Shown: positions 1 through 64,000 of the stretch, piece by piece
Numbering within the stretch: the first letter of the stretch is position 1
How the letters are laid out: the number at the start of each line of letters is the position of its first letter
Assembly: GCF_900156165.1 (NCBI RefSeq)
Contig: NZ_FTMY01000008.1
Span: forward strand, 124,001-188,000
From: Pseudacidovorax sp. RU35E
Lineage (GTDB): Bacteria; Pseudomonadota; Gammaproteobacteria; Burkholderiales; Burkholderiaceae_C
Length of the DNA stretch: 64,000 bases
Direction of reading: 5' to 3'
The notes under the pieces: generated by a model
The model's input: the letters and a program-made list of their open reading frames with translations, nothing else
Databases searched by the model: none
Told to the model about the DNA's origin: nothing
Made by a program: the position numbers and the translations under genes

Positions 1-86
1 GGAGGACAACGCCAAGGCATGCTCCGCCGTGCCTTCGCGACAGATTGCCCATTTATCGGGCAGGCTGATCCGGATGCACCATGAAG

Positions 87-121
87 AAAGCCCCTGACCG
101 AGGGGACGGTTCAGGGGCTTT
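87..121 (-). terminator. Probable intrinsic terminator after tRNA-Thr
   Basis: Two 11-base arms (AAAGCCCCTGA at 87-97 and TCAGGGGCTTT at 111-121) form a perfect stem with a 13-base loop. It lies 40 bases past the 3' end of the minus-strand tRNA-Thr gene. On the minus strand the stem is followed by a short pyrimidine-rich stretch, CTTTCTTC, so termination is plausible but not strong. It could also stop plus-strand transcription coming from left of the window. Confidence 0.6.
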
Positions 122-160
122 ATGAAGGCGGCCCGCGAGAGGCGGTACGCCGAGGTCGAA

Positions 161-236
161 TGGTGCCGCTTGTCGGAATCGAACTGACGACCTACCGCTT
201 ACAAGGCGGGTGCTCTACCAACTGAGCTAAAGCGGC
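161..236 (-). tRNA. tRNA-Thr (anticodon TGT)
   Basis: The minus strand folds as a standard 76-base tRNA. The acceptor arms GCCGCTT and AAGCGGC pair, with discriminator A and an encoded CCA (161-163). The D-loop region reads TTAGCTCAGTTGGTAGAGC and the T-loop contains GTTCGATTCC. The anticodon loop CTTGTAA lies on a CCCGC/GCGGT stem, giving anticodon TGT, which reads ACA threonine codons. It is encoded just downstream of sspB, on the same strand. I saw no duplicated 3' tRNA end nearby that would mark an integrated element. Confidence 0.95.
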
Positions 237-270
237 AAGGGGCGCGATTCTATCGGAAGGGTGATGTCGG

Positions 271-789
271 TCACTTCACGCGCTTGAGCGCTGGACGACC
301 GCCGTTCGGCGGCCGTGGCGGCTCGCCGTCGGGCGATTCGGCGCCCGCGAGCATCCCAGGCTCGGACTCCGCAGCCTCGCCTACCAGATGCATGCCAGGA
401 CGCGGCTCCGGTGTGGACTGCCCCGATGTCGGTGCCACCACCTCGCCCGCCTCGGAGGCCTGCGCGTCAAGGGGCGGGAAGGCCATGCCCTGGCCGTTCT
501 CCCGCGCATAGATGGCAACCACGCGCCCAAGGGGCACGATGATGTCGCGTGCCGTGCCGGCGAAGCGGGCCTTGAACTCGATGAACTCGTTGCCGATCTT
601 GAGCGAACTCGTCGCGTCGTAGCTGATGTTCAGCACGATCTCGCCATTCTTGACGTATTCGCGCGGCACCTGGACGGTCTCGTCCACCACCACGGCGATA
701 TACGGCGTGAAGCCGTGATCGGTACACCATTCGTACAGCGCACGCAGCAGGTACGGCCGCAGCGTCGTGGATTCGAGGGCGCTGATCAT
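271..789 (-). CDS. sspB: SspB, ClpXP protease specificity-enhancing factor
   Basis: This 172-residue protein is an SspB adaptor. SspB binds ssrA-tagged proteins from stalled ribosomes and delivers them to the ClpXP protease in the cytoplasm. Residues 1-110 form the folded substrate-binding domain (start MISALESTTLRPYLLRALYEW). They are followed by a long, presumably flexible linker rich in Pro, Glu, Gly and Ala. The last ten residues, GGRPALKRVK, closely match the ClpX-docking (XB) tail of E. coli SspB, so both ends of the adaptor are intact. It lies 35 bases after sspA, the usual sspAB operon arrangement. Confidence 0.95.
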   Translation of the reverse strand: MISALESTTLRPYLLRALYEWCTDHGFTPYIAVVVDETVQVPREYVKNGEIVLNISYDATSSLKIGNEFIEFKARFAGTARDIIVPLGRVVAIYARENGQGMAFPPLDAQASEAGEVVAPTSGQSTPEPRPGMHLVGEAAESEPGMLAGAESPDGEPPRPPNGGRPALKRVK

Positions 790-824
790 GAATCGCGCGT
801 CTTTCTCTTCCAGCCGCGCTGCGC

Positions 825-1436
825 TTACTTGCGCATCACCTTCTCGGAAGGCGTCAGCGCTTCGATGTACGCGGGACGCGAGAAGATGCGCTCAGCGTAC
901 TTCAGCAGCGGCGCGGCGTTCTTGCTCAGGTCGATGCCGTAGTAGTCCAGGCGCCAGAGCAGCGGCGCGATGGCCACGTCGAGCATGGAGAAGTTCTCGC
1001 CCAGCATGTACTTGTTCTTGAGGAACACGGGCGCGAGTTGCGTCAGGCGGTCGCGGATGTGCGAGCGCGCCTTCTCGATGGCCTTGTCGTTGCCCTTGGC
1101 ACTGCGGTTCTCGAGCGTGGACACATGGACGAACAGTTCCTTCTCGAAGTTCAGCAGGAACAGCCGCACACGGGCGCGGTCGACCGGGTCGCCGGGCATC
1201 AGCTGGGGATGCGGGAAGCGCTCGTCGATGTACTCGTTGATGATGTTCGACTCGTACAGGATCAGGTCGCGCTCGACCAGGATCGGCACCTGGCCGTACG
1301 GATTCATCACGCTGATGTCTTCGGGCTTGTTGTAGAGGTCGACGTCACGGATTTCGAAGTCCATGCCCTTTTCGAACAGCACGAAGCGGCAGCGGTGGGA
1401 GAAAGGGCAGGTCGTTCCGGAATACAGCACCATCAT
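825..1436 (-). CDS. sspA: SspA, stringent starvation protein A
   Basis: SspA is a glutathione S-transferase-fold protein that binds RNA polymerase and adjusts transcription in starvation and stress; members lack normal GST activity. The 203-residue product begins MMVLYSGTTCPFSHRCR, a thioredoxin-like N-terminal domain, followed by the helical C-terminal GST domain (for example LGENFSMLDVAIAPLLWRL). I chose the start at 1436 because this is where family similarity begins. The open frame does continue 17 codons upstream, but those codons run through a terminator hairpin (1450-1490). A GGAG lies 9 bases before the ATG. Expression must come from read-through or a promoter inside petC. Confidence 0.95.
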   Translation of the reverse strand: MMVLYSGTTCPFSHRCRFVLFEKGMDFEIRDVDLYNKPEDISVMNPYGQVPILVERDLILYESNIINEYIDERFPHPQLMPGDPVDRARVRLFLLNFEKELFVHVSTLENRSAKGNDKAIEKARSHIRDRLTQLAPVFLKNKYMLGENFSMLDVAIAPLLWRLDYYGIDLSKNAAPLLKYAERIFSRPAYIEALTPSEKVMRK

Positions 1437-1449
1437 GGCGAAAGGCTCC

Positions 1450-1490
1450 AAAAAATCAAAAAAGAGTGGGCCGCTCCAGCAGCCCACTCT
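1450..1490 (-). terminator. Intrinsic terminator of petABC
   Basis: Arms AGAGTGGGC (1463-1471) and GCCCACTCT (1482-1490) form a perfect 9-bp stem with a 10-base loop. On the minus strand it is followed by TTTTTGATTTTTT (1462-1450), a classic intrinsic terminator. It ends petABC transcription 49 bases after petC and only 13 bases before the sspA start codon, so it probably sets the share of read-through into sspAB. Confidence 0.85.
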
Positions 1491-1538
1491 GTACGTTCAC
1501 GCACCCGGCATGCCCGGGCAGCGCCGTTCGCGTTCTCT

Positions 1539-2294
1539 CTACTTCACGTCTTTCCAGAACGCCGCATTGAGACGCCAAGCAAAGACCAGCGACACCACGA
1601 GGAACAGCAACACCCACACCCCCACGCGTACACGCGTGTTCTGCGCGGGCTCGGCCATCCACTGCAGGTAATTGACGAGATCGCCAACGGCCTGATCGAA
1701 CTGCAGGGGCGTCATCTTGCCCGGCTTGACCTGCTCCCAGCCCTTGAGCACCTCGGTCTCGTGACCGTGCTGCTCCACCTTGTCATAGACCGGGCGGCGC
1801 TCGCCTTGCAGTTCCCAAAGCACGTTGGGCATGCCCACGCTCGGGAAGGCCAGGTTGTTCCAGCCGGTTGCCTTGGTGTCGTCGCGGTAGTAGGTGCGCA
1901 GGTAGGTATAGAGGTAGTCGGCGCCGGTGCCATTGTGACCTGCGCGCGAACGCGCCACCAAAGTGAGGTCGGGCGGATTGCCGCCGAACCATTCCTTGGC
2001 CTGTCTGGCATCGATGTTGGCCTTCATCGTGTCACCCACCTTTTCGGTGGAGAACAACAGATTGTCCTTGATCTGCTGTTCGGAGAGGCCGATGTCCTGC
2101 AGGCGGTTGTACCGCATGAAGGCAGCCGAGTGGCAGTTGAGGCAGTAATTGACGAAGAGCTTGGCGCCGTTCTGCAGTGACGCGAGATCGTTGGTGCGCA
2201 CCGGCGCCTTGTCCCAGGCGATGCCGCCTTCGGCCGCCAGGGCGCCCGTGGCGATGCCCAGCGCCATCATCAGCGAGAGGATCAGTTTCTTCAT
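1539..2294 (-). CDS. petC: Cytochrome c1 of the bc1 complex
   Basis: This is the 251-residue cytochrome c1 subunit of ubiquinol:cytochrome c oxidoreductase (complex III). It passes electrons from the Rieske centre to soluble cytochrome c. A Sec signal peptide covers residues 1-20 (ending ATGALA). The haem-binding motif is C51-L-N-C54-H55, and GMPNVLWEL probably supplies the axial methionine. A single membrane anchor lies near residues 220-242, followed by a short cytoplasmic tail. It is the last gene of petABC, 24 bases after petB. Haem attachment would use the ResB/CcsB system encoded at the right end of this window. Confidence 0.97.
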   Translation of the reverse strand: MKKLILSLMMALGIATGALAAEGGIAWDKAPVRTNDLASLQNGAKLFVNYCLNCHSAAFMRYNRLQDIGLSEQQIKDNLLFSTEKVGDTMKANIDARQAKEWFGGNPPDLTLVARSRAGHNGTGADYLYTYLRTYYRDDTKATGWNNLAFPSVGMPNVLWELQGERRPVYDKVEQHGHETEVLKGWEQVKPGKMTPLQFDQAVGDLVNYLQWMAEPAQNTRVRVGVWVLLFLVVSLVFAWRLNAAFWKDVK

Positions 2295-2318
2295 GGGGAT
2301 GCTTCTCCGGCGGCTCGG

Positions 2319-3722
2319 TCAGTGCGCGGCAAAGGTCACGCGCTCGGGCACGGGCTTGAACTCGCCCAGGCGGGTCCACCACGGCATGAGCAGGAAGAAG
2401 CCGAAATAGAACAGGGTACCGACCTGCGATACACGCTCGCCGATGGGAGACGGCGGCTGCACACCCAGGTAGGCCAGCACCACGAAGACGACGACGAACA
2501 CGCCATAGAGGTACTTGTGCCAGGAAGGACGATAGCGGATCGATTTGACCGGGCTCTTGTCCAACCAGGGCAGGAAGAACAGGATGATCACGGCGCCGCC
2601 CATCACGACCACGCCCCAGAACTTGGCGTCGATCGACAGCATCATGGCGCAGGCGATGACGGCGGCCACAACCACGGCGATCTTGCCGACGCGGGCCATG
2701 CGCGTCTTCCAGACGCCGAACACCGCGGCACCGACGACGCAGGCGATGAGCGCGTACATCATCTCGCTGGTGATGGCGCGCAGCATCGAATAGAAGGGCG
2801 TGAAGTACCAGACCGGGGCGATGTGGTTGGGCGTCTTGAGCGGGTCGGCCGGGATGAAGTTGTTGTACTCCAGGAAGTAGCCGCCCATCTCCGGCGCAAA
2901 GAAGATGACCGCCGTGAACACGATCAGGAACATCACGACCGCAAAGATGTCGTGCACCGTGTAGTACGGGTGGAACGGGATGCCGTCCAGCGGCCGGCCC
3001 TGCGCGTCCTTGTTGGCCTTGATCTCGATGCCGTCGGGGTTGTTGGAACCCACGTCATGCAGCGCCAACAGGTGGGCCACCACCAGGCCCAGCAGCACCA
3101 GCGGTACGGCGATCACGTGGAAGCTGAAGAAACGGTTGAGGGTGGCGTCGCTCACCACATAGTCACCGCGGATCAACAGTGCCAGGTCGGGACCGATGAA
3201 CGGGATCGCGGAGAACAGGTTCACGATCACCTGCGCGCCCCAGTAGGACATCTGGCCCCAGGGCAGCAGGTAGCCCATGAAGGCCTCGGCCATCAGGCAC
3301 AGGAAGATCGCGCAGCCGAAGATCCAGACCAGTTCCCGCGGCTTGCGGTAGCTGCCGTAGAGCAGGCCTCGGAACATGTGCAGGTACACCACCACGAAGA
3401 AGGCCGAGGCGCCGGTGGAGTGCATGTAGCGGATCAGCCAGCCCCAGGGCACGTCGCGCATGATGTATTCGACCGAGGCGAAGGCCTGCGTCGCATCCGG
3501 CTTGTAGTGCATCACCAGGAAGATGCCGGTGACGATCTGGATGACGAGCACCAGAAGCGCCAGCGAGCCGAAGATGTACCAGAAGTTGAAGTTCTTCGGC
3601 GCGTAGTACTCCGACATGTGGACGCGGTAGGCGTCGAAGGCCGTCGGGAAGCGGTTGTGAAGCCAGTTACCCAGCTTGGCGCCCGCGGGCGCGTTGGGTG
3701 AGATGTCCTTGAATTCGGCCAT
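2319..3722 (-). CDS. petB: Cytochrome b of the bc1 complex
   Basis: The 467-residue protein is the di-haem membrane core of complex III, carrying the quinol oxidation and quinone reduction sites. Haem-ligand histidines are visible as the pairs H101/H115 and H202/H217. The ef-loop motif is PVWY (residues 303-306) rather than PEWY, a variant reported in beta- and gammaproteobacteria. The C-terminal third holds further membrane helices. It begins 15 bases after petA and ends 24 bases before petC. The length is usual for betaproteobacterial cytochrome b of the unsplit type. Confidence 0.97.
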   Translation of the reverse strand: MAEFKDISPNAPAGAKLGNWLHNRFPTAFDAYRVHMSEYYAPKNFNFWYIFGSLALLVLVIQIVTGIFLVMHYKPDATQAFASVEYIMRDVPWGWLIRYMHSTGASAFFVVVYLHMFRGLLYGSYRKPRELVWIFGCAIFLCLMAEAFMGYLLPWGQMSYWGAQVIVNLFSAIPFIGPDLALLIRGDYVVSDATLNRFFSFHVIAVPLVLLGLVVAHLLALHDVGSNNPDGIEIKANKDAQGRPLDGIPFHPYYTVHDIFAVVMFLIVFTAVIFFAPEMGGYFLEYNNFIPADPLKTPNHIAPVWYFTPFYSMLRAITSEMMYALIACVVGAAVFGVWKTRMARVGKIAVVVAAVIACAMMLSIDAKFWGVVVMGGAVIILFFLPWLDKSPVKSIRYRPSWHKYLYGVFVVVFVVLAYLGVQPPSPIGERVSQVGTLFYFGFFLLMPWWTRLGEFKPVPERVTFAAH

Positions 3723-3737
3723 GGTGTCTCCTCCCGC

Positions 3738-4352
3738 TCAGGCGTTGCCGTCTTCGCCGATCAACAGGCGCGTGTCCGACAGGTACTTGTGCGGAGGAAC
3801 GGGCAGGTTGTCGGGCGCGGGCTTGTTCTTGAAAACGCGGCCGGCCAGGTCGAAGGTCGAGCCGTGGCAGGGACAGAGGAAACCGCCTTGCCAGTCGTCG
3901 GGCAGCGAAGGCTGCGGGCCCGCCTGCAGCTTGTCGGTGGGCGAGCAGCCCAGGTGGGTGCAGATGCCGACCACGACCAGCACTTCCGGCTTGATCGAGC
4001 GGTTCTCGTTCTGGGCGTACTTGGGCGTGAATTCGGAAGGATTGCGTTTGGACTGCGGATCTGCGAGTTGCGGATCGAGCTTGGGCAACTCTGCGATCTG
4101 CGTGGACGAACGCTTGAGGATCCAGACCGGCTTGCCACGCCATTCGACGGTGATCTTCTCGCCCACCTGCAGGCCGCCGATGTCGACCTCGACCGGCGCA
4201 CCGGCTGCCTTGGCTTTCTCAGACGGCTGAAAGGTGCTCACGAAAGGGATCGCTGTGGCAACCCCACCCACAGCGCCGGCACAGCCGGATGCAATCAGCC
4301 AGGTCCGCTTGCTGGCATCGACCCGTTTCGGGCCGACCGGGATATCACTCAT
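3738..4352 (-). CDS. petA: Rieske iron-sulfur protein of the bc1 complex
   Basis: This 204-residue subunit carries the mobile [2Fe-2S] cluster of complex III. The cluster motifs are C131-T-H133-L-G-C136 and C160-P-C162-H163-G-S; C131, H133, C160 and H163 are ligands, and C136/C162 would form the disulfide. The N-terminus is an uncleaved membrane anchor of Tat type, but with K-R ([10 protein letters not shown], residues 14-23) in place of twin arginine. The start at 4352 has GAGGAA upstream; the open frame extends further but overlaps the promoter region. It is the first gene of petABC. Confidence 0.96.
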
Positions 4353-4396
4353 GGGGTTCCTCGATGTACTTGTGGGCTGTGCCGGGTCAACAAACA

Positions 4397-4426
4397 ATTT
4401 TAGCGGAGGGGTTTTGCACGCTTCAA
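4397..4426 (-). promoter_or_regulatory. Predicted sigma70 promoter of petABC
   Basis: On the minus strand, TTGAAG (4421-4426) and TAAAAT (4397-4402) are separated by 18 bases, giving a good sigma70-like match. The -10 box lies 44 bases before the petA start codon. It is read by eye only. Confidence 0.5.
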
Positions 4427-4591
4427 CGCGGGACACCCCCGATATCCAAGCCTGGGAGCGCGTCCCCGCAAGGGCGCACCCGACGACGCGGAAGCGGGTC
4501 GCACGCGCCGATCATCTCCGTATTTGCCCGCAGTCGACTCTCTATACTTTCATCCAAAGTGTTAACACACATGGGAAAGGAGAAACGGTTC

Positions 4592-5026
4592 ATGAGCTTT
4601 TTCAGCGAGTTCCGCGAGTTTGCGGTTAAGGGCAATGTGGTCGATCTGGCCGTGGGCGTGATCATCGGGGGCGCATTCGGGAAGATCGTCGATTCGCTGG
4701 TCGGCGACGTCATCATGCCGCTGGTGGGGCTGGTCTTCGGCCGACTCGATTTCTCCAACCTCTACGTCGTGCTCGGCACGATACCTGCCGGCGTCGCCAA
4801 TACCTTGGCCGATCTCAAGAAAGCCGGTGTTCCCGTGCTTGCCTACGGCAACTTCCTGACGATCGTCGTCAATTTCCTGATCCTGGCCTTCGTGATCTTC
4901 TTGATGGTCAAGCAGATCAACCGCCTGCGGCGCGAAAAAGCGGAGCCGGCCGCAGCCGCGTCTGCCGCGCCGCCGGAAGACATCGTGCTGCTGCGCGAGA
5001 TCCGCGACAGCCTGGCAAGTCGCTGA
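4592..5026 (+). CDS. mscL: Large-conductance mechanosensitive channel MscL
   Basis: MscL is a homopentameric inner-membrane channel that opens under extreme membrane tension to release solutes after osmotic downshock. The 144-residue protein has the typical N-terminal helix [22 protein letters not shown]1 follows ([21 protein letters not shown]), then a periplasmic loop, TM2 (about residues 75-98) and a charged cytoplasmic helix bundle. The start at 4592 is fixed by AAAGGAGA 8 bases upstream; an ATG at 4571 precedes this ribosome-binding site and is rejected. A possible -10 box TATACT is at 4543-4548, without a clear -35. The gene is divergent from petABC. Confidence 0.96.
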
Positions 5027-5099
5027 CGAGCCCCGGCTGTCCGGCCACCCCTACAGCGCAGGGGCGTTGGGCTGGCCAGGCCGGGAGGTGGCTGCCTCC

Positions 5100-6152
5100 T
5101 CAGGAGCACGCCAGGCTGCGCGCCACGCGCACGGCGGCGATCAGGCTGTCGGCCTTCGCGATGCCCCGGCCGGCGATGTCGAATGCTGTCCCGTGGTCGG
5201 GACTGGTGCGCACGAACGGCAGCCCCAACGTCACGTTGACGCCGGTCTCCACCCCAAGGTACTTGACCGGGATGAGGCCTTGGTCGTGGTACATCGCGAT
5301 CACGACGTCGAATTCGCCTGCGGGCTGTCCCGGCTGCCGACGCGCCCGCATGAAGACCGTGTCCGGCGCAAAAGGTCCCAACGCCTCGATCCCTTCGGCA
5401 CGCGCGTCGACCACGGCCGGCGCGATCAGCTCGATCTCTTCCCGCCCGAACAGTCCGCCCTCCCCCGCATGCGGATTGAGCCCGGCAACGGCAATGCGCG
5501 GCACCCGGCCGAGCATCCGCGACAGCGAGGCATGCGTGATGCGCAGCGTCTGCAGCACACCCACATGGCTCAGGCGATCGATGGCTTCACGCAGCGACAC
5601 ATGGATGCTGACGAGCACGGTGCGCAGTTCGTCGTTGGCTAGCATCATCCGCACTGGAAGCTCCTCAATGCCCACGCCGCGGAAGGCCGCGGCCTCGGCC
5701 TGTAGCAGTTCGGTATGACCCGGAAAACCGTAGCCGGCGGCGGACAGCGCCTCCTTGTGCAGAGGGGCCGTCACCATGGCGGCGATTTCCTGGCGCAGCG
5801 CCGCACGCGCCGCCCATTCGACCGCTGCGCCGGCACTGCGACCCGCTTCGGCCGTGATGCGGCCATGCTCAGGCGGCACCAGCGGCGTGCCCACCTGCAG
5901 TACCGGGATGCAACGAGGCGGCACCGCCAATGCCTCTGCCGGGCCGTCGATCTGTGCCACGGGCCAGGCCATGCCCTGCGGACCGGCCATCAACGCGGCG
6001 GCCCGACGCATCACCCCGACATCGCCGGCAACGAAGCAATCGCGCAGCACATCCGGCGCCTCCTGCCAGGCACGCACGATGATTTCCGGTCCGATGCCCG
6101 CCGGGTCACCCTGGGTGATCGCCAGCACGGAAGAAGGGGCGGACGTAGCCAT
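5100..6152 (-). CDS. pdxA: PdxA-family 4-hydroxythreonine-4-phosphate dehydrogenase
   Basis: This 350-residue protein belongs to the PdxA family of NAD-dependent, metal-dependent beta-hydroxyacid oxidative decarboxylases. PdxA acts in pyridoxal phosphate synthesis. Seen motifs are AITQGDPAGIGPEI near the N-terminus, metal-ligand regions GHTELL, SIHVSLREAI and MYHDQGLIPVKYLG, GLNPHAGEGGLFGREE, and TSPDHGTAFDIAG at the C-terminus. It lies 10 bases after the nif3-like gene, apparently co-transcribed with it and an MHS transporter. The usual Burkholderiales pdxA is, as I recall, beside surA and rsmA. This copy could therefore be a catabolic paralogue (PdxA2 or TphB-like); the exact substrate is uncertain. 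Confidence 0.85.
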   Translation of the reverse strand: MATSAPSSVLAITQGDPAGIGPEIIVRAWQEAPDVLRDCFVAGDVGVMRRAAALMAGPQGMAWPVAQIDGPAEALAVPPRCIPVLQVGTPLVPPEHGRITAEAGRSAGAAVEWAARAALRQEIAAMVTAPLHKEALSAAGYGFPGHTELLQAEAAAFRGVGIEELPVRMMLANDELRTVLVSIHVSLREAIDRLSHVGVLQTLRITHASLSRMLGRVPRIAVAGLNPHAGEGGLFGREEIELIAPAVVDARAEGIEALGPFAPDTVFMRARRQPGQPAGEFDVVIAMYHDQGLIPVKYLGVETGVNVTLGLPFVRTSPDHGTAFDIAGRGIAKADSLIAAVRVARSLACS

Positions 6153-6162
6153 GGCCGTCTGC

Positions 6163-6927
6163 TCAGGCTGGATTGTCGATGTCGATGAACTCATGCACCA
6201 GACCGAGTTGCCCGGCGACATGGGCGGCGACGGCGGGAGCTCCGTACCGCTCCGTGGCATGGTGGCCACAGGCCAGGAAGGCCACGCCCGACTCTCTCGC
6301 GTAATGGGCCTGGGGCTCGGAGATCTCGCCGGTGATGAAGGCATCGGCACCCGCTGCGATGGCGGCTTCGAAGAAGCCCTGTGCGCCCCCGGTACACCAG
6401 GCGATGCGCTTCAGGGGACGGCCGTCACCGGGAATGGCCGTGACGCGCCGGCCCAGCCGCGCTTCAACGTGGCGGGCAAGCGGCTCTACGCTCCCGAATT
6501 GCAGGCCCTCGCCGGGACCACCAAGCCAGCCCAACTCCTGCTCACCAAATCGCTGCGGCTGCACCACCAGGCCCAGTTGCCAGCCCAGCTGCGCGTTGTT
6601 GCCCAGTTCCGCATGGGCATCCAACGGCAGGTGGTAGGCGAACAGATTGACATCATGACCAATCAGCAGCCCGAGCCGCTGGCGCATCCAGCCGGTGACC
6701 CGCGCATCCTGGCCGCGCCAGAACAGCCCGTGGTGGACGAACAAGGCATCCGCGCCCGCAGCGACAGCCGCCTCGATGAAGGCACGGCTGGCAGTCACGC
6801 CTGAAACGATCTTTCGGACCTCGCCTCGCCCTTCCACCTGGAGGCCGTTGGGACCATAGTCTTTGAACCGTTCGGGGGACAACAGCTGGTCGAATGCCTG
6901 CAGCAGGGCGGATCGCGTAATGCTCAT
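6163..6927 (-). CDS. Nif3-like dinuclear metal centre protein
   Basis: The 254-residue product belongs to the NIF3/YbgI family, a widespread toroidal hexameric protein with a dinuclear metal site; its biochemical role is still unsettled. Metal-ligand motifs are visible: VHHGLFW, the Asp/His segment GHDVNLFAYHLPLDAH, and near the C-terminus CGHHATERYGAPAV. The start codon at 6927 overlaps the upstream transporter stop codon by 4 bases (ATGA). The pdxA-family gene follows after 10 bases. In related genomes, as I recall, this gene stands next to the HtrA/tat genes, so the flanking transporter and dehydrogenase look like later additions. Confidence 0.92.
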   Translation of the reverse strand: MSITRSALLQAFDQLLSPERFKDYGPNGLQVEGRGEVRKIVSGVTASRAFIEAAVAAGADALFVHHGLFWRGQDARVTGWMRQRLGLLIGHDVNLFAYHLPLDAHAELGNNAQLGWQLGLVVQPQRFGEQELGWLGGPGEGLQFGSVEPLARHVEARLGRRVTAIPGDGRPLKRIAWCTGGAQGFFEAAIAAGADAFITGEISEPQAHYARESGVAFLACGHHATERYGAPAVAAHVAGQLGLVHEFIDIDNPA

Positions 6928-8249
6928 GCGCGCATTGTCGCGGGGCGCATGGCATGCCCGCGCGCCGCCAGGGGCAGCCAGGCCAGTACGAAGCCCAGCA
7001 CCGCAAGGGCGCCAACATAGTGGGCCGGGGCCATCGAGTCGCGCTGCAGCCAGAGCGTGAGGATCACAGGCGTCAGCCCGCCGAAGATGGCATAGGCCAT
7101 GTTGTAGGCAAACGACAGGCCCGAGAAGCGCACGGGCGCCGGAAAGGCCCGCACCCCGGCGATCGGCACGGTAGCGATCGTCCCCACGAACAGGCCGACC
7201 AGGCCGTAGTGCCAGAACAGCGATGCCGTGGTGCCCGGCAGGCCCGTGTAGAACAGATAGGACGTGATGAACAGGCCTGCCCACCCGACCAGCATGGTCG
7301 GGCGCGTGCCGAAGCGATCACAGGCCCAGCCGACGGCCACGCAACCCAGGGTCAAAGTCAATGTTGCCAGCGCATTCGCCTCCAGCGCGACGGCAGCGGG
7401 AATGTGGTGCACCTTCTGGAGGTAGGTGGGCGTGTACAGCACCACCACCACGATGGCAGCGGACAGCACCCAGGTCAGCAGCGCCACAAAGAAGACCGGG
7501 CCTCGGTGATCACGCACGATGGTCTTGAGCGGCAGCTCGGCGGCCACGTTACGCCGCTGGGCCAGCTCCTGGAACACCGGCGTCTCGTGCAGAAAGCGGC
7601 GCAGATACACCGAGACCAGGCCGAACACACCCCCCAGGATGAAAGGAATGCGCCAAGCGAAGTCGCTGACCTCGGCGGGCGCATAGTGGGTGTTGATGGC
7701 GACAGCCACCAGCGAACCAAGAAGGATGCCGCCGGTGATGCCGGCCGTGAGTGTGCCCACACCCAGCCCGTAGCGCTGCGCCGGGACATGCTCGCCGATG
7801 AACACCCAGGCGCCCGGCATCTCTCCGCCGATGGCCGCGCCCTGCAGTACACGCATGAGCAGCAGCAGCAGCGGCGCCGCCACGCCGATGGCGGCGTAGG
7901 TGGGCAGCAGGCCGATCACGAGGGTGGGCACGGCCATCAGAAAGATCGACAGCGAGAACATGCGCTTACGGCCCAGCAGGTCACCGAAATGGGCGATGAC
8001 GATGCCGCCGACCGGACGGGCCAGATAACCGGCCGCAAAGATGCCGAAAGTCTGCAGCTGGCGCAGCCAGTCGGGCATCTCCGTCGGGAAGAACAGCGCC
8101 CCGATGACCGTGGCGAAAAAAACGTAGATCACGAAGTCGTAGAACTCGAGCGTGCCACCCAGGGCGGACAGGGCGAGCGTCTTGTAGTCACGCGCGTTGA
8201 GCGTGCGCGGACCGGCCTGCTGGCCGGCGGAAGGTGAAGCTGAGGACAT
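6924..8249 (-). CDS. MFS transporter, metabolite:H+ symporter (MHS) type
   Basis: This 441-residue inner-membrane protein has about 12 hydrophobic segments and the MHS-family signature of ProP, KgtP and citrate/shikimate carriers. It shows LEFYDFVIYVFFA in TM1, ARPVGGIVIAHFGDLLGRKRMF at the loop 2-3 motif, and RVLQGAAIGGEMPGAWVF. The family imports small organic acids, betaines or sugar acids with protons; the substrate cannot be read from sequence. The start at 8249 is where the family N-terminus begins, with no strong ribosome-binding site. The preceding 70 in-frame codons are Arg-rich and look non-coding. Translationally coupled to the nif3-like gene. Confidence 0.9.
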   Translation of the reverse strand: MSSASPSAGQQAGPRTLNARDYKTLALSALGGTLEFYDFVIYVFFATVIGALFFPTEMPDWLRQLQTFGIFAAGYLARPVGGIVIAHFGDLLGRKRMFSLSIFLMAVPTLVIGLLPTYAAIGVAAPLLLLLMRVLQGAAIGGEMPGAWVFIGEHVPAQRYGLGVGTLTAGITGGILLGSLVAVAINTHYAPAEVSDFAWRIPFILGGVFGLVSVYLRRFLHETPVFQELAQRRNVAAELPLKTIVRDHRGPVFFVALLTWVLSAAIVVVVLYTPTYLQKVHHIPAAVALEANALATLTLTLGCVAVGWACDRFGTRPTMLVGWAGLFITSYLFYTGLPGTTASLFWHYGLVGLFVGTIATVPIAGVRAFPAPVRFSGLSFAYNMAYAIFGGLTPVILTLWLQRDSMAPAHYVGALAVLGFVLAWLPLAARGHAMRPATMRA

Positions 8250-8551
8250 GGAAAGGCAATACAGCGGAGACGGCCGCCGGCCGGCGCGACAGACGCAGCG
8301 CGCGAAAGAAGGAGACAGCGGGGGCTTCGAAAGGCGTGAGCCGCAGGCGACCGGGTGAGCCGCGCAAGGCGCCTTCGTGGGTGGCCGGATAGGCCGAACG
8401 CGCGATTTTAGGGTTTCCCCTCTGTTTGCGAGGCCCACGGGGTCTTGTCCGACGTGGCGCACCAGTCCCGGCTACATCGCTTCGGAGACAATTCCGCCCC
8501 TGCGGAACCCTTCCGCCTTTCTTCCGTCACCGCATCCTTTCTCTCTTTTCC
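8250..8551. other. Divergent intergenic region, no gene seen
   Basis: About 300 bases separate the minus-strand MHS transporter from the plus-strand HtrA-like protease. No open frame, RNA gene or clear operator repeat is visible. A TAAAAT hexamer on the minus strand (8404-8409) could be a -10 box for the transporter, but no good -35 accompanies it. Both promoters are expected here. Confidence 0.5.
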
Positions 8552-9709
8552 ATGAAGCGCATCTGGCTGCTCTTTGCCCAGGCCGTGACCGTTCTGCTCG
8601 CCGGCTATTTCGTCGTTGCCACCCTCAAGCCCGAATGGGTGCGGCGAGGCAGCACCTCTCTGGGCGGGGTGGTTTCGATCATCGAGGCGCCTGCGTCAGC
8701 ACCCGCCGCACCGGCGCCCGGAAGCTTTGCCGCTGCGGCGCAGAAGGCGGCGCCTGCAGTGGTCAGCATCAACACCAGCAAGGCGGCACCCCGGCATCCG
8801 CGCTCCAACGACCCCTGGTTTCGCTTCTTCTTCGGGGATCAGGACAACGAGCAGCCGCAGGTGGGCCTCGGCAGCGGCGTGATCGTGAGTGCGGACGGCT
8901 ACATCTTGACCAACAACCATGTGGTCGAGGGCGCCGACGAGATCGAGGTGACGCTCAACGACGGCCGTCACGCAAGTGGCCGCCTGATCGGCACCGACCC
9001 CGATACCGACCTGGCAGTCATCCGCATCAGCCTGGAGAAGCTGCCGGTGATCGTGCTCGGCAACTCTGACGCATTGCTCGTGGGCGACCAGGTGCTGGCC
9101 ATCGGCAATCCATTTGGCGTCGGACAGACCGTGACCAGCGGCATCGTCTCCGCCCTGGGCCGCAACCAGCTGGGCATCAACACCTTCGAGAACTTCATTC
9201 AGACCGACGCCGCCATCAACCCCGGCAATTCCGGCGGCGCGCTGATCGACACCGAAGGAAACCTGCAGGGCATCAACACAGCAATCTATTCGCGCTCGGG
9301 CGGCAGCATGGGCATCGGCTTCGCCATCCCCGTCTCGACCGCCAAGCAGGTTCTCGAAGGCATCGTGAAGGACGGCCGCGTCACGCGCGGCTGGATCGGC
9401 GTGGAACCCGCCACGCTCACCCCGGAGATGGCCGACACCTTCGGCGTCAAGGCGACGGCCGGCGTGATCATCACCGGCGTCCTGCAGAACGCACCCGCAG
9501 CCCAGGCGGGCATCCGGCCGGGCGATGTCATCACCGGGGTGGGGGACAAGTCCATCGGCAACGTGCAGGAACTGCTGACTGCCGTTGCGGGACTCAAACC
9601 TGGCAGCGCCAGCCGCTTCCAGGTGCAGCGTGGCAACGACAGGATCGAACTCGACGTCACGGCTGGCACGCGGCCGGCCACGCCCGCTCGCCGCCGCCAG
9701 GCCGAGTAG
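8552..9709 (+). CDS. HtrA/DegS-like periplasmic serine protease
   Basis: This 385-residue protein is an S1C-family protease with one PDZ domain. An N-terminal hydrophobic anchor (residues 4-23) holds it at the inner membrane facing the periplasm. The trypsin-like domain (about 60-265) has the catalytic triad H123 (NNHVVEG), D153 (DTDLAVI) and S227 (NPGNSGGAL). The PDZ domain covers about 280-370, and a short basic tail follows. One PDZ plus an anchor is the DegS arrangement rather than DegP. Whether it cleaves an anti-sigma factor, as DegS does, or degrades misfolded proteins is unknown. It converges with tatC; 146 bases separate their stops, with no clear terminator. Confidence 0.9.
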   Translation: MKRIWLLFAQAVTVLLAGYFVVATLKPEWVRRGSTSLGGVVSIIEAPASAPAAPAPGSFAAAAQKAAPAVVSINTSKAAPRHPRSNDPWFRFFFGDQDNEQPQVGLGSGVIVSADGYILTNNHVVEGADEIEVTLNDGRHASGRLIGTDPDTDLAVIRISLEKLPVIVLGNSDALLVGDQVLAIGNPFGVGQTVTSGIVSALGRNQLGINTFENFIQTDAAINPGNSGGALIDTEGNLQGINTAIYSRSGGSMGIGFAIPVSTAKQVLEGIVKDGRVTRGWIGVEPATLTPEMADTFGVKATAGVIITGVLQNAPAAQAGIRPGDVITGVGDKSIGNVQELLTAVAGLKPGSASRFQVQRGNDRIELDVTAGTRPATPARRRQAE

Positions 9710-9855
9710 AAGCCGGCAAAAGGCGACGCGGCCCTTACAGCTCGACCCGCGCTGCACCAAGAGCGGCGGCGCCCCGGTTGAGAGGATCGGACCTTCTGCC
9801 CTGCAGCCGTCGGATCAGCGGACAGTGGCGCGCACGCCGACGCAGAGGGTGGCGC

Positions 9856-10668
9856 CTAATGTCCAGCCGACTTGGTGTCGTCGGCTGCGGCCTCTTCGGG
9901 GGCTCTCGTCGTGTTCGAAAAATAGCGCGCCGCGACGATGCCGATCTCATACAGCAGACACATCGGCACTGCCAGCGCCAGCTGCGAGATGACATCGGGC
10001 GGCGTCACCACCGCTGCCACCACGAACGAAAGCACGATGAAATAGCCGCGGAAACTGCGCAACTTCTCGATCGTCACCATCTGGAACCGCACCAGCAGCA
10101 TCACCACGATCGGCACTTGGAATGCCAGACCGAACGCGATGTACAGCGAGAGGATCGACTCCACGTACGACGAAATATCCGGCGTTGCCGCCACCGATGC
10201 CGGCGTGAAGCGCTGGATGAAGGCGAACATCTTGTCCAGCACGAAAAACTGGACGAACGCAATGCCGGTGTAAGCCAGGAAGCTGCCAAAGATGATCAGC
10301 GGCAGGGCAAAGCGCTTCTCGTGGCTGTAGAGCCCCGGGGCGACGAAGGCCCAGACCTGATACATGAGCCAGGGCAGCGCCAGCAGGACAGCCGCCATGG
10401 CCAACACCTTCAACGGCACGAAGAAGGGCGAGAACACTCCGACCGCGATCAGCTTGGCGTCGGGTGGCATGTGCGCCTTGATCGGCATCGCGATCCAGTC
10501 GATCAAGCCGCCTGGCCCCGGCCAGAACGCCAGCAGCGCACCCGCCACCGCAATACCGTAGATGCAATAGAGAAGCCGGTCGCGCAACTCGGTCAGATGG
10601 GCGACGAAGGGCTGCTCTGTGCCTGCGAGCTCGTCTTCTTTGTTGTTGTGTGAGGGAGAGTCAGCCAT
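9856..10668 (-). CDS. tatC: TatC, core of the twin-arginine translocase
   Basis: TatC is the six-helix inner-membrane protein that recognises twin-arginine signal peptides on folded proteins. The 270-residue product has the conserved FVAHLTELRDRLL near the N-terminus, containing the Glu of the signal-binding site. It has the periplasmic cap region and VVTPPDVISQL before the fifth helix. The C-terminal tail is charged and probably unstructured. It follows tatB by 93 bases in the order tatA-tatB-tatC. Likely cargo encoded in this window includes MsrP and the Rieske protein. Confidence 0.97.
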   Translation of the reverse strand: MADSPSHNNKEDELAGTEQPFVAHLTELRDRLLYCIYGIAVAGALLAFWPGPGGLIDWIAMPIKAHMPPDAKLIAVGVFSPFFVPLKVLAMAAVLLALPWLMYQVWAFVAPGLYSHEKRFALPLIIFGSFLAYTGIAFVQFFVLDKMFAFIQRFTPASVAATPDISSYVESILSLYIAFGLAFQVPIVVMLLVRFQMVTIEKLRSFRGYFIVLSFVVAAVVTPPDVISQLALAVPMCLLYEIGIVAARYFSNTTRAPEEAAADDTKSAGH

Positions 10669-10761
10669 CAGAGGTCACCGCGTGGCCGCGATCGGGCGCA
10701 CAAATGAACGGAAAAGAAAAAAGCTGCGCGCCCGAGTCTCGACGGTTTGCGCTCGCGCGAC

Positions 10762-11223
10762 TCAGCCGCCCGCCCGAGGCCGATGCCGGGCCACTCGCGC
10801 AGCGCCGGACTGTGCGCGGGAGCGGACCTTGTTGCGCGCCTTGTACCAGCTCGGAACCGCGCCCTGCTTCAGACGCCAGTTCTTCTTCGGATGGCGGTAG
10901 ACCGGATAGACCGGAGCTGCTTCGAACGACGTTGCCGGCGTGACGGTGTCGAGGCCCGAGAGGTCGTTGTGCACGTCCTGGGCTCCTTCGCGAATGCTTT
11001 GCTCGACATCACGCGCTGCACCCTCGACGTTGTCCTTCATCTTGCGCAGTTCATCCAGCTCCATGGAGCGATTGACTTCAGCCTTGACGTCATTGACATA
11101 GCGCTGGGCCTTGCCCAGCAGCGTGCCGACCGTGCGCGCGACACGCGGCAACTTCTCGGGGCCGATCACGACCAGTGCGACAGCGCCAATCAGCGCCATC
11201 TTAGAAATGCCCAGATCGATCAC
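10762..11223 (-). CDS. tatB: TatB, twin-arginine translocase subunit
   Basis: TatB pairs with TatC to form the receptor for Tat signal peptides. The 153-residue protein starts [26 protein letters not shown]. This is a short N-terminal membrane helix, then the Gly-Pro hinge and an amphipathic helix. A charged stretch follows, and the Arg-rich tail is probably disordered. The E-K-L-P hinge and the length are typical of TatB and distinguish it from the shorter TatA just upstream (tatA ends 35 bases before). Confidence 0.95.
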
Positions 11224-11258
11224 CGTCGTGCCCCTCGCTCAGGAAATGCTTGCGGCAC

Positions 11259-11501
11259 TCAGGACTTCTGACGCGCCTCGACGTCAATGGTGGACTTGTC
11301 AGCGGAGGGCTGGCCGGTCACTTGCTGCGGCGGCGTACCACCCGCGGCGGGCGCATCGGACGAGCCGTCCTTCATGCCGTCCTTGAAACCCTTGACGGCC
11401 CCGCCGAGATCGGAACCCATGTTCTTCAACTTCTTGGTGCCGAACACCATGACCACGATGAGCAGCACGATCAACCAGTGCCAGATGGAAAACGAACCCA
11501 T
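11259..11501 (-). CDS. tatA: TatA, twin-arginine translocase pore subunit
   Basis: TatA oligomerises to let folded Tat substrates cross the inner membrane. This 80-residue protein has the short N-terminal helix [21 protein letters not shown], the FGTKKL hinge, an amphipathic helix ([15 protein letters not shown]) and a polar tail. It is the first tat gene, 43 bases after hinT. The tat genes therefore appear to sit at the end of a transcription unit beginning at hisI. Confidence 0.96.
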
Positions 11502-11544
11502 GGAAGACTCCTAAGAATGTAGAAATTTTAGACCGGCGACGCGC

Positions 11545-11901
11545 TCAGCCCTTGAGCCAGGGGCGCGGACCGCCCATGACATGGACATGGAGATGGTGCA
11601 CCTCCTGCCCGCCTTCGGCGCCGGTGTTCACGACCACGCGGAAGCCGCCCTCGGGATAGGCGCTGCACCCCTGCTCCAGCGCCAGCCGCGGCGCCAGGGT
11701 CATGATTCGGCCCATCAACGATTCGTCCTCGGGCGTGAGTTGTGCCATCGACGCGATGTGCCGCTTCGGCACGATCAGAAAGTGCACCGGCGCCCATGGC
11801 GCGATGTCGTGGAACGCATACAGGTCGTCGTCTTCGTACACCTTGCGCGAGGGGATCTTCCCCTCGACGATCTTGCAGAAGATGCAGTCGGGATCGGCCA
11901 T
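11545..11901 (-). CDS. hinT: HIT-family nucleotide hydrolase (HinT-like)
   Basis: The 118-residue protein is a histidine-triad hydrolase of the HinT branch, which cleaves phosphoramidates such as lysyl- or alanyl-AMP adducts. The N-terminus DCIFCKIVEGKIPS and the catalytic triad HHLHVHVMGG are both complete, and the C-terminus ends in the typical WLKG. It stands between the membrane-protein gene and tatA. This hisE-hinT-tat order is common in betaproteobacteria. Confidence 0.95.
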   Translation of the reverse strand: MADPDCIFCKIVEGKIPSRKVYEDDDLYAFHDIAPWAPVHFLIVPKRHIASMAQLTPEDESLMGRIMTLAPRLALEQGCSAYPEGGFRVVVNTGAEGGQEVHHLHVHVMGGPRPWLKG

Positions 11902-11946
11902 TCGGTGTTGTCTCGGAGGTCGGGAAATTCAGGGTGCTGACGCAGA

Positions 11947-12336
11947 TCAGACCGCAGCGCCAGTGTCCATGGGGCGGCCGGCATTCATCCTGACCATGCC
12001 TTTGACGATGCGATACAGGAACCACAGGGAGATCAGGCTCCACGCGATCCACCCTGGAACGACAAACAGCAGCCAGAGCCAGGAAGTCAGGACATAGAGC
12101 AGGCCGGCCCAAAGCACGGAACGAATGCGCCAACCGAAGTGTGACGCCTGCCAGGTGCCCGCAGCATCATCGCGCTTGACGAAGTCGATCAGCAGGGCAA
12201 TGAGCAACAGCAGCACCGACACCTGGGCGCCCGGCACGACCGCAGCAATGGCGACGATGAGGTGCAGCACATAGCTCACCCAACCGACAGCGCGCAGCGA
12301 ATCGCTGCTTCCTACTTCGATGATGTCCTTGTTCAT
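11947..12336 (-). CDS. DUF4870-like small membrane protein
   Basis: This 129-residue protein has three or four hydrophobic segments (roughly 18-50, 70-92 and 95-112). The motif SHFGWRIRSVLW, followed by WFLYRIVKGMVRMNAGRPM, resembles DUF4870/Tic20-like membrane proteins. Those are often found between hisE and hinT in Burkholderiales. No enzymatic residues are visible and the function is unknown. It lies 44 bases after hisE and 45 bases before hinT on the same strand, so it is probably co-transcribed. Confidence 0.8.
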   Translation of the reverse strand: MNKDIIEVGSSDSLRAVGWVSYVLHLIVAIAAVVPGAQVSVLLLLIALLIDFVKRDDAAGTWQASHFGWRIRSVLWAGLLYVLTSWLWLLFVVPGWIAWSLISLWFLYRIVKGMVRMNAGRPMDTGAAV

Positions 12337-12380
12337 TGCATCCTCCTGCTGGATTCAGAGGCACCCGAACTCCCGGGGCG

Positions 12381-12788
12381 TCAATCGCCTGCCGCGTCGC
12401 GGGCCTCAGCCTTGCGCAGGGCCTTCTCCTCGATGCCGCTCATTCCTTCGCGGCGCGCGAGTTCAACCGCCACATCACCGGGGGAAAGCCCGTAATGCGC
12501 AAGGGCGACCATGCAGTGGAACCACAGGTCAGCAACTTCGTTCACTATTTTTTCGCGCGCGCCACCGTGGTCGGCATCCTTGCACGCCATGACCACTTCG
12601 GTCGCCTCCTCTCCGATCTTCTTGAGGAAGCCATCCGGCCCCTTCTGGAGAAGCCGGGCCACATAGCTGCGGGTGGGGTCTCCACCCTCGGCAGGTCGTC
12701 GGCTCTCTATCACGGCCGCGAGACGGGCGAAGGTGTCGGAAGTGGAGGCGATCTCAGTCACAGCAAAGGAATGGGAGGGGGTCGTCAC
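12381..12788 (-). CDS. hisE: HisE, phosphoribosyl-ATP pyrophosphatase
   Basis: HisE removes pyrophosphate from phosphoribosyl-ATP, step 2 of histidine synthesis. The 135-residue product has the family motifs [27 protein letters not shown] and [14 protein letters not shown], with metal-binding Glu and Asp residues. I chose a GTG start at 12788 because GTGA overlaps the hisI stop by 4 bases, indicating translational coupling. The frame upstream has no family similarity. HisE is a separate protein here, not fused to HisI. Confidence 0.93.
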
Positions 12789-13177
12789 TTGTAGATGGAA
12801 GATGGATCCTTGAGCACGGGGTCGACCGCTACCCAGCGCCCATCGGCATAGGTCTGAAAGAAGCAGCTGTGGCGGCCGGTGTGACACGCGATGCCGGGAT
12901 CGTGGCCCTGCTGCGTGACGACCAGAAGAATCACATCATTGTCACAGTCAAGACGGACCTCATGGACCAGCTGCACATGACCTGATTCCTCGCCCTTGAA
13001 CCAGAGTTTTCCGCGGGAGCGGCTGAAATACACCGCGCACCCCGTCTCGATCGTCTTTGCCAGCGCGTCCCGGTTCATCCAGGCGAACATCAACACGTCG
13101 TTGCTGCCTCGCTCCTGCGCGATCACCGGAACGAGCCCGGCGGCGTCCCATCTCACTTCGTCCAACCAAGTTGTCAT
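12785..13177 (-). CDS. hisI: HisI, phosphoribosyl-AMP cyclohydrolase
   Basis: HisI opens the purine ring of phosphoribosyl-AMP, step 3 of histidine synthesis, and uses zinc and magnesium. The 130-residue protein shows [35 protein letters not shown], and the metal-ligand region [13 protein letters not shown] with C-H-T-G-R-H-S-C. The start at 13177 ([11 protein letters not shown]) fits the family better than an in-frame ATG nine codons earlier. It is the first gene of the hisI-hisE-hinT-tatABC run. Its usual upstream neighbour, hisF, is now 8.4 kb away. Confidence 0.95.
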
Positions 13178-13303
13178 TGGCGGATTGTTACTCAGCCGGC
13201 GCACGAGAAAAATGTTGCGTTATTGTGGGCCGCCATTAAACTCAACGCCAATTGGTCTCGCGCCGGGTGTTCTGGCTGGGCCGCAGGTTTCAAGGGGAAC
13301 TTC

Positions 13304-13585
13304 ATGAACTTTGCTCGTCTCGTCTCTTCGGTCGCCGCGGCGGCTCTCGTTTCTGCCCCGCTGATGGCGGGTGCCCAGACCGCTCCTGCGGCCACTGCTG
13401 GCGGCGGCGCTGGTGGCACGGCCGCTACGACCGCTGGCATCGCTGGCGTGAGCGCAGGCGTCGTGGCAGCAGGTGTGCTGGGTATCGTGGTGGTCGGCGC
13501 CGCTGTCAGCGGCGGCGGCGGTGGCAACGACGGCAACGTGCTGTTGCCCGGCACCGGAACCACTGGCACGACCGGCACTCGGTGA
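13304..13585 (+). CDS. gfcA: GfcA/YjbE-like small secreted protein
   Basis: This 93-residue protein has a Sec signal peptide (residues 1-25, ending LMAGAQ). It then has an Ala/Gly/Thr-rich region, a hydrophobic Gly-Val segment (VAAGVLGIVVVGAAVSGGGGG), an N-D pair, and the tail GTGTTGTTGTR. Overall it resembles E. coli GfcA (YmcD) and YjbE as I remember them: both are small exported proteins with a hydrophobic glycine stretch and a Thr-rich tail. Composition is biased, so similarity is weak evidence alone; its place ahead of gfcB-like and gfcC/D-like genes supports the call. The start at 13304 has AAGGGGAA 5 bases upstream. Its role in capsule or exopolysaccharide secretion is unknown. Confidence 0.7.
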   Translation: MNFARLVSSVAAAALVSAPLMAGAQTAPAATAGGGAGGTAATTAGIAGVSAGVVAAGVLGIVVVGAAVSGGGGGNDGNVLLPGTGTTGTTGTR

Positions 13586-13595
13586 GTTTGCGCAT

Positions 13596-13628
13596 CCTCC
13601 CCGGCGGGGGGGTGCGAAGCGACGCTTC
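13596..13628. repeat. Two GC-rich hairpins between gfcA and gfcB
   Basis: The 56 bases between the gfcA stop and the gfcB start contain a C-rich/G-rich stem (13596-13602 with 13606-13612, one wobble) and a second stem, GAAGCG-A-CGCTTC (13616-13628). Neither has a following T-run, so they could be a transcript-stabilising or attenuating element rather than a terminator. Confidence 0.45.
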
Positions 13629-13641
13629 AAAGCGGCCTTTG

Positions 13642-14355
13642 ATGTTGAATCTCAGGTCGCTTTGTTGCGTCATGACGACGCTCTTTCTTGCCGCATGCAG
13701 CACAGGAACAGGGAGCGGAGCCACCTACGACACGACCCGCTACCTCTTTGAGCGTGTTGCCGGCCGCACCACTGAGTCCGCGCGGGTGTTCAACCCTGCG
13801 TATAACTACCTCCGCGTGACGTACGAAAACGCGGAAGCCTACATGGTGCTCGGCTATGTGGACTCGATTCAGGGGGGGCCTGTAGAGGTCTGGTACAGCG
13901 GCAAGCGTGAGGTGATTCGCCTGGGCAATGGCCGCATCCTCGGAACCTCCGGCCTCCCCTCGGACTGGCGCGAAGTCCGGATTCAAGATGCACCCTCATG
14001 GGACGCCTTGCTCCGTAGCGGCGAAGTGACCCAGTACCGTCGATTGCGCGATGTGATGCCCGGGTACCATTTCGGCATTGAGGAACAGGTCAAGGTCGTT
14101 CGACTGTCCTCCTACAACCCCTTGGCGCTGAAGGGTCGGTCCCCGGACAGCCTTGCATGGTTCGAGGAACGGGATGTCGCTCGCACCGCGGGAGTTGCCG
14201 CCTTGCCCCCCGCCAGATTCGGCGTCGCCCGTGACGCGAATGGCCTCGCGTCTGTTGTTTATTCTGAACAGTGTCTGAGCCCCGACGTGTGCTACACCTT
14301 CGAACGCTGGAAGGCGCCTACTGCGACCGCACCGTCCACGGCGGCCGGCTCATGA
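13642..14355 (+). CDS. gfcB: GfcB/YjbF-family outer-membrane lipoprotein
   Basis: The 237-residue protein starts with a lipoprotein signal, lipobox FLAAC with C19 as the acylated residue. A YjbF/GfcB-type domain follows. Family-like segments include YAYMVLGYVD, EVWYSGKREVIRLGNGRILGTSGL, WREVRI and the late VYSEQCLSPDVCYTFERW. In E. coli, gfcB belongs to the group 4 capsule operon and yjbF to an exopolysaccharide operon. The start at 13642 gives a proper signal sequence, although no ribosome-binding site is clear. Its ATGA stop overlaps the next gene by 4 bases, so the two are translationally coupled. Confidence 0.85.
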   Translation: MLNLRSLCCVMTTLFLAACSTGTGSGATYDTTRYLFERVAGRTTESARVFNPAYNYLRVTYENAEAYMVLGYVDSIQGGPVEVWYSGKREVIRLGNGRILGTSGLPSDWREVRIQDAPSWDALLRSGEVTQYRRLRDVMPGYHFGIEEQVKVVRLSSYNPLALKGRSPDSLAWFEERDVARTAGVAALPPARFGVARDANGLASVVYSEQCLSPDVCYTFERWKAPTATAPSTAAGS

Positions 14356-17300
14356 ATCTTCACTCCTGCGCCTTCCGTCTCCGCCCCCTCACCTCTCGCC
14401 TTGCTGCCATGCTTGCCCTGGGATGGGTGGGATACGCAGTGGCGCAACCTTTGACTGACCCTTCAGGCGACGCATCGCCTGCGCCCGTCGAGGGCGAACG
14501 GCTCAGCCAGTGGCTGCTTCAGCGTTCCACGGCACCGGCTGATCCTGGCCTTGCCTGGCTGGTGCCGCAGGAAAAACTGCCTCAGCAGTATCTTCGCAAT
14601 GTATTGCTGATCCATCTGGAGCGTTCTGCAGCCCAACGCTCTGGCGCTGATCGGGCAATTCGCGTGCGCCTGCTGTCGTGGCTGCACGGTCTACCCGCGA
14701 CCGGACGCGTTGCCCTTGGCAACGTCGATCCGCGATGGCTGGAGGTGAACCCTGGCCAGGATCCGATCGCCGGCGACAGGACGCGGTTCGTTCTGCCTGG
14801 TGCTGCCGCCAGGGACGTCGTTGTGGTGCAACCGGATGGCAGCTTGTGCCACGTCCCCCATGAAGGCGGGCGCTGGATCGGTGACTACCTTCGAGCCTGC
14901 GGCGCACTGGAAGGCGTGGATTGGGCCTGGATCGCGCAGCCGGACGGCCGGACTGCACGGACGGGCGTGGCGCTCTGGAACCGCACGGAGGGGGTGGAGC
15001 CCGTGCCTGGCGCCTGGATCTGGGCGCCCCCGCGTGCCATGGACGACCTGGTGGCCGCGTCGGAAGGTCTGATCCGCTTCCTGGCCACGCAAGGAGCGGC
15101 ACCACCCGCGCCCCCCGACCTGGCTGCGACAGCAGCGGGAATTCGCGAGCCTCGACCCGACCGGCTCCCCCTGTTCGCCACCAACGGCATGCTGCCTCTC
15201 GTCGCAGCAAAGCCGCCTCGTCCGCTGGACATCAGTGCCAACGATTGGGGCGAAATCGGGCTTCTGCAGACGCCCACGGCACGCATGAGCCCGGCCGGCG
15301 AAATACGCGCGTCCTACAGCTCGGTGTGGCCCTACAGCCGCGTGAACGTCATGTTCCAACCCTTCGAATGGATGGAGGCTGGCTTTCGTTACACCAGCAT
15401 CTCCAACCGCGACTATGGTCCGCAGTTCACGAACCAGAGCTTCAAAGACAAGAGCATCGACGTCAAGTTCAAGCTGCTGCGCGAATCCACCTACTGGCCC
15501 GAGTTGGCGCTCGGCTTCCGCGACATTGGTGGCACCGGCCTGTTTTCGAGCGAGTACTTCGTGGCCAACAAGCGGTTTGGCGACTTCGACCTGAGTCTTG
15601 GCATCGGCTGGGGTTACATGGGCGCCAGTGGCAACATCAGCAATCCCTTCCGGCTGCTGGGAAGCCGCTTTGCCACGCGCCCCACATCGGACAGCACGGG
15701 CAACGCCAACTTCAGTAGCTACTTCCGTGGCCCTGCGGCGCTGTTCGGCGGCATCCAATGGAGAACGCCCTGGGATCCTCTGACGCTGAAGATCGAATTC
15801 GACGGCAACAATTACCAGAACGAGCCGCTCGCCAATCCCCTGCCCCGACGCTCGCCCATCAACGTGGGACTGGCTTACCGGCTCACCCCGGGTGTCACTT
15901 TGTCCGCCGGCGTGGAGCGCGGTGAAAAATTCATGGTGGGCTTCACGGTGGGCGGCAATCTGTCCACTGCCCAGATGCCGAAGCTGTTGGATCCCCCGCA
16001 GCCCAACTTCATCCCCGACGCCCCATCGACGCCGCCCGGGTGGCGCGACACCGCCGCCCAGATCGAAATGCAGACCGGCTGGCGCGTGCTGCGCATCGCT
16101 CCCAAAGACGATGTGCTTCATCTGTGGGTGACCGGCGCCAACACGGTCTACCGGACGACACGGACCGAACGCGCGGTCGCCGTGCTGCATGCGACGGCGC
16201 CTGCCGAAATTCGCTCATTCGTGATCCATTACGAGGAACATGGCCTGCCGCTGCATGCGCAGGCCTTCGTTCGCGACGAGTGGGTGCGCGCCAGAGCCCA
16301 GCCCTTGCCGCCCCACTTGGCTCGTGACGTGACGCGCAGCGACTATGCGCCCAATGATGTGGCGGAGGCCGACCTGCCGCCCGTGACGGCCGCGCCACCG
16401 GGCACAGTGACCGCCACTTCCGCGCCTGCAGCCGCTCCCGCCAGTGCGGACGAGGCGCGCGCCCCTTGGCGACGCCAGCCCGACACATTCGATTTCGGTT
16501 TTTCGCCGAACTTCAATCAGATCATCGGCGGTCCGAACAATTTCGCGCTGGTCGAACTCGGCATGAAGGCGAACGCCCAGTACAACATCAGCCGGCAGAC
16601 GTGGCTGCAGGGGCAGGTCAATCTGCGGCTGGCCGACAATTACGGCAGCTTCACCTATGACGCGCCCAGCGGCCTGCCACGAGTTCGGACGGATCAGCGC
16701 CTCTATCTCACGACCAGTCGGGTCACGATTCCCAACCTGCAGCTCACCCACGTCGGCCAGCTCACGGAGAACCAGTTCTACAGTGTGTACGGCGGCTACC
16801 TCGAGCCGATGTTCGCGGGCGTGGGCGCCGAATGGCTGTACCGCCCGTGGGGCAGCAGCGTGGCGTTCGGCATCGACGTCAACCATGTGCGCCAGCGCGA
16901 GTATTCGCAGCATTTCGCACTGCGCGATTACCAAGTGAACACCGGCCACGCGTCGCTGTACTGGAACACCGGCTGGAACGGCGTGCTGGTGCGCGTCAGT
17001 GCCGGGCAGTATCTGGCAGGGGACCGCGGAGTGTCGGTCGACGTTGCGCGACGCTTCGACAACGGCCTCACCGTGGGCGCCTATGCCACCAAGACCAACG
17101 TATCGTCGGCACAGTTCGGCGAGGGCAGTTTCGACAAGGGCATCTACCTGTCCATCCCGCTCGACGCGCTGCTTCCACGGTCCAGCCGCTCGCTGATCGG
17201 CTTCAACTGGTCTCCACTGACGCGGGACGGTGGTGCCCGACTGGGCCGCGCCGTGTCGCTCTACGACATGACCTACATCCGCGATCCCGAGGCCTTCCGC

Positions 17301-17369
17301 TTCGGGCCTCCGCCGGATGGCAAGCCCCGGGCGGGTGACAACATTCTGGACTTCGACGCCAAACGATGA
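14352..17369 (+). CDS. Fused GfcC-like / YjbH (GfcD)-like polysaccharide export protein
   Basis: This 1005-residue protein joins two functions that E. coli encodes separately. Residues 1-31 form a signal peptide (cleavage after AVA). Residues about 33-260 look like GfcC/YjbG, the periplasmic capsule protein: GRWIGDYLRACGALEG, DWAWIAQPDG, ALWNRTEG and EPVPGAWIWAPP. From about residue 300 the sequence is YjbH/GfcD-like: EIGLLQTPTARMSPAGEIR, YSRVNVMFQPFEWMEAGFRYT, then long alternating beta-strand patterns to the C-terminus, as expected for an outer-membrane beta-barrel. A Pro/Ala-rich linker separates the halves. The start at 14352 overlaps gfcB by 4 bases. It probably acts with GfcB and GfcE in moving polymer across the outer membrane. 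Confidence 0.85.
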   Translation: MNLHSCAFRLRPLTSRLAAMLALGWVGYAVAQPLTDPSGDASPAPVEGERLSQWLLQRSTAPADPGLAWLVPQEKLPQQYLRNVLLIHLERSAAQRSGADRAIRVRLLSWLHGLPATGRVALGNVDPRWLEVNPGQDPIAGDRTRFVLPGAAARDVVVVQPDGSLCHVPHEGGRWIGDYLRACGALEGVDWAWIAQPDGRTARTGVALWNRTEGVEPVPGAWIWAPPRAMDDLVAASEGLIRFLATQGAAPPAPPDLAATAAGIREPRPDRLPLFATNGMLPLVAAKPPRPLDISANDWGEIGLLQTPTARMSPAGEIRASYSSVWPYSRVNVMFQPFEWMEAGFRYTSISNRDYGPQFTNQSFKDKSIDVKFKLLRESTYWPELALGFRDIGGTGLFSSEYFVANKRFGDFDLSLGIGWGYMGASGNISNPFRLLGSRFATRPTSDSTGNANFSSYFRGPAALFGGIQWRTPWDPLTLKIEFDGNNYQNEPLANPLPRRSPINVGLAYRLTPGVTLSAGVERGEKFMVGFTVGGNLSTAQMPKLLDPPQPNFIPDAPSTPPGWRDTAAQIEMQTGWRVLRIAPKDDVLHLWVTGANTVYRTTRTERAVAVLHATAPAEIRSFVIHYEEHGLPLHAQAFVRDEWVRARAQPLPPHLARDVTRSDYAPNDVAEADLPPVTAAPPGTVTATSAPAAAPASADEARAPWRRQPDTFDFGFSPNFNQIIGGPNNFALVELGMKANAQYNISRQTWLQGQVNLRLADNYGSFTYDAPSGLPRVRTDQRLYLTTSRVTIPNLQLTHVGQLTENQFYSVYGGYLEPMFAGVGAEWLYRPWGSSVAFGIDVNHVRQREYSQHFALRDYQVNTGHASLYWNTGWNGVLVRVSAGQYLAGDRGVSVDVARRFDNGLTVGAYATKTNVSSAQFGEGSFDKGIYLSIPLDALLPRSSRSLIGFNWSPLTRDGGARLGRAVSLYDMTYIRDPEAFRFGPPPDGKPRAGDNILDFDAKR

Positions 17370-17481
17370 GCGCCGTCCGCCCAGTTAGCATCCAGGGTTT
17401 GTCCCGGCACGTATCCGCTTCTGCAGCATGGCACCGAAAGGCCTCGCTGCAGTCGAACGGCCCTTTTCTCCCTGCCCCTGA

Positions 17482-17916
17482 ATGAAGTCCATCCTCGTCA
17501 TCTGCGTCGGGAATATTTGTCGCAGTCCCATGGCCGAGGCCTTGCTTGCCCGTGAACTGCCGGCCGTGCAGGTACGGTCCGCCGGCACCGGCGCTCTCAT
17601 CGGCCATGCGGCCGATCCCATAGCGCAGACCCTCATGGCCGAGCGCGGCATCGACATCGCCGCGCACCGCGCCCGGCAGGTGACCCGGGCGATGTGCCAG
17701 GAGGTCGACCTCGTGCTCGCCATGGACGACGCCCAGAAGCGTTTCATCGAACAGAGCTACCCCTTCACGCGAGGCCGGATCTACCGCATCGGCGAAGCCG
17801 CCAAGGTGAACGTGCCCGACCCCTACAAGGAAGGCCGCGATGCGTTCGAGAACGCTTTGCAGCTCATCGACGCCGGTGTCCAGGTCTGGGCAGAGCGGAT
17901 CCGCAAACTTTCATAA
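17482..17916 (+). CDS. etp: Low-molecular-weight protein-tyrosine phosphatase (Etp/Wzb type)
   Basis: This 144-residue cytoplasmic phosphatase removes phosphate from the tyrosine kinase encoded next, the cycle needed for capsule export. The P-loop is C8-V-G-N-I-C-R14-S (CX5R). The general acid is D113 in NVPDPYKEG, and SAGTGALIGHAADP is a typical family segment. It lies 112 bases after the GfcC-YjbH fusion gene and 26 bases before the kinase gene. The same gene pair closes the E. coli gfcABCDE-etp-etk operon. Also known as wzb. Confidence 0.93.
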   Translation: MKSILVICVGNICRSPMAEALLARELPAVQVRSAGTGALIGHAADPIAQTLMAERGIDIAAHRARQVTRAMCQEVDLVLAMDDAQKRFIEQSYPFTRGRIYRIGEAAKVNVPDPYKEGRDAFENALQLIDAGVQVWAERIRKLS

Positions 17917-17942
17917 AGTCTTCAGCCCCAGCGGCCAGCCCC

Positions 17943-20174
17943 ATGCAAACTTCCCCCGCCCACGTTCCGCCGCCAGAGAAAGACGATGACGAGATACATC
18001 TGGCCGAGTATTTCGACATCCTGGTGGACAACCGCTGGCTCGTGGTCACCATCACAGCCCTGGCACTGCTCATCGGCGCCGCCTATGCGCTGCTCGCCAC
18101 GCCCATCTACCAGTCGAATCTGCTGATCCAGGTCGAGGATGCAGCGCCGGATGCCAAGGGCTTCCTGGGCGACGCATCCAGCCTCTTCGAGGTCAAGACG
18201 CCTGCCACTGGCGAAATCCAGGTGCTGCGCTCTCGCCTGGTGATCGGCGGTGCGGTCGATGCCACGCGCTTCTACATCGATGCGCGGCCCGACTACGTGC
18301 CCGTGGTGGGCGAATGGCTGTCGCGCCGGGCGAAGTCACTGTCCACGCCCATGTCGCTCCCCGGGCTGGGTGGCCGGGTCTACGGCACAGAAAAGATCGA
18401 CGTCAGCCGTTTCATTGTTCCCCCTGAACTGGAGGACCAAAAGCCTTTCACCATCACCGCACAGGGCGGGGGCCGTTTTCAGGTCGAGCATCCCGACCTC
18501 GATCAGCCCATCAACGGCCGCGTGGGTGAACAGCTCGAACAGAAGACGCCCTTTGGCGAACTCGAACTCAAGATCGACACGCTCGACGGTGAGGCCGGTG
18601 CCAAGTTCGTCGTGCACCGCTACTCGCGCCTGCGCACGATCGAAGAGCTGCAGCGCCGCCTGCAGGCTGGCGAGCAGGGCCGCCAGTCGAACGTGATCAG
18701 CGTGGCGCTGGAAGACAGCAACCGCACGCGACTCACCTCAATCCTGAACGCCATCGCCGCCACCTACGTCGACCAGAACCGCGAGCGCAAGGCAGCCGAA
18801 GCCGAGCGCACGCTGGGCTTCCTGGACCAGCAGCTGCCCGAGTTCAAGCGCCAGCTCGAGCGATCGGAGGACGCCTACACGCGCTTCCGCAACCAGAACT
18901 CGACCGTGGCGTTCGACGAAGAGGCCAAGGCCACGCTCACGCAGATCGTCGAACTGCAAGGCAAGCTGCTCGAAGCGCAGCAGAAACGCCGCGAGCTGGC
19001 TGCGCTCTACACCGGGAATCACCCGCGCATCCAGACGATCGACCAGCAGATCGGCCTGATCCAGAAGGACATCAACGCCCTCAATAGCCGCGTGGGCCGT
19101 ATGCCCACCATCCAGCAGGACACCTTCCGCTTCGAGCGGGACGTACGAGTTGGCAGCCAGCTCTACCAGTCGCTGCTCAACAACTCGCTGCAACTGCGGC
19201 TGGTCAAGGAAGGCAAGACCGGAAACGTCCGACTGCTCGACTCCGCCGCTTCGCCTCGCTTGCCGGTCAAGCCCCAAAAGGGCTTGATCGTGGCGCTCGC
19301 TGGCGTCCTCGGGCTGCTTGCCGGCATTGCCCTGGCTTTCGTGCGCAGCATGTTCTTCAGCGGTATCCGCAATCCCCAGGAGATCGAGAACCACACCGGC
19401 ATGAGTGTGATGTCGGTCATTCCATACACGCTCGAGCAGGGCGTGCTGGAAGCGCGGATGGCGGCAGGCCAGAAGGGTGTGCACGTCCTCACCACCACCA
19501 ACCCGGAGAGCACCGCCGTCGAAAGCGTGCGCAGCCTGCGCATCGCGCTGCAGTTCGCGCTGCTGGAGGCTGGCAACAACCGCGTGCTGATCACCGGTCC
19601 AACGCCTGGCATCGGCAAGAGCTTCGTGTCTGCGAACTTCGCGGCCGTCATGGCGGCCGCAGGCAAGCGGGTGCTGCTGCTCGATGCCGACATGCGCAAG
19701 GGCTACATCAACAAGCAGTTCGGCCTCAAGCGGGAAGGCGGCCTGTCCGAACTGCTGCTGGGCGACCTGACGCTCGAGCAGGCGACACACACCCAGGTGG
19801 TGCCGAATCTGGACGTGATGACGACCGGCCGCTATCCGCCCAATCCTTCGGACATGCTGATGTCCGACACCTTCGCACGGCTGTTGGACACCTTGTCGGC
19901 CCAATACGATCTCGTGGTGATGGACGCCCCACCGGTGCTGGTGGCCGCAGACGCGGCTGCAGCCGGAGCGCATGCTGCCGTGGTGCTGATGGTGGCCCGT
20001 GCCGATCAGACACAGATGGGCGAGCTGGTGGAGAGCAACAAGCGCCTGCGTCAAGCCAATGTCGCGCCAGCGGGCGTCGTGTTCAACGCCATGGACATGA
20101 CCCGTCGCCACTACGGCAGCCAGGGCTACCGCTACGGCGGCTATCGCTACACCGAATACAAGTACAAGTCCTGA
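17943..20174 (+). CDS. etk: Polysaccharide co-polymerase and tyrosine autokinase (Etk/Wzc type)
   Basis: The 743-residue inner-membrane protein is a bacterial tyrosine kinase of the Wzc/Etk class that controls polymer length and export. Order: Wzz-like start with TM1 (about 32-52), a large periplasmic region with coiled coil (about 280-385), TM2 (about 448-468), then the kinase. The kinase has Walker A GPTPGIGKS (552-560), Walker A' VLLLDAD (577-583) and Walker B LVVMDAP (657-663). The last 20 residues carry seven tyrosines (positions 724-741), the autophosphorylation cluster. All key motifs are present. A strong terminator follows 60 bases downstream. Confidence 0.95.
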   Translation: MQTSPAHVPPPEKDDDEIHLAEYFDILVDNRWLVVTITALALLIGAAYALLATPIYQSNLLIQVEDAAPDAKGFLGDASSLFEVKTPATGEIQVLRSRLVIGGAVDATRFYIDARPDYVPVVGEWLSRRAKSLSTPMSLPGLGGRVYGTEKIDVSRFIVPPELEDQKPFTITAQGGGRFQVEHPDLDQPINGRVGEQLEQKTPFGELELKIDTLDGEAGAKFVVHRYSRLRTIEELQRRLQAGEQGRQSNVISVALEDSNRTRLTSILNAIAATYVDQNRERKAAEAERTLGFLDQQLPEFKRQLERSEDAYTRFRNQNSTVAFDEEAKATLTQIVELQGKLLEAQQKRRELAALYTGNHPRIQTIDQQIGLIQKDINALNSRVGRMPTIQQDTFRFERDVRVGSQLYQSLLNNSLQLRLVKEGKTGNVRLLDSAASPRLPVKPQKGLIVALAGVLGLLAGIALAFVRSMFFSGIRNPQEIENHTGMSVMSVIPYTLEQGVLEARMAAGQKGVHVLTTTNPESTAVESVRSLRIALQFALLEAGNNRVLITGPTPGIGKSFVSANFAAVMAAAGKRVLLLDADMRKGYINKQFGLKREGGLSELLLGDLTLEQATHTQVVPNLDVMTTGRYPPNPSDMLMSDTFARLLDTLSAQYDLVVMDAPPVLVAADAAAAGAHAAVVLMVARADQTQMGELVESNKRLRQANVAPAGVVFNAMDMTRRHYGSQGYRYGGYRYTEYKYKS

Positions 20175-20234
20175 AGATCACCTTGCCGCCTCGTGCGGCA
20201 AGGCCGCCACGGCGCTTCTGGCGCCAGCAGAAAC

Positions 20235-20264
20235 GACAAGGGCCGCCTGAGGGCGGCCCTTGTC
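20235..20264. terminator. Bidirectional intrinsic terminator between etk and gfcE
   Basis: A perfect 13-bp stem, GACAAGGGCCGCC (20235-20247) with GGCGGCCCTTGTC (20252-20264), has a TGAG loop. It lies between the convergent etk and gfcE stop codons and is very stable. The T-run is short on both sides, yet the location and stability make a shared terminator likely. Confidence 0.75.
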
Positions 20265-20304
20265 ATTGGCGAAAGAGAAGCGGCTCGGCGCCGCCTCCGC
20301 CGAC

Positions 20305-21465
20305 TTACCAACCGCGAGCGCGGTCGATGGTTTCGCTGCCCGTGTTGACGGCGGCCGCAGACGGCAGGATGAGGCTGATCACGCGGTTCCAGCGCACGAG
20401 CGGCACCGGATCGATATAGATCACGTCCTGAGGTCGCATCGGAAACTGGCTGGCGAGCGCAAAGGCAGCGGGGTTCTTGGCGTCCAGCTGGAAGATCGCC
20501 GGCGAGCCGGTCGCACCCTTGCGGATCACGTAGATCTGGGACGGGTTGGACGTGTCGAGGGTCGGTCCGCCTGCCTCGCCCAGCGCTTCGTTGAGCGTCA
20601 GGCGGCCTGAGCCGCGCAAGGCAAGCGCCGTCGGCCGCAGCACCTCGCCCATGATGTAGACCTTCGTGTCCTCGCGCGTACCGACGGTGATCGTGTCGTT
20701 CGCTCGCAGGGGGATGTCGTTGAGGTCGTAGCCAGCCTCGCGAAGCGCCGGCAGGTCGACGCGCACCGAGCGCCCACCGCGCGTCAGCACGATCGAGGAC
20801 CGGTCGCCCGCATCGGTGATGCCGCCTGCACGGTTGATGGCTTCCGCCATGGTCATCGGCAGGTCGGTGAAGATCTGCGAACCGGGTGTTCGCACCTGGC
20901 CTTCAACGTAGGCGCGGCGGCTGCGGAAGGACTGGATGCGGACGGTGACCTGCGGACTCTGGATGTTGCGGGCCAGACGGCGGGCGATCAGGTCGCCGGC
21001 TTCCGACTCGGTCATGCCCTCGATCTTGACGCGCCCCACATAGGGAAAAGAGATTTCGCCATTGGCGCCGACGATGAAGCCCGGCGCCACGCTCACACCC
21101 GTCGGATCGACCGACTGCGTGATCACGGCGCCCGCATTGGGCAGCAGTTCCGGGTGGTCGTACACGATGACGCCGATCACATCGCCCGGCCCGATCGTGT
21201 AGGGATCCGGCTTGCCGAACAGGGCGCGGACGTCAGAGGGCACGCCGGTGGGCGTGAGCTGCTGCAGTGTGCGCACCAGCGCCGTCGTGATCGGGGTGAT
21301 GCGACCTTCCGGCGCTTCATCGGGCACGTACTGGAACTTCGGCGGCAGCTCGCTCTGGTCCGAGTAAGGACCCACCGATCCCGGCCCTGGGATCACCGTG
21401 CAACCCTGGAGAGCTGCGGCAGCCGCCAACACCGTCCAGGCCGGCACATTCGCTGGAAATTTCAA
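20305..21465 (-). CDS. gfcE: Outer-membrane polysaccharide exporter lipoprotein (GfcE/Wza)
   Basis: This 386-residue lipoprotein belongs to the Wza/GfcE polysaccharide export family, which forms the octameric outer-membrane channel. The lipobox is L19-Q-G-C22. The Poly_export domain (DPYTIGPGDVIGVIVYDHPEL) and SLBB repeats (for example EGQVRTPGSQIFTDLPMTMAEAI and MGEVLRPTALALRGSGRLTLNEAL) follow. The C-terminal PLVRWNRVISLILPS would form the membrane-spanning helix ring. No ATG fits; a TTG at 21465 with AGGG 8 bases upstream gives an exact lipoprotein signal. Unlike its partners the gene is on the minus strand, 134 bases after hisF, so his-operon read-through may transcribe it. Confidence 0.92.
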   Translation of the reverse strand: MKFPANVPAWTVLAAAAALQGCTVIPGPGSVGPYSDQSELPPKFQYVPDEAPEGRITPITTALVRTLQQLTPTGVPSDVRALFGKPDPYTIGPGDVIGVIVYDHPELLPNAGAVITQSVDPTGVSVAPGFIVGANGEISFPYVGRVKIEGMTESEAGDLIARRLARNIQSPQVTVRIQSFRSRRAYVEGQVRTPGSQIFTDLPMTMAEAINRAGGITDAGDRSSIVLTRGGRSVRVDLPALREAGYDLNDIPLRANDTITVGTREDTKVYIMGEVLRPTALALRGSGRLTLNEALGEAGGPTLDTSNPSQIYVIRKGATGSPAIFQLDAKNPAAFALASQFPMRPQDVIYIDPVPLVRWNRVISLILPSAAAVNTGSETIDRARGW

Positions 21466-21473
21466 GTCAACTA

Positions 21474-21477
21474 CCCT
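21474..21477 (-). promoter_or_regulatory. Ribosome-binding site deciding the gfcE TTG start
   Basis: AGGG on the minus strand lies 8 bases before the TTG at 21465. The next possible start, GTG at 21447, has no such site and would shorten the signal peptide. Confidence 0.6.
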
Positions 21478-21599
21478 AAATGGATCAATGGAGGCGGCCT
21501 TCGACAGGCCGCAAAGACCGCACACGCGCCAGCGTGCGGCAGGGCGCAAGGCTGGCGACCGATGATATTCGGCTTTGAAACGGCAACGACGCCAAAATG

Positions 21600-22379
21600 T
21601 CAACGACGCACAACGATGCCCCGCCCGGCCATATGCGCCTTGGCCTCGTCAACCGTGTGCTGGCCGTAATGGAAGATGCTGGCGGCGAGCACTGCGTCGG
21701 CACCACCCTGCTGTACGCCGTCGGCGAGATCCGCCAGCGAGCCGACGCCGCCGGAAGCAATCACCGGCACGCTGACCGCATCGCTCACGGCGCGGGTGAG
21801 TGCGAGGTCGAAGCCGCTCTTGGTGCCGTCGCGGTCCATGCTGGTCAGAAGGATTTCGCCCGCGCCACGACGTGCCATCTCGGTGGCCCACTGCACCGCG
21901 TCCAGGCCGGTGTTCTTGCGCCCGCCGTGGCTGTAGACGTCCCAGCCATCGCCGCGCTTCGCCGCTTCTTCGGGCGTCCGCCGCTTGGCGTCGATGGCCA
22001 CCACGATGCACTGGGCGCCGTATTTGGTCGAGGCATCCTCGATCACCTGGGGATTGGCGATGGCGGCGGAATTGAAGCTGGTCTTGTCGGCACCGGCATT
22101 GAGCAGCCGGCGCACGTCTTCCACCGTGCGCACGCCGCCGCCCACCGTCAGCGGAATGAAGACCTGCGAAGCCACGGCTTCGATGATCGGCAGGATCAGG
22201 TCGCGGCCGTCGCTGGTGGCCGTGATGTCCAGGAAGGTCAGCTCGTCGGCGCCCTGCGCGTTGTAGCGCGCGGCGATTTCCACCGGATCGCCCGCGTCGC
22301 GCAGTTCCAGGAAATTGACGCCCTTGACCACCCGGCCCCCGGTGACGTCCAGGCAGGGAATGATGCGTTTGGCGAGCAT
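21600..22379 (-). CDS. hisF: HisF, cyclase subunit of imidazole glycerol phosphate synthase
   Basis: HisF joins with the glutaminase HisH to convert PRFAR to imidazole glycerol phosphate and AICAR. The 259-residue (beta-alpha)8 barrel shows catalytic D11 ([10 protein letters not shown]), the second catalytic Asp in [10 protein letters not shown], and phosphate-binding loops LTVGGGVRT and IASGGVGSL. The start at 22379 is where the family begins, 7 bases after the mutarotase gene. It normally precedes hisI; here gfcE follows instead. Two modest hairpins (21494-21512 and 21518-21539) after the stop lack T-runs. Confidence 0.97.
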
Positions 22380-22386
22380 GGCGGGA

Positions 22387-23247
22387 TCAGGAAATCGAAG
22401 AGGAGGAGGAAGGCCGGGCGTCGAGTTGCTGCCACAGCCGCACTTCGGTGCCGGGCGCGAGTTCGACGGGCGTGTCGATGGCCGCAGCCTCGACGCAGAG
22501 CATGTGGCGCCAACCATCGGCCGGCATGTCCGCCAGGCGCGCGCACAGTTCCGGGCCGGGATTCCACACCACTGTTTCGGGACAGGAGGACGATGAAGAA
22601 ATCTGCAGATCGCCGGTCGGCGTGTGGAGCACCAGGGGATGGACAGGCGCCGCATAGACGCTGTCGAATTCGTCGCCGAAGCGCAGTGCTTCGCGGGATT
22701 CGGTCGAATGCTCGTCTCGCACGGCGTCCCACCGGGCGGCGCCCTGCAGCCCTCGGAGATGCACGTCCGCCAGGTCGTCCACCTGCAGGTAGCTGTGGAG
22801 CGCCACCGTGAAGGACCAGGGCGTCGTACCGGTGTTGTGCACCTGCAGCTCGATGCGCAGGACGTTGGCCTCGGGCACATGCACGCTCAGGCGCAGCGCG
22901 AAGCGCTGCGGCCACGCGGCCCGGGTTTGGTCGCTGTCCGTGAGGCCAACGACGACGGTGTCGGGGGCCGCGTCGGGGAGCACCTGCCAGGGCAGGTTGC
23001 GCGCGAAGCCATGCTTGACCAGTGGACCGCGTTGATTGAATTGCGGAAAACAGACCGGTACGCCGCCGCGGATGGCGGCATGGCTATCGAACACCGCCCT
23101 GGGACTCAGATAGAGCCGCTCCGTGCCGTCCGCGCTGCGCCACGACAGCACATGGCCGCCATGCAGCGCCACGGTCACCTGGTCTCCCGTGGCCGCCAAC
23201 AGCTCGATGGCCGGCTGGCCGTGAACGGTGATCTCGCGCAGGCTCAT
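22387..23247 (-). CDS. D-hexose-6-phosphate mutarotase (YeaD-like aldose epimerase)
   Basis: The 286-residue protein belongs to the aldose 1-epimerase superfamily, YeaD branch, which interconverts alpha and beta anomers of hexose 6-phosphates. Typical segments are [46 protein letters not shown] and [18 protein letters not shown]. These include the conserved His and Asp/Glu region of the active site. It lies between hisA and hisF, 51 and 7 bases away, so it must share their transcript. No histidine-pathway reaction needs it; it may act on another phosphosugar or be placed here by chance. Confidence 0.88.
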
Positions 23248-23298
23248 CCGACGATCCTGAGGCGGGCTGCCGTGACGGAGGTGGAAAGCGCCGTAGCC

Positions 23299-24045
23299 TT
23301 AGGCCGCATTGGCCAGCTCGTCGGCGCGTGCCTGCGCCCGCGCGAAATCCAGATCGCCAGAGTAGATCGCGCGACCGCAGATCACGCCTTCGACGCCCTC
23401 GCCTTCGACCGCGCACAGCTGCTCGATGTCGGCCATGTTGGACAGACCGCCCGACGCGATCACCGGAATGGTCAGCGCCTGCGCCAGTCGCACTGTCGCG
23501 TCGATGTTGATGCCCGAAAGCATGCCGTCGCGGCCGATGTCGGTGTAGATGATGGACTCGACGCCGTAGTCTTCGAACTTCTTGCCCAGGTCCACCACCT
23601 CGTGGCCGGTGAGCTTGCTCCAGCCGTCGGTGGCCACCTTGCCGTCCTTGGCGTCCAGGCCCACGATGATGTGGCCGCCGAAGGCCACGCAGGCGTCCTT
23701 GAGAAAGCCGGGGTTCTTCACCGCCGCCGTGCCGATGATCACGTAGCGCAGGCCGTCGTCGATGTAGCGCTCGATGGTGTCCAGGTCGCGGATGCCGCCG
23801 CCCAGCTGCACCGGGATGTCATCACCGACCTCGCGCAGGATCGCCTTGATGGCCGCATGGTTCTGCGGCTTGCCGGCGAAGGCGCCGTTCAGGTCGACCA
23901 GGTGCAGGCGGCGGGCGCCGGCCTCCACCCATTTGCGCGCCATGGCCGCGGGGTCTTCGCTGAAGACGGTCGATTGGTCCATGTCGCCCTGCTTGAGCCG
24001 AACGCAATGGCCGTCCTTGAGATCGATGGCGGGAATGAGGAGCAT
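23299..24045 (-). CDS. hisA: HisA, ProFAR isomerase
   Basis: HisA performs the Amadori rearrangement of ProFAR to PRFAR, step 4 of histidine synthesis. The 248-residue barrel has the catalytic Asp residues in [11 protein letters not shown] (D8) and [13 protein letters not shown], plus the phosphate loops VQLGGGIRD and VIASGGLSN. It begins 132 bases after hisH, the largest gap in the his cluster, in which I see no gene or hairpin. Confidence 0.97.
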
Positions 24046-24177
24046 GATGAGGCGCTGAGGAGTGCCGGGAACAAACGAGAAGAGAGGCGGAAGCGATCGG
24101 CTTCGATCCGGCCGCCGGGGACTGCGATGCAGAGCACGCAGTCGCGCACCGCAACCGGGGCAGTGGGCTTGGCCGTC

Positions 24178-24834
24178 TCAGGGAGTCCAGTGGAGGAAGT
24201 TCCGGTAGAGCTGCAGACCGTGGTCGGCGCTCTTCTCCGGGTGAAATTGGGTCGCAAAAATGTTATCGCGGGCCACCGCAGCGGTAAAGCGGCCCCCATA
24301 GTCCGCCTCGCCCACACTGTGCGCCGCATCCTGCGGCCGGGCGTAGAAGCTGTGGACGAAATAGAACCATTCGTTGTCGGGAATGCCTTGCCACATCGCA
24401 TGCGGCCGCGCCTGCTGCACTTGGTTCCAGCCCATCTGCGGCACCTTGAAATGGCTGCCGTCGGGCTGAAGGCGGCCGGCCAGCTGGAAGCGCAGCACCT
24501 CGCCGGGAATCAGGTCCAGGCCGTTGCTGGGCCCTTCCTCGCTGCGCCCCAGCAGCATCTGCATGCCGACGCACACGCCGAACAGCGGTTTGCTGGCCGC
24601 GGCTTCGAGCACCGAGGCCAGCAGGCCCGACTCGCGCAGCTCGCGCATGCAGTCGGGCATGGCACCCTGGCCGGGCAGCACCACACGGGTGGCGGCACGC
24701 ACGACATCGGGGTCGGCCGTCACGTGCACCTCCACGCCCGCGGCATCGGCCGCATGACGCACGGCCTGCGACACGGACCACAGGTTGCCCATGCCGTAGT
24801 CCACCACGGCGACGCTGTTCTTCATCGGAGTCAT
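24178..24834 (-). CDS. hisH: HisH, glutamine amidotransferase subunit of IGP synthase
   Basis: HisH hydrolyses glutamine and channels ammonia to HisF. The 218-residue class I amidotransferase has nucleophile C88 in [10 protein letters not shown] and the H198/E200 pair in TQFHPEKS. The oxyanion region LPGQGAM is also present. A second ATG three codons later (24825) is an equally possible start. hisB ends 43 bases upstream. Confidence 0.96.
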
Positions 24835-24877
24835 TCGGGTCGGATAGGACCGGTCGGGCGACGGTGCGCCAGGAGTT

Positions 24878-25525
24878 TTACAGGGAGCCCTTGGTAGAGG
24901 GAATCACGCCCGCCGAGCGCGGGTCGAGCTCGAGCGCGGCGCGAACGGCGCGGGCGAAGGCCTTGAAGATCGTCTCGCACTGGTGGTGCGCATTGACGCC
25001 CTTGAGGTTGTCGATGTGCAGCGTCACGCCGGCATGGTTGACGAAGCCCTGGAAGAACTCGAAGGCCAGCTGGGTGTCGAAGCCGCCGACCATGCCGCTG
25101 GTGAAGCGCACGTCCATGTGCAGACCCGGGCGGCCCGAGAAGTCGACCACCACGCGCGACAGCGCCTCGTCCAACGGCACGTAGGCATGGCCGTAACGGC
25201 GGATGCCCTTCTTGTCGCCCACGGCGCGGGCGACGGCCTGGCCCAGAGTGATGCCGACGTCTTCCACCGTGTGGTGGCCGTCGATGTGGAGGTCGCCCTC
25301 GCACTGCACGTCCAGGTCGATCAGGCCGTGGCGGGCAATCTGGTCGAGCATGTGGTCGAAGAAGCCGATGCCGGTGGCCAGTTGGGCCTTGCCACTGCCG
25401 TCGAGGTCGACGCGCACGCGGATCTTCGTCTCGGCCGTGTTGCGGGCGACCTCGGCGATGCGCGCCGGGGGCGTAGCGCCGCTGGCGGCGGCAACGATGG
25501 CGTCGGGAGCCGTGGGGGTGTTCAT
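24878..25525 (-). CDS. hisB: HisB, imidazoleglycerol-phosphate dehydratase
   Basis: HisB removes water from imidazole glycerol phosphate, step 6 of the pathway, using two manganese ions. The 215-residue protein is the monofunctional type, without the phosphatase domain of enterobacterial HisB. Metal-binding motifs are [23 protein letters not shown] and [16 protein letters not shown]. The first 25 residues form an Ala-rich extension before the conserved start. Its ATG overlaps the hisC stop by 4 bases. Confidence 0.97.
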
Positions 25526-26634
25526 AGGGAGGCTTGGAGGGCCGCCAGCATGCGCGCGTTGTCGTCGGGGGTGCCGACCGTCAGACGCAGGCAGTTCGCC
25601 AGCAGCGGGTGCATTCTAGAAACGTTCTTGATCAGGACCCCGCGCGCCTTCATGCCTGCGAAGGCGCCGTCGGCATCGGGCACGCGCAGCAGGACCATGT
25701 TGGCTTCGCTGGGCCACACCTTCACGCCGGGCAGCGCCACGAGCGCATCCATCAGCCGCCTGCGCTCGTCGCGGATCGCGCGGGCCTGCGCCTCGAATAC
25801 TTCAGCATGCGCGAGCGCGAAGAGCGCGCATTCGGCATTGAGCACGCTGATGTTGTAAGGCGGGCGCACCTTGTCGATCTCGGCGGCCAGCGCCTCGGGC
25901 GCCAGCAGGTAGCCGAGGCGCACGCCGGCCAGGCCGAACTTGCTCAGGGTGCGCATCAGCACGACATGGCCGTGCGCGGTCGGGTCACGGCGGATCTCGT
26001 CCAGCCAGCTGTGGGCGGCGAAGGGCTGGTAGGCCTCGTCGATCACCACCAGGCCGCCCTGCTCGCCCTGGGCGGCGATGAGCCGGCGCATGACGGCGGC
26101 GTCGAACAGGTTGGCGGTCGGGTTGTTGGGATAGGCCAGGTACAGCAGCGCCGGCTTGTGCTCGGCGATGGCGGCGAGCATGGCGGCCTCGTCGAGCTGG
26201 AAATCGGCATCCAGCGGCACGCCGACGAATTTCAAGCCCTGGAGCTGCGCGCTGAGCGCGTACATCACGAAGCCGGGCAGGGGCGCCAGGATGGTGGCGC
26301 CCGGCTGATCGCAGGCGATGGCCAGCAGCGAGATCAGCTCGTCGGAGCCGTTGCCCAGAACCAGCGACTGGCCCGCGGGCAGGTCCACATGGGCGGTGAT
26401 GGCCGCCTTGAGCCGCTGCGCCTCGTCGCCAGGATAGCGATTGACGGCCAGCGCCCCGAGGCGGGCGCCCAGTTCGGCTTGCAGCGCGGGCGGCAAGCCG
26501 TAGGGGTTCTCCATCGCGTCGAGCTTGAGCAGGCCTTCGGCGGACTGCACGACGTAGGCATGCATGTCGCGGACATCGGGGCGGATGCGCTCGAGGGCGC
26601 GGCGGGTCAAGTCGGACATCGGGGGCATGGTCAT
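25522..26634 (-). CDS. hisC: HisC, histidinol-phosphate aminotransferase
   Basis: This 370-residue class I/II aminotransferase transfers an amino group to imidazole acetol phosphate. The PLP lysine lies in [28 protein letters not shown] is the family N-terminal motif, and [14 protein letters not shown] and [10 protein letters not shown] bind PLP. The start could be the first ATG (26634) or MSDLTRRAL five codons later. It follows the Rap1a-like gene by 21 bases and overlaps hisB by 4. Confidence 0.96.
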
Positions 26635-26655
26635 GAGTGGGGCGCCTTTCGTCGC

Positions 26656-27012
26656 TCAGGGCGCGCAGCGGTAGGCGCTCTGCAGCGCCGCCGACAGCAC
26701 CAGTTGCACCGGCATGTCGGCCTCGTAGAGCTGGGCGTTGCGCGCCAGTTCGCCCTGGAACAGCGAACGCGCCATCGCAGGCTCCAGCCGCCGGCCCGCG
26801 ACGCAGAAGGGTGGCTTCTGGCCGCTGCGCTGGGTCGCCTCGGCGGATTCGCGCAGGCCCTCGACCACGCCGACCAGGTAGTAGCTGGCGTAGTTGGGCC
26901 CCTCTTTGCCGGCGGCCTCCAGCGTGCGGAACTCGCGAAGGCTCATGGCTGGCGCCGCCGTGGCAGCGACCAGCAGCGCCAGCGCGATCAACGACCGCCG
27001 CAGCGCGGTCAC
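26656..27012 (-). CDS. Rap1a/Tai-like small secreted protein in the his operon
   Basis: This 118-residue protein starts at a GTG that overlaps the hisD stop by 4 bases (GTGA), so it is coupled to hisD. A Sec signal peptide covers residues 1-22 (ending TAAPA). The mature part has [30 protein letters not shown] and [12 protein letters not shown]. This matches the pattern of the Rap1a/Tai immunity-protein family: a G-V-x-E-G-L helix, then two Cys residues that may pair. No T6SS effector gene is near, so a true immunity role is doubtful and the family call is from pattern only. A periplasmic protein inside a biosynthetic operon is unusual. Confidence 0.65.
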
Positions 27013-28334
27013 GATCGGCCTTCCAGCCGCAGTTCGGCAGCGCGCGCATGCGCCTGCAGGCCCTCGCCATAGGCCAGCTCGGCGGCAATGGGGCCGAGCG
27101 CGCGCGCACCGGCCTCGCTCACCTCGATCAGGCTGCTGCGCTTTTGGAAGTCGTACACGCCCAGTGGCGACGAGAAACGGGCCGTGCCCGAGGTGGGCAG
27201 CACGTGGTTGGGCCCCGCGCAGTAGTCGCCCAGGCTCTCGCTGGTGAAGGCGCCCAGGAAGATGGCGCCGGCGTGCTTGAGCAACGGCTCCCAACGTTGC
27301 GGCTCGCGGCTGGACACCTCCAGGTGCTCGGGCGCGATGCGGTTGCTGATGGCACAGGCTTCTTCCATGTCGCGCGTGTGGATCAGCGCGCCGCGACCGT
27401 TCAGGCTGGCCGCGATGATCTCGCGCCGCGGCATGGTGGGCAGCAGGCGGTCGATCTCGCGCTGCACGGCGTCGATGTAGGCGGCGTCGGGGCACAGCAG
27501 GATGCTCTGGGCCAGCTCGTCGTGCTCGGCCTGGCTGAACAGATCCATGGCCACCCAGTCGGGCGGCGTCGTGCCATCGGCCAGCACCAGGATCTCGCTG
27601 GGGCCCGCGATCATGTCGATGCCCACGGTGCCGAACACGCGGCGCTTGGCGGCGGCCACGTAGGCATTGCCGGGGCCGGTGATCTTGTCCACGGCCGGCA
27701 CGGTGGCGGTGCCGTAGGCCAGCGCGGCCACGGCCTGTGCGCCCCCGATGGTGAAGGCGCGCGTGACGCCGGCCACGTGCGCGGCGGCGAGCACCAGCGG
27801 GTTCTTCTCGCCGCGCGGCGTGGGCACGACCATCACGATCTCGCCGACGCCGGCCACATGGGCGGGAATGGCGTTCATCAGCACGCTGGACGGATAGGCC
27901 GCCTTGCCGCCCGGCACATAGATGCCGACGCGGTCCAACGGCGTGACCTTCTGGCCCAGCAGCGTGCCGTCCTCGTCGCGGTAGGTCCAGCTCTCGCCAC
28001 TGGCCTTCTTCTGGGCCTCGTGGTAGCTGCGCACCCGGCGGGCAGCGGCTTCGAGGGCTCGGCGCTGCGCATCCGGCAGCGCGTCGAAGGCGGCCTTGAG
28101 TTCCACCGGGTCCAGCGCCAGCGCGGCCAGCGAGTCCGCTTCCAGGCCGTCGAAGCGGCGCGTGTATTCCAGCACCGCCGCATCACCGCGCTGCTGCACG
28201 TCGGCCAGGATGTCCGCCACACGCTGCTCGATGGCCGCATCGGTTTCCGCCGCCCAATGCAGACGCGCCTTGAACGCGGCCTCGAAATCGGGCGCGGAGG
28301 TGGCGAGACGCAGGGGGGTGGCTTGCAGGGTCAT
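27009..28334 (-). CDS. hisD: HisD, histidinol dehydrogenase
   Basis: HisD oxidises histidinol to histidine in two NAD-dependent steps, the last reaction of the pathway. The 441-residue zinc enzyme has [20 protein letters not shown], the [16 protein letters not shown] segment, [11 protein letters not shown] and [11 protein letters not shown], which contribute the substrate and zinc site. It starts 27 bases after hisG. Confidence 0.97.
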
Positions 28335-28361
28335 GGCAGCGGCGGGGTGGGAAGGGATCGG

Positions 28362-29003
28362 TCAGTTCTGCGGAAGGGCCGACGCGAAGGCGTCGATGAT
28401 GCGGCGGATGGGCTCGCGCTTGAGCTTGAGCGCGGCCTGGTTGACGACCAGACGGGCGCTGATGTCCATGATGCGCTCGACCTCCACCAGATGGTTGGCA
28501 CGCAGCGTGTTGCCGGTGGAAACCAAGTCGACGATGGCATCGGCCAGGCCGGTGAGCGGCGCCAGTTCCATGCTGCCGTAGAGCTTGATCAGGTCCACGT
28601 GCACGCCCTTGCGGGCGAAGAACTCGCGGGCCAGGCCCACGTACTTGGTGGCCACGGCCAGCCGCGCGCCCTGGCGCACCGCGTGGGCATAGTCGTAGTC
28701 GGCGCGCACGGCCACACTCAGACGGCACTTGGCGATTCGCAGGTCCAGCGGCTGGTACAGGCCTTCGCTGCCGTGCTCCAGCAGCACGTCCAGGCCGGTC
28801 ACGCCGAGGTCGGCACCGCCGTACTGCACATAGGTGGGCACGTCCGATGCACGCACCAGCACCACGCGAACATCGGGCCGCGTCGTCGGCAGGATCAGCT
28901 TGCGCGACTTCTCGGGGTCCTCGGTCACCTCGATGCCAGCGGCGGCCAGCAGCGGCAGGGTCTCTTCGAAGATGCGTCCCTTGGACAAGGCGAGCGTGAT
29001 CAC
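28362..29003 (-). CDS. hisG: HisG, ATP phosphoribosyltransferase (short form)
   Basis: HisG couples ATP and PRPP, the committed and regulated step of histidine synthesis. The 213-residue protein is the short form, lacking the C-terminal regulatory domain. Members of this form need the partner HisZ, which is not in this window. Motifs are [37 protein letters not shown] and the PRPP loop [12 protein letters not shown]. The GTG start at 29003 overlaps the murA stop by 4 bases; the open frame further upstream is antisense-like noise. Confidence 0.95.
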
Positions 29004-30283
29004 GCGGCGGCTCCGGTGGAAATGCGTTCGATGTCGGCGCCCAGGCTGCCGAGCTTGCGTTCGATGCGGTCGTAGCCGCGGTCCAGGTGGTAGATGCGGT
29101 CCACCAGCGTCTCGCCCTCGGCCACCAGGCCGGCGATGACCAGGCACGCCGAAGCGCGCAGGTCCGTCGCCATCACCGAGGCGCCCGACAGGCGCGGCAC
29201 GCCCTCGATCACGGCCGTGCGGCCGTCGGTCTGGATGCGGGCACCGAGCCGCAGCAGCTCGTTGACGTGCATCATGCGGTTCTCGAAGATGGTCTCGGTC
29301 ACCGTCGAGGCACCTTCCGAGATCACGTTCAGCGCCATGAACTGCGCCTGCATGTCGGTCGGGAAGCCCGGGTATTCGGTGGTGCGGAAGCTCTGGCCCT
29401 TGAGGCGGCCCTGCGAACGGATGCGCAGGCCGGCGGGCTCCTCGGTGATCTGCGCCCCGGCGTCGCGCAGCTTCTCGACCACGGCATCCAGATGGTCGGC
29501 CCGGGCACCGCGAAGCAGCACGTCGCCCCCGGTCGCGGCCACGGCGCACAGGAAGGTGCCGGCCTCGATGCGGTCGGCCACCGTCGCATGCTCGCAGCCG
29601 TGCAGGCGTTCCACGCCCTGGATGCGGATGCGGCTGGTGCCATGGCCTTCGATCCTCGCGCCCATCTTGATGAGCATCTCGGCCAGGTCGGGGATCTCCG
29701 GCTCTTGCGCCGCGTTCTCGAGCACCGTCTCGCCTTCGGCCAGCGCGGCGGCCATCAGGAGGTTCTCGGTGCCGGTCACGGTGACCATGTCGGTGGTGAT
29801 GCGCGCGCCGCGCAGCCGCGTGAGGCCGGGCTGCAGCCGGGCCATCATGTAGCCGTGCTCGACGTCGATCTCTGCGCCCATGGCACGAAGGCCCTTGATG
29901 TGCTGATCCACCGGCCGCGAGCCGATGCCGCAGCCGCCCGGCAGCGACACCTTGGCATGGCCGAAGCGCGCCACCAGCGGGCCGAGCGCCAGCACGGAGG
30001 CGCGCATGGTCTTGACCAGTTCGTAGGGCGCCTCGGGCTGCGTGAGGTCGGCGGCGTTGAGGCTCACCGTGCCGTTGTCGTCGCGCTCGGCGGTCACGCC
30101 CATGTGACGCACCAGCTTGAGCATGGTGGAGACGTCCTGCAGGCGCGGCACGTTGTGAACGACCACCGGGTCGGTGGTCAGCAGCGCGGCGCACAGTTGC
30201 GGCAACGCCGCGTTCTTGGCGCCAGAAATGGTGACTTCGCCGCCGAGCTGGCGCCCGCCGCGAATGAGGAGTTTGTCCATCAA
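29000..30283 (-). CDS. murA: MurA, UDP-GlcNAc enolpyruvyl transferase
   Basis: MurA adds phosphoenolpyruvate to UDP-GlcNAc, the first committed step of peptidoglycan synthesis and the fosfomycin target. In the 427-residue protein the N-terminal [10 protein letters not shown] contains the catalytic-site lysine. C118 in [15 protein letters not shown] corresponds to the reactive, fosfomycin-binding cysteine. The fold is two similar halves. The true start may be the second Met. It is coupled to hisG, an arrangement common in betaproteobacteria, and 39 bases separate it from ibaG. Confidence 0.97.
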
Positions 30284-30322
30284 GATTCCTTGGAACGGCG
30301 GCCTCGCCGTTCGGTCAACGGG

Positions 30323-30568
30323 TCAGGCGCTCTGCTTGGCCCACTCGGCAGGCGTGTAGGTCTTCATCGACAGCGCATGCACCTCGTCGGTGTGCATTTT
30401 CTCACCGAGGGTGGCGTAGACCCGCTGGTGGCGTTGGATGAGACGCTTGCCCTCGAACTCGGCCGAGGCGATGGTGGCGAACCAGTGGCGGCCGTCACCC
30501 TCCACCGTGATGTACTGGCAGGGCAGGCCGGCCTCGATCAGAGCCTGGAGTTCTTGGGCGGTCATCAT
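30323..30568 (-). CDS. ibaG: BolA-family protein IbaG
   Basis: The 81-residue protein is a small BolA/IbaG-type protein, which partners monothiol glutaredoxins in iron-sulfur trafficking and acid or envelope stress. It has the short class II KH-like fold: YITVEGDGRHWFATIAS, LIQRHQRVYATLGEKM and DEVHALSMKTYTPAEW. A position just before murA is the usual one for ibaG (yrbA). The yadH gene ends 73 bases upstream. Confidence 0.93.
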   Translation of the reverse strand: MMTAQELQALIEAGLPCQYITVEGDGRHWFATIASAEFEGKRLIQRHQRVYATLGEKMHTDEVHALSMKTYTPAEWAKQSA

Positions 30569-30641
30569 GGTTGCGCGGAGCTGTCGTTGGGTGCGGCGGT
30601 GGCCTGCAGGGCAGTCGCAACCGCGAAGTGGCAGGCCTTCT

Positions 30642-31421
30642 TCAGCCTCGGATCTTGTAGCCGGTGCGCAGCAGGTGCACCGCCACGGTGCTCGTCAACG
30701 CCAGCGCGCCGGCCACGACGCCCAGGCTCAGCCACGGCGACACGTCCGACATGCCGAAGAAGCCATAGCGGAAGCCGTCGATCATGTAGAAGAAGGGATT
30801 GAGGTGGCTCACCGCCTGCCAGAAGGGCGGCAGCGAGCCGATGGAATAGAACACGCCCGACAGGAAGGTCATGGGCATGATCAGGAAGTTCTGGAACACG
30901 GCCATCTGGTCGAACTTCTCGGCCCAGAGGCCGGCAATGAGACCCAGCGTGCCCAGGAGGCCGGCGCCCATCAGGGCGAAGAGCACGATCCACAGCGGAT
31001 GCACGAAAGGCGGCACAGCGAAGAACAGGGTGACCAACAGCACCCCCGTGCCGACCACCAGCCCGCGCACCACCGACGAGCCCACGTAGGCGAAAAACCA
31101 GCCCCAGTGCGACAGCGGCGTGAGCAGCACGAAGACCAGGTTGCCCATGATCTTGCTCTGGATGATGGACGAGGAGCTGTTCGCGAAGGCGTTCTGCAGC
31201 ACGCTCATCATCACCAAACCGGGAATCAGGAAGGCGGTGTAGCTGAAGCGGCCGTAGACCTGGACGTGGTCCTCCAGCACATGGCCGAAGACCATGAGGT
31301 AGAGCACCGAGGTCAGCACCGGCGCCCCGACGGTCTGGCCGGCGACCTTCCAGAAGCGCAGCACCTCCTTGGCCAGCAAGGCGCGCCAGCCCATGGCGCG
31401 CGACAGCAGCATCTCTCTCAT
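30642..31421 (-). CDS. yadH: ABC-2 type permease (YadH-like)
   Basis: The 259-residue inner-membrane protein has about six hydrophobic helices and the ABC-2 permease motif FLSGVFYSIGSLPPFWQAVSHLNPFFYMIDGFRYGFFG. It partners the ATPase encoded upstream, whose stop overlaps its start by 4 bases. In E. coli the pair is YadGH; substrate unknown. Its place behind the mla lipid-transport genes suggests an envelope role, which is inference. Confidence 0.92.
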   Translation of the reverse strand: MREMLLSRAMGWRALLAKEVLRFWKVAGQTVGAPVLTSVLYLMVFGHVLEDHVQVYGRFSYTAFLIPGLVMMSVLQNAFANSSSSIIQSKIMGNLVFVLLTPLSHWGWFFAYVGSSVVRGLVVGTGVLLVTLFFAVPPFVHPLWIVLFALMGAGLLGTLGLIAGLWAEKFDQMAVFQNFLIMPMTFLSGVFYSIGSLPPFWQAVSHLNPFFYMIDGFRYGFFGMSDVSPWLSLGVVAGALALTSTVAVHLLRTGYKIRG

Positions 31422-32365
31422 CGCGCCACCTCCAGCGGCGTCTGCTCGCCGGCCATCAGGTCGATGAAGACGTCCTCCAGGTCGGCCTTGCGCATTTCGA
31501 CGTCCTCGACGGGCACGCCGGCCTCGCGCAGGTTGGACAGAAGCTGCTCCACCTCCAGCGCGTTCTGCGCGGGCAACTGGACGATCCGGCCCGTGATACG
31601 CGCATGGCGGGCCAGTTCCCAGGGCAGCTCGGCATCGGTCTTGAAGCGCAGCACATTGCTGGCTGCTGCCTTGAGGAGCTCACTGGTGCGGTCGAGTGCC
31701 ACCACTCTGCCCTTCTTGAGCATCGCGATGCGGTTGCACAGCGCCTCGGCTTCTTCGAGATAGTGGGTGGTCAGCAGCACGGTGCTGCCTTCACGGTTGA
31801 GACGCGCGACGAACTGCCACAGGGTCTGGCGCAGCTCCACGTCCACGCCGGCGGTGGGCTCGTCGAGCACGATCACCGGCGGCTTATGAACCAGCGCCTG
31901 CGCCACCAGCACGCGGCGCTTCATGCCGCCGGAGAGCTGGCGCATGTTGGCATCGGCCTTGTCGGCCAGACCCAGGCTGGTGAGCAGCTCGTCGATCCAG
32001 TCGTCATTTCGGGCGATGCCGAAGTAGCCGGACTGCAGCCGCAGTGTCTCGCGCACGTTGAAGAACGGATCGAAGACCAGCTCCTGCGGCACGATTCCCA
32101 ACTGGCGGCGGGCTTCGGCAAAGTGCGTGTGCACGTCGAAACCATGCACGCTCACCTGCCCCGCGGTGGCGCGCGACAGGCCCGCGAGGATGCTGATGAG
32201 GGTGGTCTTGCCCGCGCCATTGGGGCCCAGGAGGCCAAAGAATTCGCCTTCCTCGATGTCGAAGCTGACATCTTCCAGCGCCCGAAGCCCCGATTGGCCG
32301 TGGGCCCGCTGAGAACGCGAGGCGGGGTAAGTCTTGGAGACGGATTGGAAGGAGACGGCGGCCAT
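31418..32365 (-). CDS. yadG: ABC transporter ATP-binding protein (YadG-like)
   Basis: This 315-residue ATPase drives the YadH permease. It has Walker A GLLGPNGAGKTTL, the signature LSGGMKRRVLVAQAL, Walker B VIVLDEPTAGVD and the switch histidine in LLTTHYLEEAE. A C-terminal domain of about 80 residues follows. The start at 32365 (MAAVSFQSVSKTYP) is the family start; the frame opens further upstream without similarity. A 103-base gap separates it from mlaB. Confidence 0.94.
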   Translation of the reverse strand: MAAVSFQSVSKTYPASRSQRAHGQSGLRALEDVSFDIEEGEFFGLLGPNGAGKTTLISILAGLSRATAGQVSVHGFDVHTHFAEARRQLGIVPQELVFDPFFNVRETLRLQSGYFGIARNDDWIDELLTSLGLADKADANMRQLSGGMKRRVLVAQALVHKPPVIVLDEPTAGVDVELRQTLWQFVARLNREGSTVLLTTHYLEEAEALCNRIAMLKKGRVVALDRTSELLKAAASNVLRFKTDAELPWELARHARITGRIVQLPAQNALEVEQLLSNLREAGVPVEDVEMRKADLEDVFIDLMAGEQTPLEVAR

Positions 32366-32468
32366 GGGGGACGGGATTCTAGGTGCTTGCCCTTGGCACC
32401 TGCCCCAGGCAGGGCATCGGCCCGCTACGCCGGCCGGCGACAAAACTGGCGGGCCCGGCCCTGCGCGC

Positions 32469-32759
32469 TCAGGGCGCCGACGGCAGAAGGCCCGCGACGC
32501 CGTACAGCATCGCCAGCTCCCGCAGGCGAGCCGGCAGCCCCTTGACCGCGAAGCCGCGACCCAGGGCAGCCGCCTCCCGGCGGCACTCCAGCAGAACCGC
32601 GAGCGCTGACGAGTCGAACTGGCTCAAGGCACTGGCATCCACGACCGCCGACGAGCCAACCTGCGCCGTCAGTCCCTGCTGCAGCATCCGCATGCAGGCA
32701 GGCGCCTCGTCATGCGTCAGCCGCGGCGGCAACATCAGAGTGAGGGCATCGAGCGCCAT
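32469..32759 (-). CDS. mlaB: MlaB, STAS-domain subunit of the Mla lipid transporter
   Basis: MlaB is the small cytoplasmic STAS protein that binds MlaF and activates the MlaFEDB phospholipid transporter. The 96-residue protein has the STAS core AVVDASALSQFDSSALAVLLECRREAAALGR. It carries Ser in the position where STAS regulators bear a phosphorylatable Ser/Thr. It begins 10 bases after mlaC, at the end of the mla genes. Confidence 0.9.
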   Translation of the reverse strand: MALDALTLMLPPRLTHDEAPACMRMLQQGLTAQVGSSAVVDASALSQFDSSALAVLLECRREAAALGRGFAVKGLPARLRELAMLYGVAGLLPSAP

Positions 32760-32769
32760 CGGCAGCGAC

Positions 32770-33420
32770 TCAGCTGCGGGCGTTGGACTTGTTGCGCGCG
32801 GCCAGCGTCGCGATCAGCCCGTCGATGCCCTTGGCATTGATTTCCTGAGCGAACTGGGTGCGGTAGGTGTCGACCAGCCACACACCCATCACATTCAGGT
32901 TGAAGACCTTCCAGCCGTACCCTTCGCCGGGCGTCTTCTCCAGGCGGTAGTCGATCTGCACCGGGTCGCCCGAGCCGCGCACCTCGGTACGGACCAGCAC
33001 TTCCTTGTCGTCCGGCGACCCACGCAGAGGCTTGATGTTGACGGTCTGGTCGCTCACCTGGTCCAGCGCGCCCGCATACGTACGCACCAGCAAGGTCTTG
33101 AATTCCTGCTGGAGGCGGTTGCGCTGCTCGGGTGTCGCCTGACGCCAGGCAGGCCCCACGGCCGAAGCCGTCATGCGCTGGAAGTTCACGTTGGGCATGA
33201 TCTTGGCGTCGACCAAGGCCATGATCTTCGGAATGTCGCCGGCCTTGATGGAGCTGTCGGCCTTGATGGTGTCGAGCACTTCGGTGGACAGACGCTTGAC
33301 GAGCGCGTCCGGCGCTTCGTCCGCGGCCATGGCCGGCACGCTGGCGGCACCCAATGCGAACACGAAGGCACCGAGGCTGGCCCAGCGGCCCAAGGTGCGT
33401 CGTTGAATGGCGAAAGTCAT
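32770..33420 (-). CDS. mlaC: MlaC, periplasmic phospholipid-binding protein
   Basis: MlaC shuttles phospholipid between the outer-membrane MlaA-porin complex and inner-membrane MlaFEDB. The 216-residue protein has a Sec signal peptide (residues 1-35, ending SVPAMAA). The Tol_Tol_Ttg2 domain follows: ALVKRLSTEVLDTI, the conserved MPNVNFQRMTASAVGPAWRQAT, FKTLLVRTYAGAL, and YGWKVFNLNVMGVWLVDTYRTQF. The start at 33420 gives a normal signal peptide. A gap of 118 bases separates it from mlaA. Confidence 0.95.
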   Translation of the reverse strand: MTFAIQRRTLGRWASLGAFVFALGAASVPAMAADEAPDALVKRLSTEVLDTIKADSSIKAGDIPKIMALVDAKIMPNVNFQRMTASAVGPAWRQATPEQRNRLQQEFKTLLVRTYAGALDQVSDQTVNIKPLRGSPDDKEVLVRTEVRGSGDPVQIDYRLEKTPGEGYGWKVFNLNVMGVWLVDTYRTQFAQEINAKGIDGLIATLAARNKSNARS

Positions 33421-33538
33421 GAGGTTCCCTTCAATCATTGTGCGGCGTCCGCAGATCGCCGTTGGAGATGCCGGCAGCACACCGGTTCCGATGCCCGCTA
33501 GGCACATGCAACCAACTGCAAGTCCGGCGGGCGAGACG

Positions 33539-34339
33539 TCATTCTTCGTCGTCCTGTCGGCCGCGGACGCCGCCGATCTCCGCCTTGCGGCGCTGCAGGT
33601 AGGCATCGCGAACGAAGCTGTACGGATCGAGCGCCGCATCCTCGAGCAGGCTGGTGGTGCGCAGATAGCGTGCACGCTTGTCGACGATGCGCAAGCCGGA
33701 CAAGGCGACGCCCGCGCCGGAGTCATCGACGTACGACACGGGGTCGCCCTTCCAGTCGAGCGGCAGGGCTGCCGTGTCGCGCACGGTCGAGGGCCCCAGC
33801 AGGGGCAGCATCACATAAGGCCCGGCCGGCACGCCCCAGTAACCCAAGGTCTGGCCGAAATCCGCGCTGTGCCGCTCGATGCCCAGGTCACTCGCCACAT
33901 CCAGCAACCCTCCCAATCCGAAGAAGGTGTTGACGTTGAGCCGCATGAAGGTCTCGGCGCTGTTCTGCCCCTTCAGCTGCAGGACGTTGTTGGCAAAGTT
34001 CCAGACATCACCGAGGTTGCTGAAGAAGTTCGTCACGCCGCTTCGCATGAGCGAAGGCACCACATCGCGATAGGTGGTGGCCACGGGCTTGAGGACGGCG
34101 TCGTCCACCGCCTTGTTGAAGCGGAACACCCCACGATTGAACGGTTCGAAGGGATCGACCGGGTTGCGCGCCACGGGCGCAGGCCCGGCCATGCTGCTGT
34201 CGGCGCTGCGTCCGGTGGTCGATGCGGGCGACGTGTCGGTGGGGGCCTGGGCCAGCGCGCAGGCACTGAAGGCGGTCAGGCTCCCCGCCAACATCCAGAT
34301 GCGCAACGGCCTGGCCATCACCACGAGATCGGTCTTCAT
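33539..34339 (-). CDS. mlaA: MlaA (VacJ), outer-membrane phospholipid-removal protein
   Basis: MlaA sits in the outer membrane with a porin and removes misplaced outer-leaflet phospholipid. The 266-residue protein has an N-terminal signal with a possible lipobox at FSAC (C27); the -3 Phe is not classic, so lipidation is uncertain. The MlaA domain shows NPVDPFEPFNRGVFRFNKAVDDAVLKP, NFFSNLGDVWNFANNVLQ, FGQTLGYWGVPAGPYVMLPLLGPSTVRD. It overlaps mlaD by 4 bases. Carrying mlaA inside the mla operon is usual in betaproteobacteria. Confidence 0.94.
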   Translation of the reverse strand: MKTDLVVMARPLRIWMLAGSLTAFSACALAQAPTDTSPASTTGRSADSSMAGPAPVARNPVDPFEPFNRGVFRFNKAVDDAVLKPVATTYRDVVPSLMRSGVTNFFSNLGDVWNFANNVLQLKGQNSAETFMRLNVNTFFGLGGLLDVASDLGIERHSADFGQTLGYWGVPAGPYVMLPLLGPSTVRDTAALPLDWKGDPVSYVDDSGAGVALSGLRIVDKRARYLRTTSLLEDAALDPYSFVRDAYLQRRKAEIGGVRGRQDDEE

Positions 34340-34842
34340 TTTTTGCTCCCTTCTGCTGACTTGTTCGAATCGCCGCTGGACGAATTGCCGTCCGAGGCCT
34401 TGCTGTAGAGGAACTGGCTGATGAGGTTCTCGAGCACGACGGCGGACTGGGTCGACGAGATGGTGTCGCCTGCCTCGAGGTTCTTGTCGTCCGCACCCGC
34501 CTCGATGCCGATGTACTGCTCGCCCAGCAGGCCGCTCGTCAGGATCTTCAGCGAGCTGTCCTTGGGGAAGTGATAGCGATCCTGAAGCGCGAGCGTCACG
34601 CGGGCCTGGAAGCTCTTGTCGTCGAAGCCGATGGACTCGACCCGGCCCACCACCACCCCAGCGCTCTTGACGGCCGTCTGCGGCTTGAGTCCGCCGATGT
34701 TGTCGAAGCGGGCGGTGACCTTGTAGGTCTTCTGGAAATTCAGGCTCAGCAGATTGGCCGATTGCAGGGCCAGGAAGAGCAGTGCTGCCGCGCCGATGAG
34801 CACGAACAGGCCGACCCAGAGATCGCTGCGGGAACGTTGCAT
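34336..34842 (-). CDS. mlaD: MlaD, MCE-domain subunit
   Basis: MlaD forms a hexameric ring anchored in the inner membrane that passes lipid through its central pore. The 168-residue protein has one TM (residues 8-28) and an MCE domain: YKVTARFDNIGGLKPQTAVKSAGVVVGRV and GLLGEQYIGIEAG. The C-terminal Ser/Lys-rich tail is polar. It lies 9 bases after mlaE. Confidence 0.95.
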   Translation of the reverse strand: MQRSRSDLWVGLFVLIGAAALLFLALQSANLLSLNFQKTYKVTARFDNIGGLKPQTAVKSAGVVVGRVESIGFDDKSFQARVTLALQDRYHFPKDSSLKILTSGLLGEQYIGIEAGADDKNLEAGDTISSTQSAVVLENLISQFLYSKASDGNSSSGDSNKSAEGSKK

Positions 34843-34851
34843 TGGTTTACC

Positions 34852-35634
34852 TCAGAGGCTGAACATCATGGCGGTGAGCAGGAAGTCGAGTCCCAGCACC
34901 GCCAATGAAGCGACCACCACCGTGCGTGTGGTGGCGCGGGAGACGCCCTCTGGCGTCGGCAGGGCCTCGAAACCCTGGAGCAGCGCGACGAAGCTCACGG
35001 TGAAGCCGAAGACCACGCTCTTGATCACACCATTGCCGACGTCGCGAAGCACGTCGACGCCGCTCTGCATCTGCCCCCAGAAGGCGCCGGAATCCACGCC
35101 GAGCATCAGCACGCCGACCACCCAGCCGCCCAGCACGCCGACTGCGCTGAACACGGCCGACAGCAGCGGCAGCGTGATCACGCCGGCCCAGAAGCGCGGC
35201 GCAAGAACCCGACGCACCGGATCCACGGCCATCATTTCCATGGCGCTGAGCTGCTCGCCGGCCTTCATCAGGCCGACCTCGGCCGTGAGGGAAGTGCCCG
35301 CACGGCCGGCGAACAGCAGCGCCGCAACCACGGGCCCCAGTTCGCGCACCAGGGAGAGGGTGACCAGCAACCCCAGGGCATCGGAGGCACCGTAGCGTTG
35401 CAACGTGTAGTAGCCCTGCAGGCCCAGCACGAAACCCACGAACAGACCGGACACCGCGATGATCGCGAGCGAATAGTTGCCCAGGAAGTGAATCTGGTCG
35501 CGCACGAGCCCGAAGCGGCGCAGACAGGCGCCCAGATCGGCCACCAGGCGCACGAACAGGCGGGCGCCGTGTCCGAGGTCTGCCAGCTTGCGACGCGCGG
35601 CGAAGCCGACGTCCGACGGATGCCACCACCTCAT
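34852..35634 (-). CDS. mlaE: MlaE, permease subunit of the Mla transporter
   Basis: The 260-residue inner-membrane permease is the core of the Mla phospholipid ABC transporter. Family motifs are [43 protein letters not shown] and [20 protein letters not shown]. About five or six hydrophobic helices are present. Its ATG overlaps the mlaF stop by 4 bases. Confidence 0.96.
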
Positions 35635-36455
35635 GGCCGGCCTCCCTGCATGTGGCCGAAGTCCTCGTCGACCGATGGACCGGGATAGTGGAAGCGCACC
35701 GGGCCTTCCGCCTCCGCGTTGACGAACTGGTGCACGAGTGGATCGGTGCTGGCGCGCACTTCGTCCGGCGTGCCCTGCGCCGCCACCTTGCCGTTGGCGA
35801 GGATGACCACGTGGTCGGCGATACGGAAGGTTTCGTCCAGATCGTGCGAGACGATCACGCTGGTGAGCCCCAGCGCATCGTTGAGGCGGCGGATCAGGCG
35901 CGCGGACGTGCCCAGGGAGATCGGATCGAGCCCGGCGAAGGGCTCGTCGTACATGACGAGCTCGGGGTCGAGTGCGATGGCCCGCGCCAGCGCCACCCGG
36001 CGCGCCATGCCACCCGACACCTCGCTGGGCATCAGCCCCCGCGCACCGCGCAGGCCGACCGCATCCAGCTTCATGAGCACGATGTCGCGAATCAGCGCCT
36101 CGGCCAACTGCGTGTGCTCACGCAGCGGGAACGCGACGTTGTCGAACACCGTCATGTCGGTGAAGAGCGCGCCGAACTGGAACAACATGCCCATGCGACG
36201 CCGCGCGCCGTACAGCGCGGCGGAATCCATGTGGCCGACGTCCTGGCCGTCGAAGCGCACCTCACCCGCGCTGGACCGCACCTGCCCGCCGATCAGGCGC
36301 AGCACCGTGGTCTTGCCTCCGCCCGAGGCGCCCATCAGCGCCGTCACCCGTCCACGCGGCACGGCGAAGGAGACGCCGTCCAGGATGGCGCGCTCGCCGT
36401 AGCCGAAGCGCACATCACGGAACTCGACGAAAGGGGCGGTGTCGGCGGTGGACAA
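35631..36455 (-). CDS. mlaF: MlaF, ATPase subunit of the Mla transporter
   Basis: MlaF powers retrograde or anterograde phospholipid movement with MlaE, D and B. It has Walker [17 protein letters not shown], signature [15 protein letters not shown], Walker [14 protein letters not shown] and switch ISHDLDE. No ATG fits the family N-terminus. I place the start at TTG 36455, giving 274 residues beginning [14 protein letters not shown]. The next upstream ATG (36527) lies within a terminator hairpin and would add 24 residues without similarity. No clear ribosome-binding site is visible, so the start remains uncertain. It is the first mla gene. Confidence 0.9.
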
Positions 36456-36494
36456 GATGGATGGGTCGGTAAGGCAGGGAAGAGCTGGATTCTC

Positions 36495-36536
36495 AAAAAA
36501 AGAGCAAGCCGGGCGCCTGACTGGCATCCCGGCTTG
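36495..36536 (-). terminator. Intrinsic terminator upstream of mlaF (ends gltBD)
   Basis: Arms CAAGCCGGG (36505-36513) and CCCGGCTTG (36528-36536) form a 9-bp perfect stem. On the minus strand it is followed by CTC and seven T's (36501-36495). This is a textbook terminator for gltBD, though it lies about 235 bases past the gltD stop. It leaves only about 40 bases for the mlaF leader. Confidence 0.85.
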
Positions 36537-36703
36537 GGCGACCGATGATAAGGGAAAGCACGTACGCGGCGTTGTCGGCGCCCAGGCCCGCGCCCGGCAG
36601 GCGGTCACGCCGGAAAACCGGCACAGCATCAAAGATCGAATGGCCGCGGATCAGGCCACGCCAGGGCACCCCGGGAACTGGCTCCGCCAGGCCTGCGGGT
36701 GCG

Positions 36704-36751
36704 CCCCCCTCCAAGCCGAAGGCGCAAGGGAGGGGGGAGCCGCGAAGCGGC
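36704..36751. repeat. REP-like GC-rich palindrome downstream of gltD
   Basis: An outer inverted repeat, CCCCCCTCC (36704-36712) with GGAGGGGGG (36729-36737), is followed at once by a small hairpin, GCCGC-GAA-GCGGC (36739-36751). The layout resembles short intergenic palindromes that recur in Comamonadaceae genomes, but only one clear copy is visible here. Confidence 0.5.
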
Positions 36752-36771
36752 ATGGGGGGTGTACCTTTTCT

Positions 36772-38250
<1,479 letters not shown>

Positions 38251-38285
38251 CGTGTGTTCCTCGTTCTCGTTCGTGGCGCGTCGGC

Positions 38286-43022
<4,737 letters not shown>

Positions 43023-43058
43023 GGCACGCTCCTCGGAGATATCGTGGGGAATTCGGGG

Positions 43059-43087
43059 AGCATAGGGACTTGCACGAAGAATGCCAA
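43059..43087 (-). promoter_or_regulatory. Predicted sigma70 promoter of gltBD
   Basis: On the minus strand TTGGCA (43082-43087) and TATGCT (43059-43064) are spaced by 17 bases, matching the consensus at 5/6 and 4/6 positions. The -10 box lies 36 bases before the gltB start codon. Confidence 0.6.
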
Positions 43088-43094
43088 ACGTTTT

Positions 43095-43160
43095 AATTGG
43101 GGTCAGACTCCATTTCGACGTCGGCCATTTCTTACCGGACCATAATTGGGGACAGATCAA
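43095..43160. repeat. RAYT-associated palindromic motifs between gltB and the transposase
   Basis: AATTGGGGTC-A-GACTCCATTT (43095-43115) is an imperfect palindrome. A related half, AATTGGGGACAGATC, follows at 43143-43157. Such ATTGGGGTCAGAC motifs commonly flank REP-associated tyrosine transposases. They lie between the transposase stop (43203) and the gltB promoter, and probably represent its cognate elements. Confidence 0.55.
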
Positions 43161-43202
43161 AGATGGACGCAGCAACCGGTCTTACGTACTGCTTGCGAGA
43201 CA

Positions 43203-43907
43203 TCAGCCCCCGGTGAGGCTGGGATCTTTCGGCTTACGCCCTGCACGCCCGACCGCCAATCGGCGCGGCGTATCGGCCTGCAGTTGCTGGACGAAGGCAG
43301 CCTCGCCCGCCGCCCATCCCTTGCGGGTGGTTTCCGTCAGCATGAGCTGTTCAGCGCGCGTCGGCCCCACATGCACCATTTCGGCGTACGCGGCCTCGCG
43401 CGCGAAGGGCGTGTTGCCCAGCGCCCAGTACAGCGCATGGGGCGTGAGGAACCGATCCGTGCGCAGCCCCACGTAATGGCCATGGCTGGACCACGCATAG
43501 TCGCGCGCCTGCTCCACCAGGCCCGCCCGCACCGGATGCAGGTCGATGTAGGCCATGCAGGGCAGAAAGTAGCGCTCGGCCTGCAGCACCGTGCCACGGT
43601 AGCGGCCTTCCCACAGCGTGCCGCGCCGTCCATGGCGGTCGTTGAAGTGGCGCACATAGCGCCGCCCCACGGCCTGCATCCACCGCGACAGCGCCTCGGC
43701 CGTCGGCGGCGTCGCCAGGACATGGAAGTGGTCCTCCAGGATCACGTAGGCATGCAGGGCCACGCCCGCGCGCTGGGCCTGCTCGCCCAGCGTGTCCAGC
43801 AGCATCTGCCGGTCGGTGGTGTCGACCACCACCGCCTGGTCGTTGTTGCCGCGCTGGATCAGGTGGTGCGGATGGCCGGCCAGCGCCAGCCGGGGCTGCC
43901 TGGCCAT
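43203..43907 (-). CDS. REP-associated tyrosine transposase (Y1_Tnp, IS200-like)
   Basis: The 234-residue protein is a RAYT, a single-copy relative of IS200/IS605 TnpA that nicks single-stranded DNA at palindromic repeats. Seen are HHLIQRGNN at the N-terminus, the HUH metal motif H60-F-H62 in LEDHFHVLATP, and the catalytic tyrosine Y84 in VGRRYVRHFND. Typical family segments GTLWEGRYR, YIDLHPVRAGLV and YAWSSHGHYVG follow. It appears complete. It starts 2 bases before the end of the upstream methyltransferase gene region, and palindromic motifs lie past its stop. Confidence 0.9.
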   Translation of the reverse strand: MARQPRLALAGHPHHLIQRGNNDQAVVVDTTDRQMLLDTLGEQAQRAGVALHAYVILEDHFHVLATPPTAEALSRWMQAVGRRYVRHFNDRHGRRGTLWEGRYRGTVLQAERYFLPCMAYIDLHPVRAGLVEQARDYAWSSHGHYVGLRTDRFLTPHALYWALGNTPFAREAAYAEMVHVGPTRAEQLMLTETTRKGWAAGEAAFVQQLQADTPRRLAVGRAGRKPKDPSLTGG

Positions 43908-43909
43908 GT

Positions 43910-44827
43910 TCAGGCCTCGTGCACGGCCTCGGTCGCCGACGCCGCGGGCGGCAGTGCCGGAAAGCGGCGCCCGGCCAGCTCGTCCAGCCCGAACTCGGCC
44001 AGCAGCGCCCGCAGCCGCTGGGCGGCGCTGGCCTTGCGATGGCCGGTGCGGCGGGCCAGGATCAGCTCGTTCTTCATGCTGTGCTCCCAACCGACCAGCT
44101 CGGTCACCGTCACCTGGTAGCCGCAGGCCTCCAGGTACAGGCAACGCAGCACGTTGGTCAGCTGGCTGCCGATCTCGCGGGTGTGCAGCGGATGCCGCCA
44201 CAGCTCGGCCAGCGGCGTGCGCGACAACGACAGCGCCTTGTTCTGCCGCAGGCTGGCGGCCACCTCCGCCTGGCAGCAGGGCACCAGCACCATGAATCGG
44301 GCCTGCTTGGCCAGGCCGAAGGCGATGGCGTCATCGGTGGCGGTGTCACAGGCATGCAGGGCCGTGACCATGTCGATCTGCGCAGGCAGCTCGGCGGCGG
44401 TTGCCGCCTCGGCCACCGACAGCGCAAGGAAGTGCATGCGCGCAAAGCCCAGCCGGTCGGCCAGCGCCCGCGAACGCTCGACCAGTTCACCGCGCGTCTC
44501 GATGCCGTAGATGTGGCCGCCGCCGCGCGCCTTGAAGAACAGGTCGTGCAGGATGAAGCCCAGGTAGGACTTGCCCGCGCCATGGTCCGCCACCGTGGCG
44601 CTAGCGCCCTCCTCCGGCAGTTCGAGCAGCAGCTTCTCGATGAACTGATAGAGGTGGTGGACCTGCTTGAGCTTGCGCCGCGAATCCTGGTTAAGCCGGC
44701 CCTCGCGGGTGAGGATGTGCAGTTCCTTGAGCAGCTCCACCGACTGGCCCGAACGCAGTTCCTCGGCCAGCGCCGCGTCGGCACCGGCGGCGGTCGCACG
44801 GGGCTTCTTGTCCGCCTGGCGCTTCAT
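43910..44827 (-). CDS. SAM-dependent methyltransferase (Methyltransf_32-like)
   Basis: The 305-residue protein has a class I methyltransferase core: ATVADHGAGKSYLGFIL binds S-adenosylmethionine, HIYGIETRGELVERSR gives the acidic ribose-binding position, and MVTALHACDTATDDAI plus VLVPCCQ resembles Methyltransf_32 proteins. The substrate is unknown; some relatives act on RNA or small thiols. The N-terminal 60 residues are charged and helical. Its ATG overlaps the DUF1415 gene stop by 4 bases. Confidence 0.85.
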   Translation of the reverse strand: MKRQADKKPRATAAGADAALAEELRSGQSVELLKELHILTREGRLNQDSRRKLKQVHHLYQFIEKLLLELPEEGASATVADHGAGKSYLGFILHDLFFKARGGGHIYGIETRGELVERSRALADRLGFARMHFLALSVAEAATAAELPAQIDMVTALHACDTATDDAIAFGLAKQARFMVLVPCCQAEVAASLRQNKALSLSRTPLAELWRHPLHTREIGSQLTNVLRCLYLEACGYQVTVTELVGWEHSMKNELILARRTGHRKASAAQRLRALLAEFGLDELAGRRFPALPPAASATEAVHEA

Positions 44828-45390
44828 GGCCGACCTCCCGCCCCGGCGCCGACATCGAGGGCCATCCAGCCTCCTGCGCCCAAGGATTCGAGCGTGTCGA
44901 TGTTGTGCTCGAAGATCTCGGCGGCATCCGGGAAGGCCTCGACGGCGCGGTCGATGCTGGCCTCACGCAGCAGGTGGAGCGTGGGATGCGGCGAACGGTT
45001 GCTGGCGTTGCCGATGTCGTCCTCGCCGGCACCGGCGAACTGGAAACGCGGATGGAAGCTGGCCAGCTGGAGCTCGCCCTCGTGCCCGGCGCGGCGCATC
45101 AGGCGCTCGCAGCGGCCGGTGAAATCGTGGAAGTCGTAGAAGTCTTGCAAGGCGTCGGGAACGATGAGCAGGGTGGTGTCGCGCACGTTGGCCGGTGTGC
45201 CCCGCAGCGCCTGGGCCTCGGCCAGCAGTCGCTCGGCCAGCTGGTCGAGGTCATCGCCAGGATGCACCGCGTAATGGACCTGACCCTTGGCCTGCACGGC
45301 CTTGGCAAAGGGACACAGCTGCAGGCCGATCACGGCCCGGTCCACCCAGCGGCGGGTGTCGGCGATGGCCTGGTCGGCATCAAAGGTCAT
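44824..45390 (-). CDS. DUF1415 family protein
   Basis: The 188-residue protein matches DUF1415: DTRRWVDRAVIGLQLCPFAKAV near the N-terminus, FHDFTGRCERLM, LASFHPRFQFAG, NRSPHPTLHLLREASIDRAV and NIDTLESLG. The conserved Cys, His and Arg residues suggest an enzyme, but no function is established. It lies upstream of the methyltransferase with a 4-base overlap and 69 bases after the MFS gene. Confidence 0.9.
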   Translation of the reverse strand: MTFDADQAIADTRRWVDRAVIGLQLCPFAKAVQAKGQVHYAVHPGDDLDQLAERLLAEAQALRGTPANVRDTTLLIVPDALQDFYDFHDFTGRCERLMRRAGHEGELQLASFHPRFQFAGAGEDDIGNASNRSPHPTLHLLREASIDRAVEAFPDAAEIFEHNIDTLESLGAGGWMALDVGAGAGGRP

Positions 45391-45459
45391 GGGGGAGGCA
45401 ATCCTTATGGCAGGGGCGCGCCGGGGCGAGTGGCGTCGGCGCGGGCCGCCATTGTCCCG

Positions 45460-46698
45460 TCAAGCGGCCGGCGCCGCCCGGCGGCCCAGCCAAAGGGCCA
45501 GGCGAATGCCGGCAAGCGAACACAGCAACGTGAACACCCAGGTCCACTGCCAGCCGCCCAGGCGCTGCGCGATCCAGCCCACCAGCGGCGGCGCGAGGAA
45601 CTGGCCCAGCGAGGAGGCCTGCTGCATCAGCCCCACGGTGGTCGAGGCAGCCTGGGGCACGATCCGCCCGCTCAGCATGAACAGCGTCGCCGGCACCATG
45701 CCGCCGGCGAGCGAGAACGCGCACACGGCCAGATAGCGCACCGGCGCCGGCAGACTCCAGGCCTCCACGCCGCTGCCGATCTGCACGAAGGCCAACGCGG
45801 ACATCATGGCCATGACGGAAAAACCGCCCACCAGGAGGTGCGCGGGCGCCCGCCCGCGCTGCAGCAACCGGCCGCCCATCACGTTGCCGACGATGTTCAC
45901 CGCCGCGGCGACGGCGGTGAGCACCGCCGTCCAGCCTGGCGCCAGGCCTGCAGCGCCATAGATGGTCGGCAGGAAGCCGATCACCGCCATCCACTGCGCC
46001 GAGTACGCGCCGAAGGCGGCGGCCGCGCACCAGGCGCCGGGCGCTCGCAGCGTGAGGCCCAGCCGCTGCGACCAGGCCCCACCGGCGGCTTGCGCAGGCC
46101 GCGGCCCGTCGGCGGGCACGGCATACACGACGCCCGCCAGCGCCATCGCCGAGACCAGCGCCGCACCCTGCCACCAGCCGGTCCAACCTCCGACGTGCAG
46201 GAAGAGCGGCCCCATCAGCAGCGCGAGCGCCACGCCCAGTGGCATGTATGCGCCCCACCAGCCGAGCGATGCCTTCTCGGTGCCGGGCGTGGCAAGTCGG
46301 CGCACCAGGGCCGGGCCCGGCATCACTGCCATCAGAAAGCCGGCGCCTTCCACCACGCGCAATGCCAGGAGCCCCTTGAAGCCGATGCCGCCGCCCTCGC
46401 CCCAGGCACCGGCCCCCGCGGAAGCCAGCGTCAGCAATGCCAGTCCCACGAGCATGCAGCGGCGCGGGCCCAGCCCGTCTGCCAGCAGGCCCGCGAGCAG
46501 GCCGAGGCCCATGCCAGCCACCTGCAGCACAGACAGCAGAAAGCCAGCCTGCACCAGCGAAATGCCCAGCGCCGCCTGCAGCGCCGGCACCGCGGCCGGC
46601 AGCTTGCCCAGGTGGATGGAGGCCGCAACGCCGCCGGCCACCACGAAGAAGGCCGCATGGCGCGGCACGGGCTGGCCGGCGGCAGCGGGGGCGTTCAT
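45460..46698 (-). CDS. MFS permease, CynX/NimT-like
   Basis: This 412-residue inner-membrane protein has about 12 hydrophobic segments and the major-facilitator motif GLLADGLGPRRCMLVGLALL between TM2 and TM3. General similarity is to cyanate/nitrate-type CynX permeases and related drug or organic-anion carriers; the substrate is not readable. The start overlaps the dgt stop by 4 bases. It is part of the variable block between dgt and gltB. Confidence 0.85.
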   Translation of the reverse strand: MNAPAAAGQPVPRHAAFFVVAGGVAASIHLGKLPAAVPALQAALGISLVQAGFLLSVLQVAGMGLGLLAGLLADGLGPRRCMLVGLALLTLASAGAGAWGEGGGIGFKGLLALRVVEGAGFLMAVMPGPALVRRLATPGTEKASLGWWGAYMPLGVALALLMGPLFLHVGGWTGWWQGAALVSAMALAGVVYAVPADGPRPAQAAGGAWSQRLGLTLRAPGAWCAAAAFGAYSAQWMAVIGFLPTIYGAAGLAPGWTAVLTAVAAAVNIVGNVMGGRLLQRGRAPAHLLVGGFSVMAMMSALAFVQIGSGVEAWSLPAPVRYLAVCAFSLAGGMVPATLFMLSGRIVPQAASTTVGLMQQASSLGQFLAPPLVGWIAQRLGGWQWTWVFTLLCSLAGIRLALWLGRRAAPAA

Positions 46699-47828
46699 TC
46701 GTCCGTCCAGGGCCGGCCGGTCAGCCGCTCGTGCTCGCGCACGGCGAATCGGTCGGTCATGCCGGCGATGTAGTCGGCCACGGCGCGCGGCCGGTCCGGG
46801 CGGCGCGCGTGGCGCTCGGGCAGCGCCATGTCGCCCTGCACATAAGCGGCGAACAAGTCTCGCACCACCTGCTGCGCGCGGCCGGTGGTGCGCATGACCT
46901 GCGGATGACGGTAGAGGTTGGCAAACAGAAAGCGCTTGAGCGCTACCGACTGCGCACGCATGCCTTCGCTGAAGCGCACCAGCGGCGGGTGCGCACGCAC
47001 TGCGTCTGCGTCCGCGGGACCGGCCGCCGACAAGGCGGCGCGGGTGGTGTCGATGAGGTCGTAGACCTGCTCGCTGAGCATGCGGCGGATGGCCTCGTAG
47101 AGCAGCCGGCGCTCGTCCAACTGGGGGTGCTCGTCCAGCGTGCGGCGGCGATGGCGGTCGAACAGCTCCACCTCCTGCAGGGCCGGCAGCAGCAGGAGGC
47201 CCGAGCGCACACCGTCGTCGATGTCGTGGGCGTTGTAGGCGATCTCGTCGGCCAGGTTGGTGAGCTGCGCCTCCAGGCTCGGCTGCGTGCCGTCGAGGAA
47301 ACGCCGGCCGATGCCGCCCGGCTCCTGCGCCTCCAGCCGCTCGGCGTTGGCGCGCGAGCAGTGCTTGAGGATGCCCTCGCGCGTCTCGAAACAGAGGTTG
47401 AGGCCGTCGAAGCCGGGGTAGCGGTGCTCCAGCGCGTCGACCACGCGCAGGCTCTGCAGGTTGTGCTCGAAGCCGCCATGCGCCGCCATGCAGCGGTTGA
47501 GCTCGTCCTGCCCCGCATGGCCGAAGGGCGTGTGGCCCAGGTCGTGCGCCAGGGCGATGGCTTCGACCAGATCCTCGTTGAGGCCCAGCGACCGGGCCAC
47601 CGAGCGACCCAGCTGCGCCACCTCCAGCGAATGGGTGAGCCGGGTGCGGAACAGGTCGCCCTCGTGGTTGAGGAAGACCTGCGTCTTGTAGACCAGCCGG
47701 CGGAAGGCCGTGGAATGGACGATCCGGTCGCGGTCGCGCTGGAAGTCGTCGCGCGTGGGCGCGGGCGGCTCGGCGAAGCGGCGGCCGCGGCTGCGGGCGG
47801 GGTCGCTGGCCCAGGCGGGCGCGCTCAT
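46695..47828 (-). CDS. dgt: Deoxyguanosinetriphosphate triphosphohydrolase-like protein (Dgt)
   Basis: The 377-residue HD-domain enzyme hydrolyses dNTPs to nucleoside and triphosphate, adjusting deoxynucleotide pools. The metal site is visible as RLTHSLEVAQ and ALAHDLGHTPFGHAGQDEL, with FEHNLQSLRVV and a downstream NLADEIAYNAHDIDDGV. The N-terminus FRRLVYKTQVF is typical. It follows aroB by 25 bases, the usual betaproteobacterial order. Confidence 0.94.
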   Translation of the reverse strand: MSAPAWASDPARSRGRRFAEPPAPTRDDFQRDRDRIVHSTAFRRLVYKTQVFLNHEGDLFRTRLTHSLEVAQLGRSVARSLGLNEDLVEAIALAHDLGHTPFGHAGQDELNRCMAAHGGFEHNLQSLRVVDALEHRYPGFDGLNLCFETREGILKHCSRANAERLEAQEPGGIGRRFLDGTQPSLEAQLTNLADEIAYNAHDIDDGVRSGLLLLPALQEVELFDRHRRRTLDEHPQLDERRLLYEAIRRMLSEQVYDLIDTTRAALSAAGPADADAVRAHPPLVRFSEGMRAQSVALKRFLFANLYRHPQVMRTTGRAQQVVRDLFAAYVQGDMALPERHARRPDRPRAVADYIAGMTDRFAVREHERLTGRPWTDE

Positions 47829-47853
47829 TGCCCGGCCCTGGCAGCGCGCGCGC

Positions 47854-48966
47854 TCAGGCGGCCACGCATTCGGCCAGCACCTCGCGCACCAGGGCGTCGG
47901 GCGCCGGGCGCATCACGGCGCTGCCCGGGCGATCGATCACGACGAAGCGGATCTCGCCGGCCTCGGCCTTCTTGTCCACGCGCATCAGGTCGAGGTAGCG
48001 CTGCGCGCCCAGGGCGGGCGCCACGACCGGCAGGCCGGCGCGGCGCACCAGCGCAGTCAGCCGCTCGACGAAGGCGGCATCGACGCCGCCCAGCTTCTGC
48101 GACAGACGCGCGGCCATCACCATGCCGCAGCCCACCGCCTCGCCATGCAGCCACTCGCCATAGCCCAGGCCGGACTCGATGGCGTGGCCGAAGGTGTGAC
48201 CGAAGTTGAGGATCGCGCGCAGGCCGGATTCGCGCTCGTCCTGGCCCACGACGGCGGCCTTGATCTCGCAGCTGCGGCGCACGGCATGCGCCAGGGCCGC
48301 GGACTCGTGCGCGACCAGGGCGTCGACATTCGCTTCGATCCAGTCGAAGAACGCCATGTCGTAGATCGGCCCGTACTTGATGATCTCGGCCAGGCCCGCC
48401 GCCACTTCGCGCGGCGGCAAGGTATGCAGCGTGGCCAGGTCGCACACCACCAGCTGCGGCTGGTAGAAGGCGCCGATCATGTTCTTGCCCAGCGGGTGGT
48501 TGATGGCCGTCTTGCCGCCCACCGACGAATCGACCTGCGCCAGCAGCGTGGTCGGCACCTGCACGAACGGCACCCCGCGCATGTAGCAGGCCGCCGCGAA
48601 GCCGGTCATGTCGCCCACCACGCCACCGCCCAGCGCGAACAGCACCGTACGGCGGTCGCAATGGGCCGCCAGCAACGCATCGAAGATGGTCTGCAGCGTT
48701 TCCCAGTTCTTGTGCGATTCGCCGTCGGGCAGCTCGACCATGCGCACAGTCGCGAAGCGGCCGGCCAGCGTGTCCCGCAGCTGCTGCGCATAGAGCGGCG
48801 CGACGGTCGTGTTGGTGACGATCACGGCAGCCGACGCCGCGGGGACTGCGGCGTAGGTGCTGGCTTGGGCCAGGAGGCCGGCGCCGATCAGGATGGGATA
48901 GCTGCGCTCGCCAAGGTCGATGCGGACTTGCTCGACGGCCGGCGCAAGGGAAGGGTTAGCGGCCAT
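47854..48966 (-). CDS. aroB: 3-dehydroquinate synthase
   Basis: AroB cyclises DAHP to 3-dehydroquinate, step 2 of the shikimate pathway, with NAD and a divalent metal. The 370-residue protein shows [45 protein letters not shown] and the metal-ligand segments [23 protein letters not shown] and [13 protein letters not shown]. It lies 9 bases after aroK. Confidence 0.97.
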
Positions 48967-48975
48967 GCGCCGAGT

Positions 48976-49524
48976 TTAGAGGCCGGCCTCAGCCCCTCGG
49001 TCACTGGAGGCTGCTTGCAGCTGCCGCTGCACCTCCGTCACCACCGCGGCAACCGAAGCCCGCCCGGTCTCGACGACGGCATGGGCCACCTCGCGATAGA
49101 GACCGTTACGCGCGCTGTAGAGCTCACGCAGGCGGGCCAGCGGATCGGCCACCTGCAGCAGCGGACGCTTGGTGTCGTGGCGCAGGCGGCGATACAGGTC
49201 CTCGGGTGTCGCATGCAGGTAAACCACGCGGAAGGACCGCAGCAAGCACGCGCGGTTGGCCGACCGGATGACGATGCCACCCCCGGTGGCCAACACGCCG
49301 GCGCCCTGTTCGCCCAGTTCGGCCAGCACCTGCTCTTCGAGCTGACGGAAGGCGGCCTCGCCCTCCCGTTCGAAATACTCACGGATCGAGCAGCCGATGC
49401 GCTGCTCGATGACCACATCGCTGTCCGCGAAGTGGCGCTGCAGCCGGCGGCCGAGCTCCTTGCCCACCGCCGACTTGCCGGCGCCGGGCATGCCGACCAA
49501 GGCGATGGATTGAGAGGAGGACAC
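48976..49524 (-). CDS. aroK: Shikimate kinase
   Basis: AroK phosphorylates shikimate at position 3. The protein has P-loop GMPGAGKSAVGKELG, FADSDVVIEQRIGCSIREYFEREGE (shikimate-binding Asp and Arg), LATGGGIVIR and the lid region HDTKRPLLQ. I chose the GTG at 49524 (182 residues, SSSQSIALVGMPG) because it is closest to the family start. No good ribosome-binding site is seen, and a hairpin (49539-49560) stands upstream. pilQ ends about 105 bases before. Confidence 0.93.
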   Translation of the reverse strand: MSSSQSIALVGMPGAGKSAVGKELGRRLQRHFADSDVVIEQRIGCSIREYFEREGEAAFRQLEEQVLAELGEQGAGVLATGGGIVIRSANRACLLRSFRVVYLHATPEDLYRRLRHDTKRPLLQVADPLARLRELYSARNGLYREVAHAVVETGRASVAAVVTEVQRQLQAASSDRGAEAGL

Positions 49525-49538
49525 AGGGCCGATGAAAC

Positions 49539-49560
49539 GCAGGGACCTGTCGGTCCCTGC
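49539..49560 (-). terminator. Hairpin between pilQ and aroK, possible weak terminator
   Basis: GCAGGGACC (49539-49547) and GGTCCCTGC (49552-49560) form a perfect 9-bp stem with a TGTC loop. On the minus strand GTTTCATC follows, a weak T-run. It stands between the pilMNOPQ and aroKB genes, 14 bases before the aroK GTG. Confidence 0.5.
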
Positions 49561-49629
49561 TGGATGCAAAACGCGCGGCAGTGTATCAGCGGGTCCGGGC
49601 GCTTCCGCCCGGCCGAACCGCTGCCCGCA

Positions 49630-51801
49630 TCAACGCGCGGCGTTGCGGTCGGTGATCATCTTCGGCGTGATGAACACCAGCATCTCGGTCTTGTTCGACA
49701 CGCGATCGCGCTTGCGGAACAAGGCGCCCACCACCGGCACTTCACCCAGCACGGGGATGCGCGATTCGTCGTTGCTTTCGGTCAGCTCGAAGATGCCGCC
49801 GATCACCACCGTGCCGCCGTTCTCGACCAGCACTTCGGTCTGCACATGCTTGGTGTTGATGGCGGGGCCGGCCGAGGTATTGACGCCGCGGGAGTCCTTG
49901 TTCACGTCCAGCGTCAGGATGATGTTGCCCTCGGGCGTGATCTGCGGCGTCACTTCCAGCTTCAGCACCGCCTTGCGGAAGGAGATGGACGTCGCCCCGC
50001 TGGAGGTGGCCTGCTGGTAGGGAATCTCTTCACCCTGTTCGATCAGCGCCTTGGTCTGGTCGGCGGTGATGACGCGGGGGCTGGAGATGACGCGGCCCTT
50101 GCCATCGGCTTCCAGCGCCGAGATCTCCAGGTTGAGCATGCGCGAGAAGCTCGAGTTGAACAGCGCCAGCGTGAACGCGCCCGCCGCATTGCCGGTGCCG
50201 CCGGCGTCACCCGCTGGCAGGTTGATGAAGTTGTTCAGCGTGGCGGTACCGAAGCTCACCGACGGGCTGGTCGAGGTCGACGTGGTCGTCGTCACACCGC
50301 CCGTGGTGGTGCTGGTGGAGGTGGTCCCTCCGCCGGTCACGGTCGGGAAGGTGCCCAGAGCGCTGCGGTTGTTGATGAAGCTGCCGCCCAGGCGCGCGCC
50401 CAGCGACTTGCCGAAGGTATCGGTGGCCTCGACGATGCGCGCCTCGATCATCACCTGACGCACGGGCACGTCGAGCTTCTGGATCAGCTCGGCCACCTGG
50501 GCCAGCTTGGAGGGCACGTCCGACACAAACAACTGGTTGGTGCGCGACTCGGCGATCACGCTGCCGCGTGCACTCAGGATGCGCGTGGCCGTGCCCGCGC
50601 CCCCGCCACCGGCCGCAGTGCCGGTGCCGGTCAGCCCCTGGGCTATGACGACGGCCTTGGTGTAGTTGAGCTGGAACGACTGGGTGCGCAGCGGCTCCAG
50701 GTTCTCGATGGCCGCCTTGGCCTCGTATTCCATCTTCTCCTTGGCGTTGATCTCGTCCTTCGGCGCGATCCACAGCACGGAGCCGTTCTTGCGCATGCCG
50801 AGGTTCTTGGCCTGCATGATGATGTCCAGGGCCTGGTCCCAGGGCACATCCTTCAGCCGCAGCGTCAGCGAGCCGGTCACCGAGTCGGAAGTGACGATGT
50901 TGAAGTTGGTGAAGTCCGCAATCACCTGCAGCAGCGAGCGGATCTCGATGTTCTGGAAGTTCAGCGACAGCTTCTCTCCGGTGTAGCCGGCGCCCTGGGT
51001 GAGCTTGGTCGGGTCGACCTTGCGGGCGCGCACCTCGACCACGAACTGGTTGTCGCTCTGGTAGGCGCTGTGTTCGTAGTCGCCGCGCGCGTCGATGGTC
51101 AGCCGCACGCGGTCGCCGGCCTGCTGGGCGTTGATGAACTGCACCGGCGTGTTGAAGTCGGTCACATCCAGGCGGCGGCGCAGCCCCTCGGGCAGGGTGG
51201 ACTTGGTGAACTCGGCCACCAGCGTGCGGCCCTGCTGGCGCACGTCGACACCGACCTGGTTGTTCGGCAGCTCGACAACCACGCGGCCCGTGTTGTCCGG
51301 GCCCAGGCGGAAGTCGATGTCGCGCAGCGGCAGGCTGTCGCGGTTGAAGTTCTCGGCAAAGGCCTGCTGCGCCGGCGCCGCCAGCGCCTGGCCGGGGGCC
51401 GGGCTGAGCACGACCAGCAGCGAATTGCCCTGGATGTCGGTGCGATAGGCCGCGGCCTGCTTCAGGTTCAACACCAGCCGCGTGCGATCGGCTGCCTGCA
51501 CCACGTTGACCGAGCGCAGGTTGCCCTGGTTCATCTCCAGGGAGGAGCGCCCCGACGCATTGCTGGTGCCCGGAAAGTCCAGCGCGATCCGCGCGGGGTT
51601 CTGGACCGTGAAGCCGGTGGGGGGCGCCGCAAGCGGCCGGGCAAAGTCGATGCGCACGACTTCCGAGCCCGACTGCACCGAACCCGTCACGGCCTGGATG
51701 GCGTTCTGCGCATGCGCCGCGGCCATGCTTGCGAGGCAGAGCATCGCCATGCCCGCGCGCCGCAGCCAACCCAGGGCGGGAGTGCTGACCAATGACTTCA
51801 T
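49630..51801 (-). CDS. pilQ: PilQ, type IV pilus secretin
   Basis: PilQ is the outer-membrane gated channel through which type IV pili pass. The 723-residue protein has a Sec signal (about 1-31, ending AHAQ) and two AMIN domains (about 35-245), then STN/N0 (LSLNFQNIEIRSLLQVIADF), N1 and the C-terminal secretin domain (VEATDTFGKSLGARLGG to VLGEVPVVGALFRKRD, ending LVFITPKMI). A Thr/Ser/Gly-rich stretch at about 487-512 interrupts the secretin domain. The start at 51801 overlaps pilP by 4 bases. Confidence 0.96.
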   Translation of the reverse strand: MKSLVSTPALGWLRRAGMAMLCLASMAAAHAQNAIQAVTGSVQSGSEVVRIDFARPLAAPPTGFTVQNPARIALDFPGTSNASGRSSLEMNQGNLRSVNVVQAADRTRLVLNLKQAAAYRTDIQGNSLLVVLSPAPGQALAAPAQQAFAENFNRDSLPLRDIDFRLGPDNTGRVVVELPNNQVGVDVRQQGRTLVAEFTKSTLPEGLRRRLDVTDFNTPVQFINAQQAGDRVRLTIDARGDYEHSAYQSDNQFVVEVRARKVDPTKLTQGAGYTGEKLSLNFQNIEIRSLLQVIADFTNFNIVTSDSVTGSLTLRLKDVPWDQALDIIMQAKNLGMRKNGSVLWIAPKDEINAKEKMEYEAKAAIENLEPLRTQSFQLNYTKAVVIAQGLTGTGTAAGGGGAGTATRILSARGSVIAESRTNQLFVSDVPSKLAQVAELIQKLDVPVRQVMIEARIVEATDTFGKSLGARLGGSFINNRSALGTFPTVTGGGTTSTSTTTGGVTTTTSTSTSPSVSFGTATLNNFINLPAGDAGGTGNAAGAFTLALFNSSFSRMLNLEISALEADGKGRVISSPRVITADQTKALIEQGEEIPYQQATSSGATSISFRKAVLKLEVTPQITPEGNIILTLDVNKDSRGVNTSAGPAINTKHVQTEVLVENGGTVVIGGIFELTESNDESRIPVLGEVPVVGALFRKRDRVSNKTEMLVFITPKMITDRNAAR

Positions 51802-52349
51802 TTCGACCTCTCTTGCAGCTGCAGCGTCGCCGTGCGCTCGATCCATTCACCCGCGGCGTCCTGCACGATCTCGCGCAAGGCCAGCTCCGTCTCGTCGATG
51901 CGCGTCACGCGCCCGAAGTTCTGTCCAAGGTGGTTGCCCACCCGTACCTGATAAAGCAGCTTGTCCACCATCACCAGCGCCACCCGCTGTCCACCGCGCC
52001 GGAGGCTGCCCACCATCGCCATCGAATCGAGCGGGAAGGCTTCCAGCGGCTCCTTCAGCCGGTTGAGTTCGGGCGCGATCAGGTCGGAACGGACCGCCGG
52101 GCTCGTCGAGTCGCGCCGCAGCGCCTGCAGCAGCCGCTGGTTGTCGAAGGGCTCGACCGCGGCGGCCTCGGTATAGGCCTGGGGCACGAACTTCTTCGGC
52201 TCGGAGATCTGCTCGATGCGCGGCCGGACGTTGGCGCGCTCCTGACGCATCCACTCCGTCAGGTCATCCTGGTCGGAGCCCAGGCAGCCGGTGAGCAGCA
52301 CGGCCGAGGCGCAGGCCAGCAGCAGCGGGAGGCCGGACTTCTTCATCAT
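51798..52349 (-). CDS. pilP: PilP, type IV pilus inner-membrane lipoprotein
   Basis: PilP links the inner-membrane PilMNO platform to PilQ. The 183-residue lipoprotein has a lipobox LLTGC (C22) and a Pro-rich extended region. A PilP beta-domain follows (GSLRRGGQRVALVMVDKLLYQVRVGNHLGQNFGRV, ETELALREIVQDAAGEW). Two adjacent ATG codons (52349, 52346) overlap the pilO stop; either may be used. Confidence 0.95.
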   Translation of the reverse strand: MMKKSGLPLLLACASAVLLTGCLGSDQDDLTEWMRQERANVRPRIEQISEPKKFVPQAYTEAAAVEPFDNQRLLQALRRDSTSPAVRSDLIAPELNRLKEPLEAFPLDSMAMVGSLRRGGQRVALVMVDKLLYQVRVGNHLGQNFGRVTRIDETELALREIVQDAAGEWIERTATLQLQERSK

Positions 52350-53026
52350 TTCTTGGCCTGGGCGGCGGCCGTCGCCTTGCGCTGCGCGGCCTGCTCCTCG
52401 GCGTCCAGGTAGCGGTAGGTGCGGGCAGTGGCGTCCATCGTCAGGCCGCCACCGTCCTTCTGCGGCACGATGGACAGGTTGTTGAGCGTGACGATGCGCG
52501 ACAGATTGGCGATGTCGGCGGCGAAAGAGCCCATGTCGTGGTAGCGGCCGGTGACGCGCAGGGCGATGGGCAGTTCGGCGTAGTAGTCGCGCACCTCGAC
52601 CTGACCAGGCCGGAAAAGCTCGAACTGCAGGCTGCGTCCCAGGCCGGCCTGGTTGATGTCCGACAGCAGCGCATCCATCTCGGCCTTGCTGGGCAGCTGC
52701 TTCTCGAGGACGAGCACGTACTGCTGCACCTCTTCGCGCTGCTTCTTGAGCAGGTCGAGGTTGACGGCGCGCGCCACCTTGGTCTTGTAGTCGTTGCGCA
52801 GGGCCTGCTCGCGGTCGCGCTCGGCCTGGTATTCGTCGTCGACGCCGCCCAGCCAGAAGAACCACAGGGCCACCACCACGACGGCCGCGAGCAGCACGAA
52901 CAGGGTGTAGCGCGGCACGGGCGGCCAGCGCGACGGGTCGTTCGGGTCGAGGCTGCGGAACTGCTGGGCAGCCGACCGCAGCGAGGTGCCGACCTGGACG
53001 CGGGGCAGGGATACGCGCGATGCCAT
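52346..53026 (-). CDS. pilO: PilO, type IV pilus assembly protein
   Basis: PilO dimerises with PilN in the periplasm and aligns the pilus motor with PilQ. The 226-residue protein has a cytoplasmic N-terminus and one TM (about 40-61). A coiled coil follows (DEYQAERDREQALRNDYKTKV, about 65-110), then a ferredoxin-like domain (ELPIALRVTGRYHDMGSFAADIANLSRIV). It begins 12 bases after pilN. Confidence 0.95.
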   Translation of the reverse strand: MASRVSLPRVQVGTSLRSAAQQFRSLDPNDPSRWPPVPRYTLFVLLAAVVVVALWFFWLGGVDDEYQAERDREQALRNDYKTKVARAVNLDLLKKQREEVQQYVLVLEKQLPSKAEMDALLSDINQAGLGRSLQFELFRPGQVEVRDYYAELPIALRVTGRYHDMGSFAADIANLSRIVTLNNLSIVPQKDGGGLTMDATARTYRYLDAEEQAAQRKATAAAQAKK

Positions 53027-53038
53027 GTCCGTGATCCC

Positions 53039-53650
53039 TTAGCCCTTGTTCGGTGTGGCAGGCGCGGGCGATGTCGGCTTCTGGGCCTCCATCGGCCGCC
53101 GCACGCCCACGCGCATCGTGAAGTTGGCAACCCGGCGTTGATCCCGGGGACTGAGCGTGGCGATGCCTGCGGTGATCTCCACCAGTTCGGGCTTGACCAG
53201 CCAGGGGCTGCTGTTGCCCAGGTTGCGCAGCAGTTCCGACACCCGCTCGTTGGACTGCGCCGCGCCCTGCAGCGTGACCGTCTGGTTTTCCTGCCGCATG
53301 CTGGTCAGGTAGACGCCGTCGGGCAGCTGGCGCACCAGTTCATTGAGCAGATGAACCGGCAGATTGCGGTCGGCCTGCAGGTCTTCCACCGACTTCTGAC
53401 GCGCCCGCAGTCCGGCGATCTCGCCCTGCAGGGTGGCGATTTCCTTGATCTGGGCATCCAGCTTCTGGTTCTCGGCCGTGAGCATGGCGTTGCGCGACTG
53501 CTGCTCGAGGATCAGCGCCTGCAGGTACAGATAGGCGACACCCGCGATCAGGAGACCGGCCAGCGCAGCCGCACCCAGCGACGCGTAGAAGTTGTCCTTG
53601 CGACGCTTGCGGGCCGCCTCGCGGTGCGGCAGCAGGTTGATCAGGATCAC
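53039..53650 (-). CDS. pilN: PilN, type IV pilus assembly protein
   Basis: PilN binds PilM with its short cytoplasmic tail and pairs with PilO. The 203-residue protein begins with the PilM-binding INLLPHREAARKRRK motif, followed by a TM (about 25-44), a coiled coil and a periplasmic domain. The GTG start at 53650 (ILINLLPHRE) overlaps the pilM stop by 4 bases, supporting the non-ATG choice. Confidence 0.95.
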   Translation of the reverse strand: MILINLLPHREAARKRRKDNFYASLGAAALAGLLIAGVAYLYLQALILEQQSRNAMLTAENQKLDAQIKEIATLQGEIAGLRARQKSVEDLQADRNLPVHLLNELVRQLPDGVYLTSMRQENQTVTLQGAAQSNERVSELLRNLGNSSPWLVKPELVEITAGIATLSPRDQRRVANFTMRVGVRRPMEAQKPTSPAPATPNKG

Positions 53651-54723
53651 TGCAGGAACCTCCGCATCGCCAGCCCGCAGGCCGTGAGATAGGAGGCGGA
53701 TTCGCGCTGCAGCCGCTTGGCACGCACACCCGAATCGAACTCCATGCCCTCGAAGGGATTGAGCAGCGAGCACGCGAAGGAGGTCTGGCGCGTCACCGCG
53801 TGGGTCAGGCCGGGCAGCCCGGCGGATCCACCAGCCAGCAGCACGTAGTCCACGCGGTTGTGCGGGGTGCTGGTGAAGAAGAACTGCAGCGCCCGCGCGA
53901 TTTCCTGCGCGATGCTGGCGACGAAGGGCTTGAGCACGGCGGACTCGTAGTCCTCGGGCAGGTCGCCGTTGCGCTTCTTGGCTTCCGCCTCTTCGGCCGA
54001 AAAGCCGTACTGGCGCACGATCAGCTGGGTCAACTGGGCTCCGCCGAAGGCCTGGTCGCGGTCGTAGAGCACCTCGTCGTTGCGCAGCACCTGCATGCTG
54101 GTGGTGCTGGCGCCCACCTCGAAGAGCGCGACCACGGCGTCGCGACCCTGCGCAGGCAACTGCTCGATGAGGCGCGCGGCGGCCAGGCGGGATGCGAAGG
54201 ACTCCACGTCCAGGATCACCGCCTTGAGTCCGGCGGCCTCGGCCAGGCCCTGGCGGTCCTGCACCTTTTCCTTGCGGGAGGCCGCGATCAGCACCTCGAC
54301 GTCCTCGGGGCTGCCCGGGCTCGGACCCATCACGCAGAAGTCGAGGCTGACCTCGTCTAACGAGAAGGGGATGTACTGGTTGGCCTCGGATTCGACCTGC
54401 ACTTCGAGTTCGGTCTCGCTCAGGCCCGCCGGCAGGATCACCTTCTTGGTGATGACCGCCGAGGGCGGAAGGGCCAGGGCCACGTTCTTGGTCTTGGCGC
54501 CGCTCTTTCGCACGACGCGACGGACGGCCTCGGCGACTTCATCGAACTTCTCGACATTGCCGTCGGTGATCCAGCCACGCTCGAGCGGCTCGATCGCACA
54601 GCGCAGGAGCACCAGCTTGCCCGCGGGGTTGCGCTCGAGTTCCACCAGCTTCACGCTGGACGAGGAGACGTCCAGGCCCAGCAGGGGCGGCGGCTGTCGG
54701 CGAAAAAGTGATCCCAGGGCCAT
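53647..54723 (-). CDS. pilM: PilM, actin-like type IV pilus protein
   Basis: PilM is the cytoplasmic actin/FtsA-like ATP-binding member of the pilus alignment complex. The 358-residue protein shows LLGLDVSSSSVKLVEL (phosphate 1), VVALFEVGASTTSMQVL (phosphate 2) and YVLLAGGSAGLPGL (adenosine site). It is first in pilMNOPQ and divergent from ponA. Confidence 0.96.
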   Translation of the reverse strand: MALGSLFRRQPPPLLGLDVSSSSVKLVELERNPAGKLVLLRCAIEPLERGWITDGNVEKFDEVAEAVRRVVRKSGAKTKNVALALPPSAVITKKVILPAGLSETELEVQVESEANQYIPFSLDEVSLDFCVMGPSPGSPEDVEVLIAASRKEKVQDRQGLAEAAGLKAVILDVESFASRLAAARLIEQLPAQGRDAVVALFEVGASTTSMQVLRNDEVLYDRDQAFGGAQLTQLIVRQYGFSAEEAEAKKRNGDLPEDYESAVLKPFVASIAQEIARALQFFFTSTPHNRVDYVLLAGGSAGLPGLTHAVTRQTSFACSLLNPFEGMEFDSGVRAKRLQRESASYLTACGLAMRRFLQ

Positions 54724-54782
54724 CGGAAGACGCTCAGCCGTTCACGTGCTTGTAACACTTGGCAAGAAATGCATGTGAATAG

Positions 54783-54812
54783 ATGCTATCAGTCGAGGAC
54801 CACGGACACCAA
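54783..54812 (-). promoter_or_regulatory. Possible sigma70 promoter of pilMNOPQ
   Basis: TTGGTG (54807-54812) and TAGCAT (54783-54788) on the minus strand are spaced 18 bases apart. The -10 box lies about 60 bases before pilM. Inverted repeats TTAACG/CGTTAG and TTGTT/AACAA lie just upstream (about 54832-54861) and could be operators. Confidence 0.4.
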
Positions 54813-54935
54813 GCACTGCCGTTGGCTTTTTTTAACGAATTCGCGTTAGTTGTTAAAACAATACGGAAGAAAGCCAACGCATCCTCAACCCAGCGTAACG
54901 TTCAGTGTAACCAGGGGTAGGCCATGTGCGGTTTT

Positions 54936-54941
54936 TATAAT
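54936..54941 (+). promoter_or_regulatory. Perfect -10 box ahead of ponA
   Basis: TATAAT lies 25 bases before the ponA ATG, preceded by a T-run, in otherwise GC-rich DNA. No recognisable -35 lies 16-18 bases upstream, so an activator or other contacts may be needed. The expected transcript leader is about 20 bases. Confidence 0.45.
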
Positions 54942-54966
54942 CCGCCGCCCTCTTTGGCCTCACCCC

Positions 54967-57384
54967 ATGCCCCCTTCCTCCCGCGCACCGGCGCCTGCAC
55001 CCCGAGACGACAAGGCCGCGAAGCGCCCCTCCGCGACACCGGCCTGGCTCCGTTGGCCGCTGCGCATCCTGCTGTGGCTGCTCGGCCTGGCCGGCGCTGC
55101 GGTGGCCTGCGCGCTGATGGTGGGAGCCGTCGCCCTGGCCGTGGCCTACCCCAATCTGCCAGACGTGTCCGATCTGGCCGACTACCGCCCCAAGCTGCCG
55201 CTGCGCGTCTTCTCCGCCGAAGGCATCCAGATCGGCGAATTCGGAGAGGAGCGCCGCAACCTCACCCCCATCGCTACCGTGCCCAAGGTGATGAAGGAGG
55301 CCGTGCTGGCCGCCGAGGACGCGCGCTTCTACGACCATGGCGGCGTGGACTACAAGGGGGTGGTGCGCGCGGGTCTCGCCAACCTGAACCGCGTGAAGAG
55401 CCAGGGCGCCTCCACCATCTCGATGCAGGTCGCGCGCAATGTCTACCTCAGCTCCGAGAAGACGCTCACCCGCAAGATTTATGAAATCCTGCTCGCCTTC
55501 AAGCTGGAGCACCAGCTCAGCAAGGACCAGATCCTCGAGATCTACCTGAACCAGATCTACCTGGGCAACCGCTCCTACGGCTTTGCGGCCGCGTCCGAGT
55601 CGTACTTCGGCAAGCCACTGCAGGACATCACGATCGCGGAAGCCGCCATGCTGGCGGGTCTGCCCAAGGCGCCCGGCGCCAACAACCCCGTCAACAACCC
55701 GTCGCGCGCGCGGGCGCGCCAGCTGTACGTGGTCGACCGCATGGTCGATGCCGGATTCATCACCGAGGCCCAGGCCAAGGAGGCCCGCGCCGAACGCCTT
55801 CACCTGCGCAATGCCAACGACCCCGATCGACTGCATGCGGAGTACGTGGCCGAGACCGTGCGACAGCTCATGTTTGCCCAGTACGGCGAAAGCACGTACA
55901 CGCGCGGCTTGAAGGTCTACACCTCGCTGGTGGCCTCGCAGCAGTCCGCAGCCTACGGTGCCCTGCGGCGCGGCATCATGGACTACGAGCGCCGGCAGAT
56001 CTACCGCGGTCCCGAGAAGTTCGTCGACCTGCCGAACGACCCCAAGGAACTGGACGAGGTCGTGGACGACGTGCTGGCGGAACACCCCGACAACGGCGAC
56101 GTCATGTCCGCCGTGGTGCTCAAGGCCAGCCCCAAGGAGGTCACCGCCATCCGCGCCAGCGGCGAGGAACTGCAGATCAACGGCGAAGGCCTGCGCCCGG
56201 CCCAGTCGGGCCTGTCGGACAAGGCGGCCCCCAACGTGCGCATCCGCCGCGGCGCCGTCATCCGCGTGGCCAAGACCGCCAAGGGCAGCTGGGAGATCAC
56301 GCAGCTGCCCGAGGTGGAAGGCGCCTTCGTCGCCATGGACCCGCGCGACGGTGCCATCAAGGCCATGGTCGGCGGCTTCGATTTCGGCAAGAACAAGTTC
56401 AACCACGTGACGCAGGCATGGCGCCAGCCGGGCTCCAGCTTCAAGCCCTTCATCTACTCGGCCGCGCTGGAGAAGGGCTTCATGCCCAGCACCGTCGTCA
56501 ACGACGGGCCTTTGTTCTTCGATGCCGGCACCACCGGCGGCCAGCCCTGGGAGCCGAAGAACTACGACGGCAACTTCGAGGGCCCCATGCCGCTGCGCCG
56601 GGCGCTGATGAAGTCCAAGAACATGGTGTCCATCCGCGTGCTGCAGTCCGTCGGCACCCGTTATGCGCAGGACTGGATCACCAACTTCGGCTTCGAGCGC
56701 GAGAAGCATCCGGCCTACCTGCCGATGGCCCTGGGCGCCGGCTCGGTCACGCCGATGCAGATGGCGGCGGCCTACTCGGTGTTCGCCAACGGCGGCTACC
56801 GCGTGAATCCGTATCTGATCACCCGCATCACCGACCACAAGGACCGGGTGCTGGTCGATGTGCAGCCACCGTTGCGGGGCGAGACCTCGCGCGCCATTCC
56901 GCAGCGCAACGCCTACATCATGGACAGCCTGCTGCAGTCCGTGGCCAGCGGCGGGACGGCTGCCAAGGCGCAGGCCACGCTCAAGCGCGTCGACCTGTAC
57001 GGCAAGACGGGCACCACCAACGATTCGCTGGACGCCTGGTTCGCCGGCTTCCAGCCCACGCTGACCGCGGTGGTGTGGATGGGCTACGACACGCCGCGCA
57101 AGCTGGGTGATCGCGAAACCGGCGGCGGCCTGAGCCTGCCGATCTGGATCAGCTTCATGCAGACAGCCCTCAAGGGCGTGCCGGTGAGCGAGATCCAGGC
57201 GCCTCCGGGGGTGGTCAACATCGGTGGCGAGGTCTACTACGACGAGTTCACGCCGGGCCGCGGCGTCACGTCACTGGGCGTGGAGCCGGTGGTCGTGCCC
57301 GGCATGGAGAGCGGGGCCGGAGGTGCTCCATCGGCGCCAGTGGGCGAGGAGCGCAACCGCATCCTCGATCTGTTCCGCAACTGA
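54967..57384 (+). CDS. ponA: Penicillin-binding protein 1A
   Basis: This 805-residue bifunctional enzyme polymerises and cross-links peptidoglycan from the inner membrane. Order: a cytoplasmic basic tail, TM (about 36-60), and glycosyltransferase domain (EAVLAAEDARFYDHGGVDYKG, GASTISMQVARNVYLS, EIYLNQIYLGNRSYGF). An OB-like insertion (about 320-440) precedes the transpeptidase with S490-S-F-K493, S550-K-N552 and K680-T-G-T. All catalytic motifs are present. The start at 54967 is the first plausible ATG after the -10 box. Confidence 0.96.
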   Translation: MPPSSRAPAPAPRDDKAAKRPSATPAWLRWPLRILLWLLGLAGAAVACALMVGAVALAVAYPNLPDVSDLADYRPKLPLRVFSAEGIQIGEFGEERRNLTPIATVPKVMKEAVLAAEDARFYDHGGVDYKGVVRAGLANLNRVKSQGASTISMQVARNVYLSSEKTLTRKIYEILLAFKLEHQLSKDQILEIYLNQIYLGNRSYGFAAASESYFGKPLQDITIAEAAMLAGLPKAPGANNPVNNPSRARARQLYVVDRMVDAGFITEAQAKEARAERLHLRNANDPDRLHAEYVAETVRQLMFAQYGESTYTRGLKVYTSLVASQQSAAYGALRRGIMDYERRQIYRGPEKFVDLPNDPKELDEVVDDVLAEHPDNGDVMSAVVLKASPKEVTAIRASGEELQINGEGLRPAQSGLSDKAAPNVRIRRGAVIRVAKTAKGSWEITQLPEVEGAFVAMDPRDGAIKAMVGGFDFGKNKFNHVTQAWRQPGSSFKPFIYSAALEKGFMPSTVVNDGPLFFDAGTTGGQPWEPKNYDGNFEGPMPLRRALMKSKNMVSIRVLQSVGTRYAQDWITNFGFEREKHPAYLPMALGAGSVTPMQMAAAYSVFANGGYRVNPYLITRITDHKDRVLVDVQPPLRGETSRAIPQRNAYIMDSLLQSVASGGTAAKAQATLKRVDLYGKTGTTNDSLDAWFAGFQPTLTAVVWMGYDTPRKLGDRETGGGLSLPIWISFMQTALKGVPVSEIQAPPGVVNIGGEVYYDEFTPGRGVTSLGVEPVVVPGMESGAGGAPSAPVGEERNRILDLFRN

Positions 57385-57397
57385 AGTCACGGGGATG

Positions 57398-57414
57398 GCC
57401 GGCCGAAGGCCGGC
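57398..57414. terminator. Short hairpin between ponA and cyaY
   Basis: GCCGGCC-GAA-GGCCGGC forms a 7-bp stem, followed on the plus strand by GTTTGC. It lies between the convergent ponA and cyaY stop codons and could end both transcripts, though the T-run is short. Confidence 0.55.
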
Positions 57415-57422
57415 GTTTGCAC

Positions 57423-57755
57423 TTAGTCTGCGACGAAGTGCAGCGCCTGCCCGGCTTGCAGGCTGCATTCCTGCGACAGGCGGCCGAAAAGCTCTTCGCC
57501 GGTCCTGGTGTCCACCCACCGCTGACCGTCGTGCCGGAAGTGGTAGCCGCCGGTGCGGGCCGCCAGCCAGATCTCATGCAGCGGCGGCTGCAGGTTCACC
57601 ACCACCTGGCTTCGGTTGGCAAAGGTCAGCGTGATCATGCCGCCCACACGCTGGTTGTCGATGTCCGCGTCGGTGTCTTCGTTGATCTTGTCGCAGCATC
57701 GTTCGATGGCTGCCAGAGCGGATTCCGCGAGATCGAGGTACTGGGCGTCGGTCAT
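57423..57755 (-). CDS. cyaY: CyaY, bacterial frataxin
   Basis: CyaY binds iron through an acidic helix and regulates iron-sulfur cluster assembly. The 110-residue protein has the acidic first helix ([27 protein letters not shown] region) and the frataxin strands [37 protein letters not shown] and DTRTGEELF follow. The start at 57755 is the family start; 24 upstream in-frame codons overlap the divergent lptM. Confidence 0.94.
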
Positions 57756-57774
57756 GACTGGATAAAATTTCGCG

Positions 57775-58026
57775 ATGTTGAATGCTCGGCAAATTCTAGT
57801 GAGCGCCCCCTTGCTCACTCTCGCCAAGGCCTTTGCGCTCGCGACCCTCGCTGCCCTGTCGGCCTGTGGCCAGAAGGGGGCGCTCTATCTGCCGACCGAA
57901 CCCGCTGCCGCCCAGCGCGCCACCCTGCCGCAGGTGCTGACCGGCTCCGGCAACAAGCCCGCGCCGGCACCGGCCGGTGCTGCCAGCGCGCCGGCATCCC
58001 CCTCGGTTCCCGCTTCCCGTCCATGA
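57775..58026 (+). CDS. lptM: LptM (YifL)-family small lipoprotein
   Basis: LptM is a small outer-membrane lipoprotein that assists LptD maturation in E. coli. This 83-residue protein has a lipoprotein signal with lipobox LSAC and the family hallmark [10 protein letters not shown] just after it; the rest is a Pro/Ala/Ser-rich tail. Start choice is open: ATG 57775 or GTG 57799, which would give a shorter signal. A TAAAAT at 57763-57768 could start a nearly leaderless transcript. Its stop overlaps lysA by 4 bases, the usual lptM-lysA pair. Confidence 0.88.
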
Positions 58027-59318
58027 CCGCTTCCTTCGCTTCCGCCGGCGCCTCGCTGCCGGGCCAACCCCATATTGCCCGCCAAGGCGGCACGCTGCGT
58101 GTCGAGCAGGCCGACCTGCAGGCGCTCGCGCGCGAACACGGCACGCCGCTGTTCGTCTACTCCAAGCAGTGGATGCTCGACGCGCTGGCGGCCTACCGCC
58201 GCGGCTTCGAAGGCCGGGACGCGCTGGTGTGCTACGCGATGAAGGCCAACTCCTCGCTGGGCGTGCTGCGCGTCTTCGCCGAAGCCGGCTGCGGCTTCGA
58301 CATCGTGTCGGGCGGCGAACTGGCCCGCGTGATGGCGGCCGGCGCCGATGTGGGCAAGGTCATCTTCTCGGGCGTGGGCAAGACCCGCGCCGAGATGCGC
58401 CAGGCGCTGGACGCCGGCATCGCCTGCTTCAACGTCGAGAGCGAAGCCGAGCTCGATGTCCTGAGCGAAGTGGCCGTGGCCGCCGGAAAGCGCGCGCCGG
58501 TCAGCCTGCGCATCAATCCCAATGTCGACGCGAAGACGCACCCCTACATCTCCACCGGCCTCAAGGGCAACAAGTTCGGCATTGCGCACGATCGGGTGGT
58601 CGAGGTCTACCGGCATGCAGCCTCCCTGCCGGGACTGAGCGTGGTGGGCATCGACTGCCACATCGGCTCGCAGATCACCGAGGCGTCACCGTACCTGGAT
58701 GCGCTGGAGCGCGTGCTCGATCTGGTTCAGACCATCGAGGCCCAAGGCATCCGCCTGCACCACCTGGACTTCGGCGGCGGCCTGGGCATCGACTACAACG
58801 GCGACACGCCGCCCGCGGCCGATGCGCTGTGGCAGCAGCTGCTGGCCCGGCTGGACGCCCGTGGGTTCGGCGATCGCAAACTCGTGATCGAGCCTGGCCG
58901 CTCGCTGGTGGGCAACGCCGGCATCTGCCTGACCGAAGTGGTCTACACCAAGCCCGGCGAAGAGAAGAACTTCTGCATCGTCGACGCGGCCATGAACGAC
59001 CTGCCCCGCCCGGCCATGTACGAGGCCTTCCACCGCATCGAACCCGTGGTCCTCCGGCCCGACGCGCAGCCGGTGCGCTACGACGTCGTCGGCCCGGTGT
59101 GCGAAAGCGGCGACTGGCTTGGCCGCGACCGGGACCTGGCGGTCCAGGCCGGCGACCTGCTCGCCGTGCTCTCGGCTGGCGCGTACTGCATGAGCATGGC
59201 CAGCAACTACAACACGCGCGGACGCGCGGCCGAGGTGCTGGTGAGCGGCGCCGAGGCCCGGCTGATCCGTCGTCGCGAGACAGCGGAAGATCAGCTTCGC
59301 ACCGAACAGTCGTTCTGA
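58023..59318 (+). CDS. lysA: Diaminopimelate decarboxylase
   Basis: LysA decarboxylates meso-diaminopimelate to lysine, the last step of lysine synthesis. The 431-residue PLP enzyme has the alanine-racemase-like barrel with the PLP lysine in VCYAMKANSSLGVLR. It also has HIGSQITEASPYLDALERV, FGGGLGIDYNGD (phosphate), EPGRSLVGNAG, and the catalytic Cys region GPVCESGDWLGRDR. It is coupled to lptM and ends at a strong terminator. Confidence 0.97.
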   Translation: MTASFASAGASLPGQPHIARQGGTLRVEQADLQALAREHGTPLFVYSKQWMLDALAAYRRGFEGRDALVCYAMKANSSLGVLRVFAEAGCGFDIVSGGELARVMAAGADVGKVIFSGVGKTRAEMRQALDAGIACFNVESEAELDVLSEVAVAAGKRAPVSLRINPNVDAKTHPYISTGLKGNKFGIAHDRVVEVYRHAASLPGLSVVGIDCHIGSQITEASPYLDALERVLDLVQTIEAQGIRLHHLDFGGGLGIDYNGDTPPAADALWQQLLARLDARGFGDRKLVIEPGRSLVGNAGICLTEVVYTKPGEEKNFCIVDAAMNDLPRPAMYEAFHRIEPVVLRPDAQPVRYDVVGPVCESGDWLGRDRDLAVQAGDLLAVLSAGAYCMSMASNYNTRGRAAEVLVSGAEARLIRRRETAEDQLRTEQSF

Positions 59319-59350
59319 GCAAACAGGGCGGCCGAGGCCGCCCTGTTTGC
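59319..59350. terminator. Bidirectional terminator between lysA and msrQ
   Basis: GCAAACAGGGCGGCC (59319-59333) pairs perfectly with GGCCGCCCTGTTTGC (59336-59350). The stem starts directly after the lysA stop and 6 bases past the msrQ stop, so it serves both converging genes. Confidence 0.8.
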
Positions 59351-59356
59351 AGGGTG

Positions 59357-60028
59357 CTACTGCAGGGCCGCTCGCCGGCGCGCGGCGAGCGCGTGCCAGA
59401 CCCGCCAGCCCAGCAGCAGCGCGATGATCACGGCATAGATGCCGACTTCGCCAAAGTTGTTCTTGCCGGCCCGCATCCAGAAAAAGTGCAGCAGGCCCAG
59501 GCCAGCGCACAGATAGACCAGCCGGTGCAGCCGCTGCCAGCGTTTGCCGCCCAGCGCCCGGATCGCTCGGTTGAAGGACGTCGCGGCCAGCAGCGTCAGC
59601 AGCACGAAGGCCGCGAACCCCACGAGGATGAAAGGTCGCTTGGGAATGTCCGCCACGATGGATGGTAGATCGAAGCCCATGTCGAACCACGAATAGCACA
59701 GCAGGTGCACCACGACGTAGAAGTACGCGAAGAGCCCGAGCATGCGGCGCCAGCGCGCCAGTGCGGTCAGCTTCGCCATGACACGCAGCGGTGTCACGGC
59801 CAGCACGATGCAGAGGAAGCGAAGAGCCCAGTCGCCGGTGGCGCGCAGCAGATATTCCGCGGGATTCGCGCCGAGCCGATCAGCCACGGCGCCATAGAGC
59901 AGCCAGGCGAAGGGCAGCAGGCAGAGCATGAACACGGCCGGCTTGGCCGCCGCATGCATCAGCACCCGGTTCAGTCCACTGGCACCCGCGGGGCGGGCGC
60001 CGCCGCGGGGCTGCGCAGCGGTCGCCAT
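59357..60028 (-). CDS. msrQ: MsrQ, haem membrane subunit of MsrPQ
   Basis: MsrQ brings electrons from the quinone pool or cytoplasmic flavin reductase to MsrP, for repair of oxidised methionine in periplasmic proteins. The 223-residue protein has six hydrophobic helices of the ferric-reductase-like (YedZ) type, with haem histidines likely in FYVVVHLLCY, RLHRLVYLCAG and LLHFFW. Its ATG overlaps the msrP stop by one base. Confidence 0.95.
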   Translation of the reverse strand: MATAAQPRGGARPAGASGLNRVLMHAAAKPAVFMLCLLPFAWLLYGAVADRLGANPAEYLLRATGDWALRFLCIVLAVTPLRVMAKLTALARWRRMLGLFAYFYVVVHLLCYSWFDMGFDLPSIVADIPKRPFILVGFAAFVLLTLLAATSFNRAIRALGGKRWQRLHRLVYLCAGLGLLHFFWMRAGKNNFGEVGIYAVIIALLLGWRVWHALAARRRAALQ

Positions 60029-61029
60029 CAGTAGAACTTCTTCAGGTCCATGCCCGCGTACAGCTGGCCGACCTGTGCCTCGTAGCCGTTGAACAGCAGC
60101 GTCTTGCGCCGCTTGGCGAACAGACCGCCAGGCTCGCCGATGCGACGCTCGGTGGCCTGGCTCCAGCGCGGATGGTCCACGTCGGGGTTCACGTTCGAAT
60201 AGAAGCCGTACTCGTTGGCCGCCGCCTTGTTCCAGGCCGTGCCCGGCTCCTTCTCGACGAAACGGATCTTCACGATGGACTTAGCCGACTTGAAACCGTA
60301 CTTCCACGGCACCACGATGCGCACCGGCGCGCCGTTCTGGTTGGGCAGCACTTCGCCGTACATGCCGAAGGTCAGCAGCGTGAGCGGGTGCATAGCTTCG
60401 TCCATGCGCAAACCCTCCGCATAGGGCCAGTCCAGCACGCGGGAGCCGACGAAAGGCATCGTCTTCGGGTCGGCCAGCGTCACGAACTCGACGTACTTGG
60501 CATTGCCTTGCGGCTCTACACGCTTGATCAGTTCGGCCAGCGAATAGCCCACCCACGGGATCACCATCGACCAGCCTTCGACGCAGCGCAGGCGGTACAC
60601 GCGGTCTTCCTGGGCGGACAGTTTGATCAGGTCGTCGATGCCGTACTTGCCCGGCTTCTTGACCAGGCCCTCGACCTCGACCGTCCAGGGCCGTGTCTTG
60701 AGGGTGTGGGCGTTCTTGGCCGGGTCGGCCTTGTCGGTGCCGAACTCGTAGAAATTGTTGTAGCTGGTCGCGTCCTTGTAGTCGGTGACTTTTTCCATCA
60801 CCTGCGCGCCCGGGACGTTGGACTTGGCGCCTGGCAGCGGCGCCAGTTTGCCGCCGGAATTCTGGGACTGGGCCATCGCTTCGCGGCCGGCCCAGCCGGC
60901 CAGGGCCGCGCCGGCAGCGCCGGTCGCCATCAGGCGCAGCATTTGGCGGCGCTGCTCATAGACCTGGCGCGGCGTGATTTCACTGGAGATGGGATGAACG
61001 AAGCCGTCATCGCGGGAACGGATCAGCAT
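60028..61029 (-). CDS. msrP: MsrP, periplasmic methionine sulfoxide reductase catalytic subunit
   Basis: MsrP is a molybdopterin enzyme that reduces methionine sulfoxide in exported proteins. The 333-residue precursor has a Tat signal with EQRRQMLRL twin arginine and cleavage near REAMAQ. The molybdenum-ligand cysteine is in [15 protein letters not shown], and [19 protein letters not shown] is a family motif. The start at 61029 has GAAAGG 7 bases upstream. Tat export fits the tatABC genes in this window. Confidence 0.96.
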
Positions 61030-61194
61030 GAGGGGGCCCTTTCGCAGGCGGTGGACACAGGTGGACCCTGGAGAGTTCGGTGCCCACGTCCATTTGGTTA
61101 CGCAGGCGGGCCCCACCTGGATTTCAGTCTGCCCCAAAAGCCCTCTCCCCGCCGCGCGTGGGGCTGGGCCGGCCTGTCAACTGGCGGCTTTCGC

Positions 61195-62526
61195 CTACAG
61201 CGTGCCGTAGCTGTGCAGGCCCGACAGGAACATGTTGACGCCCAGGAAGGCGAAGGTGGTCACTGCCAGGCCCACCAGCGCCCACCACGAGGCGACCGTG
61301 CCACGCAGGCCCTTGACCAGCCGCATGTGCAGCCAAGCCGCATAGTTGAGCCACACGATCAGCGCCCAGGTCTCCTTCGGGTCCCAGCTCCAGTAGCCGC
61401 CCCAGGCGTCGGCGGCCCACAGCGCGCCCAGCACTGTGGCGATGGTGAAGAAGGCAAAGCCGACGGCGATGGCCTTGTACATCACGTCGTCCAGCACTTC
61501 GAAAGCCGGCAGGCGGGCGGCGATGCGGCGGCGGCCCAGCAGGATGCCGGCGGCGATCAGCGCCGAGATGAGCGCATAGCCCACCCAGTAGCTGCCGCCC
61601 GCCTCGGCCACGCCACGCTGGCGGAAGGCGATGGGCACGAAGCACAGCGCCGCGCCCAGCAGCCAGATGGGCGTCAGGCGCCACCAGCGGGTTTCGGCGG
61701 CCTGCTGCTTGATGAGGTAGGCGAAGGCCACCATGGCCGCCAGCGAGAAGGTGCCATAGCCGATGAAGTTGGCGGGCACATGCAGCTTCATCCACCAGCT
61801 CTGCAGCGCCGGCACCAGCGGCTGGATCTCGTGCGCGCCGCGCACCAGCGTGTACCAGAGCAGGAAGCCCACCGCCGCGCTCACCACAAGCATCACGAAG
61901 GCGCCGAGGGCGCGGGTGCGGTAGCGCTCTTCGTAGTAGAGGTAGAACGCGGTCGTCATCCAGCAGAAGAGCACGAACACCTCGTAGAGGTTGCTCACCG
62001 GGATGTGTCCGATGTCAGGGCCGATCTGGTGGCTCTCATACCAGCGCACCATGGTGCCGATCAGCGCCATCGTCACCGCCGCCCAGGCCAGGCGGGAGCC
62101 GATGCGCTCCATGGCGGCGGATTGGTTGGTGGCGAAAAAGCCCAGCCAGTAGAAGACCGTGCTCATGAAGAAGAGCACGCTCATCCACAGGATGGCCGAC
62201 TGGCTGGAGATGAAGTACTTCAGCCAGAACACGGTGTCGGCCCGCGCCAGGTCGCCCTGGTAGCTCACGATGGCCAGCACCGAGGCCGCGGCCACCACGA
62301 CGCCCAGGCGCTGCAGCGGCCGCCAGAACCAGCCCAGCCACACCAGCGCTGGCAGTGTGCCGACCAGGATCGCCTTCTCGTAGACGTCCATGGCGCCGTG
62401 GTATCGCGCCAGCGCGAACAGTCCGCCCGCCAGCACGAAGGCGGCGAAGAGCCAGTCGGTCAGACTGCGGCGGGAGAACCAGCCTTCATTGAGACTCAGC
62501 GTGGTGGTGCTGGTGACGGTGTTCAT
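61195..62526 (-). CDS. ccsB: CcsB (CcsA/ResC-type), cytochrome c haem-delivery protein
   Basis: This membrane protein exports haem and, with ResB, attaches it to apocytochromes c (System II). The 443-residue product has about eight or more TM helices, the tryptophan-rich WGGYWSWDPKETWALIVW haem-handling motif, and conserved histidines (HVPANFIGYG). The start at 62526 overlaps the resB stop by 4 bases. The naming follows betaproteobacterial use; other schemes call it CcsA or ResC. Confidence 0.95.
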   Translation of the reverse strand: MNTVTSTTTLSLNEGWFSRRSLTDWLFAAFVLAGGLFALARYHGAMDVYEKAILVGTLPALVWLGWFWRPLQRLGVVVAAASVLAIVSYQGDLARADTVFWLKYFISSQSAILWMSVLFFMSTVFYWLGFFATNQSAAMERIGSRLAWAAVTMALIGTMVRWYESHQIGPDIGHIPVSNLYEVFVLFCWMTTAFYLYYEERYRTRALGAFVMLVVSAAVGFLLWYTLVRGAHEIQPLVPALQSWWMKLHVPANFIGYGTFSLAAMVAFAYLIKQQAAETRWWRLTPIWLLGAALCFVPIAFRQRGVAEAGGSYWVGYALISALIAAGILLGRRRIAARLPAFEVLDDVMYKAIAVGFAFFTIATVLGALWAADAWGGYWSWDPKETWALIVWLNYAAWLHMRLVKGLRGTVASWWALVGLAVTTFAFLGVNMFLSGLHSYGTL

Positions 62527-64000
62527 CGGGATGGAGTCTCCGCAGAAGGGGGCGCGTCTGTCGGGGGCAAGCCCAGAAGCCGTTCGCGCAGGCGGTGGAA
62601 TTCCTTGTCGGTGTCCAGGCCCCCGCGTCGGTTGACCGACAGGGCCATCGACGCCTCGGCGCCCGCGCCACCGGCACGGGGGGCGAGCCACACCCACAGC
62701 CGCCGCTCGCGCACGTAGAGCATGGCAAAAATGCCCACGATCAGCAACAGGCATCCCAGGTAGACCACGCTCTTGCCCGGCGCGCGGGCCACCTGGAAGA
62801 CGCTGGCCTGCACCTGCGTGAAGTCGGTCAGCATCAGCGCCACAGGCGCCGGGTAGAAGGCGGCATCGCTCAGCGAGAGCACGGCCTGCGTGAGCCAGGC
62901 CTGCGATTTGTCGTCGCGCTGCAGGGCCGCCTGCCCCGCCTGCGTGCGGCTCAGGTTGAGCAGCTCGAACAGCACGTCGTTGACCACACGCACCAGGATC
63001 TGGCCGGCGCGCTCGCGCTCGGCCTCGGGCACCTGCTGGTCGATGAATTCGGCAATCGCCTGCCAGCCGGAGGCATTGCCGCCGTCCGCGCGCGCAGTGC
63101 CACCCTGCAGCTGCTCGGCACCGGCGAACAGGCCGATCGCCCGCAGCGCCGAGGCACGCAGTTGCTGCGCCTGCTCCGGACGGTCAGGGCCGATGGCCTG
63201 GGCGACATAGCGGTCCACGGCCTCGGCGCGCACGGCCGGATCGGCCAGCGCCTCGCGCAGGCGGGTGAAGCCCGCCAGACCCATCTCGTCGTCGGCGGGT
63301 ACGCGCAGGTAGCGGAAGGGCTGATCGGGCTGCTCGCGCACGCCCAGCAGGAACACCGGCGGCGCGCCCTCCTCCATCACGGTGGGCACCATGTAGTTCT
63401 GGTACTCGCGCGCCTGACCGGCGGCGTCTCGCAGCTTGTAGCCGATGCTCGGGCCAATGTTGCGCAGCTCCTTGGGCTTGTCCACCTTGTGGGCCGCGCC
63501 CAGGCGCGATTCGAGGCTGCCGACCAGGTCCACCTTGCGCACGTCGGCGCCGCTGCCGCCATTGGCGCCGGCGAAGTTCTCGACGTTGATCACGCGCAGC
63601 GCCGTGTATTCGAGCGTGAGCTTGTCCTTGCCGTTGGTCAACTCGGTGCTGGTGCCGATGGTGCCCTCGACCTCGAAGGGCTTGGCCGCCGCGCCCATGG
63701 GCACGGCGCGCAGCTTCACGCGCGAGCCGCCATCGTCGAAGCTGGACTGATAGATCTCGATGCCCTTCCAGCTGGCCGGGTGGTTGACCTCGATGCGTGC
63801 GTTCTTCGTCTCCCCGGTCGCGCGGTCGTGCAGCACCACCTCGCTCGCGAAGAGCTTGGGCATGCCGGTCGCGTAGTAGTCGACGATGAACTTCTTGAGC
63901 TCGATGGCGAAGGGCAGCTCCTGCAGCAGCACACCGTCGGCCTGGTTGAGGATGGCCACCGAGGACTGCGCGCCCTCGGGCACGAGGATGTTGCCGCGGA
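62523..64000 (-). CDS. resB: ResB/Ccs1, cytochrome c synthetase component (partial)
   Basis: The C-terminal 491 or so codons of a ResB-family protein lie here; the N-terminal TM helices continue past the right edge. ResB keeps apocytochrome cysteines reduced and forms the synthetase complex with CcsB. Visible features are LPFAIELKKFIVDYYATGMPKLF, NHPASWKGIEIYQSSFDDGG, the large periplasmic domain, and the last TM (YLGCLLLIVGIFAMLYVRERRLWVWL) with a short cytoplasmic tail. The frame is open to the window end. Confidence 0.93.
   Translation of the reverse strand, partial: RGNILVPEGAQSSVAILNQADGVLLQELPFAIELKKFIVDYYATGMPKLFASEVVLHDRATGETKNARIEVNHPASWKGIEIYQSSFDDGGSRVKLRAVPMGAAAKPFEVEGTIGTSTELTNGKDKLTLEYTALRVINVENFAGANGGSGADVRKVDLVGSLESRLGAAHKVDKPKELRNIGPSIGYKLRDAAGQAREYQNYMVPTVMEEGAPPVFLLGVREQPDQPFRYLRVPADDEMGLAGFTRLREALADPAVRAEAVDRYVAQAIGPDRPEQAQQLRASALRAIGLFAGAEQLQGGTARADGGNASGWQAIAEFIDQQVPEAERERAGQILVRVVNDVLFELLNLSRTQAGQAALQRDDKSQAWLTQAVLSLSDAAFYPAPVALMLTDFTQVQASVFQVARAPGKSVVYLGCLLLIVGIFAMLYVRERRLWVWLAPRAGGAGAEASMALSVNRRGGLDTDKEFHRLRERLLGLPPTDAPPSAETPSR

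Follow-up and report, generated by a model that had tools for sequence, protein, structure and literature searches.

Export locus in Pseudacidovorax sp. RU35E

The window, a 64,000-nucleotide stretch of one contig of Pseudacidovorax sp. RU35E, holds a gfcABCDE-etp-etk gene set in which gfcA-like, gfcB, fused gfcCD, wzb-like, and wzc-like genes follow one another in this order and a wza-like gene lies on the opposite strand. The first open reading frame (ORF; 13304..13585, +) encodes 93 aa with a signal-peptide-like start and an Ala/Gly-rich composition, ends in TGTTGTTGTR, and had no Pfam match; we take it to be gfcA/yjbE-like, presuming so from its place and its composition. Small ORFs that match it in phmmer searches sit upstream of gfcB in relatives (e.g., L121 and L120). 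The next gene (13642..14355, +; predicted start) encodes a gfcB/yjbF-like lipoprotein with a lipobox-like LFLAAC, which matched PF11102 at 39.1 bits and had no NCBIfam match at 1e-5. Its stop codon and the start codon of the fused gene overlap in ATGA. GfcB matches were found in 75 of the 80 named loci described below, the locus sequence of the other 5 starting less than 400 bases upstream, and 62 of these 75 relatives have an in-frame, putative start codon at the same -4 place.

Downstream of the fused gene (14352..17369, +) are genes for a Wzb/Etp-like low-molecular-weight protein tyrosine phosphatase (17482..17916, +; Pfam LMWPc, 121.6 bits), whose best NCBIfam model was Wzb at 125.4 bits, under the cut-off of 243, and for a Wzc/Etk-like polysaccharide co-polymerase and tyrosine kinase (17943..20174, +; predicted start) with WZC_N, Wzz, and GNVR matches and a TIGR01005 score of 532 bits, above its cut-off. 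The gene for the Wza/GfcE-like OPX export protein (20305..21603, -; start uncertain), with Poly_export, SLBB, and Wza_C matches, is convergent with the operon and is the sole Poly_export match in the genome. The genome has a single PF02397 sugar transferase, encoded on another contig.

The export locus interrupts a his cluster between hisI and hisF (window positions 12381-24834). Matches to HisI and HisF flank the fused gene in 5 of the 80 named loci (8-kb flanks), all of them from Pseudacidovorax, and the Pseudacidovorax loci are also the nearest kin by sequence. The deposited annotation of Paraburkholderia sp. 22B1P gives the fused gene as one CDS, a "YjbH domain-containing protein" with GfcC and YjbH in one frame, within a row of genes for a YjbF lipoprotein, the fused protein, an export protein, a tyrosine phosphatase, and a tyrosine autokinase; this row adjoins an undecaprenyl-phosphate glucose phosphotransferase.

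Architecture of the fused protein

The fused gene encodes 1005 aa, with GfcC first and YjbH second in one reading frame, the order that characterizes an OtnG-type fusion. The preliminary description had proposed such a fusion and a Pfam search for both parts within one protein. That search returned PF06251 (GfcC C-terminal domain; 33.2 bits against a gathering score of 20) and PF06082 (YjbH/GfcD; 775.7 bits against 24, covering profile positions 1 to 656 of 658), and the proposal is borne out by Pfam, the single frame, the fold match, and the relatives. PF20616 (GfcC N-terminal domain) had no match in the window protein at E <= 1. Pfam was also run on 16 relatives' proteins, 14 of them YjbH proteins; among the nine fused relatives, PF06251 was above its cut-off in seven, below it in L032 (18.1), and without a match in L006, and PF20616 appeared in L034 only, at 14.6 bits, under the cut-off of 22.1. 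The GfcC part of the window protein has the fold of GfcC structure 3p42, and the match spans nearly all of 3p42. At the sequence level, phmmer of the window protein against PDB sequences returned nothing at E <= 1, and a profile from alignment A2 found 3p42 at E = 1.4e-6 and, weakly, PAP2 enzymes (best, 9htz; E = 0.0014). NCBIfam returned no family for the fused protein, and nothing among viral structures matched at E <= 0.001.

From its N terminus, the chain comprises a putative signal peptide (residues 1-31; 14352..14444, +), judged by eye from the sequence and appearing as a low-confidence helix at residues 17-30 of the predicted model; the GfcC domain (residues 36-256; 14457..15119, +); and a linker (residues 257-294; 15120..15233, +), which is the site of the gfcC stop codon and the gfcD signal peptide in split lineages. 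DSSP applied to the predicted model, rather than to a solved structure, then gave a 12-strand barrel (residues 317-536; 15300..15959, +), a middle alpha/beta domain (GfcD-M; residues 564-649; 16041..16298, +), and a 13-strand barrel (residues 713-953; 16488..17210, +), in this order. In the fold search with the model, the first barrel matched FapF. The single beta-barrel expected in the preliminary description has to be replaced by two predicted barrels flanking a middle domain. The chain ends about 30 aa past YjbH, and Pfam found no C-terminal PF01569 (PAP2) domain in it.

Distribution among relatives

All counts of GfcC, YjbH, and PAP2 by profile given here use HMMs built from alignment A2, not Pfam. 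YjbH matches occurred in 54 of 399 genomes of the order sample (51 above cut-off) and in 60 of 398 genomes of the phylum sample (59 above cut-off), and 9 of 120 genomes in the family sample matched the fused protein at E <= 0.001, two of them weakly. Separate genes for GfcC and GfcD, as in Escherichia coli, were confirmed in other lineages: no fused GfcC was found in the 48 phylum-sample loci examined outside the order (L045-L072 and L093-L112), and 27 of the 28 loci L045-L072 have a separate, same-strand gfcC upstream. In the 20 loci L093-L112, the GfcC profile found none upstream in 18 and a match within a long OPX-like ORF in 2. The 29 order loci (L016-L044) included 17 that were fused, 2 with a separate gfcC (L016 and L017), 3 that were 5'-cut, and 7 without a GfcC match (L037-L040 and L042-L044, no GfcC within the stretch searched). 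Judging from the sequences of the 20 phylum loci L093-L112 and the 7 order loci, GfcC is not needed beside every YjbH. None of the 15 scored loci among a further 19 (L073-L091, of which L091 is the gene of L043 again) was fused, and in L074 and L080 the GfcC match lay in an adjacent OPX-like gene.

In the named scan, 80 of 440 confirmed loci were kept, and GfcC and YjbH share a frame in every one of the 80 (72 ORFs complete at both ends), a proportion that cannot serve as an estimate of the frequency of fusion, since the query was built from fused proteins. Five Variovorax genomes carry two fused genes (L127/L136, L129/L135, L124/L137, L132/L144, and L142/L173). In each of the first four pairs, a wzb-like gene directly follows one copy, and the other has only a distant, opposite-strand wzc-like match. 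In V. ginsengisoli, one fused copy has PAP2 and the other is without it. Irregular YjbH genes were also seen. The YjbH match at G769:C1:62378-64352 is split across two overlapping frames near profile position 325, by a natural split or a frameshift. Two YjbH matches overlap in L105 (3118-6123, -; profile positions 283-340, Pfam) and in L202 (3478-6009, +; profile positions 261-355, A2-based profile), a pattern that would fit a duplicated middle domain between the two barrels.

Class 2 OPX proteins, too, have a GfcC domain at their end (PMC9603273). In L105, a Class 2 OPX gene (6151-8844, -) with both GfcC Pfam models above cut-off lies directly upstream of the YjbH gene. Long ORFs ending in a GfcC domain lie directly upstream of YjbH in L108 (1-2973, +) and in the alphaproteobacterial loci L202 (292-3465, +) and L204 (2-2875, +); in these three the GfcC end was seen by profile and the OPX part is putative. 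The joining of GfcC to OPX proteins in some lineages and to YjbH here suggests that GfcC is a connector.

Origin of the fusion and evolution of the linker

On a tree of 129 YjbH domains (176 usable rows reduced at 82% identity, short and 5'-cut rows excluded), a single change accounts for the fused state. All 68 fused rows fall into one clade (SH-aLRT, 100), which adjoins rows with a separate gfcC and shows no reversal; this tree and the PAP2 tree below were built quickly, with no bootstrapping. At 29 split loci, 66 to 177 nt, about the length of a signal peptide, separate the gfcC stop codon from the YjbH domain that follows. The motif F[LFI]ATQ is found near the end of 7 of the 29 split GfcC proteins and closes the GfcC domain ahead of the linker in the window protein. 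From the stop spacing and this motif, it looks as if the gfcC stop codon and the signal peptide of GfcD had been lost, and the fusion seems from these comparisons to have arisen once, in an ancestor, from an adjacent gfcC-gfcD pair. Two alphaproteobacterial plasmids (H4 and H18) were considered as possible counter-examples to a single origin, the match in H4 reaching into the GfcC part, and were rejected: in both, the GfcC domain ends a separate long upstream ORF.

In comparison with Pseudacidovorax intermedius (L121), dN was 0.139 for the GfcC part, 0.532 for the linker (residues 251-294), and 0.104 for the YjbH part; the corresponding dS values of 1.11, 1.22, and 0.79 are near saturation, and therefore only the contrast between parts is used. 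Both halves are under purifying selection, and the linker is the least conserved part of the protein, with pLDDT under 50 at residues 263-267 and 271-280 of the predicted model. The preliminary description had held that fusion fixes the geometry of the two partners, which is too strong given such a fast-changing, low-confidence linker; the fusion fixes stoichiometry and closeness but not orientation.

PAP2 extension in relatives

Many GfcC-YjbH relatives (L022, L026, L029, L145-L150, L152, and others) end, over about their last 190 aa, in a PAP2 phosphatase domain. A third barrel had been considered for this C-terminal extension of the long relatives and was discarded, as Pfam gives PAP2 and, in some, a second YjbH match. 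The PAP2 domains keep their active-site residues and mostly lack membrane-helix hydrophobicity. In an alignment of the 61 distinct domains among 69, all 61 have the R, R, and P of motif 1, the S of motif 2, and the H, S, and D of motif 3; the motif 2 His is present in 59 and the first Lys of motif 1 in 52. In 29 of 179 scored rows, the YjbH middle domain occurs a second time, after the second barrel and before PAP2 (e.g., residues 1010-1159 of L176 and 898-1047 of L193); no such repeat was seen without PAP2 in chains with a complete C terminus. A PAP2 partner gene beside the window locus was also sought and rejected, the nearest of seven PAP2 matches in the genome being about 38 kb off on the contig.

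The pairwise identities of PAP2 and YjbH are correlated (Spearman coefficient of 0.47 for 49 proteins and 0.71 for the 33 fused ones; none of 999 permutations reached either value). The PAP2 domains of the fused clade occupy two places in the PAP2 tree, and 13 changes are required to account for PAP2 on the YjbH tree. The evidence on whether PAP2 is ancestral is mixed, and we claim neither ancestry nor later gain. A comparison of PAP2 with a nearby Wzb-like gene gave 0/11 against 23/33 (Fisher P = 4.6e-5; 44 loci, 6-kb flanks), but many related Variovorax and Pseudacidovorax loci are counted there as independent, and we place no weight on this exclusion.

Proposed role of the fused protein

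In E. coli, GfcC and GfcD (group 4 capsule), like YjbG and YjbH, supply both domains with GfcB upstream, as in the window locus, and E. coli GfcD is likewise predicted to have a 12-strand and a 13-strand barrel on either side of a middle domain (PMC11494523). The E. coli proteins come from two genes, GfcD having its own signal peptide (PMC8592465), whereas the window protein is one chain with a linker. GfcB and GfcC bind each other with a KD near 100 nM, and the heterodimer binds GfcD, a monomer, at 28 uM (PMC8592465). The idea that the two parts act as a 1:1 complex at the outer membrane is consistent with these published data. We favor, with a probability of roughly 60%, the reading that the fused protein forms the outer-membrane part of an exopolysaccharide exporter of the group 4 capsule kind, with the periplasmic adaptor GfcC covalently joined to the two-barrel GfcD/YjbH. 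The GfcB lipoprotein would dock on the GfcC domain, and the tether of about 40 residues would hold GfcC close to the middle domain, where the second barrel opens to the periplasm, turning the weak GfcBC-GfcD contact into an intramolecular one. GfcC, with its Wza-like fold, may link the OPX conduit to the barrel, and the second barrel may pass polysaccharide, probably lipid-linked, to the outer leaflet via the proposed lateral gate. A lateral gate and a lipid A model have been proposed for GfcD, and a lateral exit for lipid tails is proposed for the lipopolysaccharide insertion barrel LptD as well, by analogy only (PMC11494523).

Other explanations overlap in part with this reading and with one another, such that their odds need not sum to one. 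It is improbable, though worth considering, that GfcD/YjbH is itself a polysaccharide pore independent of OPX, with GfcC as a gate or plug over its mouth. Slightly more credible, but still unlikely, is a mere bookkeeping change in which adjacent, often overlapping genes lost a stop codon and the mechanism stayed that of E. coli. The gene order and spacing in split lineages and the published 1- to 4-bp overlaps of gfcB-gfcC and gfcC-gfcD (PMC8592465) agree with such a change, as does the fast evolution of the linker, and one event followed by inheritance is also expected of a neutral change that became fixed. The absence of reversals among 68 rows and the addition of PAP2 and a repeated middle domain to the same chain in relatives speak against it, although neither is proof of a gained function.

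Cutting of the chain after export, which would yield separate GfcC and GfcD proteins as in E. coli, might be expected of a variable linker predicted at low confidence, but no conserved cleavage site stood out in this least conserved part, and we regard such processing as very unlikely. An assembly or sequencing artefact that joined two genes, or an error hiding a stop between the halves, which the preliminary description had named as a refutation, is refuted in its turn by the 80 of 80 named relatives with both parts in one frame and by purifying selection on both halves.

Relation to known systems and implications

OtnG of Burkholderia thailandensis (995 aa) was described as resembling a GfcC-GfcD fusion, with 26.8% identity to GfcC and 33.8% to GfcD, and a coupled function was inferred (Larson et al., PMC8592465); no other relevant paper on OtnG turned up in the literature collection searched. 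OtnG and the window protein are of near-equal length and are likened here through the published description. A fusion of the OtnG type was thus already known in one relative, and the window protein joins that kind; the present analysis adds a single origin, fixation throughout the clade as sampled, and a check of the fold. In Class 2 OPX proteins of the KpsD type, GfcC is likewise fused to another component of export (PMC9603273; L105). In those proteins GfcC forms the tail end of the OPX chain, whereas in the window protein it stands at the front, ahead of the barrels, and the window locus encodes its OPX as a separate protein ending in Wza_C.

Beyond the exporter reading favored above, we tentatively suggest, as a possibility we hold with some doubt, that GfcC-YjbH forms the core of an expanding outer-membrane machine that handles lipid-linked polysaccharide and includes the connector GfcC and, in many relatives, the PAP2 phosphatase. 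PAP2, with its LpxE/PgpB-like fold, would sit beside the lateral-gate barrel and trim or release the lipid carrier during handover of the polymer, and the window protein would be a form of the GfcC-YjbH exporter without the phosphatase.

Among multi-barrel proteins of the outer membrane, the GfcD/YjbH homologs have been described as the largest group (PMC11494523). With GfcC tethered 1:1 to GfcD, a complex that is weak in E. coli becomes available as one protein for structural work, and the PAP2 domains of relatives allow a direct biochemical test of lipid-linked cargo, by asking which lipid phosphate is cleaved.
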